Source: Pseudoscleropodium purum
Taxonomy: Eukaryota > Streptophyta > Bryopsida > Hypnales > Brachytheciaceae
Reading direction: 5' to 3'
NCBI GenBank assembly: GCA_963969395.1
Contig: OZ017797.1
Coordinates: 434,001 to 498,000 of the forward strand
Length of the DNA stretch: 64,000 nt
Below, in pieces: positions 1 to 64,000 of the stretch. Positions within the stretch are counted from its first letter, which is position 1. Every line of letters starts with the position of its first letter. A program made the translations under genes and the position numbers. The notes beneath the pieces are model-generated. The model ran no database searches and had not been told where the DNA came from. It saw only the letters and a program-made list of their open reading frames with translations.

Positions 1-1752
1 ATTAGTATTGATCTACCCCCTCCTTAATCCATGAAACATGCTACAATGGTAAAACTCTCATGCATTGAGATTATGATTGACAAATTGAACTCTCAAAAAT
101 TTACCCAAGATTGGCTATTTCTTTTAGCTTATTAGTTACAGAAGAATGGTTTGTTACCTTTTCATTATATTGTAGCTTTAGGGCATGTTGTAGCTACTCG
201 TTTGATAGTGGTATAGTGGTGAATTTGGTAAATACCCCAGACTATGACTAAAGATTGACTCCCCTCCATCATGTTGTACTCTCAAATTCACCTAACAATG
301 TGAAGGCTATCTTGAAGGCAAGTGGAATGGATTTAAAGATTGACCAATAGGATTGGGAGGAGGTTGTTCATTTGGACATTTAGAAAAGAGAGAATTTGGG
401 AGCACTTCCTAGCATCTCTTAAATATATTAGATGTTACTTTTCTTGATTTGTACATATCAAGTATTGGAATATGGTGCTTTAGAAGGACACTCCATAATA
501 CTTGAAAAGTGGTACATTCTTCGTAGTCTGCACTAGTTTCTAGAGTGAAGAAACAAGTTTATTGCATTTTTTGAATTGAGCATGAAACACTTCAACATTC
601 TTGAGCAATAGCTTGTTTTCTTTCCTTGAGAACAAATCTCTATATTTTTTGCACAACCTTGATTGTGAACTTTGAATATGTAAAATTTTGTCAATATCTA
701 TAATTGCTTTGTCTATACTTCTATGAATTCTTTTGTGTATTAAATTCTTGAAATGAAGAAATTTGGTATGGTAAAAAGTAGAAAGATACATCATGCATAC
801 TTTAGAATGTTACAACTTCAAAGCTTCATTATAAGATAGGAAGTAATAAAATCCTTAAAAAGATGGAGCCGATGATCCTACTGCCAAATACAAAACACCT
901 CTAATCTTTGTCTTTCATTTTTTCCATTGATGAGACAATTTTTTAGGGTTACAATTAAAAGATGACATCACATGCCCAATATGTCACAAAAATTTCAGAT
1001 TTTTCTTGAAATCTTCAAATTACCTAGCATTTTTGAAGAAAAACTAAAAATTCATATAAAATACAAAAATTGTTAAAATAAAATAAAAATTTATGAATAC
1101 AAGAAAATAAAAATATAAAAAAATCCCTTGAAATATAATGTATTGGTATTTATGAAATATCCTATATTAAATTAAAACACAACAAAAAAATATGATTTTC
1201 AACTTAATAGCATAAAAGCTAACTATTAATAATATTGCACATGAAAAATAGATGACCATCCAAAGAACAATTTTAGTCTTCAAAGTCTTTCTATAGTTAA
1301 CCCCAAAACACATGAGAAGGTGTTTTGTGTTCTTTGGATATTTTTTGAGAGGCCTCTGGGATGAAAAGAAACATACAATAATTCCTCAAAATAATTTGAT
1401 ATTTCATTGCCATTTGAACTTTTGACCTACTATCATGGATTGTAGGATTTCTAATTTTAAAATGGCATAGTAAGATTATGTTTTTTTAATTTTCTTTGCA
1501 TTGCTAGGCACAATTGTCAATAATTACATTGCAAGGAAGAGATGTCAATTTCTTTTTAAAAATTTCTTCGAGTAAAATTCCTGTGGCACTCGCAAAGGAA
1601 GAGGCATTGCAAAGACACAAACTCACCAAATACATATGTAGTTCCACCTAAATCCCTTAATCCATACTCAGAATTTCAAGCTCCGAAGACTGGAATCTGA
1701 GTTATTCCACTGTTTTTGGTTGCATTGGTTGCAGAAATCTGCCATTTTGGCA
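1..1752. other. AT-rich intergenic DNA, no gene recognised
   Basis: No reading frame here has recognisable family features. The longest open stretch, 84 codons on the minus strand near 540-794, is low complexity. The stretch ends at the stop codon of the DUF2921-like gene and probably includes its 3' untranslated region. Confidence 0.5.
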
Positions 1753-3795
1753 TTAAAGCATGTCACCAGCTTGTGCCTGAAAAGTTCCGGGAAGCGCAGA
1801 AGCCTGTGACCGGGCTGGACGAAACGACGCAGCGAACTGGAAGTGCACAGCAACCACAAGCAGCGCCGAGATCGAGACCGCAGCTATCTGCCACCCGCAG
1901 GGTGTGGGATTCTTATACACGCCGAAGAAGGAATCCAAATAAGGGTCATAGTAGTCGAAGATAGGCAGGAGCTGGAAATCTGTGGCGATGGTGAAGAGTT
2001 GAGGTAGCGCCTGCAGCAAAGGCAGGCCGATGTAGAACCACCTGCTCAACGGCCTTCCTTGGACTTCCCACCTCCAGTTCCCCAGCAACTGTGGCAGCAG
2101 GAACAAGCTCACCGCCAGCCCCGTCACTTTGTTCACCACTCCCCATTGCGCATACCAAAGCTCGTAGAAGTTTGGCGACACAAACTCATCCCCGTGCGTC
2201 ATTTCCCTGAAAATTGCTGTGTAGTTCGTGTTGCCCAACAGGCTTCCTGATTTCCCCAACGCGCTGAATTGGTCCACAACATTTGCCAGGACGCCTACTA
2301 CTCCGACGATGGCGAAGAGCGTGACTGTGGCGGACACTATTTGGTCGTCACGGGGCGGATTCTCCGCTCCGGGACGTCCCTTGCGCACTCGCAGCTGCAT
2401 GATCCGCCGCCTGTCGCCGACTCGGTGAAAGATCCACACGTACATGAAGATGGCCGCCGTCGTCATAAATTGGTAAGGTACGTACTCATGCCACGCCATG
2501 TAACCATAGTAGGCGAAATCGGCTGTTGAGCCCCAAAATGCGGGTTCTCCGTCAGGCCTATATGTATAGCTCATGCTCGATTGGTGTCTGGATAGTATAT
2601 TGAAGTCCAGCATTATCTGGTACCGCATAATTTGGAGGTCCTTGAAGATCGACGTTTGCGACACGTGATTCGCGATCTGAATGCCAAGCATCGCCAGTGA
2701 CGCAAACGGGAGCGCCTCCTGGTGATTTATCCCGTGTCGGATCTGTAAAGCGACGAAGACTAGCCCGATTAGCAGTACCAGAAGGCGAGCCCCTGTCGCG
2801 AGTCGTCTTTGGAAATCATAGTGCCCTAATGAATCCCGACGGTGCACAGACGGGTAGAACACGCTTCGTTCCACGGGGTCGAAGTAAAGAGCGTCTCCGG
2901 CGTCGCGCGTACTCCGAAGCGCGAGTTTCACCATGCGCTGCCAGTTCCAGCGCGTAATCCAGGGCGGGTACTGCAGCGTGATGACCATGGCACAGGCTCC
3001 TGAGCTCATCACGCGCGTCGGAATCTCAAAGTTGTCCCATCTTAAGTATGAGTACTCCTCTTCGAATTCGGAAAGCTCACCAATCCCGTCCCTGTAATCT
3101 CCATAGCTGGTGAGGTTCCCAGCAGTCACCTCGCTGGTGACGTTGCGCGTGCACCCGACCAGGTGCATCTTTCCCGTGGCGGGGAAATACACACCCTCGC
3201 CGAGAATGTCCAAGCCCACCGCACGAATCTGCACGAGCACTTTGACATAGTTACGAGGTTTCACGATCTCAGGGTTCGGAATGCGCCAGGGTTTGGAGGA
3301 GACTTCGAAGAGTTGGTACCCTAAGGAGAGTACTTTATCGTTCGTGCAAGAGTCCACGGCGATCAAACGAACGTCGACCATGTCTCCGTTTTGTGAGTAC
3401 CACGCGAAGACCGAGAGATCCCTCCTGGCGTTTTCCAATATGCACCCATCCGAAGAATTCCAATCTGGAAACGTTAACGACGCCCGGGCTGTGGCGCCAC
3501 CTCCGTTGGCGTCGGCTTCCGCCAAAGCCAGGGCCACTCGCGCCTCATTGTGCTCAAAGAAATAGGCCCTCTCTTGAGAGACTATGCTTACTGGAATTTG
3601 TGCCCGATAATCGGTACTATTAGCACTCTCAGATATCGACTGGAAGGATTCATCGTCTCGCGACGGAGTTGGTTGAACAGTATCTGGCAGTGCGAAACAC
3701 GGCGGAACATTCAATCCAGTTAGAAGGATGTGAAACGCAAAAACAAGCAGTACAGTTTCCCAAAGCTTCAAATTGCAAATCCCAACACAATGCAT
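1753..3795 (-). CDS. DUF2921-like multipass membrane protein
   Basis: A single uninterrupted frame of 680 codons ends in TAA. Residues 1 to about 35 form a hydrophobic signal peptide ending near PPCFA. A lumenal or extracellular half of about 300 residues follows, with several N-glycosylation sequons and cysteines; the segments FPDWNSSDGC, WYSQNGDMVDVR and EGVYFPATGKMHLVGC resemble the DUF2921 N-terminal region. From about residue 330 there are six or seven hydrophobic helices, including one ending LLPQLLGNWRWEV and a last one at about 633-655, as in the DUF2921 C-terminal half. Biochemical function of the family is unknown to me. At 680 residues it is shorter than the roughly 900 or more I associate with flowering-plant members. 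The upstream ATG is chosen because it opens the signal peptide. The gene has no intron and is much more GC-rich than its surroundings. Confidence 0.75.
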   Translation of the reverse strand: MHCVGICNLKLWETVLLVFAFHILLTGLNVPPCFALPDTVQPTPSRDDESFQSISESANSTDYRAQIPVSIVSQERAYFFEHNEARVALALAEADANGGGATARASLTFPDWNSSDGCILENARRDLSVFAWYSQNGDMVDVRLIAVDSCTNDKVLSLGYQLFEVSSKPWRIPNPEIVKPRNYVKVLVQIRAVGLDILGEGVYFPATGKMHLVGCTRNVTSEVTAGNLTSYGDYRDGIGELSEFEEEYSYLRWDNFEIPTRVMSSGACAMVITLQYPPWITRWNWQRMVKLALRSTRDAGDALYFDPVERSVFYPSVHRRDSLGHYDFQRRLATGARLLVLLIGLVFVALQIRHGINHQEALPFASLAMLGIQIANHVSQTSIFKDLQIMRYQIMLDFNILSRHQSSMSYTYRPDGEPAFWGSTADFAYYGYMAWHEYVPYQFMTTAAIFMYVWIFHRVGDRRRIMQLRVRKGRPGAENPPRDDQIVSATVTLFAIVGVVGVLANVVDQFSALGKSGSLLGNTNYTAIFREMTHGDEFVSPNFYELWYAQWGVVNKVTGLAVSLFLLPQLLGNWRWEVQGRPLSRWFYIGLPLLQALPQLFTIATDFQLLPIFDYYDPYLDSFFGVYKNPTPCGWQIAAVSISALLVVAVHFQFAASFRPARSQASALPGTFQAQAGDML

Positions 3796-5599
3796 GACTG
3801 AATACAGTTACCCTCAAATTACGAGAAACCTTAAGGACATCCCAGGAAGCTCAATTCTTAGGCAGAGATAGAAATTACGTCCCCCTGATCTTTAACGTAA
3901 AATGTTCGCTTCAACAAGTAGCTTTGCCGTAGTAGCTACCGACTTGTAGCCTCGTCAAAGAATGGCAAAACTGCATCGTGTGTATCGCACTCAGCTACGA
4001 AACCAAACAGTCTGCCCTCAATTTACCACCAGATCCGGCCACTAGAAAATGGAAATGATGTTCGGCACTGGGTCGCTAACAAATGGGAACCTCAATGGGT
4101 TTCGACCCAGATGCTAATGTACTTTGAGGAGAACGCAACATAGTCAAATGTCCCGAGCAATGCGTGCAAAATACGCTTTGACATACAGTACATATGCTCT
4201 GCACGTGACTTCGTCAGCTGGGTATCAATCGGCAGCATCGTGGTCGTCATGACTCTAGGACATACGCGGCTTGGGCTGCCGTACGTTACGCGACCTCTGC
4301 TACCGGTAGTCCGGTACACTAAATCACCTTTTCTAGTACTCCGTATGAATGTCACATTCTGTAATGTCACATTTACTTGATTTGTCATGACTTCAAAACT
4401 CACCCTCTTCTCCTCACTCAGAGAGACGAAGTATGTGTGGGTGAAGAGTCCTATCATTTAACCCTTAAAAGGATAGACTAGTGACCATGGAAATCATTGC
4501 CTTCAATACTATGAGAATTATTAGCTTAAGAAAAAAGTCAAAGCACTCATTGGACTATTGTAGAAGACTTTGGTTCCCTTTCCACAACAAAATTTCAAAA
4601 GGATGAATAGTTGCACTTTAGTCCTACACATAAGGATTCTTTGTCATTCATTGGGTACAAAACGTCTACAGTGTCATTTGTAAGTGAAGATTGCGCAATT
4701 GACTTAAAAGAGTTTGTACAATTATACTTGTGTTTTATACCTTCGCTAGGAGGCAAAGACTATTTTCTAATTTTTTCATGTAAGTTCTGGAAACACATAT
4801 CCTTTTGTTTCTTCTATAGTTTCTAGTAGTTTAGTTAAAACTTCATAAAAATATGTAGAACTCTAATTTTGTTAAAATTAAGATATCCTATCACTATGTT
4901 TCAAAAATCTATATTAATTTCATTGGTGACATTAATATCAAAGAGAATTTACCTAAATTAAAATATGAAACTTTGGTTGGCATTGGCGTCATTATCAATT
5001 TTATTTTGTTTTCTAGAATTCATCACCTAGTGTGAGTTTTGAGATAGTTAATCTCTTAGTTACTTTTCAAGGTATGGAATTAGACCACCTATATTAGGAT
5101 CTAATTTAGATATGATCTTTACCACCTTCCTTGTTGCAACCCAAATAGCACTTTATTCCTCAAGACAACCCTTCATTGCTTAATGGATTTACTTGGACAA
5201 CATCACTTGGGTCACAACTGTCTAGGACTATACATGCCGTGCACCTACAATATTAATTCTCATTTCCAACTCATTGCTAAGTTCCAATCTCCGGGACCAA
5301 CTACTAGTATACACTCCGCTTGTGACACCACGCATGCTACTTGGTAATATAGGGCATAACTTCCATTTCAATGTGCTAGGACCCGTGGTGGCACTACTCA
5401 CCACGATCCTAACCACCCTTGAGTGTCACCCCACTCCTAGCCCATTGTGTATTTGCTACTTTTTGTACCAAAACTAATTAGGACTTACAACTTGATACAC
5501 ATCAAGAGTGGCTTAACAAGAAGTGGGACTTCACCCAACTAGTGTCATTGGACACTAATACAACTATTCCATAGTGCCTTGGAGACAGTAGTGAAGTTA
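3796..5599. other. Upstream region of the DUF2921-like gene, then AT-rich intergenic DNA
   Basis: The first 650 bases keep the balanced composition of the neighbouring gene and probably hold its promoter and 5' untranslated region. A 121-codon minus-strand open stretch at 4092-4457 has no recognisable domain and may be chance. From about 4460 onward the DNA is AT-rich and I see nothing coding. Confidence 0.4.
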
Positions 5600-6310
5600 C
5601 ACCACCAACTTTGAGTCACCAGAACTCACTAAAGCTTCAAGAGGAAGTAAAGAGGGAGACCAACCTGTCCAATAGTACCTTCTATAGCATTTAGCATTCT
5701 TCCTTTTGTGAATCAAAGGCACTTACCAAATCCACTTGGATTCTGAAAGACTATCCATTTCAAACCAAAGTCACCAAGTTATGTTATAGTTTGAACTAGG
5801 GAATGCTGGAAAGTGAGTGTGGAGCGGTGAGCGAGAAGCGTGGATTGGTGAGTGGGGAACAAAAATATAACAAGAAAAATGAAAAAAGGCTTAAAAAAAT
5901 GGATAGGAAAAGTGATAAAAGTTCAAGAAAAAATGGTTGAAATTGCAGAAGAAAGTTTTTGAAATTGGTGAACGAAATGAAAGAAAATGATTGGAGGAAA
6001 TTGATGATAGAAATTGAAAGAAATAAATGAAAAGTATGGATGAATGTATGAAAATATCAATGGAAGTGGATGAAAAATGTAGATGAAAAAAGTGGATAAA
6101 AGTAGATGAAAAATATGGATGGAAGCTAATGAAAATTTGGATGAAAGTGGATGAAAAAAATGGATGACAATGGATGAGAACTTTAGAAGATAGTGGATGA
6201 AATATTTGGAAGAAAGTAATTTAAAGATTTGGATGCTTGTGAATGAAATATATGCATGAAAGTGGATAAAAAATGTAGATGATAACGTTGATTAAAAAAT
6301 AGATGAAACT
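5600..6310 (+). repeat. Left arm of a long inverted repeat with a GATGAAA-rich tract
   Basis: From about 5930 to 6310 the strand is a degenerate run of GTGGATGAAA-like words. Just before it lies a segment containing GATTGGTGAGTGGGG. The same order appears in reverse complement at about 12010-12620 (TTTCATCCAT-like words, then CCCCACTTACCAATC). Farther out, both arms share ATTGGACA followed by AGTT or GGTT. The arms are diverged and their outer limits are approximate. They bracket the truncated methyltransferase-like gene. Confidence 0.55.
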
Positions 6311-8416
6311 CGATTGAGATGATGACAACACGATATAACAAAGTCCTAACAAAATTGATTCAATATGGTTGAGAACTTTGTATTCAACATGGTCCAAATG
6401 TGTTGGCCCCCACCACAAGTAGGGTAGTACAAGGAGGATGGACCTTCCACCACGGGTAGTTGTTCAAATCAACAATGTCCAAGAAAAAACAAACTCTAAT
6501 TAAGAATGGTGACAAGCACTCCTGGCTTCAGAAGTAGACACACTACCACAGTTGGGAATGGTGACAAGTACTTAAACTTCAAATCTATTAGGCACAATAC
6601 CAGTGCAACAACTTAAAATAGAAATTCAATAGAAGATTTCATACATATGTGGTAAAATCTAGAGTACCAAGACTATGTAGAGTCTTGAATTCCTAGCAAT
6701 GTTGTCAAAACAATATCCCAAGCCATATTACTTGCAATGAGCACTATTGCTCCTACCTAGTTTTGGACAGTGAATTATATATATAACCCACCGCTTACTC
6801 TTTTCAAAAACTCTCCGAAACATACTACTAGAGTGGCATTGAATGCCTATTATCCAAGGCCATTGTAATCGGTTGCATCATCTTGGGGCCCCACTTGATT
6901 TTCGGTTGAGTTGTTCTGCTCCAACTGATTCAATGATGAATCAGAGTTTTGCTCCACAAGTGGCATTTCATTTCCACCTACAATTGGGTCCTGATGCATG
7001 GAGAAAAATATGTTGTTTAGCTCTCGGGAGTGGGGTCGGGCTCTAGCTAGTCCTCGTACTCTATTGAGTTATAAAAAACCCAATCTTCCACCTAAGCTTC
7101 ATGCTTGCTTTCCCAAGCTAAGTCTGCTATAGGACACTACTTTAAAATCAAGCCTTGTGTATATCTCCATTCGACAGAATTCAAAATTTGCCTTCTTCAT
7201 CCACACCACATTCTCCCTGCCACCTCAACTTAAAAGCTCCTTTACTACTTCAGTATCAAAGAATGGAAGCTTGCCTATATGCTGCTCCACTTCTTGATCA
7301 ACCCAATCAAGATATTCTCTGAGTTTAGACTTCAATTTAGGAAGGTAAGACATGGTCAAAGAATCACAAATAAGTGCAGAATACAGTAATTGAGACTGCA
7401 ATGAAAAACAGCAAGCTCAAAAGGTTAGAAGAGAATCAGAAACCCAAATGGCTCCCTCCTTCATAGCCTCCATCCTAGTGTTGATCACCAAGTAAATAAT
7501 GATCCTCCCAGCATTCAATGGGATTAGATAGCTTGAACCATACTCCATAATTTCCAAATGTAAAACATCAAATCAAGAAACTTAATGAGAATGGTTCTCA
7601 CACACACATCAAATTATAGGCATCATCACATTCAAGTGTACTGATTCATCCATGTGAGGATATCATGTAAAATTTTCAAACAAGTCAAAAGATGCTTGTG
7701 ACTATGAAATGAATTGCATAGTGAAACAAGGAAGATTCTGAAATACAAATGCAATAGAAAAAATAGACATGAAGCTAAATTGGAGTCCAAAAAAAAAGAA
7801 TGTGTATGTTTGCTTAAGAGAAGGGGATCAAGGACCCTCTGGGTCCCCACTAACATAAACTAAACCAGAGTCAACTAGAAAGTGTTGGTTATAATTCATT
7901 AGAACAGAGGTATTTATTACGTGCATTTTTTATCCTTATAAATAGCATTGTTGATTGAAGAGATGCAAAATTGAAACAGAAAACCAAATTGTTGAAATTG
8001 GTGTGAAGCTCAAACCATAGGAATAGAAAAGAAAAGAAGGGGTAAAATCCCAGTGCTATTGGTCTAGATCTCAAGTACAATGTGGTGAGTTTGAACTAGC
8101 CTCACTATCTGCTGATGGTGAATCCAACTCTATGGCACAATCATCTACAAATTGCAAAATGCGAGGATCTACCAATCATGCCTTGGATGTTGGTTATGGA
8201 TTTTGGCTTATTAAAACTCTAGAAATGGCTTTAGTATAGACAAAGAGGTCGAATGATATAGGAGGACTAGGATAGAATCCAGGTCTAGCAAAAAATGGAA
8301 CTTGTTTAGAGATCCTCACTTTTGGGGCTTGCCTACACACACAATGAAGGCCAGTATTAGATTATAATCAATTTGAATGTTAAATCAATTAGAAAAGAAG
8401 AAACAAAAATGAGAAT
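6311..8416. other. Intergenic DNA between the left repeat arm and the truncated methyltransferase-like gene
   Basis: Mixed AT-rich sequence. Small open stretches such as 6843-7046 plus and 7632-7856 minus have no family features. I see no gene. Confidence 0.4.
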
Positions 8417-11402
8417 TTATTTATTGAATCGTGTTTTTTTGACAATGCATTGGACTGGTACGTCTTCTTCATCCAAATTGATAGGAGCAACAATAGTGCA
8501 TGTCTGTTCAAGCTGAGGAACCATCTGTGAGCACATCATTGGTGCAATGAGTGCATCAAATATCTCTTTATCTTCTTCAAATGCAAGAATATGGTGACAT
8601 ATTGCACAACAAGTTTGAATGGTAGAGCCTACAATGATAAGTACTAGAAGTTAGTCAAAAAATCCAAAGGGAGAATGTCATTGCAAATTATAGTGAATCT
8701 TAGAAAAAGAGCCTGCTAAACAAACCTGTAGCCGCGGTGCAATGAACCATCACGTCCTCTGGTTTTGAGAGACCTTCCACAAGTGTCTGCATGAATTCCC
8801 TTGCCTTTTCACGAGGACCCCGCCATGGAATGTTACCATTCATGGAGAGGTCATCTTTATTACACAAGTTTTGCAAGATGTCGTCTCGACCAACATTGAC
8901 ATCCACCACAGCATGTGACGGAACGAACTAAAATGGGAATTCCAAGTTAGTCCTCGGTCCCGATCCTTTGACCTCCAGAGAGATGGCAAAGTGCATAGTC
9001 TACAAGACACAATAATTAGAATTGTTTTGAAAGGTAATTGAAATTGATGAAAAACATGTTGAAGGATAGTATGAATATTACTGTCTTCATTGGGTTAGCA
9101 AGCAAAGTGAGATGAAGATGATTTGTGCTAAGCCAAGTGAGAATAATACAAAATCCATAAGACTTGCAATATCCCAATAGTTGACGCTGGTGGGTCTAGA
9201 CAATACAGGATATATCACCAACAAGCCAGCCTTGTCATATAGATACTCCTATGCAAAATTGAAGATTGGAACCAACTAGTCAGATGAGAATTCATTCCAT
9301 TTTGGAATAGATGTAGGTTGTGCAGAGACAGTAGGCACGTGGAGGCCTTTTGGGAACATCCACAATGTTGTGTACTCAAGACCTTGTTGAAGTACCGGTC
9401 CTTATCATTGGAATGCTGCATGGCAATTGAATTTTAGTGACAATTAGATTAAATATGAATTGGAGGCAAGCATGGGAATCTAGAGTGACAAGTAAAAAAT
9501 AACGTAGATAGTAATAGAAAAAGTAAATATATAATTCCATTCCTAGTATGTAACCTAAATTGCCCCTGAATAGTAAAACAAACATCTTAGAATGAGAAGA
9601 TTACCATGTCAAAGAAACTAAGAACTTTATTGAATGCCTTCTTATTGCTCGAGAGATTAGCCAAGGACAAGTTGAAAATGCACTCATCTATGTCCGGAAA
9701 GGGATCCAAGTTCGCAGTTGTTGGGGTTAGCCCATGCACCAAGCGCTTTTGAGTGAGTGAAAGTCTTATTGATGTGGCCTTCGTGTCCACTTCACTCATT
9801 GCTTGGTCTTGCACTGGGGTCTCAGCCTTCCTCTTGTTGCCCTTCTTCTTGGCTTTCTCTTTCTCCTTTTCTACCTTCATAGCTTCCTTCTTCTTCTTGT
9901 TTTCCTCACTCTTCTTCTTTGCCTCCTTCCATCTATCCTCCTTATGAATTGCCTCCCTTCTCGATATCGCTTTGGCTTTTGCCTTTGGATCCAACCCTGC
10001 AAATTCATCAACCTCTGGCTCCATCATAGTGGATTCCTTTAGCATTTGGAAGAGAATCTCCTCCTCTAGTGGTGTTGTTCCGAAGTTGCATTCTTGATAC
10101 CATGGGCAAGTTTGGAGATGAGGTGTTGTCCAATTCTTTAATTGCGACAATGTGAACATATAATCTAGGGAAGACCTATCCAACCATGTGGTGAGAAACG
10201 GTGGCAAATCGGACTTTTGAATAGCTTTCTTGGCACACAATTCAAACTTGATGTACTTGAAGAGATTACCAATATAATGTTCCAAAGATTAAAAAGCAAG
10301 TTGAACACCAAAACAAATTGCAGAAACAAGTTGAAAGTAAACTAAACTACTAGTGGAAGTGGAGTTCATTGAGACACAATTTAAACAAAAAAGGCAATAA
10401 ATAATATAAGAAAGGAATTCTTGTAATCTATTTAAACAAAAAAAAACAAAAAAAACAATAGGAAATGAAATCAATCACTGATATATAAGGCGCTTCACTA
10501 CCAATGCAACCCCTTTCAAGTACTTGAAAGACTCCAATTTCTTGAAGGAATTGAATCTCGTGAACGACCTAGTATACGCATTGTCCTATATCTTCATTCT
10601 CTAGCCCTTCAGATATTCTTCAAGTGTTTGTAGTTTGTTTGGAACTGATATGTCAATGAGAATGTCATTCGATCGAGTGATAGAGTCAAACAATTCTGTA
10701 GTTGCCTCCTTCAGCTATTAAAAAAATGATTAAGATAGTATGAGAAACGAGAAGGAAGTAATGCACATTGAAATTAGGAAATGATGTACTCAAAGACTAT
10801 GGACAAACTAGTGAAATGGAAAGATGATGAAACTTGTAGTGCTTACCCTAACATAAAAACAAGCCTTCAAAAGAAATGATTGAAGTTTGTCCTCATTAAT
10901 TGGATGGGCCGGAAAACGTCGAGCCCAACGCATATAGTTAGAAGCATTCATCCATTTGAGCCACTTCACTTTGTGAGACGGACAGGCAATGGCAGTAGAG
11001 ATCATCTGCAACTTCTCCAAAGTTAACTTTGGCACCATATACTTGCTATAATGTTTTTGAACCTGCACAAATGTGAGATGAGGGTCATAAAAAAGGCTGT
11101 TTGCAATAATACACTTATTCTCTGCATTTTCAAGCATCACTCTGTACCTCTCATATGAAGTCTAGACCCAATTTAGGAGAGGCGACAAAGACAATCTTTG
11201 ACATCTTTTGTTTACACCTCTCAGTGGAATCCTTGATAGCCATCCTCATTGCTGCCACCATTCCTTCTTTGGTAGCCTTGTCTCTAGGAGTGTCCTCGTG
11301 GTATTTGTGCATAGCAAAATCGACTACAGTTGCTATATCTTGTTGAAACAATAAAACTTTTGAATCAAAAAGTGTATAAACCAAGAACATGACGGAATGC
11401 AA
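8417..11402 (-). pseudogene. 5'-truncated copy of the ParB/methyltransferase-like gene
   Basis: In order on the minus strand: residues VVDFAMHKYHEDTP (about 11340), KLTLEKLQMI and WLKWMN (about 11030-10950), RMKI-stop-DNAY (10586-10588 is the stop), KSDLPPFLTTWLD (about 10220), a Lys/Glu-rich charged tract (about 9990-9810), a degraded motif-IV-like segment MFPKGLHVPT (about 9360), IPWRGPREKAREFMQ (about 8820) and finally VHCTAATG spliced to GSTIQ, then LAFEEDKEIFDAL. The frame ends at TAA (8417-8419). Every block has a counterpart in the same order in the plus-strand gene at 22411-28582, including shared intron positions, for example after the block ending CFYVR. The ParB-like N-terminal part is missing. 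Several in-frame stops show it is dead. Because introns are kept, it arose by DNA duplication and not from mRNA. Confidence 0.7.
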
Positions 11403-12009
11403 ATTTCACAAAGGATTAACTGCATTCACCAAAAAACGTTTAATGAGAGTGTAGTGAGACTACAAGGGCTACTAATTTCATTTCATTTGTCTCATTGCAA
11501 CTCCAAGGAGAAATTATCTTTTCCTAAACTTTGAGACACCACTTGCTTCTCTCTTTGAATGCTTTGCATAAGCTCTCAATCTTTTGTTTGGCATCCTACA
11601 TATAATAAAGCTAGGAACCTTATAAAATAGATTATGTATATCATTGTGCACAAAAATAGGCCCTGAATTGCCTACCCTAAATTGAATCCTATAGCGATAG
11701 GTCCATTTTTTAAGTACATGTTTAGAATATGCCAATGAATCTAGCCCCCCCCTATCTACCACAGTCACGATCATTCTATTTTTGGATGGCAGTGGTCTAC
11801 CTACTACGGTCATGGACTACTCTTTTATGAGAGGACATGGATTCCTAACCACGGTCATAGGGCAGTCTATTTTGTGAGGGCATGAATCCATATACACATA
11901 CTCCATAATTTCAATGCATCAATGGTGTGAACCTTGACCTTCAATCCATACCCTAAACCCTATTGCCATTCTCTATATACATTTTGTAAACAATTTCCTC
12001 CACTTTCTG
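11403..12009. other. AT-rich spacer
   Basis: Between the truncated copy and the right inverted arm. No coding features. A short segment near 11748-11870 repeats the motif CCACRGTCAYGATC/ CTACCACAGTC in two or three degenerate versions. Confidence 0.3.
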
Positions 12010-12620
12010 CAGATCTTTTCATATAGCCTTCAAGTACAATCATCCATTTTTTCATGTATTGTAATGTACTTTCATCCTATCTTTCATTTAGAGTCATCGA
12101 ATTATACATCTACATTCATCCATTTCTCTATGTGCTTTCATCCAATGTGTCTTCTACATTCATCTATTTTTTAATCTATTTTCTTCATTTTTCAATCTAT
12201 TTGCAACCTCCTTTTTATATACATTCCTCCAACTCTTTTATCACTTGATGGTCACTCTATTTCCAGTTTTGAAATTTTTTTGAAATGTTCATAGAAATTT
12301 CTAAATTTTTTATACAATTCTTGATGAAATTCCATCCATTTTTTCCCACTTTCGTTTGGTATTTTTATTTTTTATCCAAAATCCCTGCTCCCCACTTACC
12401 AATCCTTGCTTGTTGCTCACACGCTAGCAACGTTGAGTTTGAACTCTCAAACTTCCAAACAACGTAACTTTGCAACGAGAGATCCAAATCTCACATGCAA
12501 GCCCATTTGGAATGTCTACTTGTCAAGAAAATGCCAATCAATTTCTTACTTGTCCCATTGGACAAGTTCTTGCAAAATTATGGACCTTTAAAGATTTGAA
12601 TTCACTAGAGAAGCATCACA
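12010..12620 (-). repeat. Right arm of the long inverted repeat
   Basis: Reverse-complement partner of 5600-6310: a tract of TTTCATCCAT and CATTCATC words, then CCCCACTTACCAATCC near 12395, then CCCATTGGACAAGTTC near 12555. Together the arms enclose about 5.7 kb containing the truncated methyltransferase-like gene, so they may be degenerate long terminal inverted repeats of one element. They could equally be two independent copies of a dispersed repeat. Confidence 0.5.
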
Positions 12621-13146
12621 TCTTCTTTTAACCATAACTTTTGACTTCTAGCTTAAAACTTCATAATGCTTATCATTCTAGCATCCTTATGTTTATAATT
12701 TTCTAATGATATACATGTTACACAAAATAATTTCATGAGGTATTCATAGAAGCCCCTTACTCCTAGTCCTTCAAAGTTGGAAGTGTCCTAATGATACTAA
12801 GACTTCTAGGACACCTCCAATTTTGAATGGCCATAACTCCTAGCCAAGTAGTTCAAACCATGCATTCCTTAAATGGTTTAAAGCGTCTTCCTAGGAGTTC
12901 TTCAAGCATATATGACACACTACCATCTTCATCAAATTTTGGATGCTATTGCGCCTTGTTTGCTCGGGAGTCTCTCATTTTTTCCTTCTTAGACTATTGC
13001 AAGGCTTGGGAACTCTCCTCTAAGGTCAACCTTGCTCATTAAGGCATTTTGAGCACTCCAAGGAAATAGGGGTGTAACACTTCCTTATTCATGACATTTG
13101 ACTATGAAGAGGCTTGGACATTCTTTGAAATGGTGTCTCAACAATA
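12621..13146. other. AT-rich intergenic DNA
   Basis: No gene recognised. It contains two close copies of a TCCTAATGATACTAAGACTTC/CTAGGACACCTCC-like segment but no clear element ends. Confidence 0.3.
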
Positions 13147-14091
13147 TTACCCCTAAAATGATTTTGACTGTTTTAATCAAAATTGCTCCAAAACTACCAC
13201 TTTTAGTAGACAAGTATCAAATTTTAGAAGAAAAAACATTTTTAGATAAATGTAACCATATAATCTTGTAGTATGCTAGTATGAAAAGATGTGCAAAAAA
13301 ATTCAGAAATTTTGAACATGTAGATTGCAAGATATTAGCATTTGAAGTGACAAAAATCCTTTTTTGGCTTTGTGAAAATCAAGGCAACTACACTTCATAA
13401 GGTCACATTTGTTTGAAAAAATGTCCAAAATGGTGGTTACTCTTTGAATTCATTATTAAATTCAAGTTCGCTACATGCTTGAAAATTTTCACGTCATTTG
13501 GAATTGTAAAACATATAGGAAAAAATATTAAATAGAAAGAAGAGAATGATGTAAAATACAAAATTGTAAATAATTTATTTATGGAATTGGAAATTTCCAA
13601 TTCCAATGGCTTTAATGTTATAATAAACAATCTACACCTAATATTTTTGTTTTTTTTCAAAAATATTGAAAATTGAGTTAAATGAAAGACTTTGAAGTTT
13701 GTATTAGAGTAGGGATTTAATAATGACCTATAAACTTCCACAAACTAAAATTCCTCATAAGTTTTGACTCATTTATCAAAATGGAATGATTCAAAGCAAT
13801 CTAAGTATATATATATATATGTATATACGTTATTATTATTTTATTTTTAAAGTGATTTTTAAAGAAGTTTTTTTGTTGTCTGGGTTGCTTGACAAGTAAT
13901 GAAAACATATAGTATACAATAACTTCATAACTATGTAGTCAAAAGACATAAGAATTGTTGGGACTTAAAGCTACTCTTTGCGCACATGTTGTGTTACAAT
14001 TTCAAAGAAAAAAAATAAAAACTCCATTTGTAATGAGTTGCCCAAAATTTCTATGTTACCAGAAAACATAGTTTGGGCATTTAGAGGTTAA
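13147..14091 (+). mobile_element. TTAA-bounded non-autonomous element, copy A (piggyBac-like MITE)
   Basis: The left end reads TTA-CCCCTAAA and the right end TTTAGAGG-TTAA. The body matches copies B (inverted) and C by eye along its length, for example GGTCACATTTG, AATGTCCAAAATGGTGG and CTACATGCTTGAAA. About 945 bp, no coding capacity. TTAA target sites with CCCTAAA-type inverted ends are the hallmark of piggyBac elements, and a decayed piggyBac transposase lies at 34967-36862. The first TTAA has lost one base relative to the other copies. It includes an AT dinucleotide run near 13807-13829. Confidence 0.7.
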
Positions 14092-14198
14092 TCAATTCCC
14101 TGTAGATCTATCCAACCTTCTTTGCTTTTGGATGAAAGGTGGATGTGACCACAATGCAACCAACTTTTTTTCTTTCACCCTCTAGAAACAACCTCCCC

Positions 14199-14482
14199 AT
14201 TAGAAGATTTTTGGGGCCTCTAGATGCCTGTGAGTTATCACAGCTTGTGAACACAAGAAACAGGTTCGGTGTAGCAGTTTAATGTGGCCGAGACCCTACC
14301 ACGTCATTGACCAAATTTTTTTTTTTTTTTTTAAATTTTTAAATTTTTTTTTTTGCATTTGGAGACTAAATTTTTTTTAATGAAAAAAATATTCTGATAG
14401 TAGACTGTCCCCTCGCTACAGGGAACAGTTGCAAGGGAACAGGTCTGAAATAGGCTTCTAGACCCCCCAAAACTCTTCTAAT
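14199..14482. mobile_element. ATTAGAAG-ended short inverted-repeat element, copy 1
   Basis: Starts ATTAGAAGATTTTTGGGG and ends CCCCCCAAAACTCTTCTAAT, a roughly 20-bp imperfect terminal inverted repeat. About 284 bp with two long T-rich runs in the middle. The same ends and much of the interior recur at 33391-33615, and the same ends at 15776-15997. Probable target duplication is TA, which would fit Tc1/mariner-type elements, but the boundary is ambiguous because the ends are palindromic. Confidence 0.65.
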
Positions 14483-14959
14483 GCATTCCCAAATGATCCT
14501 CTAATTACGCAAAATGTTTTGGATCAAGCTTAAAAATAATAATTTTTCAAATCCATTTAGAACTATAAGTAGATTTCAATGCTCTTCTATTGTTCTAAAA
14601 TTTTTAGTTCTAAATTAGTTTTCAAAATGTAGTTGTCAAGCATAAAAGAATGAGATTTTATGCCCATTTTCAAACAACACTACTAACCACTCATTTCTTG
14701 AGTGTTTGCAATGTCCTTTTGTCTTCCTACATTAGCTAAGTGGCACCTAACCTTACCATGTCAAGAGATCCAATACATATACAAAAAAGAATCACCATGC
14801 AATTTCTTTGTATTTTTGTAAATAATTTCAAACACATGACCTCTCAAGGTTAACCAACCAAAGCTGTCATGGAGCTTCCATTTATAAAGTTCTCGTTAAA
14901 TTTCTTGTTGATTTTGTGGGTCCAACTCCCCATGTTATGTTGCATTGACACAAAGTGTT
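14483..14959. other. AT-rich intergenic DNA
   Basis: I see no gene, repeat end or other feature here. Confidence 0.3.
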
Positions 14960-15077
14960 TACTCCATTCCCCTTGGGGATTCATTTCCCAGGATCTTCTT
15001 CCATATCACAATAGGAAAATCATTTTGGGACAACAAACTTAGGCCAACCAAAAGATCATTTTGGGATGGAGGGAGTA
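14960..15077. mobile_element. Stowaway-like MITE
   Basis: The right end, read outward on the minus strand, is TACTCCCTCCATCCCAAAAT, very close to the classic plant Stowaway terminus. The left end is TACTCCATTCCCCTTGGGG, a more degraded version. About 118 bp, flanked by TA. Confidence 0.5.
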
Positions 15078-15678
15078 CCAACTAGCTAGAATCCAAAATC
15101 CTCTACCGTAGAAGAAGTGATGTGCTTGCATCACCTTTTAGCTAAAAACCTCCAAAAGAATTTTGCTGCAAGTGGCAGGACACTTCAACTACTTCCATCA
15201 TCCACTACTTGCCCTTCCTTCCGACCTGGCTCTCTAGTGTTAAATCGCACTTGCATATGCTACCAATTGCAATAAAGAAAGTTGGTTACCGCCAATCTTC
15301 CTACCTCTCATGTGAAGTGTCTCTCACTCCAATGTAAGCTTGCTCCAATTTTGTCACACTGGACTTTTGACTTTTGTGCTCCTAAGTCCTAACTTACAAA
15401 CAGTCAGCCGTGCAATCAGTAGTTGTGCCGTACACTTCAAATTATTATAACCACCAACCATCGTGATTTCCTCGAACAAGGAGCCTCACTCACTCAGGCA
15501 TCTCTATAGTTAGTCAGTGGCCAATTCTGCAGCCACGGACCAAGACGGACGGACGGAGAGATCAGAGAGGTGGTAACTGAATAAATCACCTCCAAGGTCG
15601 AAATTAGCTACGACTAAGGTACTCTACCACCAACAGAAGTCACGGAGCTTTGCAACAGAACTCAAAGCTTTGCAATAC

Positions 15679-15775
15679 GGGTAGTCACACCTTCTTCACC
15701 AACCAAATTTCTTTGAAGAATGAAAAGTTGGTGTGACAAAGTGGGAGCCAATAGGGGTAGTCACACCTTCTTCAC
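15679..15775 (+). repeat. 21-bp direct repeat pair
   Basis: GGGTAGTCACACCTTCTTCA plus one C occurs at 15679-15699 and again at 15755-15775, start to start 76 bases. The second copy ends exactly where the ATTAGAAG-ended element begins. A related GAAGAATGARR(A/T)GT segment follows both the first copy and the far side of that element near 16016, so this may be a small insertion-associated duplication. Confidence 0.5.
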
Positions 15776-15997
15776 ATTAGAAGATTTTTGAGGGCTCTGA
15801 GAGTCCGTTTTAAGCCTATTCCCCCATAGCTCTTCCCTATAGCAAAGAAAATGGTTGGTTGTAAAAAATATCCCCCAAAAAAAAAGGAAAATAACATTGC
15901 AATCTCAACCACATCAAACCATTGCAGTAGTACAGTTCCTTGCGTTCACAAAGCTTGATAACTAGAGGGCTCTTACAACCTTCAAAAATCTTCTAAT
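15776..15997. mobile_element. ATTAGAAG-ended short inverted-repeat element, copy 3
   Basis: Starts ATTAGAAGATTTTTGAGGGC and ends CCTTCAAAAATCTTCTAAT. About 222 bp. The ends match the copies at 14199 and 33391; the interior shares only short blocks, such as a polypurine run and CCCCC near the ends, so it is a diverged or different subfamily. Confidence 0.55.
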
Positions 15998-16213
15998 ACC
16001 TTAGCAAACTTCTCTGAAGAATGAGGTGTAGGTGCAGGAAAATAGGAGTCCATGGCAAGCCGTTATGGGTGAAGTTGTGGCACTCTCTTTTTGGGTGAGG
16101 TACATAGAGAATCAAAAACTAGAAAAGTTCTTTACACTCAGAAGTTTGGATGGGGGTATTTGTGTAGGGTTCCAGGACCCAATTAGATGGTCATGCGTAT
16201 CCTTAACTTCCAC

Positions 16214-16223
16214 ATCATATGTT
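16214..16223 (+). repeat. Left target-site duplication, ATCATATGTT
   Basis: The same ten bases occur at 29328-29337, immediately outside the opposite inverted end (agreement extends to 13 bases with CAA). With a 10-bp duplication the two ends align without gaps, which is why ten is preferred. MULE elements usually make 9- to 11-bp duplications. Confidence 0.65.
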
Positions 16224-16310
16224 CAACAACGTTAGCGTGTGAGCCTAAAAATGCAAGCCTACAAGCCTTGAGCCTAGTTTTGCTGAGCCTAGAGCTTGGG
16301 GCCAAAAAAT
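16224..16310 (+). repeat. Left terminal and subterminal repeats of the 13.1-kb element
   Basis: After the terminal TGTGAGCCTA, the words AGCCTA, AGCCTT, GAGCCTAG and GAGCCTAG follow within about 75 bases. Such clusters often serve as transposase binding sites. They are inverted relative to the right end. Confidence 0.6.
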
Positions 16311-17843
16311 AAATGGAATTATAAAGATTATCATTGAAAATTTGAAAATATATAGTATTTTTTAGAATTTTTTTAGAATTTTAGGAAATTTGCTTACCTA
16401 TGATCGTGGAAAATATAGGTACTTTATAACCATGGAAGATAAAAGAGTCCATTGAACCTCAAAAAATTTCATCAAAATTTTCAGGTGAATTATTCAAATA
16501 ATTGAAATATTACTTCACTATACACTCTATCAACTTTTTCATTTCAAAAATTCAATTTGGAATTTAAGAAACTTAACATTTAGTAATACTTATTGAATTA
16601 CAAAATCTTGCCATTCCTAGCTTTCATAAACCATTTCTCAACAATATGTCTTATATCACTAAACAACCTCTAAAAAAACTCTTGAAACAAATGTAGATGT
16701 GAAAAGATATTCTAAAAAAAACCGGTATTGACAACTACAATACTACTAGAAATATAGACCTCTCTAGGTAGCCAATTTGAGAATTCCAGCCCTACTAAGG
16801 AGAAACTTCACTTCATTGAAGCTAAAGCTTGGGGCATGAATGAATTGGTCTTCCTCAGAATTCATTTTGAAGAAATACCTAAAAAGATAATACAAGTGTT
16901 TGCAGTTCACATACTACGATCAACCACCAATTGCAGCCATGGCCATGTCCACCAAACTAGGGCAAGAACATTTTAGGAACATACTAATAGAAATATAGTA
17001 AATATTTGAAGAAATACCAATCCTAGTTTCTAAACATATTATGGCTCCAAGCCCTAGAAATGGTAGCATGGTAACATTGATGATGCTTCCCTTCACGTTT
17101 CGAGCACTCTCCCACTTGTTTTGATGTTCAATTGTTGGTGCATTTGAGATCCTTTGAATATTCTTTCCCTTTCAAGTTGTTGGGTACTGATCTAGGTTTG
17201 TAGGACCACCATGCTCAAATGTAGCAGGCTCAAAAACTCTTGACATAGTGAATAGACAACATGGAGACAAAGCCTCACGTGTTCATAGACAAAAACCTGC
17301 ATGTTGAAGAAGAAGCATTTCTTGCCTTATTAGATTAGTACTTGTAAGGATCGGCCAAACTTCTGGAACCTCGGGCCAATCTAAAACCTATGAGCATTGA
17401 GATTCCATTACACATTGTCCTATATCATTGGAACAAAACCAAAAATCAAAGACAATCACCTTAGTGGAGTTATGTTCTTTCTTATGTCCATGATAGGTTG
17501 GAGTCAGAGTGCTATTGGAGTTGGAATATCGGTTTACAATGCGAACAAGGCATTTCTTTTTGATTCCATACTGTTTGAGGTGGCACTTTGCACCAAACTT
17601 CTAGGAGATTCTTGCAATGTGCCACTGTGACACATCACAATCTGATTCTAACACTAAAGTGACATGAAGAACTTCTCCAATGTTGGTAGTGATTGAAGTT
17701 GGCTCTAATGCATAAGAATGAGCAAATCTATAGCTAATTTGAACTTAAGGTTGTGAAAAATCAACCTTATTTGGCCAATATAAATCACCATCTGAGCCAA
17801 TGGGAAGATCCAACTTCCTCTTCAAACTTCCAAACACCTCTTT
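16311..17843. other. Left flank inside the 13.1-kb element
   Basis: AT-rich DNA between the left end and the 3' end of the transposase-like pseudogene. It may include its 3' untranslated region. A 77-codon plus-strand open stretch at 17397-17630 has no recognisable features. Confidence 0.3.
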
Positions 17844-20377
17844 TCACTCCAAATGTGGGACATGAGTGGCCATTTCACAAACCCCTTCCAATTGGTTCAG
17901 AGCCACCATTAACTTCTTTGGATCTCCACTTTGACGAGTAGTTCTCAATTTCAATTCTTGTTTTGAAGGCCTAGTTCTAGATGCTGATCCATAAAGATAT
18001 GCTTGGTAATTTGTCATGTGCATGAAGGCACAGATGCTATCATCACATGTTGCTGCATACAAGTCGTTTCCACAATTTCTTGATTGTTGTAACCATTTGT
18101 TGTAAATTGTCTCAGATAGATTACATGATGGCATATCTACCTCTTCTTCTAAGTGTCATTCCTTGTAAGTATCAATTCTAGTAGTTCGATCATACACAAT
18201 TTCAGTTGTAGAATGCAAACATTAAAACAAATACAATTTGTGATAGGATAAAAAAGAGTCACCATTTGCTAGAAGCTACCTCACTATCGATATTTGAAGT
18301 GCCAGAAAGCCAACCAAAGATACAATTCTCGAATTGCATCTTTTGTAATTGCTCCAGATGATAACCACCATGCTCAAATTGCAAAGTACCTTGCCTCTCC
18401 TTCTTCCCGTGTCTTGGCATCTTTGTATTGCTTACAAAATTGATCATGTTGGTGTTGTAAGTTTGGCTTTATAAGTTTTTGAGTATGCTTGTGTAGTGAA
18501 TTGGTCTAGTACAATAGACATGTGCATTTACAATTCTCCATAGGTTTCTTGGGATCACCTAATCCAAAGACAATCCTCACAACATTCCAGTTTGCCATTG
18601 CATTGTCCACCATAAAACCTTTAAAATTAGGATTTTCCACTCCATGTTTGTTTATAAAAGCAATCAAACATCTCCACATGATGTATCAAACCTTCGTGTC
18701 CTTTGATTGCATGTCACAAATGGCAATTGTTTGAAACTTTGAATATCCTAAGTCGTAGACGTGGCAGGCCATTATTGTCCAATCCTTCACATGCTTCATG
18801 TGTTCGAACATCAACCATGCATTCTCAAGATCACCACCTAGTTGCATCCGGTGGACTAGATCCACTCCACTCCTAGGCCCCAGTGCAAGCATCTTAAAAA
18901 GGTAAACCTTCTCCTTTCCTTGATCCGGAAATATACTATGATGTGTGTATTCAATGGTAGAGTCCCGCTTCAAATTCATGATTCGATCAATGATCCTACC
19001 AATCCCAATGTTCTAGAATGAAGAAATGATGTTCCTCACATTTGGAAGACTCAATATTTGAAACTTATCCATGACCTCGTTAAGTGCTTTTCCCTCCAAC
19101 ATCACTTTAGTTCCAAGCCCTTTGTGAATTGGGTAGCTCTCTAAGAACTCCTTGCTAGCAGCTATAGCAATTGCTAAGTTTGTTGTTGTTGGAGTCTTTG
19201 AAACCTCCTCTCCAATGAGCATTGATATTGTGTCCAATGATTTGCAACAAGTACGAAGAGCAACCACATGAAAATGTGTCCCTAAGTGTATACACCCCCA
19301 AGTTGTTCCATCCTTGCTCATAACATAGTAAATCTGAGTTTGACAAACATTCACACAAGTAGGAGGATTCTTGCATATCCTACAGATAATGGTACTACCT
19401 ATTGGAGGATTGCTACCAATTTTGAAAGACTCCTTAGAACATCCAGACCACTCTATTTCGTTTCTTGAAGATGACCTAGTCAAGAAGTCACAATTTGAGT
19501 TCATACATATTAATTGTCCAACGCAAAGTGACTTCCTAAAAGTCAAGTTGTCCAAGTTATGAATGTTGGTGGTAAAAGTTCTACACCAAATGTTCTCATC
19601 ATAACATTTGTCCATCACATCAAGCATAGTACATGATGCTTTACTAGATGAAGTACTTGGTAGTGGTGGCAACTAGAAAACAATGTTTCCATTGTAAGAT
19701 AGTGGTAAACATTGCACAAGATAGAAAGGAATTTTGTCAAAGTTTAGGCTAGCAAGCTCATTTCTAGCCCCTGAAACATCACCTAGATGACGCAAATATT
19801 GAAGAAGACTAGGTGTATCCTGAAAGATTGGAAGAATTGAAGGAATTGTTGTCGTTGCAAGCTTTCTAGAAGAACATGCTATAGAAATATGAAGAGGATC
19901 ATTGTCAGACTCACTAAAGAGTTCTACAATGGACGCTAACCTCTTTAGTTTAATGGAGCATAACATGGGAGGTGTAACATGCACATGTTCACCTACTAAA
20001 TTTGGACCCTCCGAATAAGTGGGGGTGCCATATGACATATCTACCGTAGAAGTGGTAGAATGATGACTTAGAATCTCCATGGACGTTGCCATGAGGGGGG
20101 CCGAGAGTCCAAAAGCTCTGAAATGCCTTGGAGGGAGCGTCCAAAAGTGTCCATCTTTTCCTAGAAACTTTTGCAATAGAATGGATTCCTTCAACTAACC
20201 AGAATCTAAGAGAACTTCCTCTTCAATATATATTGACGACTCAACAAATTTGAACCTAACATATAGCATATGACTAGAAACCGTTGCTAATCCCAATTCA
20301 TTTGCAGGCAATACCAAAGGAACCTCATAACCATCAACTCTAATTGATGCCATACTCATAGAGTGAATTTGCTCCAA
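17844..20377 (-). pseudogene. MULE-like DDE transposase relative, decayed
   Basis: One frame runs from 20377 to about 18280, broken by in-frame stops at 20195 (TAG), 19673 (TAG), 19013 (TAG), 18686 (TGA), about 18500 (TAG) and about 18375 (TGA); an intron and a last exon (SLSETI-type block, NLSETIYNKWLQQS, to 17844) follow. Features in order: a cysteine-rich block ICRICKNPPTC with a following CIHLGTHFHV (about 19290, probable zinc-binding domain); MACHVYD then AICDMQSKDT (about 18720, first catalytic Asp region); NFKGFMVDNAMANWN (about 18600, second Asp region); CTCLLY where related proteins have a C..H pair; and YFAI-stop-AWWLSSGA (about 18380). The layout D, D, C/H resembles MULE transposases. 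I do not recognise a named family, and the MULE assignment is inference. Confidence 0.55.
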
Positions 20378-22410
20378 AAATACTATTGATAGTAGAAGAA
20401 CCTCTTACATTCTTATGTACTTAACAATATTTGAAATTGAACCGTTGTGATTTCTGATAAAATATGAACTCAATGTAAATTATTTGAAGGATACTTTGTA
20501 GATGAAGATGATATTGTACATTTGCATTTACTACTCATTATGGTGGTTAATGTTTAATGATAGCACTTAGTTCAAATCTAGGATCGGATTGGACCATTAT
20601 TGCATAGCCAACTTTTTGAATGACATTATATGTACTAATTCCCATAAATACTTTTTAGCAAAATCTAAGTAGCACATTCATGACAAAAATGGCATTGACA
20701 ATTCTAGAGGCATCATAATTTCAAATTCAAACTAACTTTATAGTGGCACGTTTGTCTATAACCAACCTCAATGGTTTCAAATACTTTTATTAATCCATTC
20801 TTCATTAGCTATTTCATTTTAGTTGTAAGACTTTAGAGCATCATTTTCTTTGTCTTTGAGAGGGCTTGTGGTTGTATTGCATTTAGAAGAGCATTAGATA
20901 TTTGATTTCATGAACTTAGATGATGTCCTAGTTAAATTGGGTAATAATAAGAAGAAGTAATACATACTAATTAGTTTACTCAAATATTTGATGTTGGGAG
21001 CAATACAACGGTCCCTAATGAGATCAAGCAAAGTTTTGGCCACGATTAAGGAATACTCTTTTAGAGGAACTAAGAAAGCTTTAGAGTTTGAGAGTCCCTC
21101 ATCAACAATGGAGGCAACCATCTTGAAAAGTGTTGGAGAAGATTTGAGTGCAATTCAAGAAGAAGTAAGTCAATAATTTCCATCTTGCTTTGGTTGTTTG
21201 AGATGTTGGTTGAATCTTCATTAATATTCGAGTCTTTGAATTCAATCCTCTTAATCTCTATTTTCCATTTAAAATTGAGCCTCAAAAGTACCTAACTTAT
21301 AGAAATGGCTTTAAGGTCCATCATCAAAAATTATTGATGATGTTGCTTCTTGAACCTAGTGAAGTCAATAAGTGAGATTCTTTACTATTCTAGGAAACTT
21401 GTCTATCCACATTGAGGTAGAAACACCTAATTGTAACATTTGTTGATTGACCCCCCCTTAAATATGGCCTTAAATGAACACATTAAAGTGGTAAAACTAC
21501 CACAATTTTTTAAGTGCAACCAGTGAGAGATGAATTTTTTGAAGCAAACAATTAAAGTTTAGAGAATTTGTAATTGAAGGGTGTCCGTTCAAGGTAAGTA
21601 GGCTATCTTGTGTTTTCAACTAAAAAATTGGTAGAATATTACTAAAGTGTCAACAAATTATGAAACCACTTGGGGTGCATTTCTCTTGACTTCACAAAGT
21701 TTTAGGTAGTTTCATAAAAAAAATTTCTCATTTGACCTTTAAGGTAGGGAAATTTAAAAATTCTCTTCTAAATATTGTACACTATTAATAGACCCAAGAC
21801 CACATTAATAATGAAAGAAATAGACAAAAATGCTTAAATGATGCTTGCTCATTCCAAATAGAGTCGGGGTGCTGAGTAAGTGTATATCGACAACCCCATG
21901 GGGTTGTCCACGAGCAGACTAGGCAATTTTAGGGTTGAGGTCAATTTTTGACCTCTTCCACTATTGCAAATGCAAATCAACAAAGGTCGACTTGCTTGCT
22001 TGATCTAAAACAAGGTTTCTGTTACTTGCTTGATCTGAAACAAGTTAGGGTTGTGTTGCTAGCTTGATCTTAAGACAAGTTAGGGTTATACTGGTTGCTT
22101 GATCTAAAATGAGTTAAGCTTTTGTTTTTACTTAATTTGAAACACATTGCTTACTTGATCTCAAACTTGATTCAACATACCTAATAGCAATTTTGTAAGT
22201 ATTGTGCCAAACTCTAATAGTGGTACTCAGTAGATTATACGACTTGATTTTAAAAGAAGTTGTAGTCATTGAGTTCTTTCAAAATATCAATTCTATTAAC
22301 TTTAGAGACAAACTGAGCAGGAAATCAAAGCAGTGATCCTTGTGGAAGAGGTGCATATCTATTTAGATATGTCTCGTCAATGAACTGTAACTCATAACAA
22401 CGTAGCACAA
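20378..22410. other. Divergent intergenic region inside the 13.1-kb element
   Basis: AT-rich DNA between the first exons of the two divergently oriented genes, so it should contain both promoters. It holds the GCTTGATCT repeat array at 21998-22165 and a short palindrome CAACCCCATGGGGTTG at 21892. Short open stretches at 20894-21285 have no recognisable features. Confidence 0.4.
21998..22165 (+). repeat. Degenerate tandem repeat, GCTTGATCTAAAACAAGTTA type
   Basis: GCTTGATCT begins at 21998, 22028, 22062 and 22097 (spacing 30, 34 and 35), each followed by AAACAAG or similar and, in two units, TTAGGGTT. Two weaker units (CTTAATTTGAAAC, CTTGATCTCAAAC) follow. It sits in the divergent promoter region of the 13.1-kb element and could be a binding-site array. 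Confidence 0.6.
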
Positions 22411-25400
22411 ATGGTTGTACCTCGTGCAAAGGCAATAAGGAGTGCTTCAGGTACAACTTCAAGTCTAGAGCAGCCCAGTACAACTTCAAGTCCGGCGTGG
22501 CAACCCGTGGTAAGTCCAATTATCATTTTGTCTTTTCTCAAAGCGTTGTAGAGGTGTTTAAAATCTCCTTTTGACGTTGAAAGACCATTTTGTCATGTTT
22601 GCATTCTTGCACCTTTTGAGAATATTGGGCTTTGAAATATTGGTCCATTGAAATTTAGCTTCCCTATCACGTCTTTATTGTAATCTTGAGGTTCTGATTT
22701 GTTATGGTATGCTTGTTAGTACTCATTTATTTATTTATTTTGATTTCTTGTCCAATTTTAAGGTTGTAGAGAGTGAGAGAATCTTAGCTTGCTCATCGCA
22801 TCTTGTTTGTAACCTTGAAATTCTTTTCTTTTGGTTTAGGGTTCATTAGAGAATGTTGGACTGTTTATGAGTTTTGTTTTTGATTACTACCTTGTTGCAT
22901 TGGGTTGATTGCAAGTGGACTTTAGGTTGTATATGTTGCATTTGATTCTATTAATTTGGTGCTTTTGATTCTACAAAGCTAGGTTAAATAAACTCGACAA
23001 TAAACCATAAAAATTGAGCTCTATCTTGGTGATGCTTGAAGTCTTTTGGTAACAAAAGACTTCCAACATCACAAATACGGAGCTCACAAAAATGTGAAAT
23101 TTATTGAATTTTTACTAACATTGTTGTTATTGAAATGGGAAATGGTGAACTGGGATAGATTGGTGCCATGTTTGGATGTCTTGAGTTTGAAATTGCTCAT
23201 GCATTGGAGTAGTTTAGAACCCCTTGCTGTCATTGAGCAAAGTTGTTGAAACCGAGAATATCCACACTAATAATAGATGTTCCACTTTTGTGATTAATCA
23301 ATAGCCACGAGTCAATAAGATACACAAACTATGGTTGATATGGATAGAAGCTATTGATAATTAATCATATTGGATTCTAGATGCATAGTTTGTACCAAGT
23401 AATTAGATGCTAAAGTCTGACTAAATGAACATGGACCAAGCAATTAGAATTCTATTTATAAATTAGAAAGGTCTAATCCTTTTTCGTTACCGAAAGATCA
23501 ATTGGACATGGGTATTGCCGCTCTTTTTCTACAAAATTTCATGGACATTTAGAGTTTTGATAGCTCTTTAGCAAGCTAGGTTTTTATCTTTTGTTATCGA
23601 AAGATGTTTTGATTCTTGTCCTTCATGCATAAAAATTGAAGTTTAATTTAGGGTAGCAGCATTAGAAGAGACATTTTATCTTCAAAGGTCAAATGACTAT
23701 AAAATCTGATGAGGTTATTAATGAACTCAAGAAAAATGCAACCCAAGTGGTTTCATAATGTTTTGCCATTCTAATAATATTTTACAAATTGATATTGTTG
23801 AAAATCTAAAATTGATGAAAATGTAGGTTTGTATATTCACCTTGAATGGAAACCCTTGGAGTACAAAATGTCTCCACCTCATTCATTAGTTGCTTCAAAA
23901 AACTCTTCACCTCTAATTGGTTGCACCGAAGAGGTTGTAATGGCTTTAAATCTTTGGAAGTCATTGAAGGCCATTTTAAAGTTGTAATGAAGTGAAAAGT
24001 ATTGCAATGAGATGATGCTAGTATACATATTGTTGTTCATGTTGAAGGTATGTGAAGATCAAATGCCAAGTGAATGATGAATTGCTCATTGTTGAAATCT
24101 TTGACAATTTAATTATAGAGCTATTAATGTTGTCTTGTCAAAGTCATTCAACACTGAAAGACTGTAGCCCTATATTATTTTAAACTACCAAATACTAAAA
24201 TGGTTTTGAGACTATTGGTGAAAGAATGCTATCTATTTGACTAGTACTTTGTATTTTTTAAATATTTCATTTTAATTGATTGTAATTGAACTTGGGTACT
24301 TCAACTTCCTATAAGAGTATTCAATTCCTATGCCATAACCATCACTAAGCATAATATTTATGTCATGTACATTTCTACAACAAATGCAAATCACAATGCC
24401 ATGAAAATTGTCCATTTGATCAATGAGGTTAGCAAATCTCACTATAACCTTTTGTTATTTTTTTGTTGTGACAATGGCAACATAACATTGTATAAGCAAC
24501 TAGTAATAACATGCTTGACTTGTATGTATGAATAGGGCACTAGAACTCATGATCAGAGTTCTAATGTTGTAGTTGTTGCCCAAATCAATGGCCAAGGCTT
24601 GCTGATAAGCCTTGATGAGTCTTTCTTGAAGTTCTTGATTTGTATTAGGATTAATTCTAAAATGTTTTTTTTCTTCTTTATTTACATGTTTCTTATTGAC
24701 AATGATTTTGTTTATAGGAACCTTGCACACCAAGTAGGTCTCAGTTGCATGGCCAAAACCAATTAGATAACACAAATAGTGCGGAGTTAGAGCAACCAAA
24801 AATGGGAGGTGATGATGGAGATGTAGAGTCCTTAGAAGAAGATGAGGATAATGTTGCAACAATGCTTGAGCATGACATTTGTCAGGAACAAAAGGTTGAT
24901 TCAGTGGGGACCATCAATAGTTTATGTTTGAAGCCCCACCATTTGTCGAGGCTTCGAATTCCATTGTGCCGGCTTGTTCCTATGCCTATGGTTAGGTCAA
25001 CCCTTGCTTGTGATTTAACAAAGTTAGAGCAGGAGTTTGTCCATGGCTATAGGGAAGGAGCTTGCATTTTTTTTGTGTCCACTACAAATGAGGTTGACGA
25101 GTCTATGGAAGTGTCAGAGCAAGATTCCACTAAATGGGGGGATAAATGGGAGGAAGAAAGCAAGAAATTTGCTACTACTTTGCAGAAGGTGGGTGAGCTC
25201 CAACATTTGAAGAATTCCAAATTCTTCATTTGTGATGGCAACCATTGTCACAAAGCTTGGATGAGTCATATTGCAAAGCAGCGTCGTGCAAATGAAGCAT
25301 GGCACATTTTAGTAGACTACATTGTCTTGGAAACAAAAGACAAGATTGGGGCTGTCATGCAATCCATGCATGACATTAACAAGTGAGAATTTTTTTCTTT

Positions 25401-28400
25401 GTGCTACTAGTTGCAATAGTTAGTCATTTTTTTATATACATCAATCTAATGTACATTTTTATTGGCTTGCTAGACAAATAGAGGATTCCCATGTCAAAAC
25501 AAATTTGGTACATACTTTGTACCAAATCTAGAAGTATAGAAGTTTGGGAATTGACAAGTTCAATGAAATCCTAACTGCATCAAATTTCCAAAAGTGCCAA
25601 CAAAATGTGAAAAACACTTGGTATTCCATGCCATTGGAAGTGCTTACAACTTTTATTTTCAAGGTATGTATTTAATATTCATCAAGCTCCATTTGTTTTA
25701 TTTATCATTTTATATATTTTTTGTAAAAACAAGAGTTAACATATTGTAATTGAATAACTTAATGTGTAGTATGAAATTCGAGTTGTGGTGGATGAAGCTA
25801 TCTATCATGAGACAATTGTAGAGGCAGATATTATTGCAATGGGGATTGCAACAACAATGCAGAAAGGTGCAAAAGATAAAACTACCAAGATGTACTTAAA
25901 ACTTGCAAAAATGGTAATAGTCGTAAATCCATCTCTCACTCCTGAGTAGCTTGTTGAGTGAGTAATAAGTGCCATTTATTTTATCCTAAAAATTATATTC
26001 TTTAAATTTAATAATTTTGGTAGAATTATTTAACCACTAACATTTGTTTTGAGTGATTAGATTGGAAGGCATTGGAGTTTGAATGTGGATTCGGAATTGA
26101 CACTTGATAAGCTTCAACTATTCACAAACTCCAATGCAGGGTCCATTTATAAGGTTTGTTGGCTCAAGTGGTGGAATTCTTCCCCTAAAACAAGGAAGGT
26201 TCATTGTTTTCCACCTAGACCTGTGAATGAAGACCAATTGACATCTTTCTTGCACAAAGCTATGTTGTGTGCATGGGTGAGTGTTTGTGGTCATTATCTT
26301 TTTTCATTATATTGTTTTGTATATAAATAGGTTACAACTCTTTAGGTTTAAGGTTGATTAAATTTACAATTGCTTATTGAATTCATTGAGAGTGACATTT
26401 CAATTCTTTGTCGTTATTTGTGTAGATTGAGGAGAGTGCTCAAGAATCCTTTGAGGTCATTGTGAATAGAGATAATACACATGTGAACATAAACTCAACC
26501 CTTGAGCCTAAGACCATATCCAAGTATGTGAAAAATTGGAGAATGAAGTTGTAGGACAACGCTTACTATAGTGATTTGGCAGGGAAAGGTCACTTCAAGC
26601 ACACAAATTCTTTCAAGAATTACGATTGTTCATCTCTTATTTAATTCATTCTTCAATTTATTTTACACTTTCCTATTAAATTTTCTTTTATGGACTGAAA
26701 ATATATTTTATGGTAGATATTTCAAGTTGGAGTTGTTTCCTAAGAGAACTATTGCAAAATCTGATCTTCCTCCTTTCTTAAGGTCATGGTTAGATCCATG
26801 GTCTAATGATTGTATATTCAACACCACACAATTGAAAATATGGACCTTAGCGCATCTTAATGGATGTGGATGGTATTTGGAATGTACTCCAACATTTATA
26901 CCAACCATTGAGGTTCTTCTAAAGCATACCATTCAAGAATTTGGGGTAGTAGACAGAGTTGTAAGTGCCTTTGCAGGCTTGCAAGACAAGGCAAAGGACA
27001 AGGCCATTGCAAAGCGGGTTGAAGTTGAAAAGAAGATGGAACAGCATATGTAAGAAAAAGTAGAGAAGATAGTAGAATGTCAAAAAAAAAGAACATGCAA
27101 CTTTGAAGGCTATTGAGAAGGTCGCAGTGAAAGGCAAGCTACCAATTACCAATGTAGAGAGTTTTGGTAGTGGTGCATCTTCAGTACTTGATGACAGCTC
27201 TCAAGTTGTTGTCACCTTTATAGTGGGTACTAAACAATTGTCTTTGTATATATCACTCATCGAAGAGAAGATTACTCATGGACCTTTACTAGTTTAGTTA
27301 CAAGATAATGATATGATATGCTCAAAAGAGCTACTACTCAATTCTTTGGTAGCTAAGTTACTTGGCAATGATGATGGTCCATTGACTCAAGAGTATACTA
27401 ACATGGTTGCATTCATTGGGAAAGTGAGTCCTTCAACCTTCAGCCTCATTCTTATTTAATTTGTTTTAATTAAATTGAAAATGATTTATATTAAGGCTTA
27501 TCTAAAAATTGATATAAAACTTTGTTTTTCAGCATGCATCAAAGAAGGATCGTTTGTTCCAAGGTCAGATTAACAAGCATCCTAGTTTTGACCTTATCAT
27601 TCTAGACATGCCAGAAGGATTGCTGATCCCTAGGGTGAGTCATCCAAATTCCAAAATACCCACTTGAAATATGTTACCAAAGAATTGGTTGGAACTTGGG
27701 TTTGATTTGATGGACAATCATCTTCATGATGATGGGGCACTCATTATACATTCACCTAGTGCCTCAGTAAAGAGGAGAATTCTAGAAATCTATCAAGCAA
27801 ATTCAGTGAAGATCTGAAAGGAGTGGTGGGGGATTAATCGCCTCTACTTATCTTCCATAGTCATTCCTTCATGCTTGGTATGATTATTTTTTCTTATAGG
27901 GTATAGTTTGAAAAGTTGTAACTCTTGAATTCTTGGTTGATTTGCTTCTAACACTTGATGATTACAAATCCTTACAGACCAAGCGTTTTGGAGTCACTCT
28001 TCTTCTTTGGGACTTGGAAGGTTTTCCACCATGAAAGTTCAACTTCCGAGACATTCCAACCCTTGAATCCTGATGTCTTGATGTCAATGGTGATGAGTTT
28101 CTAGATAATTTTACAATGAAGGGTGATCTATTGATGAACAAAAAGATTCCATGGCATGGAAGGTGGCAAAAAGATCAAATGTTCATGCATATGTTGATCA
28201 ATTCTTGCATTGTACTTGGTGACTTCATTTTGGATGCCACTACTGCGGTTGGTCAGTAATTACTTTTAGTTCTATTCTACATTTTAATTTGTTGCACTAT
28301 GATTTCCTTCATATGTGTTCAATATTAAAATTTTCTAATAATAATTCATTAGGAGGGGCTTCTATTTTTGCATGCTGATCATTGGGAAGACACATTGTTG

Positions 28401-28582
28401 CCCTTGAAGAAGACAAAACAATCTTTGATGCACTTCTAGCTCCATTGATTTGCCTTGCACCCAAACCTATTGCACCCAAATGTATTGCAATTACAAAAGT
28501 TGTGGCATTGACCTTTGGTGACCTAGATAAAGAATTGCGTGACATTGTGCCAAAGAAGAAAAAATCTTATTTTAGTAAATAA
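22411..28582 (+). pseudogene. ParB-like plus DNA-methyltransferase-like fusion gene, multi-exon, decayed
   Basis: Likely exons: 22411-22509 (ATG, Ser/Thr-rich, GTAAGT donor; tentative), 24718-25382, 25474-25663, 25770-25957, 26061-26276, 26426-about 26640, 26717-about 27423, 27533-27877, 27978-28251 and 28353-28582 (TAA). Exon 2 carries LRIPLCRLVPMP, FVHGYREGACIFFVST and FFICDGNHCHKAW, the layout of a ParB/sulfiredoxin-like domain with its DGNHR box. The middle is family-specific, with KSDLPPFLRSWLDPWS. The end reads FDLIILDMPEGLL (motif IV position), DDGALIIHSPSAS, then GDFILDATTAVG-GG-ASIFAC (AdoMet glycine-rich position) and GRHIVALEEDKTIFDAL (motif II position): IV before I is the order of beta-class N4/N6 methyltransferases. 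In-frame stops at about 25524, 25947, 26552, 27051, 27296 and others, plus at least two frameshifts, show decay. The catalytic DPPY is replaced by DMPE. Activity and substrate are unknown. Confidence 0.6.
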
Positions 28583-29257
28583 GTCAACCTTGTAAGTCTT
28601 GCCTTTCATTCATTCTTTAAGTTTAGTCCTTGACTACTTTCTAATATGAAATGTGTGGCTTATCAGATTTGTAGGTTCTGACCTTGTGACAAAGCAGCCT
28701 TTCTTTTGTAACCCAGAATTCTTCCAGAGTCCAAAGAAGACTTTCGATTTGCCAATTTATGCTACAGACATGGCAAATACATCCATCCAAGGTGGTTCTA
28801 GGCCTTCATAGTAGAAGCTCATTACTATGGATCCTCATATCTTAAACTTTATTGATGTAGAAGTAGCAAAGTCAAATGGTGATTCTATGATAGGCTCCTT
28901 GAGCAACTCAAACTCTCAAAGTCTTCTAAGGATTTACTTTGATATCTCAATTGCTTGGGTAGATTTCATTTTATTCATGGTACATTGTCATTATCTTTCA
29001 TTAGCAGAGGCTTTGTTTTGCTTTGAATTTAATTTATGATATATTACACTATGGTGTTCTTGTCATTCGATTAGTATTTGGTAGCTTTATTTCATTTATA
29101 TGATCATTAAAATCTTATACAATATTGTATATTCTAAAACTATACAAACTAATATTCATTTTTATGATTTGTATTGTAAAACTCTCACTCTAGATATTGG
29201 GCCATGTCTAAATCCTTGGTCAGATCTTCACAAGTATAGGTCCATAGTCATAGGTCA
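28583..29257 (+). other. Right flank inside the 13.1-kb element, possible extra 3' exon
   Basis: After the TAA, a GTAAGT donor at about 28590 and an acceptor before 28674 would join a frame reading TKQPFFCNPEFFQSPKKTF. The truncated copy also stops at an equivalent TAA, so the stop is probably natural and this stretch untranslated or a relic. The rest is AT-rich. Confidence 0.3.
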
Positions 29258-29327
29258 AATTTGTAAAACTAACTAGGCTCCTAGGCTCTTAGGCTCAAGC
29301 TCCTAGGCTCACATATTAGCAACCCTG
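29258..29327 (-). repeat. Right terminal and subterminal repeats of the 13.1-kb element
   Basis: Read inward on the minus strand: CAGGGTTGCTAATA, TGTGAGCCTAGG, then GAGCCTAA, GAGCCTAG and GAGCCTAG within 55 bases, mirrored at 16224-16310. Confidence 0.6.
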
Positions 29328-29337
29328 ATCATATGTT
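29328..29337 (+). repeat. Right target-site duplication, ATCATATGTT
   Basis: Identical to 16214-16223. It directly follows the last base of the right terminal repeat. Confidence 0.65.
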
Positions 29338-29490
29338 CAAGTGCTAGAAAACAAACTTTGTACAATTCTCTTTAGAGAGAGCTTTCTAAGAGTATAAAGA
29401 ACATGATTGAGGGGGAGGTATAATCCAAATGATCTATAATTTTAGGATAATTTAAGATCCAAAAGTAACTAAAAAATCCATAACTTTTAC

Positions 29491-29494
<4 letters not shown>

Positions 29495-29533
<39 letters not shown>
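29495..29533. repeat. TA dinucleotide microsatellite
   Basis: About 39 bases of uninterrupted alternating T and A. Confidence 0.95.
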
Positions 29534-29535
<2 letters not shown>

Positions 29536-29720
29536 AAATGCCATGAAATAAAGTTTATGCACCCCTCCTAGCTCAAGGCTTTTTGATGGTACTAAGAATG
29601 TGACCATAAGATGCACAGGTCCAAAGATCTTAGTGTAACAAAAAAAAAACCCAGCCTAACTTAAGGTATGGATTGAGTTACTATTCTAAATTTGAATCAT
29701 CAAGCTTAATCTAGCTTGCT

Positions 29721-30651
29721 TTAACCTCTAAAGGACCAAACTTCATTTTTTGGCAACATAGAAATTTTAAGCAAGTGTGTATGACTAGAGATTTTTATAT
29801 TTTTGGCCCAAATTTTCATAGAAGGTGTAGACAAAGAATATCTTTCATGAGCACTAAATTTTAGGACATTTGGAAATATGAGTAAAAAGTTATAGCCTAA
29901 TATGTAGTTTATTTCTCAACTCGAGCAATCCAAGTAGATCTGAAAAAATCATTTTTTTCAAAAATCCAAATTTGAAATTCGTTTTCTAGATTTATATATA
30001 CATTTAAAGCTTTGAATCATTCCATTTAGATTAAGGAATTAAAATTTATGAGGTGTTTTAGTTTGTGAGCAAGTATAGATTTTCTACCCCAAAATAAACT
30101 TTGAAATCCTTTATTGAACTCAATTCTCAATATTTTTGGAAAGAAATAAAAATATTAGGTGAAGATTGTTTATCACAACATTACAACTATTGGAATTGAC
30201 ATTTTTCAATTCCATAAATAAATTGTTAATAATTTAGTGTTCTAAACCATTCTCTACATCTTTCTACTTATTATTTTTTTCCTATATGTTGTACAATTTC
30301 AAATGATCTAAAAATTTTCAAGCATGTAGCCAACATGCCTTGAAGAATGATTCCAAAGAGTTGCAATCATTTTGAACATTTTCATACAAATGTGACCTTG
30401 TGAAGTTCAACTGCCCAATATTTCATAAGAACAAAAAAATGATTTTGTCACTTCAAATGCTAATATCTTGCAATTTACATAGTGGAAATTTTTGAACTTT
30501 TTACCACATCTTTTCAAACCAGCATACTACAAGATCTTATGGTTACATTTGTCCAAAAATGTTTTTTTTTCTAAATTTTGAAACATGTATAAGAAATGGC
30601 AGTTTTGGAGCGTTTTTGGCAAAAACATAGTCAAGGAACTTTAGGGGTTAA
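29721..30651 (-). mobile_element. TTAA-bounded non-autonomous element, copy B (piggyBac-like MITE)
   Basis: Ends are TTAA-CCTCTAAAGG on the left and CTTTAGGGG-TTAA on the right. Along its length it is the reverse complement of copies A and C, for example CCTTGAAGAATGATTCC, TTTTCAAGCATGTAG and CATTTTTTGGCAACATAG. 931 bp including both TTAA sites. It has no coding capacity. Confidence 0.75.
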
Positions 30652-31311
30652 CTAATCAATTTAGATTGAATGCTTCATATTACATAATTATTTGTCATAA
30701 GAAATGTCACTTATTAAATATGCAAGCTAGTACCTTTTGTAAACTTTATAAAGCAAAGATATGCTTGAAAATGATTAGAACAGTGCCTTAAAAAGGAGTG
30801 CTCTAGATGGTCCTTTTTTTTGTGAAAATGTGTTTTGCATTTGCAAAGACTCTTCCATTGTTGGCATTGACAGAATTTAAAATGAAATAAATAAAATAAA
30901 AAATTGATATTTCTTCCTTACAAGACGATCATGGATATTTATGCTCAACAAATGAGAAGTTCTAGTCAAATGAAAATATATAGATTGGCTCTAATTTAAC
31001 AATTTACATAATAACTTAGATGTACAATATATTATTTCTTTTGTATTTTCTAGAAACTTTGTAAAATTTAAGTAAAAGACTCAAAAAATGGAGGGAGAGA
31101 GGGAGAGAGAGGGAGACAGAAACAACTAGTAGTGCTTTAAGGTTGGTGTACCTGAAGGATTTTTTTTAATTGTGGTTACACATTGGACTCCAAAAAGTCA
31201 ATCTGAGTAACACCTAGGCTATTTCTTTTCATAAAAAAGGAGATTCTAGAATTACTAATTAATTTTGAGAGGTAATAAGGAAGATTGAAATTTTGAGTAT
31301 GGATTATATGA
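30652..31311. other. Spacer between inverted copies B and C
   Basis: AT-rich, no gene. It contains a GA-rich tract (GGAGGGAGAGAGGGAGAGAG type) near 31088-31120. Confidence 0.4.
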
Positions 31312-32263
31312 TTAACCCCTAAAGGTTTTTGACTATATTTTCACCAAAAACACTCTAAAACTGCCATTTCTAATGCAAGTACCCAATTTTTGAAAAAAAA
31401 CGTTTTTAAACATAAGTAACCATAGGATCTTGTAGTAAAATTTTTTGAGAAGATGTGGTAAAAATTTCAGAAATTTTCATTGTGTCAATTGCAAGATATT
31501 AGGGTTTGAATTCACAAAAAATCTTTTTTTCTTCCATGAAAAATTTGGGCAATTGCACTTTACAAGGTCACATTTGCATGAAAAAATGTCCAAAATGGTG
31601 GTTACTCTTTGAGTTATTTCTTCAAAGCAAGTTGGCTACATGCTTGAAATTTTTTAGATCATTTGGAATTGTGCAACATGTAGGAAAAAAATAGTAAGTA
31701 GAATGAAGTAGAAAATGATTCAAAGTACTAAGTTGTTAATAATTTCTTTATAGAATTGAAAAATTTCAATCCCAATGGTTGCAATGTTGTAATAAACAAT
31801 GTACACCTAAAATTTTTATTTTTTATCAAAAATATTTAAAATGGAGCAAAATAAAGGGTTTCAAAGTTTATTTCGGAGTAGAGATTCCATAACTATCTAC
31901 AAACTATCCCAAACTAAAATTCCTCATAAATTTTGATTCATCCATCCAAATGCAATGATTCAAAGATTTCCATGTAGATATAAATCTAAAGAATAAATTT
32001 CAAATTTTAATTTTTGAAAAAAGTGATTTTTGAAGAATATTGTTTTGCTTTCTGGGCTGCCTACTGAGCACTGAAAATCATATTTCATACAATAAATTTT
32101 TAGCTATGTCATCAAAAGTTATAAAACTTGTTGGGCCTTAAAGCTACTCTTCAAGCACATTTCATGTTAAAATTTCAAAGAAAAAAAATAAAAAATCCAT
32201 CCATAGTGAGCTGCCCAAAATCACTATGTTGCCAAAAAATGGGGTTAGGGCTTTAGGGATTAA
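31312..32263 (+). mobile_element. TTAA-bounded non-autonomous element, copy C (piggyBac-like MITE)
   Basis: Begins TTAA-CCCCTAAAGG and ends CTTTAGGGA-TTAA: a 10-bp terminal inverted repeat inside duplicated TTAA, the best preserved ends of the three copies. 952 bp. With copy B it forms a 2.5-kb imperfect palindrome around a 660-bp spacer. Confidence 0.8.
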
Positions 32264-33390
32264 GGCGAGAAATCTCCATTGGAGATGTTTGTGTCTTTGC
32301 AATAAATATTAAGTACCAAATTTCATAACCATTGTCACAAATTCCATTACATTTTCATCTCAAAGAAATATCATCCAATTATTTCATTTGACATTCTAGA
32401 TGAAAAACCTAAAGCATATTATGACTCTTTTGATCAAACACCAATGTAAATCAATGCTATGATTGAAAATCAACACTATCAACTTCAATTACTTGCAAAG
32501 TGAACACAATGTTATAAGTGTTATATGTGTGTGCCCCCCAATGACCAGGACATCAATACCAACAATAAAACTTTCATCTTTCAATCTATACAAATCCTCT
32601 CTGATAACATTATAAATACCATCAACAAAATAGTATACAATTCTAGAGAAAACTAGGTTGTAGGCCCATTCTTTCAAGGTTGAAGTATAAATTGGCATGC
32701 ATCAATATTGTTGATTATGATTATACACCATAATTCTGTAAAATTGTTGTGATCACTAAGTGTTTTTTGAGATGAAATGAAGTCATTTTTTCATCCAATT
32801 TTTTTTCTAATAAGTTGCTTGAGGACACTTTAGTGAATCATATTGCATATTTCTTCATTATGGTATTACTAACTTTTCTAAAAAAAAAATGCTTAATCCA
32901 TAGGTCCCCCCTTGGGTATTTTGACCATTTTTGCTATTTACTATTGATATCAATTTCAACCATAAAATGATGCTATTTGAATTTGAGTCCAACTAATGAA
33001 ATGAAGCTTATTAATCCTTTAAAGACCATGGTTGATTGGAGAGGGGACATGACGTTTTTAGCTCAAAAATGAAGAATAAAAATAACTAAGAAATGTAGTC
33101 ACTTTTTCAAAATCTTATTGCACATATGTGATCTTCCTTCATTCCTTGTGGTGATTAGGTGAATTTTGCTATAAAATATGCAGAACACAGGGATTTTATA
33201 AGGCATCTTAGTGCTTGTATGTATTGACAATGAAAGTGTACACATTATCTACATTGTGCTACTGTATTTCTTTACGAGGTTCTTCTTTCTCATTCATTTA
33301 GGTCCACATCCCTCATCCTTCACTATGATGATGGTGACATGTGGATGACTTAGGAAGGGGAATGCCACCTTATCCATTCTCCAAGAAAAC
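32264..33390. other. AT-rich intergenic DNA
   Basis: No gene recognised. A 69-codon minus-strand stretch at 32489-32698 has no family features. Confidence 0.3.
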
Positions 33391-33615
33391 ATTAGAAGAT
33401 TTTTGGGGCCTCTGGATGCCTGCGAGTTATCACAACGTGTGAATGCAAGAAACAAGTTTGATGTAGCGGTCTAACGTGGCCGAGATCCTACTATGTCATT
33501 TACCAATTTTTTTTTTTTTTTTTAAAGAAAAAAAAATTCTGACAGCGAGCCGTTCCCCCAACTACGGGAGAACATGCCTGAAACAAGCTTCTGGACCCCC
33601 CAAAACTCTTTTAAT
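33391..33615. mobile_element. ATTAGAAG-ended short inverted-repeat element, copy 2
   Basis: Starts ATTAGAAGATTTTTGGGGCC and ends CCCCCCAAAACTCTTTTAAT. About 225 bp. The interior closely follows copy 1 (GATGCCTGYGAGTTATCACA, then a T run, then GGACCCCCC), lacking one of its two T-rich blocks. Confidence 0.65.
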
Positions 33616-34464
33616 GCTCACACTCACCCAAAAGCTAGTAAGGATTTTAAAGTTGAATTGCAGCAATTGGGATGATTTGGTACACAGGCATGAAGCTAAC
33701 CGTGACTATGACAACAAACTCAAAATGATCCGTAGTCGTTGAGTATGGACATTGGGAAATCAAACTCTCTCTCATGCATCTTCATGGTAAGCATGGAATA
33801 GCCATTGCAAAGTCTAAACTGCGGACTTGCATAAAATAATGCATTCACCATGACTTGAAGCTCAAATTGGCACCATGGTTGGTGTCTATATAGCATGGCA
33901 ATTGTTGTCAAACACCAACTTCAAATAACCTCTCTAATCAACCTACTTGCCATAGATGAAAACCAAAGCACAACCGCTATGTCCATTCCAAATTGAAATT
34001 GTCAAATGGAAAGGTTTACGCTTTTATAATAGAGCCGGGACAAATAATACAAACATAGTGGAACATGGAATCTTCCTCAATAAATTGGCAACCATATAAG
34101 ATCATACAAAAAACTAGGCATAATGCAACACATAGAGTTGCAAGATGCATAAGGCAAACAAAGACAACGGTGAGGAAATATGGAAGACAACATTGGCAAG
34201 GAAGGCAAAAATTGCATCGGCAAAGGTTCCACTAAATGATTAGTGCCATTGTCATTTGATTGTGGAAAATTGTTCATGCCCTACTGTAGAGCACCCACAT
34301 GAATTGTTCCCTACAACAAGCATGGAACTAAAAAGCAAACTACATAGTAACTTGCCAAGAGACAAAGCAACACAAAAATGAGAGGACATGATTGTCACCA
34401 CCATCGCCTACTTGATTAACCTATGCTTGCAAATTGCTCTACCCGTCTTATCTCAAGGCAATAC
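33616..34464. other. Intergenic DNA
   Basis: Short unrelated open stretches on both strands, none recognisable. It may include the 3' flank of the piggyBac remnant. Confidence 0.3.
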
Positions 34465-34472
34465 GTTGAACA

Positions 34473-34750
34473 CACGGTTGTCATAATGGGTGAGTTATGG
34501 TCATCAGACCGGACGGACGGACGGTCCGGACGGCTTTAATTTTGTAACTTGTGCAATTTTGCGGAATGACACGTCACCTCGGAATGCGCCTTGACGATCT
34601 CGTCTGTGCCCAACATGTTCTTTAATCCACATGGCATCCACGTGGCCTATTTTTCCGTTATCAGAAAGTCAACTATGTGTTGACTGTATCGGATGGACAG
34701 GACCTCTAACGGACGGGCAAACCGGACGTCTGTCCACTATGACAACCATG
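34473..34750. mobile_element. Non-autonomous hAT-type MITE with 8-bp target duplication
   Basis: Left end CACGGTTGTCATAATGG; right end read inward on the minus strand CATGGTTGTCATAGTGG: a 17-bp terminal inverted repeat with two mismatches, both starting CA. The flanks are GTTGAACA at 34465-34472 and again at 34751-34758, a perfect 8-bp duplication as made by hAT transposases. The 278-bp interior is unusually GC-rich and contains GGACGGACGGACGG. No coding capacity. Confidence 0.8.
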
Positions 34751-34966
34751 GTTGAACACCACTCCCTTAGCTCACAACTACTCACTTGTTGACACATGAG
34801 CAACAACCACAATTCGAGTCACAAATGCTTCGACCTTCTCTTTCTTCATTGGATGCAAATGCCACTACAACCTGAAATTCATCAAGACAAGCATGTACTG
34901 CAAGGAAAGTAAAGAAGGCTCAAGGGCACTTATACATGACTATCACAATTCCACATTGTCTACCCA

Positions 34967-36862
34967 CTAAGAAGTGTTGTGCACATGAAAGAATTTGAAG
35001 CATTCCACACCACACATGTAGACTTCTTGACATTGTGCACAAACATAAAAGGTTTGTTTCTTATAGATACAACACACACAACGTAAGGTAGTCTTATGAG
35101 CAATATGCGTCACAATCCCCCTCATAGGGACAAGGGGCACCAACCGAAATGGCACCACGTGCCAATTTGCACCTCTAGCTCAATAAGGGCGGCCCATCAA
35201 ATAATAAGCGACTCAGAGTTGAAACTTTTTGTGGCTGAGTGGTTTTTCCTTGAACCTTTTTGAACTTTGACATCTCCTCATGAATGGTGAAGGCATTTTT
35301 CACACATGTGTCCAAGCAAAAAAAGAACACACGGTGTTGCAATTTCTTTGTATCGATTTGTAATTTTGCATACTATAATATGACCTATTCCAATCACTAA
35401 CATCCACCCCGCTCATTTTTGTGAGTACAAGATCTAAATGGAGAATGTTGGAACTTCAATGATGTGTTGTCCAGAGACATGAGTGGTGGTAATTTCTTCA
35501 CACACCATAGGATTACTTGCAGTGGTCAAGAAATACACCCCTTTCATGTCTTGCCAATGGATTGCAGCCATTTTCATATCCTTGTGTACTCTAATGTGTA
35601 GTATCCTTCTTGGCTGATCATGTGTGATGCCCAAAGATGTGAAAAATCACTTCCACTATTTACGTACAATTCCAACTCTATAAAAGCTACGCACCAATAA
35701 TTCATCAAAGAAGATAGGGTAGGTAAAGTAGTTGTCACAAGTGATAATGTACCATTGGCCTTCAAGTCCTCTAGTTAGTCAAGTAACTACCTGCCTTGCC
35801 ATTCCAATATGTGCCCCAAATGGTCTTGATTCAAGGTGTGCATTATCCTTCCCAATATAGATTTCCAATCTTTACACATAGCTTTTTTTGAAACATGCTA
35901 TAGCCTAGATTTTGATACCGTAGGTAATAGGTTTGGCCAGCAGATATTATTTGAATGAGTAAGAGTGTCCATTATAGGTCACCATGCATTCTTCTACTAT
36001 GACATAAAGAGAGAGGTTCCAAAACTGTTGGAATCTTGCATGTATATGCTCAAAAATCCAACAATATTTGCCAATTGGGTCATAGTGAGGACTTTTCTTG
36101 TGAGTGACAAAATCAACCTTGGAAGTCATATGTAAGCAATGCAATATATATATTCAAACTGCCACCTTGACATTGTTATAGCCACATTTTTACAGAAAAG
36201 AGTACCATGGCCCCGACACTAGTAGTCTTAGATGTATGGCTGATCATGAACATCCATCAAGCAACAAATCCTTGTGAATTAGCAGAATTCTTCAAGTGTT
36301 GCAAGCTTTATAGCTGATTCACCGCCCTTCTGCTTTCCCGTTGTTGGATCAACATAATTTGCATAGTCATTAGTTTCTCTTACTATATCTGTTGCAATGC
36401 TTCGTTCCAAAAAAGAAGGAAATATTCGATGGGCTCTAACAATCGGTCCGATGGAAGGTGTTCACTGGTGCTAGGGATCTTTCCTACAAACAGACACCGC
36501 AATAGCAAGGACCACAAACAAGCGTGCCAATTAATGTTTGCATACTTCTTTTCGTTAAGATCACATTGCTCGGGGTCTGGACCAAAGGAATATAGACCTA
36601 GTTTGCTCAACAAAGCAAGATCTTCTTCTTGATTGTTGAAGGAACTTGCACCACTTGAAAAGCCTCCTTCCTCACTCCCCAACTCTAATAGCATCGGATT
36701 CCAATTATGTGTTGAGTCATTGTCTTCCAAATCCCACCCTGGCAAGCCATATGAAGGAAATGTTGTTTGCAACAAGGCATCCTCTATGACCAATTTAGCA
36801 ATTACTCCATCACTAAGATGCAGTGCTCCAACATTTTCTTGCATGTAGGCAACGTGTGCCAC
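34967..36862 (-). pseudogene. piggyBac-family transposase, decayed
   Basis: Conserved piggyBac blocks occur in order on the minus strand, across several frameshifts and stops. They are an acidic N-terminal half (36862-36383, 159 codons) ending PIEYFLLFW; IVRETNDYANYVDPTTG (about 36390-36340, next frame); IYMGVH-like LMDVHDQPYI with DY-stop (TAG) and MSRWQFEYI (about 36260-36150); KVDFVTHKKSPHYDPIGKY and YVIVEECMVTYNGHSYSFK (36120-35947), where the family has the first catalytic Asp in a DE pair, here Glu-Glu; GVYFLTTASNP (about 35540); and a C-terminal cysteine-rich finger RCVCC, CAQC, CGVECFKFFH (35084-34985). The signature is strong but the gene is dead. It is a plausible relative of the source that mobilised the TTAA-bounded copies A to C. 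Confidence 0.75.
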
Positions 36863-39626
36863 AACTTGTACACCTAAGTATTATCCAAATCAACCTTCAC
36901 AATGTCGTTGCCATCTAATTCTCCTTCTCTGCTCACAATTGTCCTAGCTGTTGATCTTGATGGAATAAACAAAATTTCTCCTTTCCATGCAAGGTCACGG
37001 AGGATAATAATCTATGAGGAAGCATTGGAATTGGCTCTCATAATTGGTGTCCAGGTTGACAAAATGTTGTTGTTGTGGCTCTGGTTCCTAGATATTGTTC
37101 CGAGTTGTTGCTATTGCTACAATAACCATGGCCATTGCATTGACAACCTCAACGTTGTAGCCCCTTTCCAAAATTGTCTATCTACAAATAGTCATGGGAA
37201 CTACTAAGATGTCCACCGAAATTGTCATGTGATCATCTGGCCGCATCTCCATCACAACTTTTTCCTTCTGCATGTATTTGTGCTTCCTCTTAGGGGACAA
37301 CACCACCTCACCTTGATTGTTAATTTGCACAATGCTGCATTCGCATATAGAAGGGTTGTGAATTTGCAACAGTGGAGGCACCTTGGGCTTTTGCGTGTAT
37401 TCTTGCTTGGGCTTCACAACAAGCATTTTTGCAGTAGCTATGGGCTCTACATTTTCCTTGCCTATAATAACAACCTTGGAAATTGCTTGTGGCAAATGCA
37501 TTTGGTTATTCGACCCTACTATGATGGAACTTCCCTGTTTGAGCATACTTCCTTTGTAAACGTCACCCTTCCTTCCATTTCGCACGTCCCTTGCCACTAC
37601 ATCATGGAAAGACCATTTGCTTGAGATGGGTATGAAGTGATGCTGGGAACCCATCATCACTGTCTTCTTTGCACCAGGGACCTCAGCCAAGGAGTTTAGT
37701 AGAGTGGCAATTGAAGAAATATTGCAACTATGTGCCCGATAAGTTTGCCAAACTTTTGTAACCTTGAGCACCAACAAAAATTGGATGTAAGAATAGGTAG
37801 CTTTGCTCAAACAAGTCCAAGAGTACTCTAGTTTTTCTAAAGGAAACCTTTGAGTCGCAACCTAATTGCCTAAAATGGCAGTATTATTGGCAAATTCTTG
37901 TGGAAGTGGAGGTGGTCATAGCTAGACATATCCATCTCGCCATTAGCTTGATCATTTTCCACTACTGCCTATAATCTCGTACTTGCGAAAAAGAGCATTC
38001 GATTGTCCCTACCCTTGTAGTAAGCGCAATGAAGACCCCTACAAGGTAAACATGGTCGTGGACAACGGTTTGTGTGTTCCTTATCTTACAACTGAAAGAT
38101 AGCGGCACAATTGTAAACAACAAATTGGCACTTCCCGACCTCTCACCATACAACTGAAAAGGAGACCTTCATTCTGAAATTGCGACGTCCATCTTGAACG
38201 TACACTCCCTACATCTATTGCAATCCGATGCCCAAATGATGGCAAACCCTAAATCAATCCTCGTAGCTTCATATTGAATTGTGCCCTATTCACAGTGAAA
38301 TCGATTATTTGCCTCAAATGCATAAGCTTGCTCAGACGCACGGCTTCAAGGCCATGCCTCATAAAACAACTCATACTAAAACCCATACTCGACAATGGCG
38401 GAAACTTGACACACAAGCCAGCCTTAAATAGCCACTTACTTGTTTCTAAAGCAAGTTTTATATACTGAAGCCCCGTCCTACACGTAGTGAAAGCCCTATT
38501 AGAGCATACAATGTCTTATCTTTTGCCTTTATGTTCTTTCCACTAGAAATGTCATAGTTATGGCCACCTCTCCCTCACTAATTGCCACCTAATTCTCTCG
38601 TGGCAACACGAATTGGGTTGATTTAAATTCATGTGCATTAGACTATCCAATCCTCACATCCATCCCTTTTAGTGCAATACCAAATTGTCAATAGAAATGT
38701 GCCTACTACTCAAAATGTAGCAATGTCAACCACCAAATCGTCAACCAATCTTTAAACGGTTAAGTGCAATTTCTACTCCTATTGAAAGTTTTGAAAACTT
38801 TGTAAATTTCAATAACTTATAACAATATGAACTTTGGGATAGTAACCATGGTTTGACAGATTTTTAATTTAAGAGTGACATAATGACTTAGATTCATAAC
38901 ATGATGTTAGGCACTATAATGTACATTTATCTTACAAATTTCACATTTTTTAAAGTACATTTTATGATTATTATGAACTTCAATTTTTTCAAAAAAATTC
39001 ACAAGAATTTCAAAACTTTCCCCACAAAATTTGAAAATTTCATGACTTGTAGTGGACATATAACTTCATCTCTGAGAAACAAATACAAAAAATTTCATTC
39101 ACATACAGTTGGAAAATGGCAACAGAGTGATGGTCAGTGAGGCTTAAAATCAGTGATCATCCGTCTTTCCAGGGTTATGCAGAGTCCTAAACTCTGAAGA
39201 TCTCACTTAGGTCAGTAATTACATGGGATAATGAAAAGCATTCAGCAGTGCTTTGATTTGGATGATCCTACCTAAACCCTAAAACTCTACTGCTTAGTGC
39301 ATACATACTCTGATTTGTAGACTGGAAGGCGGGTGAAATAAAGTGAATTGAGATGAGGGGGGCATTGGGATATTGTAGCCAGTTTCAGACTCAGTGTGCA
39401 ACGTCCACGTTCAATTGGAGCTTGAAGGGTGCAGAAAAGCTTAGTAATCAGAACTATGGCACAGGACTTCTATGTGCAAAGTCATGTAGTACTTTTACAT
39501 TCAACAAAGCATGTCAATGGCTGCACTGTAACTCCAAAATATCAAAAAATTGATTGTTCAAACCTAGTCTTGCAAGTAGAAAATCAGTTCAGCATCGAAG
39601 TACAATACTCTGCAAATCATCTACAT
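36863..39626. other. Region upstream of the piggyBac remnant
   Basis: A 210-codon minus-strand open frame at 37178-37810 and a 63-codon one at 37962-38153 have no recognisable domain. The former is basic, with several PK-rich stretches, and could be an N-terminal extension or 5' region of the same transposon. From about 38500 to 39600 the DNA is AT-rich and ends in the 3' untranslated region of the redoxin gene. Confidence 0.3.
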
Positions 39627-41551
39627 CTACTTCAACTGCTCCACAATGTTTGCAGCTGTTTCATCCATGTCAAGAGCTTTCAGCTTTGTGAATGGCCGTG
39701 GCATACCCTACACAAGCAATCAAGTAAGTTGGATGCGCTCAACAGAGAGTGAACTTAGCATCTAAGTCAGTACACAAGTACTTCAAGGATCACCATAAAA
39801 CCGTTTTAAATTTTGGACTCCTGCACCACACCAAAATAAAAAGGGACCGAAACAGAACAGAAAAAGTTCAAGAACATTACCAGCAGTGAAACGTAGATAT
39901 TCCCCTCACCATCCCTGATTTCAAAACACCCTCTCCTTGGCTGCAAACACAAATCTCAAAAGACGTAATCTGTCAAGAACCATCGCACTACAAGAAACGT
40001 TTGACACAAATTTTGGCAGAGTAGACAAGGTTCAGTACAGATTCTAAAAACGTACTCCGGACAGTTCCATGATAACCAACGAGTATAGCCACTTCATATT
40101 CGAAATACGTGATAGGACCCTGACCTTTTCTGGATTGATTACAACTTCCAGGCCTGAAACAGCTTTTTGAAGATACTGTTGGACTTGCAGCGCGCGTGTC
40201 TTGAAGGCATTACATTGTTTACTGTTCAAGCATAAGAAAACATAACACGAAATTGTTAGTACTTCCAGGGACAACACTTACACAACAAGCCTAAATGATA
40301 GCCTGGTCAATTTTTCTTGCAAACTCGTAGTAATTAAGTTACGCACAGTTTAGGACATCGAATGTCTCCATCAAGTAGACTTCTAATTTGCATCCCAACT
40401 CGTTTTTAAAATATAATTCAACCAAACGTAAGATAAGTTCAACTGGCGGTAATCCTATCACGCGGCCTCTTTCTGAATTAATGGCCAGTTTCCAATGCCA
40501 ACAGTACCGGACAGAAAGAATCTCCCATTTCAAACACCAGAATGACCTTTCTTTAGGAGATGAAAAATCCTTTACGTTCTATAAAATTGCCTAATCTTGC
40601 GAGCAGAACATGAACTGTTGATGCAGAGAGACGCTACAAGGTGCAATAGGGAGTTAGGCATATTACGCACCAGTGCTCAATGATCACCGATTTCTTGAAT
40701 CCGTTTGAGACCTCTGCAGATTTAACATCATTTTCAGAGTCTTCACCCATCCCCTCATCCTCGTCTGCACTCTCCCTTTTTTTGATTACCTTTTTAGCTG
40801 AGGACGCCCTCTTCACTGACTTAGCTGGGGAATTTTTTTTCTTTGTTGGAATTACCTTTTCTTCCTCTTCAGCCTCAGCTTCACTTTCCACTTCATCAAT
40901 CGCTTTCAGTTCTTCTTTCGCCTTTTTAGGCGCCCTGGCTGGTCCAATCTTCATCTTTGCTGATGCAGACTTTCTTTTAACTGGTGACTTCGCTTTTGCT
41001 TTCAGTGTTGGAGATTCCTCGTCCAGATCCTCGCCTTCACTCTGTTCTTTGGCCTTGGCAGCTCCCCTTCCTGCTGGGCCCTTCTTCGCCGGGGATGTCG
41101 TTTTGAGGGCTACCACTTCCTCCTCCTGACCCTCATCTCCACTCTCGTCCAATTCCACTTCCTTCTTAGCTCTCTTCGCGGCTGGAGCAGCTTTCTCCTT
41201 CGCTGGAGCTTTCACTTTGGCGACCGTTTTGGCCTTGGGAGCATCTTTCTCCTTCGCAGCAGGTTTTTCTTTAGGAGCTGGCTTTTCCTTCGGGGCAGGC
41301 TTCGCTTTGGACGCAGCAGATTTCTCTTTGGGAGCCGGTTTCTCCTTCTGTGCAGCTTTCTCTGGAACTACTTCCTTGGGCTTCCTCCCGGACTTCCTAA
41401 GAGGAACAGCAGAGGCAGGGGCTGCTCCAGCCTCTTCATGTTCAGGCTCTGACGAGGCAGCAGCTTTAGAGCGGCCTCGCTTCTTCACCTCTGAGGTGCC
41501 ATCATTTTCTTCCTTGGTTGATGCCGCAGGAATCTTTCGCTTGGGAGGCAT
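39627..41551 (-). CDS. Selenoprotein-H-like (Rdx family) redoxin with a histone-H1-like N-terminal arm
   Basis: Four coding exons: 41551-40671, 40221-40125, 39940-39881 and 39707-39627 (TAG stop), all with GT-AG introns and matching phases, giving 372 residues. Residues 1-285 are a disordered Lys/Ala/Pro/Glu-rich arm starting MPPKRK, with repeated APKEKPA and KSPVK-like units and acidic patches. They resemble linker-histone tails and suggest nucleic-acid or chromatin binding in the nucleus. Residues about 287-372 form a complete SelH-type thioredoxin-like domain: SVIIEHCKQCNAFKTRA, VVINPEK, PRRGCFEIRDGEG, YVSLLGMPRPF, KLKALDM. Where animal selenoprotein H has Cys-X-X-Sec, this has Cys-Lys-Gln-Cys, so no selenocysteine is needed. 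The first Cys codon is split by intron 1 (TG then T). Animal SelH is nucleolar and linked to redox gene regulation; a similar role here is inference. Confidence 0.85.
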
Positions 41552-43667
41552 GGTCCAATGTGCAAACCTTTCACGTCCTCAAAGAATCTCTGGCACTCAT
41601 ACAAATTTAAACTTAGGATGATGCTATTCTGCTAAGCCCCGGACTTGCATTCGGACACTGCAATGGCGTCCCAGTGAAATTCTCGTAAAAGAGCAAGGCA
41701 GCACTTAGCCATTGGAGAGTTGCATAATCAAGTTAAACCAAGGAATGCAAAAAGGGTATTGGGAGGCCACTTACATTCACAAAGAAGTCCCCTAAAGTAC
41801 TTGCAGACAACCAGGATCAGCGCAGCAGGACAATTTGAACCTCAGTTGCTTCTGCAAAGCCAAATATAAACAAATTCTATCAGTCCAACGCACTTCGTTG
41901 CGCAATAGACATCAAGCAACACTGGTCAGCATCGATGAAAAACACCAACAGATTACAATGGGAAACCACTACGATAGCACTTCCCGACGTAACACTCGTG
42001 GCGTTTCGAACCTTCAGCATAGGAAAGTCCCTCAATGTGCCCTCCCATATTGGGTGTCAAAATGCTGGTGCTCAGAGCAATTCTCTCTTGGTCCGGATCT
42101 GAGCAACACATGATAGCTCAACCCAATCGCCACTGGAGAATGTAAATGAACCCCACAGACAAAATCCGCAGTCGAAACCGAGACAAAGAAAAAGCAGGAG
42201 TTTAAGAAGCCAGGTGAAGTAGAAAACCTCGTGATTTCTCAACACTCTTGGCTGTATTCCACACACCACTTGGCACGACAACGAAATTTCGCTCTTCCAA
42301 TAGCGACCCCCCTTCTTGCAAGTAGAATTGTCCGTCACTTCTCCTGCAAACTCCAACGTGTACCAAATCCGTCAGTGCAACGCAATCACATCTATCTACA
42401 TCTGCAAATCTTCAAGACGTTGAGCAACAACGATGCATCCATTAACAGCACAACGGACTGCCCGCAGAGTCAACTTAGGCACTTGAACAACACTGTGGGT
42501 GCGTGAAGACCCTGCTTCGCTAAGCACGATTCTTACGCATATAGCTCGAGAATTTGAGGAACGAGGTCATCCTCCACTCAATGAGATGGAAGGAGGAGAA
42601 TTCGTCACCCTTTCGGTTCTGCCCTAATTACTATCAGCGACCCTCGTGGCCAGTCCTCGGAGTGCAAGCCAGGTCACCGGTAACACCATCTCACTTCATC
42701 CAATCCTGGAGACCTCACAGCAGCGGATGCCAGCATGCCAGGGCCTACTACTTGTTTATGGTATCCGTGGTTCCTTAAACCCCAGCAAACAAAGTCGCTG
42801 AAATAACGACTTTCCCACCATTGCTCAATATTGCGTCCGTCTACGAAAAGCGTCTCTACGTCACACCATACAATTTCGGCATCCAGCGCACTGATTATCA
42901 CAATCCTTTCTCAGAACTGGGATTAAAATGTGCTCCATTGATACGCAGCACACCACAACGCATTCCTTAAACCCCAGCAATGATGTGAAGTAACTTCTCT
43001 CCAGCATCACCTCAGGAATACTGAACTAGATAGTCAAGCTGCGCAAAGAATCTGAATAAAATGAAGTCTTCTAACACCACAACAACGGCAATTTGATAAA
43101 CACAGCATTCACGAGAAAATCCAACCAGCATTGGGTGCCAACGTGCCCTAGACAATGCGGCAGCGCATAAACTTGTGGAAGGAAACATTCCTTGAACCCC
43201 AGCAAGAAACGAAATGCCTACTGTCCAGCATCACGTCAGAAACTACCTCACGAAAGAGTCATGGTGCCGCAAGAAGATTTCAAGCAAAGAAAGTCTTCTA
43301 ACACCATAACAACGACATCCGAAGGCACATGGCATTCACTAGAACATCCAGCAAGAAGTGCACAGAAGAACATAGCAGAAGACGAACAAGGCGGTCAAAA
43401 CCTAACGAACACGAGAACAAACCTGGTGAGGGCCGAGACACTTGCTGCGGCGATGCTGAAGCTGCCGTTGCGGGAGCAAGAGGTGAGAAGCAGAAAGACA
43501 CAAGCAAGAGACCACTCTTGCGTCTTTTTCTTAACCCAAAATAATGGCTCTCCTCAAGCGGCTCTACACGTATAAAGTAACCCATCCCATATAACCCTTA
43601 GGGTGCATTCACCAAGGTAAAGGTGGACAATAAATTCTTAACTTTGTGGGGTTTATAAGGGGTTAAA
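41552..43667. promoter_or_regulatory. Upstream region of the SelH-like gene
   Basis: GC-balanced DNA continuing the gene island. It probably contains the promoter and possibly a 5' untranslated exon, but I see no clear TATA box that fixes a start. Open stretches on both strands (for example 43192-43575 plus) have no family features. The direct repeats at 42771-43250 are inside it. Confidence 0.35.
42771..43330 (+). repeat. Degenerate direct repeats of about 190-225 bp upstream of the SelH-like gene
   Basis: TTCCTTAAACCCCAGCAA begins near 42771 and 42963, and TTCCTTGAACCCCAGCAA near 43188. The second and third are each followed by TCCAGCATCAC, then AAGTCTTCTAACACCA, then GGCATTCAC or CAGCATTCAC in the same order. 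The first unit keeps only its beginning. Confidence 0.6.
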
Positions 43668-44250
43668 CTATTCCCTTTGTTTCATAATACTATCGGTAGT
43701 CCTTTTTTGTAGTAATGAAAGTATTAAAGATTTGGCAACTATTTCATTATAATGCATGTTACAATCAAATGATTTTATAGGAAAATGTGCAATGTGTCTT
43801 CTCAAGTATAAAACAAGTGAACATGGCCAATACTTACAATGTTGTAAGGAAAGATTACAAAGTAGGAAGTTGCAATAGATTCTCAATGCTATATAGAAAT
43901 TAGAATAGATTTTATAGAAAAGGAAGACTTCATATACAACTACAATGTCCTTTCAAAGTGTTTAGATTTATCTCTAAACAACTTCATATTTAGTAGATTT
44001 AGTGAAAATTCCAATGTCTTTTGGTCTTTGATGCAATCAACTTCAAGTTGTTGCAAAAAAATTCAATATTTAGAATTCTTATAATCTATAAAGTTAATAA
44101 TAATCTAGGCTTTTTATGCTTCATTTCATTAGTTAACATCAAATACAAAAGAAATCACTTGAAATCTAGTATGAAGTAAAGGGACAATTATTTTGGGATA
44201 AATGAAAAAAATTAAAGGGACTAATATTATGGGATAGAAGGGGAACAACT
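43668..44250. mobile_element. Stowaway-like MITE, about 580 bp
   Basis: The left end contains TTCCCTTTGTTTCATAATA and the right end, read inward on the minus strand, TTCCCCTTCTATCCCATAATA, an imperfect terminal inverted repeat of about 25 bp typical of plant Stowaway-type elements. The interior is AT-rich and non-coding. Confidence 0.5.
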
Positions 44251-44601
44251 CATAAGAGGGTAAATGTTGAGTTTGAGATTAAAAGGTAGTCTATACAAAG
44301 GAAGGAAATATAATCCTCAAGGGGTGAATAGGAATCTAAAGATTTCATTCCACTTCTAGAGGTTAATTATTGTTACTATTATCTTCTAAACTTCAATTAT
44401 TTTAGAGATTATAATTTTAAAGGCATGTTCTTTCTTCACTATAACTATTTACAATTGTAAAACTTAAAATTAATCCCTTATGCTATTAAAGGAGGTGAAT
44501 TTAGGAAACAAGGTCCTAGAATTGATGAAAATTATGTAATTCTATGATATTCACACCACGGGCTATATATAATTTCTAAATTTTTAAAAATAGCCATATA
44601 G

Positions 44602-44716
44602 GACATGATGACATGATGACATGACATGATGACATCAAATGACATGATGGTTTGAGGAGGTTTCTACTAAAGGGCACTTATTGCTAAGATTGAACTTTGC
44701 CCCCCCCCCCCCCCCC
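44602..44716. repeat. GACATGAT-type microsatellite and a poly-C run
   Basis: GACATGAT repeats irregularly at about 44602-44649. A run of about 17 cytosines is at 44700-44716, an unusual homopolymer in AT-rich DNA. Confidence 0.85.
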
Positions 44717-47700
44717 TTTCTTTATATGTGTGTTCTGTCAACCCCTTCCTTCAACCTCACATGTGCCTTCAATCATGTTGTTCTCTTCCACCATATCTTG
44801 CCATTGATTGTCTTATGGTCTTATGTATTTGCTTTTTCCTTAATTGAGTGATTTGGTTGCCAGAAGCTATGCTTGTATGTGACACATTTGACAATTGCAC
44901 CTTGAACTATTGGAATTAGAGTGCAAGCTATGGACAGAAACAGAAGGAGTACCCTATGAGTCACTAGTGCTTTACTTTCAAGTTCTTCACATCATTGAAA
45001 GCATCACCCTTTTGGTAGAGATTGGCATAGCGTAGCCACCATGGAGGTATATTTTCCAATCTTTCAAATTTGTGGGTTTTGCAATTTTTGTTTTATACGA
45101 CTACTCCTAGCATTTGCTTCAAAACAATGTCAAGGTTCGAAATGCTATCACGGAATTCAAATGCCATTTTCAGAACACAATTTTAGTAAGATTCTCTTCA
45201 TCTTTTAGAGTTTGCACTTCTCTTCTTTAATTTTTGGTGGAAGGCATTCTGTCGACTTTTATTGTTTCTCTTAGTACTTAGTAGTTCCTCCTTGTCAATT
45301 ACAATGGATAAAAAGGACACTCACAATTTAGTCGGATTTGAATGCATTGTTCCCCCTATGAACCTTGTTAGCTATTCTGATCCAATTCGTCACATGTGTG
45401 AATTTAGTGTATATGTCTCTTGCTTCATTTTGCTTTGATGGTCATTCTTATGTAGAATAATGTGTTGTAGTTGATTGTAAATTAGGATTTCTTGTGCACT
45501 AGAGTAGCTCATGTTTTATAATCTAGATTTTGCTTGCTTTGCAAACACTTAGGAGTATAGTAATTATAGGGGTTTAATATCCAAGGAGTGATAAAATAAT
45601 TTAACATATTGGGGCTAAAGCCACATTTACTAATAGAAATAACCAACAATTCCAATCCTAAATGGTAAACAAAGTAAAAATCTCCCATTTGCTTTAGTTA
45701 AGGGAATCACTTACTTATCCATCAACTAGTTTTTGTTCAACACAAATGTATACAACAATACAAGGATGCAATCTCCATCTTATTCTAGTATGGGAGCTCA
45801 AAGAAAAAGCACACTTAAGCAAGAAAAAACATAACATGTAGCTTAAAGCATACAAGACAATCTTCAATTCTTGTTGTATTCGCTTAAAGCATAGTCTCAT
45901 AATATTTATTTAAAGCCTCACTCATCATTCAGCAAACCTTAATTAGTATAAACAATTTCATCTACACTTTAGTGTCCCAATATTGCTTATAACATTCTAT
46001 ATTGTAAAATTCTTCTCAATCCATTGTAAGGCTATCCAATTGCTTAAAGTGTTTGTAAACACAAGGCTATGCATTAGAAAAAATATGAATCCTCCAAGAG
46101 CCCTCTAGAGCCCCTCAATAAAGACCTTCATGAATTTATTTTTGTGTACTTCTTATGCAAAAGGCAAGATTATTCCCCTATCTCCACCCACTTGTGCAAT
46201 GGTGAAAAAATGCTTATGGGCAACCTCCATTGGTCCTTCAAGTTGGGTACAAGAACTAATGCCATAGACACTTGAATTCTTTATATGTAAATGGCTTAGA
46301 GTTTGTATTAGGGATTGAGAATTGCAACAATTTAATATTCAGGCATTTCATGGTAAATCCCATGTACTAGTATGACGATACTATTTGAAATGGGATAACT
46401 GTAGCTTGTTGACAACAATGCGGGCATGGCTACTTTTGGTTATTATATTGAGATCCAAATGAAGTGATGGACAAAATACAATTGCAATAAACTCATTTCA
46501 AGATCACTTCAAAAATTAAACTGACCTCAATGATTTTCATTGGTTCGAAAATACTTTTATACTTGAAATGAGCTCATTATTTGTGAGAAAAATTGTTTTT
46601 AGTACTAGATTGATGAGTATTGTGACTTTCTTCAATTAAAAAAATGGAACAAGCACAGAGTTAGCTAGCTCACTTTAGGCGAATGGTAGGGTTTTCCATG
46701 CCTATGCAAAAAAAAAAACTTAGTCTGTTGATCATGTTGCATTAGGATGCAACTCTTGGTCATGTAGCTAATCTCAACTAAAGGTGTGATAATAGATTTT
46801 TGATACAACTCTTGGTAATGCAATTAATCTCAACTTAGGATGCAATTCCAAGCTTATACAACCTACACTATTCAACAACAAAATCACTTCCAAACTCTAG
46901 TTTGTAATCCTTGTGTTGTAATCAATGAGTCATAGACATTCCTTTATTTCCAATGCACCTCCACATGGCACATGCAAAAAACACACTCACAATCATACCG
47001 TTGCCTTAAAATCATATAATAAACTATATCTATTGTTAGATGTGCTTAGTTTTGCCTATTGAATACTTTATTAAATCAATAAATGAGCTCAATACAACAA
47101 GAAAGTTAGGCAAGGTAGAATCATTTCACAAGTGTTAAAGTGTGTCAAATCTAGGCTTAATTTTTAGGAATGTTGTCAAAATCCAAAGGTCTCTTAGAGG
47201 GCCGTAAATTTTGCTAATGGACCTTTCCTAATTCTCATTCAAACTCCTTTATCAACTTGAATTCAATCTACAATTCTAGTACAACTACAAGCTATAATTT
47301 AGAATATAATTATCCAATCATTGAATATATATATACAAATCCATACATCTATCCAATCATTGGAATTTCTACATAACAGACACACAGACTAAGTATTCAT
47401 ATAATACACACATCTTCACATTCTAAACAACCAACTTTAAACCATAATTATAAATCAAAAAAATGCTTAAAGCTAACTTTCAATAATAGACTCATTATAA
47501 ATCCACTTAAAACATACAACACCCACAAGTCCACTTATAGTACATATAAAGATACATACATGCTTAAGCGGACTCAAATTGATTTAAGCATTCAAACATC
47601 ACAATATCAACTTTAAGCTATAGTACTTTCACTCAAACAATTGCTTCAAGCCTTTCAAAATCATACACTATTCCAAGCATATATAGACAACCAAAATGAT

Positions 47701-48359
47701 TCAATTAGATATATACAATCACTACCCTGAGTACAAGTAATCAATAAATCTTCTCACAAGAAATTACACACAACTATCCAATCATTGGGGCTTTGATTTC
47801 AATCTAAATACACACAAAAAGATATCCAATCGCTGGGACTTAGACACAATTTACAAATATTTACTTAAAGCTTTAATATAATGAAGATTGTTCGCAAAAC
47901 TAGAAACTCATATACACACAAAGCACTAAAAAAATAAGTAGAGAGAGAGAAATCAAAGAGTGAGCCTCTAGGCCTTCAATACTTGCCAGCTTGAAGCATC
48001 CTTCAAAATCCAACTTGATTAAATTGTTAAAAAATTCAATGTTTACACTCTTGGAATCCCATGGCAATACTTCAAATCAAATAACATCTAAGCTTCTATC
48101 ACCATGTATTCCTAAAACCAAGTCTTATTTGAACTCCATTCATGCACCAAAACAAAAAAAACGTTTATTCACACTTTTTACACATTTCCACTTTTCTGTT
48201 GCATTCATTCATTTGTAGACTAACATATTTGTCTTCATTTTTTTCTCAATGACAACTTTAAATTATATTGTACACAATATTGGACAATTGACTCATGATC
48301 CATTGACTATTGTTTGCTTTGGCTTAGAAAACTTCCGTTTCTACCCTACATCTTATTTG
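44717..48359. other. AT-rich intergenic DNA with short dispersed motifs
   Basis: No gene recognised over about 3.6 kb. TATCCAATCATTG or close variants occurs near 47307, 47351, 47775 and 47822, and GCTTAAAGC-like words recur from 45800 to 47900, so it may be one or more decayed repeats. Confidence 0.35.
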
Positions 48360-49137
48360 CTAGACAAAGACAAATGTCTCAATGAAAATGCAATTACTTC
48401 CACCTCTTTTCCTTCCTCCAATTACTCTTTGCAATACTTCTTGTGGAAGTCCATTCTTATAGGGTCTAGAATATTCCTTCCTCTTTGGATTAGGTATTGT
48501 TGTCATTATCAAGTCAATTGTTACACTCCCTATTCTATTTCCCTCTACATTGACCACTACACTTGAATTTTGACCTTCTTCTCCCTCATTCAAAAGAATA
48601 TTGCCATCCTCATTTTAATTCAAGATATTGTTAGGCCAAAATGATGAATCACGGATGCTTTCTTTATACCATTATAGAAAACCTTCTAAATGATCCTTGA
48701 AATGAGAGGTTTTACAGACAACTTCTATATTCTTGATCAAGTCAATGCCTCTCAACACCAACTTATTTTTATATGCAATTAACTTGTCTAGTGCTTTTAA
48801 CTCTTTTTAATCAGCAACAAACACCTATGCAAGCTCTAGCTATTCTATTACATTTGGTAGTGAGTTTAAACACAAATGTCCTCTTGTTAGGCCCCACTCA
48901 TTTGAACTGAAATATTTGTGTTGAACATAGACCAATCCATCCTCCACATAAAACCTCATATAGTATAAAAATGTTATGTTTGTCAATTGCTTTCCCCCTT
49001 GTAGCAAATGATGTGTGATAAATACCTTCCAATTGTGAATATGCTCTAGCTTGCGAGTAGTCACAAAAGCTTCTATACATGATGTCTTTTTCTCTACTAG
49101 CTGTAGCATCTCTTCCAATGTATCTAAGTCTTTTCAC
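48360..49137 (-). pseudogene. Decayed reading frame of unknown family
   Basis: One minus-strand frame stays legible from about 49118 to 48360 despite stops near 48840, 48826, 48805 and 48670: KLEHIHNWKVFI, LLQGGKQLTNITFLYYMR, YVEDGLVYVQHKYF, LCLNSLPNV, KLIAYKNKLVLRGIDLIKN, VVCKTSHFKDH. It looks like a once-coding, leucine-rich globular protein, probably transposon-borne. I cannot name the family. Confidence 0.4.
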
Positions 49138-51120
49138 TTCAATTTGGTGGAAATGATACTAAATCTTTGATCAATATCCTTTTCAATGTGCCCCACAATC
49201 AAGAAACAAAGATGAATTTCCTTGAAGAATCCAAGCCCAACTAATGTGGCACATGTGGCAAACTTATAGATATTTTTGTCCTCCCTTGTAGTGTTATCCA
49301 CTTAAATTCTCTATGTTGGTGGCAATAATCCTTTTCTTTGCTTTATGTCTCATATTACGTTCATCATGCAATATTTTAGAGAGCTTGGGCCAATGGAAAA
49401 TCTTCCTAAGAACACAAACTATTTGGATGTGATATTTCATGATTCTTGAAGTACGGAAGTGATTCTACAAATAGTGGACAAGCTAGACAGGACACCAATG
49501 GAGTTGAAGAGGATGGTACAAATGTATCTTCCATGTAACTAGGGTCTGGTAACAATGGGTATTATGATGGCTATGCAAGGCATTTTAGGGACAAGTTTTG
49601 TGGGTGATGAAATTATCATTATAGAAGGTAAAACGGCTTGAACACATTTGTGTATAATCCATGGAGGTGATGTACAGGAATCTAATGGCAATGGTGAATA
49701 GTGTGAGCATAGCAACTAAATATAGATCTTCACATGTTGAACACAAGAGACCAATTGCCTGATCATGATCCTTCTAAAACAGATGCAAGTGTACTACAAG
49801 GTAGGCTTCAAAAGGTAGTGCAATTGTCAAGTGACTCACTAGATGAAGAAGAGACACTTAAAGTGATTGAATAGGAGAAGTGAAAGGAGAAAAAAACCTC
49901 AATTGATTAAAGAGCTTTGTCATCAAGTAATGATGGTAGTGATTCAAATCAAACACAATCAAATGACTTACCTAGTGGTAGCCAAAGTTTAGGCTCTACT
50001 AACACCGATATAGTAAGCAACGCTCACAGGGACCAAGCAAACTTGTTAGACATGGAAGTTCATTCTACTTATGCGCCAAAAAAAAATACCAACAATGTAG
50101 AGAACATAGAATCACAAGGTGTTGATATTGATGTGGAAGCAATCAAAAGTACATTTGCAATAATACCTTCCATGCCAACATTGTCACCATACCAATTTTT
50201 GGATTCTATGAGCTTGTTATTGAACAACAATGGATATTTTTATAATAGGGAACATGCACTATAAAAAACCAAAGTTTTTCAATGTCAAAAGAAATGGATT
50301 TTAGGTGACATTTAAAAAAAAAACATGTTTTTATGTCAACAATGATGTCCATTGATGTTGAATTTTTTATAAATTATTTTTATTTTATTTTATTTTTAAA
50401 AATTTTACTCCAAAAGTTACAAAGATTTGGTATTGAGGCCATTTTCAGCCAAAAATGGCATGTATTTCTTGCAACTACATGTTAAATATATATTTATTTG
50501 GCACTAGTTATTTAGTGATTGTTACTTTAAGGAAGACTGTGGGAGCACGGAAGCTCAAATCAAATGAAATTAGTCTAGAATAAGGTTAGATGGACTTGCG
50601 ATTTTTATCTTTTTGGTAACTCCTAGAGATTTTTGCTACACTACGACTATGGTAGAAATAGTCAATTTCCAAATTGCTAGAATCATTACTAGTGTTACGG
50701 AAACAAATCCGATACAAATTTGGAATTCGAAAAAGTATCAGATTATTAAAACCTATGTTCTAGGTTTCTGGTTTAGGAAACTAGGGTACCGTTAGGGGAA
50801 CGATCTTCTACTTGTTCTCTACCTGGAATTGTTGGCCGCGCGATGAGTACTTAAATCCACTGCCACTTCTCTTTCTCTCCTTTTCTACTTGTTGAACTTT
50901 GTGAACGTATAGCTAAGAGAAAGAGTAGTGAGTTAGCAACCGGGATAGAGAGAGGATGGAAAAGTTAGTACTGTGTAAACTGGATTAGGTTATCGGTTGT
51001 CGGTGATTCATGGTAGCGGCTGGTGATCCAGCTGTGCGAAAGTCTGGAGTTGCAACTTGGATGATTTGTTTGGTTATCCCTTCCAACCTAATTCACTGAG
51101 CGTAGTTAGAAGAGGACTTC
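49138..51120. other. Intergenic DNA left of the nested elements
   Basis: A 115-codon plus-strand open frame at 49917-50264 is Ser/Asn/Asp-rich with no domain. No other feature is supported. From about 50800 the base composition rises, which may mark the start of the older element interrupted by the LTR retrotransposon. Confidence 0.3.
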
Positions 51121-52118
51121 GTGTGTATTGGGTGTGTCAGATTGTTAGATAGGTTGTGGAGCATGAAGAACAAGGAAATGATTCAGGAACTTGTTTACGG
51201 AGTTCCGAACCAATACAAATGGACTGTGAGAGGTCGACCCGTAGCATGGACGAAACACATTTGGGCAAATGTCTATTTGTTTAAAAAGAACAGACTTGGC
51301 CTAGTCGGAAGAATGGATAAGTACATAGTTGAAAAGTTTCGAAGTCAAGCCCACTCAAAAGAGGGTTTTGCTATTAGTGACTGCAAAAACGAGAGGCACA
51401 AACGGATATTGGACTTTCTCATTCCAATCTTATATCCAGAAAAGCCTACTCGGATTATGGTTACGGTGGCTAATACCATTTTGGGGGCTTTAGAGGACCA
51501 AATTGTCCATTGGGGAAGAGTGATTCAAGGAGTAGTGGGCAAATAAGCAAAGCACATGGGTTGAGCAAAACATAGTCCTATCACCCTATACTTGTTCCAC
51601 CTCTATCACCACAAGGAAATCTTGAATGCCGAGGAGACAATTTAGTACAACACCAGAGTCGAGATCTTGAAGTATGACCTGACAGATGAGTTGGAGAAAG
51701 AGGAGAAAGAATCCAAAGAAGAAGGGCAACTAGAAGAAGAAGAAGAAATGGTGGACCGGAAATGAAGGAAGTCCACGGATCTGACTGTACGAGGGAAAGC
51801 GCCAACACTGGATAGAGAGGAGCCGATTCTAGATCCGGAACATCTTGTAGACCCAGAGTTTTTTGAAGCCGGAATTTAATAGATGCAACAGGCCAAATAG
51901 ATGTATGGCAATTTGGAGGATCACGTGCTTCTAATCGCGGAGGAACTCAATGTGGAGTTTGACCAAATTTTGGAGGGTATCCGGAAATGCCAAGACCCGG
52001 AAGAGTTCCGACAGAAGGAGAAACAGATCCGGAAGTTGAAGGAGGAAAGAGATAGCCTCAAGTCCCAATTGGAATGAATGGAAGAGGAGCTGAACGAGGT
52101 GAAACAAAAAGAGACAGA

Positions 52119-52402
52119 TGTAAGAGTATAGATGTCAAAACAAACATATACTACTGAGTAAAATATAATATTAATCCAGAAATTAAGTTTACAATGAATA
52201 AGTGTTTATTTATATACTAATCTCGGTCTAGCTTTTACTTTAACTAACTAAAAGTAAACTTTAAGTTCTATCTTTAAACTGAAAGTGAACTTTAAGTTCT
52301 ATCTTTGAACTGAAAGTTAACTTTAAGTTCTATCTTTGAACTGAAGTTATCTTAGACTAGCGAGTGTACATCCGAGCTTCTAACTGGGCTTAGCCCATGA
52401 CA
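52119..52402 (-). repeat. 3' LTR of the chromovirus
   Basis: 284 bp, TG to CA on the plus strand; no difference from the other LTR is visible by eye. It ends next to the polypurine tract. Confidence 0.9.
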
Positions 52403-52406
52403 TATG

Positions 52407-52423
52407 CCTCCTCCTCTTCCTCC
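52407..52423 (-). promoter_or_regulatory. Polypurine tract
   Basis: Sense strand GGAGGAAGAGGAGGAGG, four bases before the 3' LTR: the expected primer for plus-strand DNA synthesis. Confidence 0.8.
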
Positions 52424-52427
52424 GTAA

Positions 52428-55400
52428 CTAAGAAGGGAGGAGAAGATCTGCCCAAGGAACAACTAAGCTTGCATTGCGCAAAGAGCGCTCATAATCATCC
52501 AAGGCCATTGCATCTTGCAAATGACGTAATGGTTCCCAAGTGGGCTCGGGCCAGCCAAGCCATTTCACAAGTAATTGCCAACTACGTCCTCGGCGCCGAT
52601 GTCGCAATACCCGTTCAACTGTGTACTCGCCGTCATTATCAGTAGTGACATCTGAAGGATCTAGTGGATTGTGCAAAACAATACCAGGCTCATTATCATG
52701 TGCCAATTGAGAAGGCAAAGGATCCGCTCTTTCCGTCTTAACCAAACTCACATAGAAAATAGGATGAATATCGGGAGGAGTATTCAAACGAACCGCATGT
52801 GTACCAACACATTCAAGTACGCGATAAGGAAGGGCAATCCAATCGAGCTTCTTGATCGGCCGTGTTGTATTGATGTTCTTCAATTTCAACCAGACACGGT
52901 CACCCGGACGAAAGACTTCGGCCATGGAACGTCGTGCGTTAGATTGACGTTCCTGATTTTCTTGCGCAATCGCCATTGCTGTTTTCGCCATATCAGCACT
53001 ATGACTCCATTGCTCAACAAGCTTACGTCCCTTCTCCGCCAGTGATAAGGAAGATCCTTGCTCCTCAGGTATGGTAAAATCCATGAGAGATTGATGAAAG
53101 CCGTGAGTCATAAAATGATGACATACTTGTGGATTGCATTACCCGATTATTCAATGCCATCATTGCTATTGGCAACTGAAGAGCCCAATCGTCTTGTTCA
53201 AATGCAGTGAAGATGCGAAGGTATGTTTCAAGCTCTTGATTGGCACGCTTCGTTGCACCATCTGTCTCTGGATGAAAGGCTGTCGACAATCTCCGTGTGA
53301 TCTTCAGCAATCGACACACTTCTCCCCACATCATACTCACAAATTGATTGCCGCGGTCGGAAACGATTGCGGTCGGTAGTCCATGATGTTGAAAAACTTG
53401 CTCTAAGAGTTTTTGAGCCACATCAATAGCACGAATTTCCTTCATTGGCACAACAATGATGGATTTGGACAAACGGTCTGTCACAACTAAGATATTCGTA
53501 TAAGTGTTACTTGGTGCTAAGCCGGTAATAAAGTCGATGGAAAGTTCCGTCCATATCTGTGCGGGAATTGGCATAGGTTTTAATAAACTTTGCTTTTGCT
53601 CACGCCAAATCTTAGATTTTCCACAGACATTACAATTTCGTACAAATCTTCGAACGTCTTGAGTCATTCCAGGCCACGTATATTCGTGTGCGAGCAAGTC
53701 TCGTGTTCCTTCACGACGTGGATGTCCAGCCAATGGTGAGTCATGAATAGACTGAATCAATCGCGTTCGAAGTGGTTCATATGCCGGTATCCATATTCGT
53801 CCATGCCAACGTAGCCGATGGACTCCATCTACAGAGCATTCACTAATTGTGATCGGTAGGCCCCATTCTTTTGGTAGTCGGCGTTCGCCATCCATAACAA
53901 CCTTCCGCATCTTCCAATATTGATGATTCGTTTTGAGTCCAACATCCCACAATGCAATCATCTCTATGTTTGCAAATGGACATATGGGACGTGGTGTCAT
54001 CATTGACTCCGTAGCCGCAATTTCCTTTTCCGAATCCGCATCGCCATCTTTTATCCATGCGGATTTTGCAACCACTTTCAAAGTGTTACCATCTCCTTCC
54101 AATAGTTGATGATGTCGGTTCATGATCCGATCATCATTCATATCGTTGGGAGTGTCTTGTTCGCGACGAGAAAGTGCGTCTGATTGAACTTGCTCTCTTC
54201 CAGGTTTATGCACTATCTCAAAGCTAAAGTCATTCAACTCATAAGCCCAATGCATATGCCGCTCTCCCAAATGTTGCTTCTTTCGGAAATAAGCCAAATT
54301 ACAATGGTCCGACCATACCTCAAAATGTTGTCCAACAAGCTCCATACGCCATTCACGAATGCAACGAACAACTGCTATCATCTCCTTGTCATGAATTGGA
54401 TAGTTGGATTCAGCTGAACTGTGTTTCTTCAAAAAATAAGCAACCGCGTGCCAAAGTCCATCCACCTTCTACATCAAAGTGCCACCAACCGCATATCTAG
54501 AGGAATCACATTCAATTGCCGTTTCCAATCCTTGGGTCCATTTTGCTAATACTGGCGCATTTACCAAAGCTTCTTTCAACCGATCAAATGCAAGTTGACA
54601 ATTCGATGTCCAATTGAAAGGTTGGTCTCTTTGTGTCAATTGAGTAAGTGGTTCTGCAATATTCGCGTATCCATCTATAAATTGTCGATAATAATTGCAA
54701 AAGCCCAAAAAACCATGAACTCCTTTCACCTTCTTTGGCAGCTTCCATTTCCGAATGGCTTCAAGTTTCTTCGGGTCAGCCCGCAATCCCTTACCAGTTT
54801 CCACCAGATATCCAAGATATTTAATGATACTAGCTTCAAACTCACTTTTATCAAAATCCAGTTGAAGCCTTGCGTCAGCAACTTTGTGAATGATCCTAAG
54901 CACAGCGTCGCGGTATTCTTTTTGTGTATCACTATAAATGACCACGTCATCTAAATATGCAGAACAACATACATCTAGTTCGTCTCGAAGTACCCAATTG
55001 ATGTATCGTTGAAATGTTGCAGGTGCACCAGTGAGCCCAAATGGTGTGACTAACCACTCGTATAGACCAAAACGTGTATTGAACGCCATCTTCTACTCAT
55101 CACCCTCTTTAACTCGTATTCGATGAAATGCAGAGATGACATCAACCTTCGAGATGTACTTGGCTGTAGCAATAGTCCTCAATGTCTCGTCAATGCGCGG
55201 GATCGGATAGTTGTCCTTTCGACTTATCTCGTTCAATCTAGAATAATCAATACAAAATCGTAATCCTCCACCAGGTTTCTTAACAAATATCATTGGGGCT
55301 GCTGTAGGCGAATTGCTTACACGAATGAACCCGTTGTCCAACAATTCCGTAAGAATCTTGCGTAGTACCAATAGCTGATCCTTGGACATTTGGTATAATG

Positions 55401-56103
55401 GCATTGCAGGGATGTCGTCGTTGGTCTTCCCTTCAACAAGATTGATTTCGTGATCGACCCCTTTCCTGTGTGGCGGTAACGATTTCGCGTCTTGCCGATC
55501 GAAGGCATCAATAACTGGCATCAACCAGTTTGGAGCATGTTGCGTAGGATCCTTGTACACCTTCTGTTGGAGCACCTTCTGAATGTCAACCAAGCTAGCA
55601 GTAAAAATCTGTACAGGTTCATCGCTAGCTTGCAAAGTCCGGATTGTTACAGCATATATTTCCCGAATTGGTTCCGATATAATGGGTCGAGTCTTGACGA
55701 TCATCTTGAAAGGCTTCCGAATGCAAACCTCATCTTTAGCAGGTCGAATGCTAGCGTCATGTCGCTCCATCCAGCCTTTTCCAAAGATGACATTATCAAT
55801 TTGTTTGGGAATAACATATGCAACAATCCTTTCTTCTATACCGTTGATATCAACTTTAAATGTTGCTATGCGTTGAATCATAGGTTGCTCCTTTATGGTT
55901 GTAACTTGTTCGAGGGGTCTTGGTTCGATTGGTAAAGAATCTAATCCATTCTTCTTAACAAATTGCTCAGACACACTTGCGAAGCATTGGCATCCAGAGT
56001 CGCATAAAGCACGAGTGGATAAAATTGAATTGATCAAAATATCAATGTACATACCATTCGTGTCAAGATTCTTATGTGAACGCCAACTTTTCAATTTCAA
56101 CAA
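52428..56103 (-). pseudogene. Chromoviral Pol (protease, RT, RNase H, integrase, chromodomain), interrupted
   Basis: Protease CDSG (in LCDSGCQC) near the start. RT begins in 56103-55093 (FCIDYSRLNE, YPIPRIDETL) and continues in 55089-54469 with catalytic AYLDDVVIYSD. RNase H with connection (54465 onward) and SDALSRREQ. Integrase has an HHCC finger (HDSPLAGHP, CNVCGKSK), then IDFITG and SDRGNQF as the two Asp residues. The C-terminal chromodomain (YTVERVLRHRRRG, LLVKWLGWPEPTWEP) is in 53111-52428. Breaks: TAG at 55090-55092, TAG at 54466-54468, and a frameshift where the frames 54465-53065 and 53111-52428 overlap. The third integrase catalytic position (53248-53250, in DGATKRAN) is Lys instead of Glu. 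Upstream of the ATG-less start the frame opens just after the gag stop. Confidence 0.85.
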
Positions 56104-56141
56104 CTTGCCTACACGCTTCTGATTGAGTCTTTTGCTGAAAG

Positions 56142-57227
56142 CTACTCATTTTCCGATCCCATCTCAGAGTCAGAAGTCTCCACCTCTTTGACCTCCTCTA
56201 TGACAACATTACTCTTCTTTTTGACTACGCGCACCTTCGTGGTCTTCTCCGCGTCTTCTTTTTTAATCTTTCCTTGGGCATCACCCTTCTTTGATGAACA
56301 ATCATTTGCGCGGTGGCCACGCTTCAAACATAAAAAACATCGACCTTCATGTCGGCACTTCTCTTGTTCATCTGGCGTCAGGCGTCTTCGAAGCTTTCCT
56401 ACTTGAACGGTAGGCGTCCAATCCATCTCATCTCCATCGGGCCACACGCGATTTGTTGTTGCCATCGGAGATGCACGGCCTTTCTGATATTGAAGGCAAT
56501 CGAGTTGAGAACCAACTGCCAACAAAGCTTGCACAAAAGTGCCGTAGTGAACATACGTGACGGGCTCGATCATCGCGCGTTGCATCTCCACGTTAAGAGC
56601 ACCTCGAAGATATCCAATTTTCACCATGTCAGGAACCATGGTAAGCTGACTTTCACCAAGCTTTTTCTCAAACTTGGGCAAAAATGTTGCAAACGATTCT
56701 CTGCCTTGCTTCATCACCTGAAGCCTATTCAACGCCCGCGCCGCTGCATTTGGATCGATAAAAACGTTGTCAAGATGTTGAACAAAAGTTCTTGCATCAC
56801 AGTCCAGTTGGTTTTGGTAGAATGATACTACCATCAACTACGCTTTTGCCTCCATCCTAGTGAACAAATATGCTGCTTGGTCTTGGGGTGTCCCGAGTAC
56901 TGCCCCATCAATTTGAAGCTTGTTATCAGCTTCAACCTTCCACATCGGGTAGCTCTTCCGACTACCATCGAACTTCGAGATGTCCGGCAATCGTTTACGC
57001 AACGAAGGAGTAGTAACTCCATACTGCTGTTGTTGCAAAGATTGCGGCATCATCTGTGACGAAGATGGACCTCCCAATTGTTTTTTAGCAAGTTCTGAAC
57101 GCAACCTCATAATCTCCCGTCGATAGTCCTCCTCCGTATATTCTTCTTGCTGCTTCTGCAAGATCTCCTCGTTCTCCTCGTTGAAAAGCGCGCTAGCTTC
57201 CATCTCCAAAAAGTAGACACGCCTCAA
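56142..57227 (-). pseudogene. Chromoviral Gag, interrupted by one stop
   Basis: A frame from 57227 to 56142 with one in-frame TAG at 56838-56840. The N-terminal part has a coiled-coil and Gln-rich region; the middle has LPDISKFDGSRKSYPMW, typical of Ty3-type capsids. The C-terminal zinc knuckle is CFLCLKRGHRANDC (CX2CX4HX4C), followed by Lys-rich and acidic tails. It ends at TAG 56142-56144. Either ATG at 57227 or the internal Met at about 57203 could start it. Confidence 0.85.
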
Positions 57228-57381
57228 CCAACGTCTTCAAGCTTTGCAAAGCTTTCCTTTGCGTCCCAGTTCTATAGTCGTCTTCTATCGTTACTACGAG
57301 GGTGGATAAAGTCCTCAATCAACTCGTCCAAGTTTTGCCGTTTGAAAAGCAAGGATGGATTAAGCCCCTTCAAAGAGAGAC

Positions 57382-57394
57382 AATTTCTGGATTA
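57382..57394 (-). promoter_or_regulatory. Self-complementary primer-binding site
   Basis: Sense strand TAATCCAGAAATT, directly adjoining the 5' LTR with no spacer. It does not look like the 3' end of initiator tRNA-Met. It is perfectly complementary over 13 nt to sense AATTTCTGGATTA inside the LTR (57448-57460), predicted to be the 5' end of the transcript. This is the Tf1 self-priming arrangement. Confidence 0.75.
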
Positions 57395-57678
57395 TGTAAG
57401 AGTATAGATGTCAAAACAAACATATACTACTGAGTAAAATATAATATTAATCCAGAAATTAAGTTTACAATGAATAAGTGTTTATTTATATACTAATCTC
57501 GGTCTAGCTTTTACTTTAACTAACTAAAAGTAAACTTTAAGTTCTATCTTTAAACTGAAAGTGAACTTTAAGTTCTATCTTTGAACTGAAAGTTAACTTT
57601 AAGTTCTATCTTTGAACTGAAGTTATCTTAGACTAGCGAGTGTACATCCGAGCTTCTAACTGGGCTTAGCCCATGACA
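57395..57678 (-). repeat. 5' LTR of the chromovirus
   Basis: 284 bp. In sense direction, U3 is about 57678-57461, with three 31-bp tandem units (plus-strand starts 57533, 57564 and 57595, AACTTTAAGTTCTATCTTT type). A TATA box follows (sense TATATAAATAAA at 57492-57481), and the predicted start of R is at 57460, 32 bases downstream. R plus U5 is about 66 nt. Confidence 0.9.
57481..57492 (-). promoter_or_regulatory. LTR TATA box
   Basis: Sense TATATAAATAAA, its first T 32 bases upstream of the A that begins the primer-complementary segment. This normal TATA spacing supports 57460 as transcription start. The same box is in the other LTR. Confidence 0.7.
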
Positions 57679-58560
57679 ACAGAGGCTCTTTGACTCGTCC
57701 ACAACCTCAAGAAATTTGTCATGATTTCGAAGCATAAGATGATCCGATCTGACCTCTACACCGCTTGGTTGAAGAAATAAGGGCACATGATCGGATCAAG
57801 GATGGTAAAGATCCTAGTCGACTTCGAAGCGTAGATGGGGATTGTTTTGAAGGACATGTGCAAGTTGTTGGGATACTTGGATCTAGAACAAGCCATCGAC
57901 TTAAAAAAGTTTCTGGAAGTCCTTAAGAGCATATTCCGAGATACTTTGGTTCGATAGACTTTAATCCACTAAGCTTCTAGTAGTCCGATTCAACCACAAT
58001 CGAAAGGGCTAAAGTCTATCTTCACTCCAACTGCGGGTCCATCAAGTAGACAAGCGCGAACTCTAGCGAGACCAATGGGACCTGAGCCAAAGAAAGAGAC
58101 AAGTAAGAAGCCTGTTCTGGCAGAGTAAGGAATTTCCGTCTAAATTCTGCCACCACCTGAAAAAATCATAGTCGTAAAGTTTGTGGTATTCGGATTGGTT
58201 GTTTGCGGCAATCTCGAGGTATGAATTGAACCGATGACGAATCTGGCTCAATCTCATTTGCAAGATTTTTCACATATGCAAGAGTCGACACCAAAGTAGG
58301 ATCGTATTGAGATTGAAGTGAATGAGCCGCCTTAAGTCAAAGATCTGGAGATTTAGGAGATTGAGAAGTCGGAAGAAGAGGTGTTGAAGTTTAGATTCAA
58401 GGAAGAGATGGAATTTGACGACTCACATTCGAAAATTCCACATAAACCTCAAACTAGGTCGTCAATGAAGAATAAACTGGTGAAGACTCCTAGTAGTCAA
58501 AGCGGGAGCAGCTCGAAGAAGGTATGGCGAGGTAGATAGATAATAAGTAATTAGGTAGGA

Positions 58561-61500
58561 TTTTCATTCAAGAACGAGATTTCCAAGCGTGGGCCCAAAT
58601 TTCGGATTGTTTTGGGGGTTCTGGATTTGTAGGGACAGTTGGGTTCTAAATGTTTTGGATATCCTAGGGTGTTTACTAGTTGGCTACTTTGATTTCCAAG
58701 GTGTCTTTGTTGCTTTTTAGGCATTGACTTTGGTTTTGGTTTTGGTTTTTAAGGGCGGGCAAGTTTGTTGCCTTCTCATTCCATCCTAGTGATTATTTTG
58801 TATATTTCATTCTTTTTTTTAATTTGAGCCACCTGGTGGACATTCTGGTTCCAACCTTGTGTCCGGATTGTGTTGGTTTATTGCTTGGAGTATTGAAATG
58901 TGAGAAGGACAGGTAAAGAGGAATCCGGATTTTTGTGTAACTGGATTGGATTGAGAGGGTACTATTGTAATGGTGTTAGACTCGTAATGAAGAAACTACG
59001 TGTGGTGCCTTTGAACTACTGGAACGATAATCCAATTTTTAGTGAAGGGTGGTGTGAATATAGATTTGGAATTAGAAACAATTTTGTACGGAGATTAGCG
59101 ACCGTTAAAGGAAATTCCCACTCACCGGAAGGTCTACCAACCTTGGAATCTGTCTTACATCTAGAAAGCTTACCCCCTTGTCAGTTTTAGGTGCCTAAGA
59201 TCTGTCGTTGTAGTAAAGAAAGAATGTAGTCTTGAGTAATCTGCATTCCAGATTGGCCATTCGGAATGTTGTGAGGATCTGGATCTACTTTCTGTACTAC
59301 AACACCTTGAGTACTTGAGTGTTTATTTGTTTGTTTTTGCTTATGTAGAAAATAAACTAGAGTGATGAAGTCCCTACCCCTCGAAAGATCAATAATGGCC
59401 CCTCTGATGGTAAAATAGAGGAATTGAAAACTAGTGTATTGAAAAATGTAATCGGAAACCGGGTGATATTGGATTCAGACTGAAATCCGGATAGTAGTAG
59501 GTTCTAGAAAAAGAATGGAAGAAAGTAGTTGGAAGAGGAGAAAACAATTATCCAGATACTAAAGTTTGGGAGAACATTTAGAATTCTCTAGGACGATAAT
59601 TCGTGTCATCTTACCATGTTTTCATATGTAAAGATACCTATGTTTAGATTGCACGTATGACAGTCCAAATAGAAGAATCAAATTTATTCCCTACAAGTTG
59701 AAAAATAACTATATAAAGTAATAAGAAGTAAAGTCATTATTTTATGATAAAATCGATTTCATTCTTAATTTCTGAAATCATAAGTATGAAGTCCATAAGT
59801 GCCATTAAGCCCTCTAAAATCAACTACAAAATTTGAATTTGTAATGATCATCAAATTTATTGATATTTGCATATTGAAATAATTGCAAGGCCCTAGAATG
59901 ACCACATTCTTTGATAGTTTTATATTCAAAAGGTAAGTGATTTCATTTTGGTAGCTAAGACTATAAGATATTCTAAAGCCATCAATTGCATACTTTGGAA
60001 AGTGTTGTTGTTACAATCCAAAAATTCCTATTCTTTCATTTCTTCAAACTAGGTTCATATAGGTTTTGTATGTGACTATAATGGGGCCATTATCTATAGT
60101 AGAAGTTGTTACATAGCTACTTTAGAGAAAGCCTACATAATTAAGCTTTCTAAAATGTATTGAATCTCATTGAGAATCAACATGGATCCTCCATACTATT
60201 TGCATGGATATTAATAAAATAATTATAAAATTTTAAATTGCCAAAAATGTACCTAAAATTGACCTCAACTCTTATTAATAGAAGTTGTCTATTTTCAATA
60301 GCAATCTAAAACAATCATAAAGAGATCTCTACCTTTTTTTAATTGTCATTGATAAAATATCATGAAATAAAGATTTTAACCCTTGAAAAATATTCCATTT
60401 TCTTACTTGGGCAAACTTCATTTGTTTTCTATATTAAAATACAACTTTCAAAAATATGATTTTTTTTTTCATATAGCAAAATATCAATCCAAAATTCAAC
60501 TTCAATTTTTTTCATGATTAAAAACATGAAGATGAATTTTATGTGACTTTTTATGTAATTTCTTTCAATTGTTAAAATCATAGTAATTAGGAAATTTCTT
60601 TAAACAATAAAAAAGTATGAGCAAAAATAGAGATGACAGTGATAAACATCATGGTGTAATTGGTGTTAACATCCTGAACTTCACACTAAGAGAAATTTGA
60701 TTGACTTGTTCAAAAGTGGTGTGTTTTAAGCTTTCTAGATGCTACCTTCAAAGTGTCACAAAAATTATAATTTTAACAATTTTGTAAAAAATTAAAATAA
60801 AATAAAAAGGACCGACTCTGGATGCACTCTCTGGCTCTACACTGTCCACTACATTAATGAATAAAGAGGGAGCTGAACACTCTAGAAAGTCAAGCTACCA
60901 CTCCTACCAGGGAATTCTTAACTTTAGCCTCTATTCCCCTGGACTTACACTTGCGAAGGCAATTTGGAACCTGTTGCATCCCTTCAAGCCTGCGGCAGTG
61001 CCTCACGATTCCGAGGCATGTGTGCAAGTACAGTTGATACTCAGTACTGTAGATTAAACTTTGAATCCCTTTGGAGGCCTCCGAAGAAACTGACAGCAGC
61101 TAGGAGCAGGTTTGTGTCGGCTGGATTTTACCGACCCATTTCGTCACGTACCTTTGATTTAGCTTTACATGCTGAGGTTTCACGAGATTTCACTTCAGAT
61201 CTAGAATCGGAAACAAAACATTGACGGAAGGATGCAAGACGATGCCTATTCAGATTTCTGAAACACGAATCCTGAAAACTAACAGCGGCAACAGACTGTC
61301 TGCAAGTACCTGGTCAAATTGGTTGGCGGGTTTGGGCTATTCTCCGTCTCAGAGGTTAAGACAAGTTCTGCGATGACTAACGGTCACTGGAACAGGTCCC
61401 AGGATATGGAAAGCGTGATTTAAGAGTAAACGCGCAGTAGACTGGCACAGTGATCTGCCTGCTTGGAATAACAAAGGATTGCTCCCGGGAGTGGGGTAAG

Positions 61501-61678
61501 AGAACCCCTATCCAGACAGTCCTCTGCAAAGCCCTGTGGCCAGTCCAATGGAGCGGGTCCAGTTACTGCAAGACTTGCTCTTAGGGGGCTTGAACTTCAA
61601 CAGAGAATAAAAACCAGATTCCCCAAAGCATAAAAAATGAAGGCAACGCCAGCAATAAATAAACCGATGCAGAAACCG
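58561..61678. other. Intergenic DNA between the nested elements and the TFIIIC gene
   Basis: A 96-codon plus-strand open frame at 58900-59190 has no recognisable domain and may be a relic of the older element. From 59600 to 60800 the DNA is AT-rich. From about 60800 the composition rises, probably marking the 3' side of the TFIIIC gene island. Nothing else is supported. Confidence 0.35.
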
Positions 61679-64000
61679 TCACTCGTTAGGAGACACGTAC
61701 TGGCAGCGTATGATACCAGCAGCACCCCCGTAAGCTAACCAAGTTTCTTTTCCTCTATTAGAGTTCCAGCGGAGGCGCTGAACAGCTACAACACGTTGTG
61801 GTAAATTATGCAAAACACCGGAGGGGTTCTGGATATCATCAGCAGGCTCGCTGCCTTCCTCCCCAACCTCGTCCCTGTCATCCTGTTTCTTACTTTTCTT
61901 GGATTTACCGCTGGGTGTATCTTCTTCAGTTTTCTTCTTATTGCCTGGTTTCTCCATATCAAGTGGGTTGCCACTTGGTATAAACCCTAAACCTGCTCTG
62001 TCGGACTTCAGAACGGCGTTCCGTCGAGTGAGAAAGTCTCGCCTAAACTGGGGAGTGGGCTGGTCTATGATAGTTTTCTGGGTCCGAGGTGGGGGTACAA
62101 GGTTCTGTGTACCTATATACATGGTTCCTGTTTCTGTGTCAGCAGCAAACACTCCACAGAGAAAGTGCGGTTGCCTGTGTCGAGATCCCTCTTTGATTAG
62201 CGCCTTCTCTGTTAACTGTCATCACAATCAGGTAAGCCAACCTTCAAATTTGCCCAGATAACGGTATACCAACCAAAAATGAAAGTCCAGTCGGGATAAT
62301 GTATGACATTAAAAGCTTGGGTGAAGAGTGATGCCTGATTATTTGGCTTCACTACGACAAGAATGGTTCCATGGAAGTTTTCACACAACTAAGAAGTTTT
62401 CTCACATCAGGAATTTAACGGGATGTGGAATTGACGAACCTGAAATTGAAGGACATTGCCATCAGTACCACAGTAAGCCACCAAACCTGCAAAATAGTGA
62501 CAATACGTTTAACTTACATTGTTTAATTAAAATAAAAAATGGGAAGAGAGTCATGAACCTGCACGGTTGAAGCACTCTTTAATCTCAAGAATGGGTACTT
62601 GCCTGACTTCCGAGAAACATGTACTCCCCACATTGCATAATAAGATGCATAATAGCTTGCAAGACCTTGGGTAGGTGTGCCTGTGTAAGGTTTTCCAGTT
62701 ACTGCAGTATCTGTAGCCGCTTTATCCAAAGCCAAGACCCGCACTGAACCATCATCCATGGTTATCAGCATACACCTAATGAACCAACGTCCAAACCAAG
62801 TCAAACTCCAATATTAAAGCAACCATAAGAGGACAGAAGTCATGAGGTGATATGTCGTGTATAAAAATTCACCTAGGATCCGATATCCAATCAATGCACG
62901 TGACAACAGCTCGTGATATTTGCAACTCGAATACAGGTTGATACGGATCCCTGCAGTTCCATCCAGCAACGTTTATTAAATTTCACATCTTCTATAGGAT
63001 AGCCAATAAAATGAACTCAAGGATTTGAAAGAACCAGATTTGAAAGAAAACCATGCGCCATAGGTGATAGAATTAGTAATTGGATTCGACAGAAAACACA
63101 CACAAGGACAGACGATCATTCCAGTTTATTTTCATCCCTAATGTACTACATTGCCAAAGGATTAAATACTAATAAATTGCAATATTTTCTAGGCAACATG
63201 TCGGGTATATGACTGAGAACAAGATGGGAATGAAAACAAAGGGGCCTCCTCGTCATGATTCAGGTACTAACCGGAGATCCCAAAATCGTACCCATCCACT
63301 ATGACCAGCTGTGGCTATCAAATGCTTCCCTGCTGCACCACTGCCCAGATCCCCCATATATGTCAATGAATCTTATAGTTCTTTCAATGTCAAAAGGTAG
63401 TTGATCAAGTAGAATCAAAATTCATATACAATGAATCCCTATACTATCAACAAACAAGGCGAAGATCACGCATAATTTGGTCCTGAAAAAGTATAGGATA
63501 CCAGACTGCAGGTGCCCAAGCAATTGATCGCAGAGTCATAAAATCAGCTGTGAAGAAAAGGAGCGGTCGACTTTCTACAACACGCAGCAAAAAGCCGTCA
63601 ACTTGAAGAAGATTCTAACCTTCGTGTCAGCAGTATACAGATGATTGTGACCACAACCATAATGCCATGGCTGTTAGTTCTCATGGACAAAAGAGAAAAG
63701 TGTCAAAACAAAAAAACAGGATATACTTAGTAAAAAACACACCACTAGTTTACGCCAACAATATAGCATTACCTTGAAGAGGTGTAGAGCATGGGGTGAC
63801 TTTGAAGACCGCCACCTGCGCCAAAATGTATGAGTTACCACCTAAAGAGCACAATATAATAATAAGATGGATACTTATACATTGGATTTATAAAGGATGG
63901 GTCTAAGCGAAAAATGTCCAAGGTATCATCGCTGAAACTTACAGTCCCATCATGACAGCCGACAAGTAACAAATCATGTGGAGCCCAAGTTGACCATTCC
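61679..64000 (-). CDS. TFIIIC WD40 subunit (GTF3C2-like), C-terminal part, runs off the window
   Basis: Eight coding exons with consistent phases: 64000-63943 (incomplete at the edge), 63815-63773, 63547-63502, 63340-63272, 62950-62873, 62775-62603, 62486-62440 and 62215-61679 (TGA). Diagnostic WD40 blocks: DLLLVGCHDGT, LRSIAWAPA, LIATAGHSGWVRFWDLRDPYQPV, VTCIDWISDPRCMLITMDDG, GLASYYASYYAMWGVHVSR, LVAYCGTDGNVLQFQ and FLCGVF. These are followed by a Lys/Glu-rich disordered insert (GNKKKTEEDTPSGKSKKSKK) and a terminal VVAVQRLRWNSNRG, WLAYGGAAGIIRCQ. This pattern matches plant homologues of TFIIIC subunit 2, which recruits RNA polymerase III to tRNA and 5S genes in the nucleus. One intron (62602-62487) starts with GC instead of GT. 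N-terminal exons lie beyond the window. Confidence 0.85.

What the first reader, a model, noticed from the sequence alone, without database searches (positions are those of the whole stretch)
16214..29337. A 13-kb transposon carrying a methyltransferase-like gene beside a transposase-like gene
Two inverted ends share TGTGAGCCTA at the same offset and AGCCTA clusters. They are flanked by a perfect 10-bp repeat (13 bp with extension) and enclose two divergent decayed genes: a MULE-like transposase relative and a ParB/methyltransferase-like fusion. That boundary structure suggests the whole block moved as a unit. A DNA transposon that brings its own base-modifying or DNA-binding partner would be a distinctive self-protection or replication-control system in a plant genome.
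Basis: partly seen in the sequence, partly recalled or inferred. Interest (0 to 1): 0.9.

Follow-up and report, generated by a model that had tools for sequence, protein, structure and literature searches.

The report
Two-gene plant transposon with methylase-like partner
The block really is a mobile DNA element that carries a transposase-like gene and, back to back with it, a gene for a DNA-binding, methyltransferase-like helper; many copies of the pair lie across the same genome, some recent and with open reading frames, although the helper seems to lack the usual catalytic motif.

Summary
Element 1 spans 16224-29327 between perfect 10-bp duplications. It is one copy of a transposon family in the host genome (313 Mb). 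Three further copies with both ends, both genes and 10-bp duplications were found: C44 (15.3 kb), C42 (34.7 kb, nested DNA) and C46 (16.1 kb, exact duplication, open exons). Genome-wide, in capped lists, 64 of 148 copies of the helper's ParB-like exon have the transposase-like exon within 15 kb, 64 of 64 divergent (shift null mean 3.0, maximum 14); 85 of 148 have the methyltransferase exon within 10 kb, all downstream on the same strand. A deleted relative lies at 5798-12435.

The methyltransferase domain rests on weak but consistent matches, the ParB-like domain on a DGNHR motif. Catalytic motif IV is non-canonical in the nine copies read (four lineages), so base modification is not supported; a DNA-binding, SAM-fold regulator is likelier. 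The transposase is MULE-like by duplication length and motifs, but no profile recognises it. ParB-methyltransferase genes are published in algal transposons (PMC12477816).

The parts
16214..16223 (.). left target-site duplication ATCATATGTT
16224..16253 (+). left terminal inverted repeat of element 1, CAAC type; GAGCCTA cluster continues to about 16310
   Evidence: matches elsewhere in the genome begin here with different flanks
17847..20404 (-). decayed transposase-like gene (C/H-rich region, then D..D..CxxH region, both read by eye), broken by stops
   Evidence: 35 relatives of 199 candidates, 50-62% identity; 150 scored genome matches of 348 candidates
24745..25383 (+). ORF2 first exon: ParB-like domain (motif reads DGNHC here, DGNHR in several other copies)
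25770..27050 (+). ORF2 middle exons, including the exon at 26704-27050 that is shared with element 2
27518..28579 (+). ORF2 C-terminal exons: methyltransferase-like domain; motif IV position reads DMPEG, motif I position ILDATTAVG
   Evidence: identification through the copy L059
29298..29327 (-). right terminal inverted repeat of element 1, CAGGG type, with TAGGCTC cluster inside
29328..29337 (.). right target-site duplication ATCATATGTT
5788..5797 (.). element 2 target-site duplication AGTTTGAACT (left in window)
5798..12435 (-). element 2: 6.6-kb deleted relative; AGGG-type end beside the ORF2 3' end, CAAC-type end at 12435; no match to the transposase or ParB exon
8197..11405 (-). ORF2 remnant of element 2 (33-46% identical to element 1, exon by exon)
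12436..12445 (.). element 2 target-site duplication AGTTTGAACT (right in window)

Best explanation
The block is a decayed copy of a large cut-and-paste DNA transposon family. A member with open exons (C46, 16.1 kb) has about 25-bp terminal inverted repeats (CAAC..GCTAGCGTG / CAGGGTTGCTAGCGTGTGAGCC), a 10-bp target duplication and two divergent genes: a transposase-like gene with an open frame of about 750 aa (plus at least one further exon in element 1) and ORF2, an accessory protein of roughly 900-1000 aa (stitched by eye) with an N-terminal ParB-like (DGNHR) domain and a C-terminal domain related to beta-class DNA amino-methyltransferases. Shown here: ends, duplications, gene pairing, near-identical copies, methyltransferase relationship. 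Inferred: the transposase cuts at the ends, also for the short elements that share them; ORF2 binds element DNA and helps the element regulate itself, for example by shielding it from silencing or steering transposition, as VANC proteins do in plant MULEs. Because the catalytic motif is altered in every copy read, ORF2 more likely acts by binding DNA (and perhaps S-adenosylmethionine) than by methylating bases.
For: Full copies: C44 (15,255 bp, about 90% identical to element 1), C42 (34,709 bp with nested DNA) and C46 (16,144 bp, exact CTGTAGAGAG duplication) each hold both genes between the same ends. Gene pairing: 64 of 148 ParB copies within 15 kb of a transposase copy, 64/64 divergent, null mean 3.0, max 14 of 2000. 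ParB and methyltransferase exons colinear: 85 of 148 within 10 kb, 85/85 same strand and downstream, median 3.5 kb, null mean 2.4, max 15; 39 loci with the whole order. Recent activity: two copies 97.2% identical over 921 bp up to their shared end; 13 copies (the query included) 97-100% identical at one methyltransferase exon, 12 without stops; 9 of 150 transposase matches lie in frames of 681-791 aa without stops in the match. Methyltransferase, on the stitched 237-aa domain of L059: PF01555 E 0.0012, phrog_18293 E 6.8e-8, CcrM NF050803 E 3.8e-6, PDB DpnA E 0.001. Precedents for architecture and accessory role: PMC12477816, PMC10398659.
Against: No profile recognises the transposase, even as a 752-aa open frame; PDB matches were unrelated and at E 0.38 or worse; catalytic residues are read by eye. 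The ParB domain has no ParB-related match in Pfam, PHROGs or the PDB, and both structure models were too poor to use (pLDDT 37.5 and 46.2). PF01555 is below its curated cut-off (19.3 of 26.7 bits; E 0.032 when the longer 797-aa protein is scanned), begins after the motif IV region, and the CcrM score (26.1 bits) is far below that family's cut-off of 830. L059, the copy used for this test, has no listed transposase within 30 kb and no recognisable ends in the 10 kb read. Two short end-sharing elements read show no clear duplication by eye. dN/dS among four recent copies shows no clear constraint (dN 0.017-0.027, dS 0.007-0.045). Splicing of ORF2 is inferred from sequence only. No expression, binding, methylation or transposition data.
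Confidence: 0.7

Rival explanations
1. ORF2 is an active N6-adenine or N4-cytosine methyltransferase that marks the transposon's own DNA, with a non-standard motif IV.
For: Relationship to DpnA, CcrM and PF01555; the frame is open in several near-identical copies; such activity is the published proposal for the algal relatives.
Against: Motif IV position reads DLQEN, DMPEG/DMPKG, EYPNG or MFPKG in nine copies from four lineages, never (D/N/S)PP(Y/F/W); the motif I position reads VLDNTGATG or ILDATxAxG instead of DPFxGxG (canonical motifs recalled).
Confidence: 0.2
2. The two genes are neighbours by capture or nesting in a few copies; ORF2 is a passenger without a function for the element.
For: Element 2 and short elements lack one or both genes; 84 of 148 ParB copies have no listed transposase within 15 kb, among them the open copy L059; dN/dS is uninformative.
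Against: Strict orientation in 64 of 64 pairs across ParB copies down to about 26% identity, and pairing far above the shift null. Both gene lists are capped at 150 of about 350 candidates, so unpaired copies are over-counted.
Confidence: 0.08
3. The transposase belongs to a superfamily other than MULE (hAT-like, Sola-like or undescribed).
For: No MULE profile match; one end begins CAGGG, which recalls hAT ends (from memory); the repeats are short for a plant MULE (PMC6446971).
Against: 10-bp duplications in five elements fit the 8-11 bp of MULEs and not the 8 bp of hAT or 4 bp of Sola (from memory); the order ..SED..FMADSA..RTCLLHW resembles the MULE D..CxxH layout (from memory).
Confidence: 0.3

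Closest known systems
Sola1-1_Ec32 of Ectocarpus and the green and red algal relatives that its authors cite (PMC12477816, section 5 read)
   Same: Giant DNA transposon with an accessory gene on the strand opposite the transposase, coding for a ParB-like domain plus a DNA methyltransferase domain.
   Different: There the transposase is Sola-1, in a brown alga, and the protein has 1104 aa. Here the transposase is MULE-like in a genome with a DUF2921 (plant-type) gene, with over a hundred ORF2 copies, short end-sharing elements and a non-canonical catalytic motif. Sequence homology between the two ORFs was not tested.
Mutator-like elements with accessory genes: MuDR mudrB, VANDAL vanC (passages of PMC6446971; abstract and passages of PMC10398659)
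   Same: Plant DNA transposon with 8-11 bp duplications and a second gene; VANC binds its own element's noncoding DNA and induces loss of silencing marks.
   Different: Short terminal repeats; accessory protein of another domain make-up; transposase not recognised by profiles.
Bacterial ParB-methylase fusions, such as Bce_0392 (passage of PMC5512222)
   Same: ParB-like domain fused to an adenine methylase; the ParB part is reported there to have nonspecific nicking activity.
   Different: Bacterial; our gene is split into exons, has a long middle region and an altered motif IV.

Membership tests
Mutator-like element (MULE) | target-site duplication of 8-11 bp | tested here: met
   10 bp in 5 of 7 elements with both ends read: three exact (E1, E2, C46), two 9/10 (C44, C42); no clear duplication by eye in 2 short elements (L057, L058)
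Mutator-like element (MULE) | MULE transposase domain recognised by profile | tested here: not met
   no Pfam or NCBIfam hit up to E 10 for a 752-aa open frame, no MULE hit for the element 1 pieces
Mutator-like element (MULE) | terminal inverted repeats, often hundreds of bp | tested here: inconclusive
   inverted ends present but short, about 25 bp, with subterminal repeats
Mutator-like element (MULE) | DD..E triad with CxxH before the E and an RNase H fold | tested here: inconclusive
   SED..FMADSA..RTCLLHW seen in L064, compared from memory; model pLDDT 37.5
N6_N4 DNA methyltransferase (PF01555) | profile match over the domain | tested here: inconclusive
   E 0.0012, 19.3 bits, below the cut-off of 26.7; E 0.032 for the longer protein; supported by PHROG, NCBIfam and PDB matches
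N6_N4 DNA methyltransferase (PF01555) | catalytic motif IV (D/N/S)PP(Y/F/W) | tested here: not met
   0 of 9 copies (4 lineages) at the position aligned by tblastn and by eye; the Pfam alignment did not reach it
ParB/sulfiredoxin-like domain | DGNHR-type motif (recalled) | tested here: met
   ICDGNHR in P0036, C44, C42 and L059; DGNHC in E1 and L063
ParB/sulfiredoxin-like domain | profile or fold match | tested here: not met
   no ParB-related Pfam or PHROG match; model pLDDT 46 and Foldseek matches meaningless
Ectocarpus-type ParB-methyltransferase transposon accessory gene | ParB plus methyltransferase gene on the strand opposite the transposase within one transposon | tested here: met
   (ParB by motif only)
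Ectocarpus-type ParB-methyltransferase transposon accessory gene | common descent with the algal proteins | not tested
   the algal sequences were not fetched

The most novel reading that the evidence does not exclude
A plant-type genome hosts an abundant, recently active family of MULE-like two-gene transposons whose partner protein is a ParB-pseudomethyltransferase: a bacterial-type DNA-modification enzyme that lost its catalytic motif and was kept as a DNA-binding, possibly SAM-sensing regulator of silencing or transposition.
Probability: 0.4. Interest if true: 0.75.

Novelty: new variant of a known kind. Interest (0 to 1): 0.62.

Why it matters
Accessory genes can decide how transposons escape silencing. 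A bacterial-type ParB-methyltransferase gene kept beside the transposase in many copies, some near-identical and open, makes it testable whether such proteins modify, shield or merely bind transposon DNA. The altered catalytic motif questions the simplest published idea, self-modification, for this branch.

Tried and rejected
Chance boundary: the random-replica scan showed that element 1's ends alone are not significant; the genome copies settle the matter.

A 13-bp target duplication: rejected, since the extra CAA is element sequence.

Homologues of the whole ORF2 read-through (965 aa): none in the protein collection. A short stitched query found 5, and the transposase exon found 35. Viral contigs: no relative in three scans.

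Structure: both AlphaFold models were poor, and their Foldseek matches (protein phosphatases, designed folds and the like) were dismissed. Below-cut-off Pfam hits were taken as chance: a transposase piece to a viral processing peptidase (E 0.0035; 0.038), the ORF2 read-through to a dynein stalk (0.037), the ParB exon of L059 to DUF6363 and two others (0.037-0.15) and its methyltransferase part to a fimbrial family (0.044). A transposase-exon match inside ORF2 of L059 (29% over 89 aa, E 0.002) was also taken as chance.

dN/dS on four recent copies: uninformative.

Literature on ParB-methyltransferase transposons: among the papers listed by searches, several of them cut lists (for example 15 of 111, 8 of 667), only PMC12477816 was directly relevant; PMC3627910 (passages) concerns other methyltransferases in transposons. 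One search was for VANC. Iyer 2011 and Petroll 2025 were seen only as references in PMC12477816.

Null models shift each contig as a whole; for some or all contigs the length was approximated by the highest coordinate seen. Gene lists are capped at 150 scored of 368, 348 and 220 candidates; 2 ParB and 1 transposase rows were merged away as fragments.
Full report
Boundary. Element 1 runs from 16224 to 29327 (13,104 bp) between perfect ATCATATGTT duplications. Taken alone this is not decisive: a scan for 10-bp duplications with similar inner ends did not list it at a threshold of 18 of 26, and 60 random replicas held 24 pairs at 16 or more, none at 18. The host genome decides. The window lies at G000:C41:434001-498000 of a 313-Mb assembly in 52 contigs. 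The first 151 bp match 40 places and the last 150 bp match 40 places, both lower bounds. In the 8 left-end loci printed (one is element 1) the border begins, by eye, at CAAC/CAAT or a near variant with different flanks.

Copies. Of the 8 other left-end loci read over 17 kb, C44 is a full copy: about 90% identical along element 1, both genes, 15,255 bp, with duplication GCCCAAGTTC/GCCCAAATTC. C42 has its right end 34.7 kb away, with about 21 kb of nested DNA, both genes and duplication TAGGAGAGTG/CAGGAGAGTG. Three loci hold a transposase fragment only, and three no gene match. A fourth full element, C46:16444677-16460820 (16,144 bp), belongs to another subfamily with more alike copies. It has the exact duplication CTGTAGAGAG, a transposase match in a 751-aa open frame and a ParB match in a 235-aa open frame (both as listed, not read), and open methyltransferase exons (read as L060). 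Two copies of that subfamily are 97.2% identical over 921 bp up to the shared end, so movement was recent.

Element 2. Within the window, 5798-12435 is a 6.6-kb relative with the exact duplication AGTTTGAACT. Its ORF2 remnant lies on the minus strand, and its end types match that orientation: CAAC type at 12435 and AGGG type beside the ORF2 3' end. The transposase and the ParB exon gave no match there. Short elements that share the ends exist, for example C41:5521895-5522086 and C46:20367385-20367641; by eye their flanks show no clear duplication.

Pairing. Genome searches gave 150 ParB matches (150 of 368 candidates scored), 150 transposase matches (150 of 348) and 149 methyltransferase-exon matches (150 of 220). 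After merging fragments, 64 of 148 ParB copies have a transposase copy within 15 kb, all 64 divergent; whole-contig shifts gave a mean of 3.0 and a maximum of 14 in 2000. Within 30 kb it is 71, of which 70 are divergent. 85 of 148 have the methyltransferase exon within 10 kb, all on the same strand and downstream, median 3479 bp (null mean 2.4, maximum 15), and 39 loci show the whole order. 84 of 148 have no listed transposase within 15 kb; the caps make this an over-count, but the open copy L059 is among them. Where they occur together, the two genes, and the two domains of ORF2, stand in a fixed arrangement.

ORF2. The first exon carries ICDGNHR in a metagenomic relative (P0036) and in copies C44, C42 and L059; element 1 and L063 read DGNHC. 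This motif, as I recall it for ParB, is the only support for a ParB-like domain: Pfam and PHROGs gave nothing related, and a model from two sequences was too poor to use. The C-terminal exons of the open copy L059, joined by hand, match N6_N4_Mtase (E 0.0012, below the curated cut-off; 0.032 in the longer protein), a PHROG methyltransferase (6.8e-8), CcrM in NCBIfam (3.8e-6, far below its cut-off) and DpnA in the PDB (0.001). At the motif IV position the copies read FDLQEN (L059-L062, one near-identical group), LDMPEG, VDMPKG and VDMPEG (E1, C44, C42), VEYPNG (L063) and LWMFPKG (E2): nine copies, four lineages, none canonical. The alignment there is by tblastn and eye, and the Pfam match starts after it. 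The motif I position reads VLDNTGATG or ILDATxAxG. Catalysis is therefore doubtful, while binding of S-adenosylmethionine remains possible.

Transposase. The minus-strand exon has 35 relatives (of 199 candidates) among public metagenome proteins at 50-62% identity. The open L064 frame shows a C/H-rich region and ..CDMQSEDTE..FMADSA..RTCLLHW, which resembles the MULE layout as I recall it; duplications of 10 bp fit the 8-11 bp of MULEs (PMC6446971, passages). No profile recognises it, the PDB gave only unrelated matches and the structure model failed. I call it MULE-like and do not file it as a MULE.

Mechanism. Shown: a mobile family with two divergent genes, near-identical copies and elements without genes that share the ends. 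Inferred: the transposase acts on the shared ends; ORF2 binds element DNA. The nearest tested analogue of such a role is VANC, which binds noncoding regions of its own element and induces loss of silencing marks (PMC10398659, abstract and passages). The subterminal GAGCCTA clusters are candidate binding sites; this is untested.

Known or new. PMC12477816 (section 5 read) describes a ParB plus methyltransferase gene opposite the transposase of a 21.5-kb Sola-1 element in Ectocarpus and cites green and red algal cases. The kind is thus known in algae.

Change on checking: confidence lowered slightly (0.72 to 0.70), because two short elements without a clear duplication, the unpaired open copy L059 and the weaker full-length Pfam score are now counted.

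Noticed in passing
genome contig C49 (highest coordinate seen 12.6 Mb): C49 holds 30 of 148 ParB copies, 21 of 149 transposase copies and 28 of 149 methyltransferase-exon copies (capped lists of best matches), 2.4 ParB copies per Mb against 0.3-0.5 elsewhere; it might be a sex or otherwise repeat-rich chromosome.
   Followed up: partly
G000:C47:8962912 and 9100830 (ParB); 8971556 and 9109474 (transposase): Two copies with identical scores lie exactly 137,918 bp apart for both genes, which suggests a recent 138-kb duplication or an assembly duplicate.
   Followed up: no
52118-57678: LTR retrotransposon (chromodomain-like C-terminus by eye): 285-bp repeats 100% identical, while its coding frames are split over several ORFs; probably a recent insertion.
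   Followed up: no
13202-14484, 29987-30705, 31258-33617: An unidentified diverged repeat flanks element 1 on both sides in direct and inverted copies, 71-88% alike.
   Followed up: no
21626-21694 and 23722-23790: Inverted repeat (84%) in the part between the two genes of element 1; reverse-strand matches of about 80% between this region and C44 and C42 suggest a conserved inner inverted repeat.
   Followed up: no
6048-6305 and about 12000-12330: Element 2 has arrays of GGATGAAA-like units near its ends (for 6048-6305, by eye for the other side) instead of the GAGCCTA clusters of element 1.
   Followed up: no
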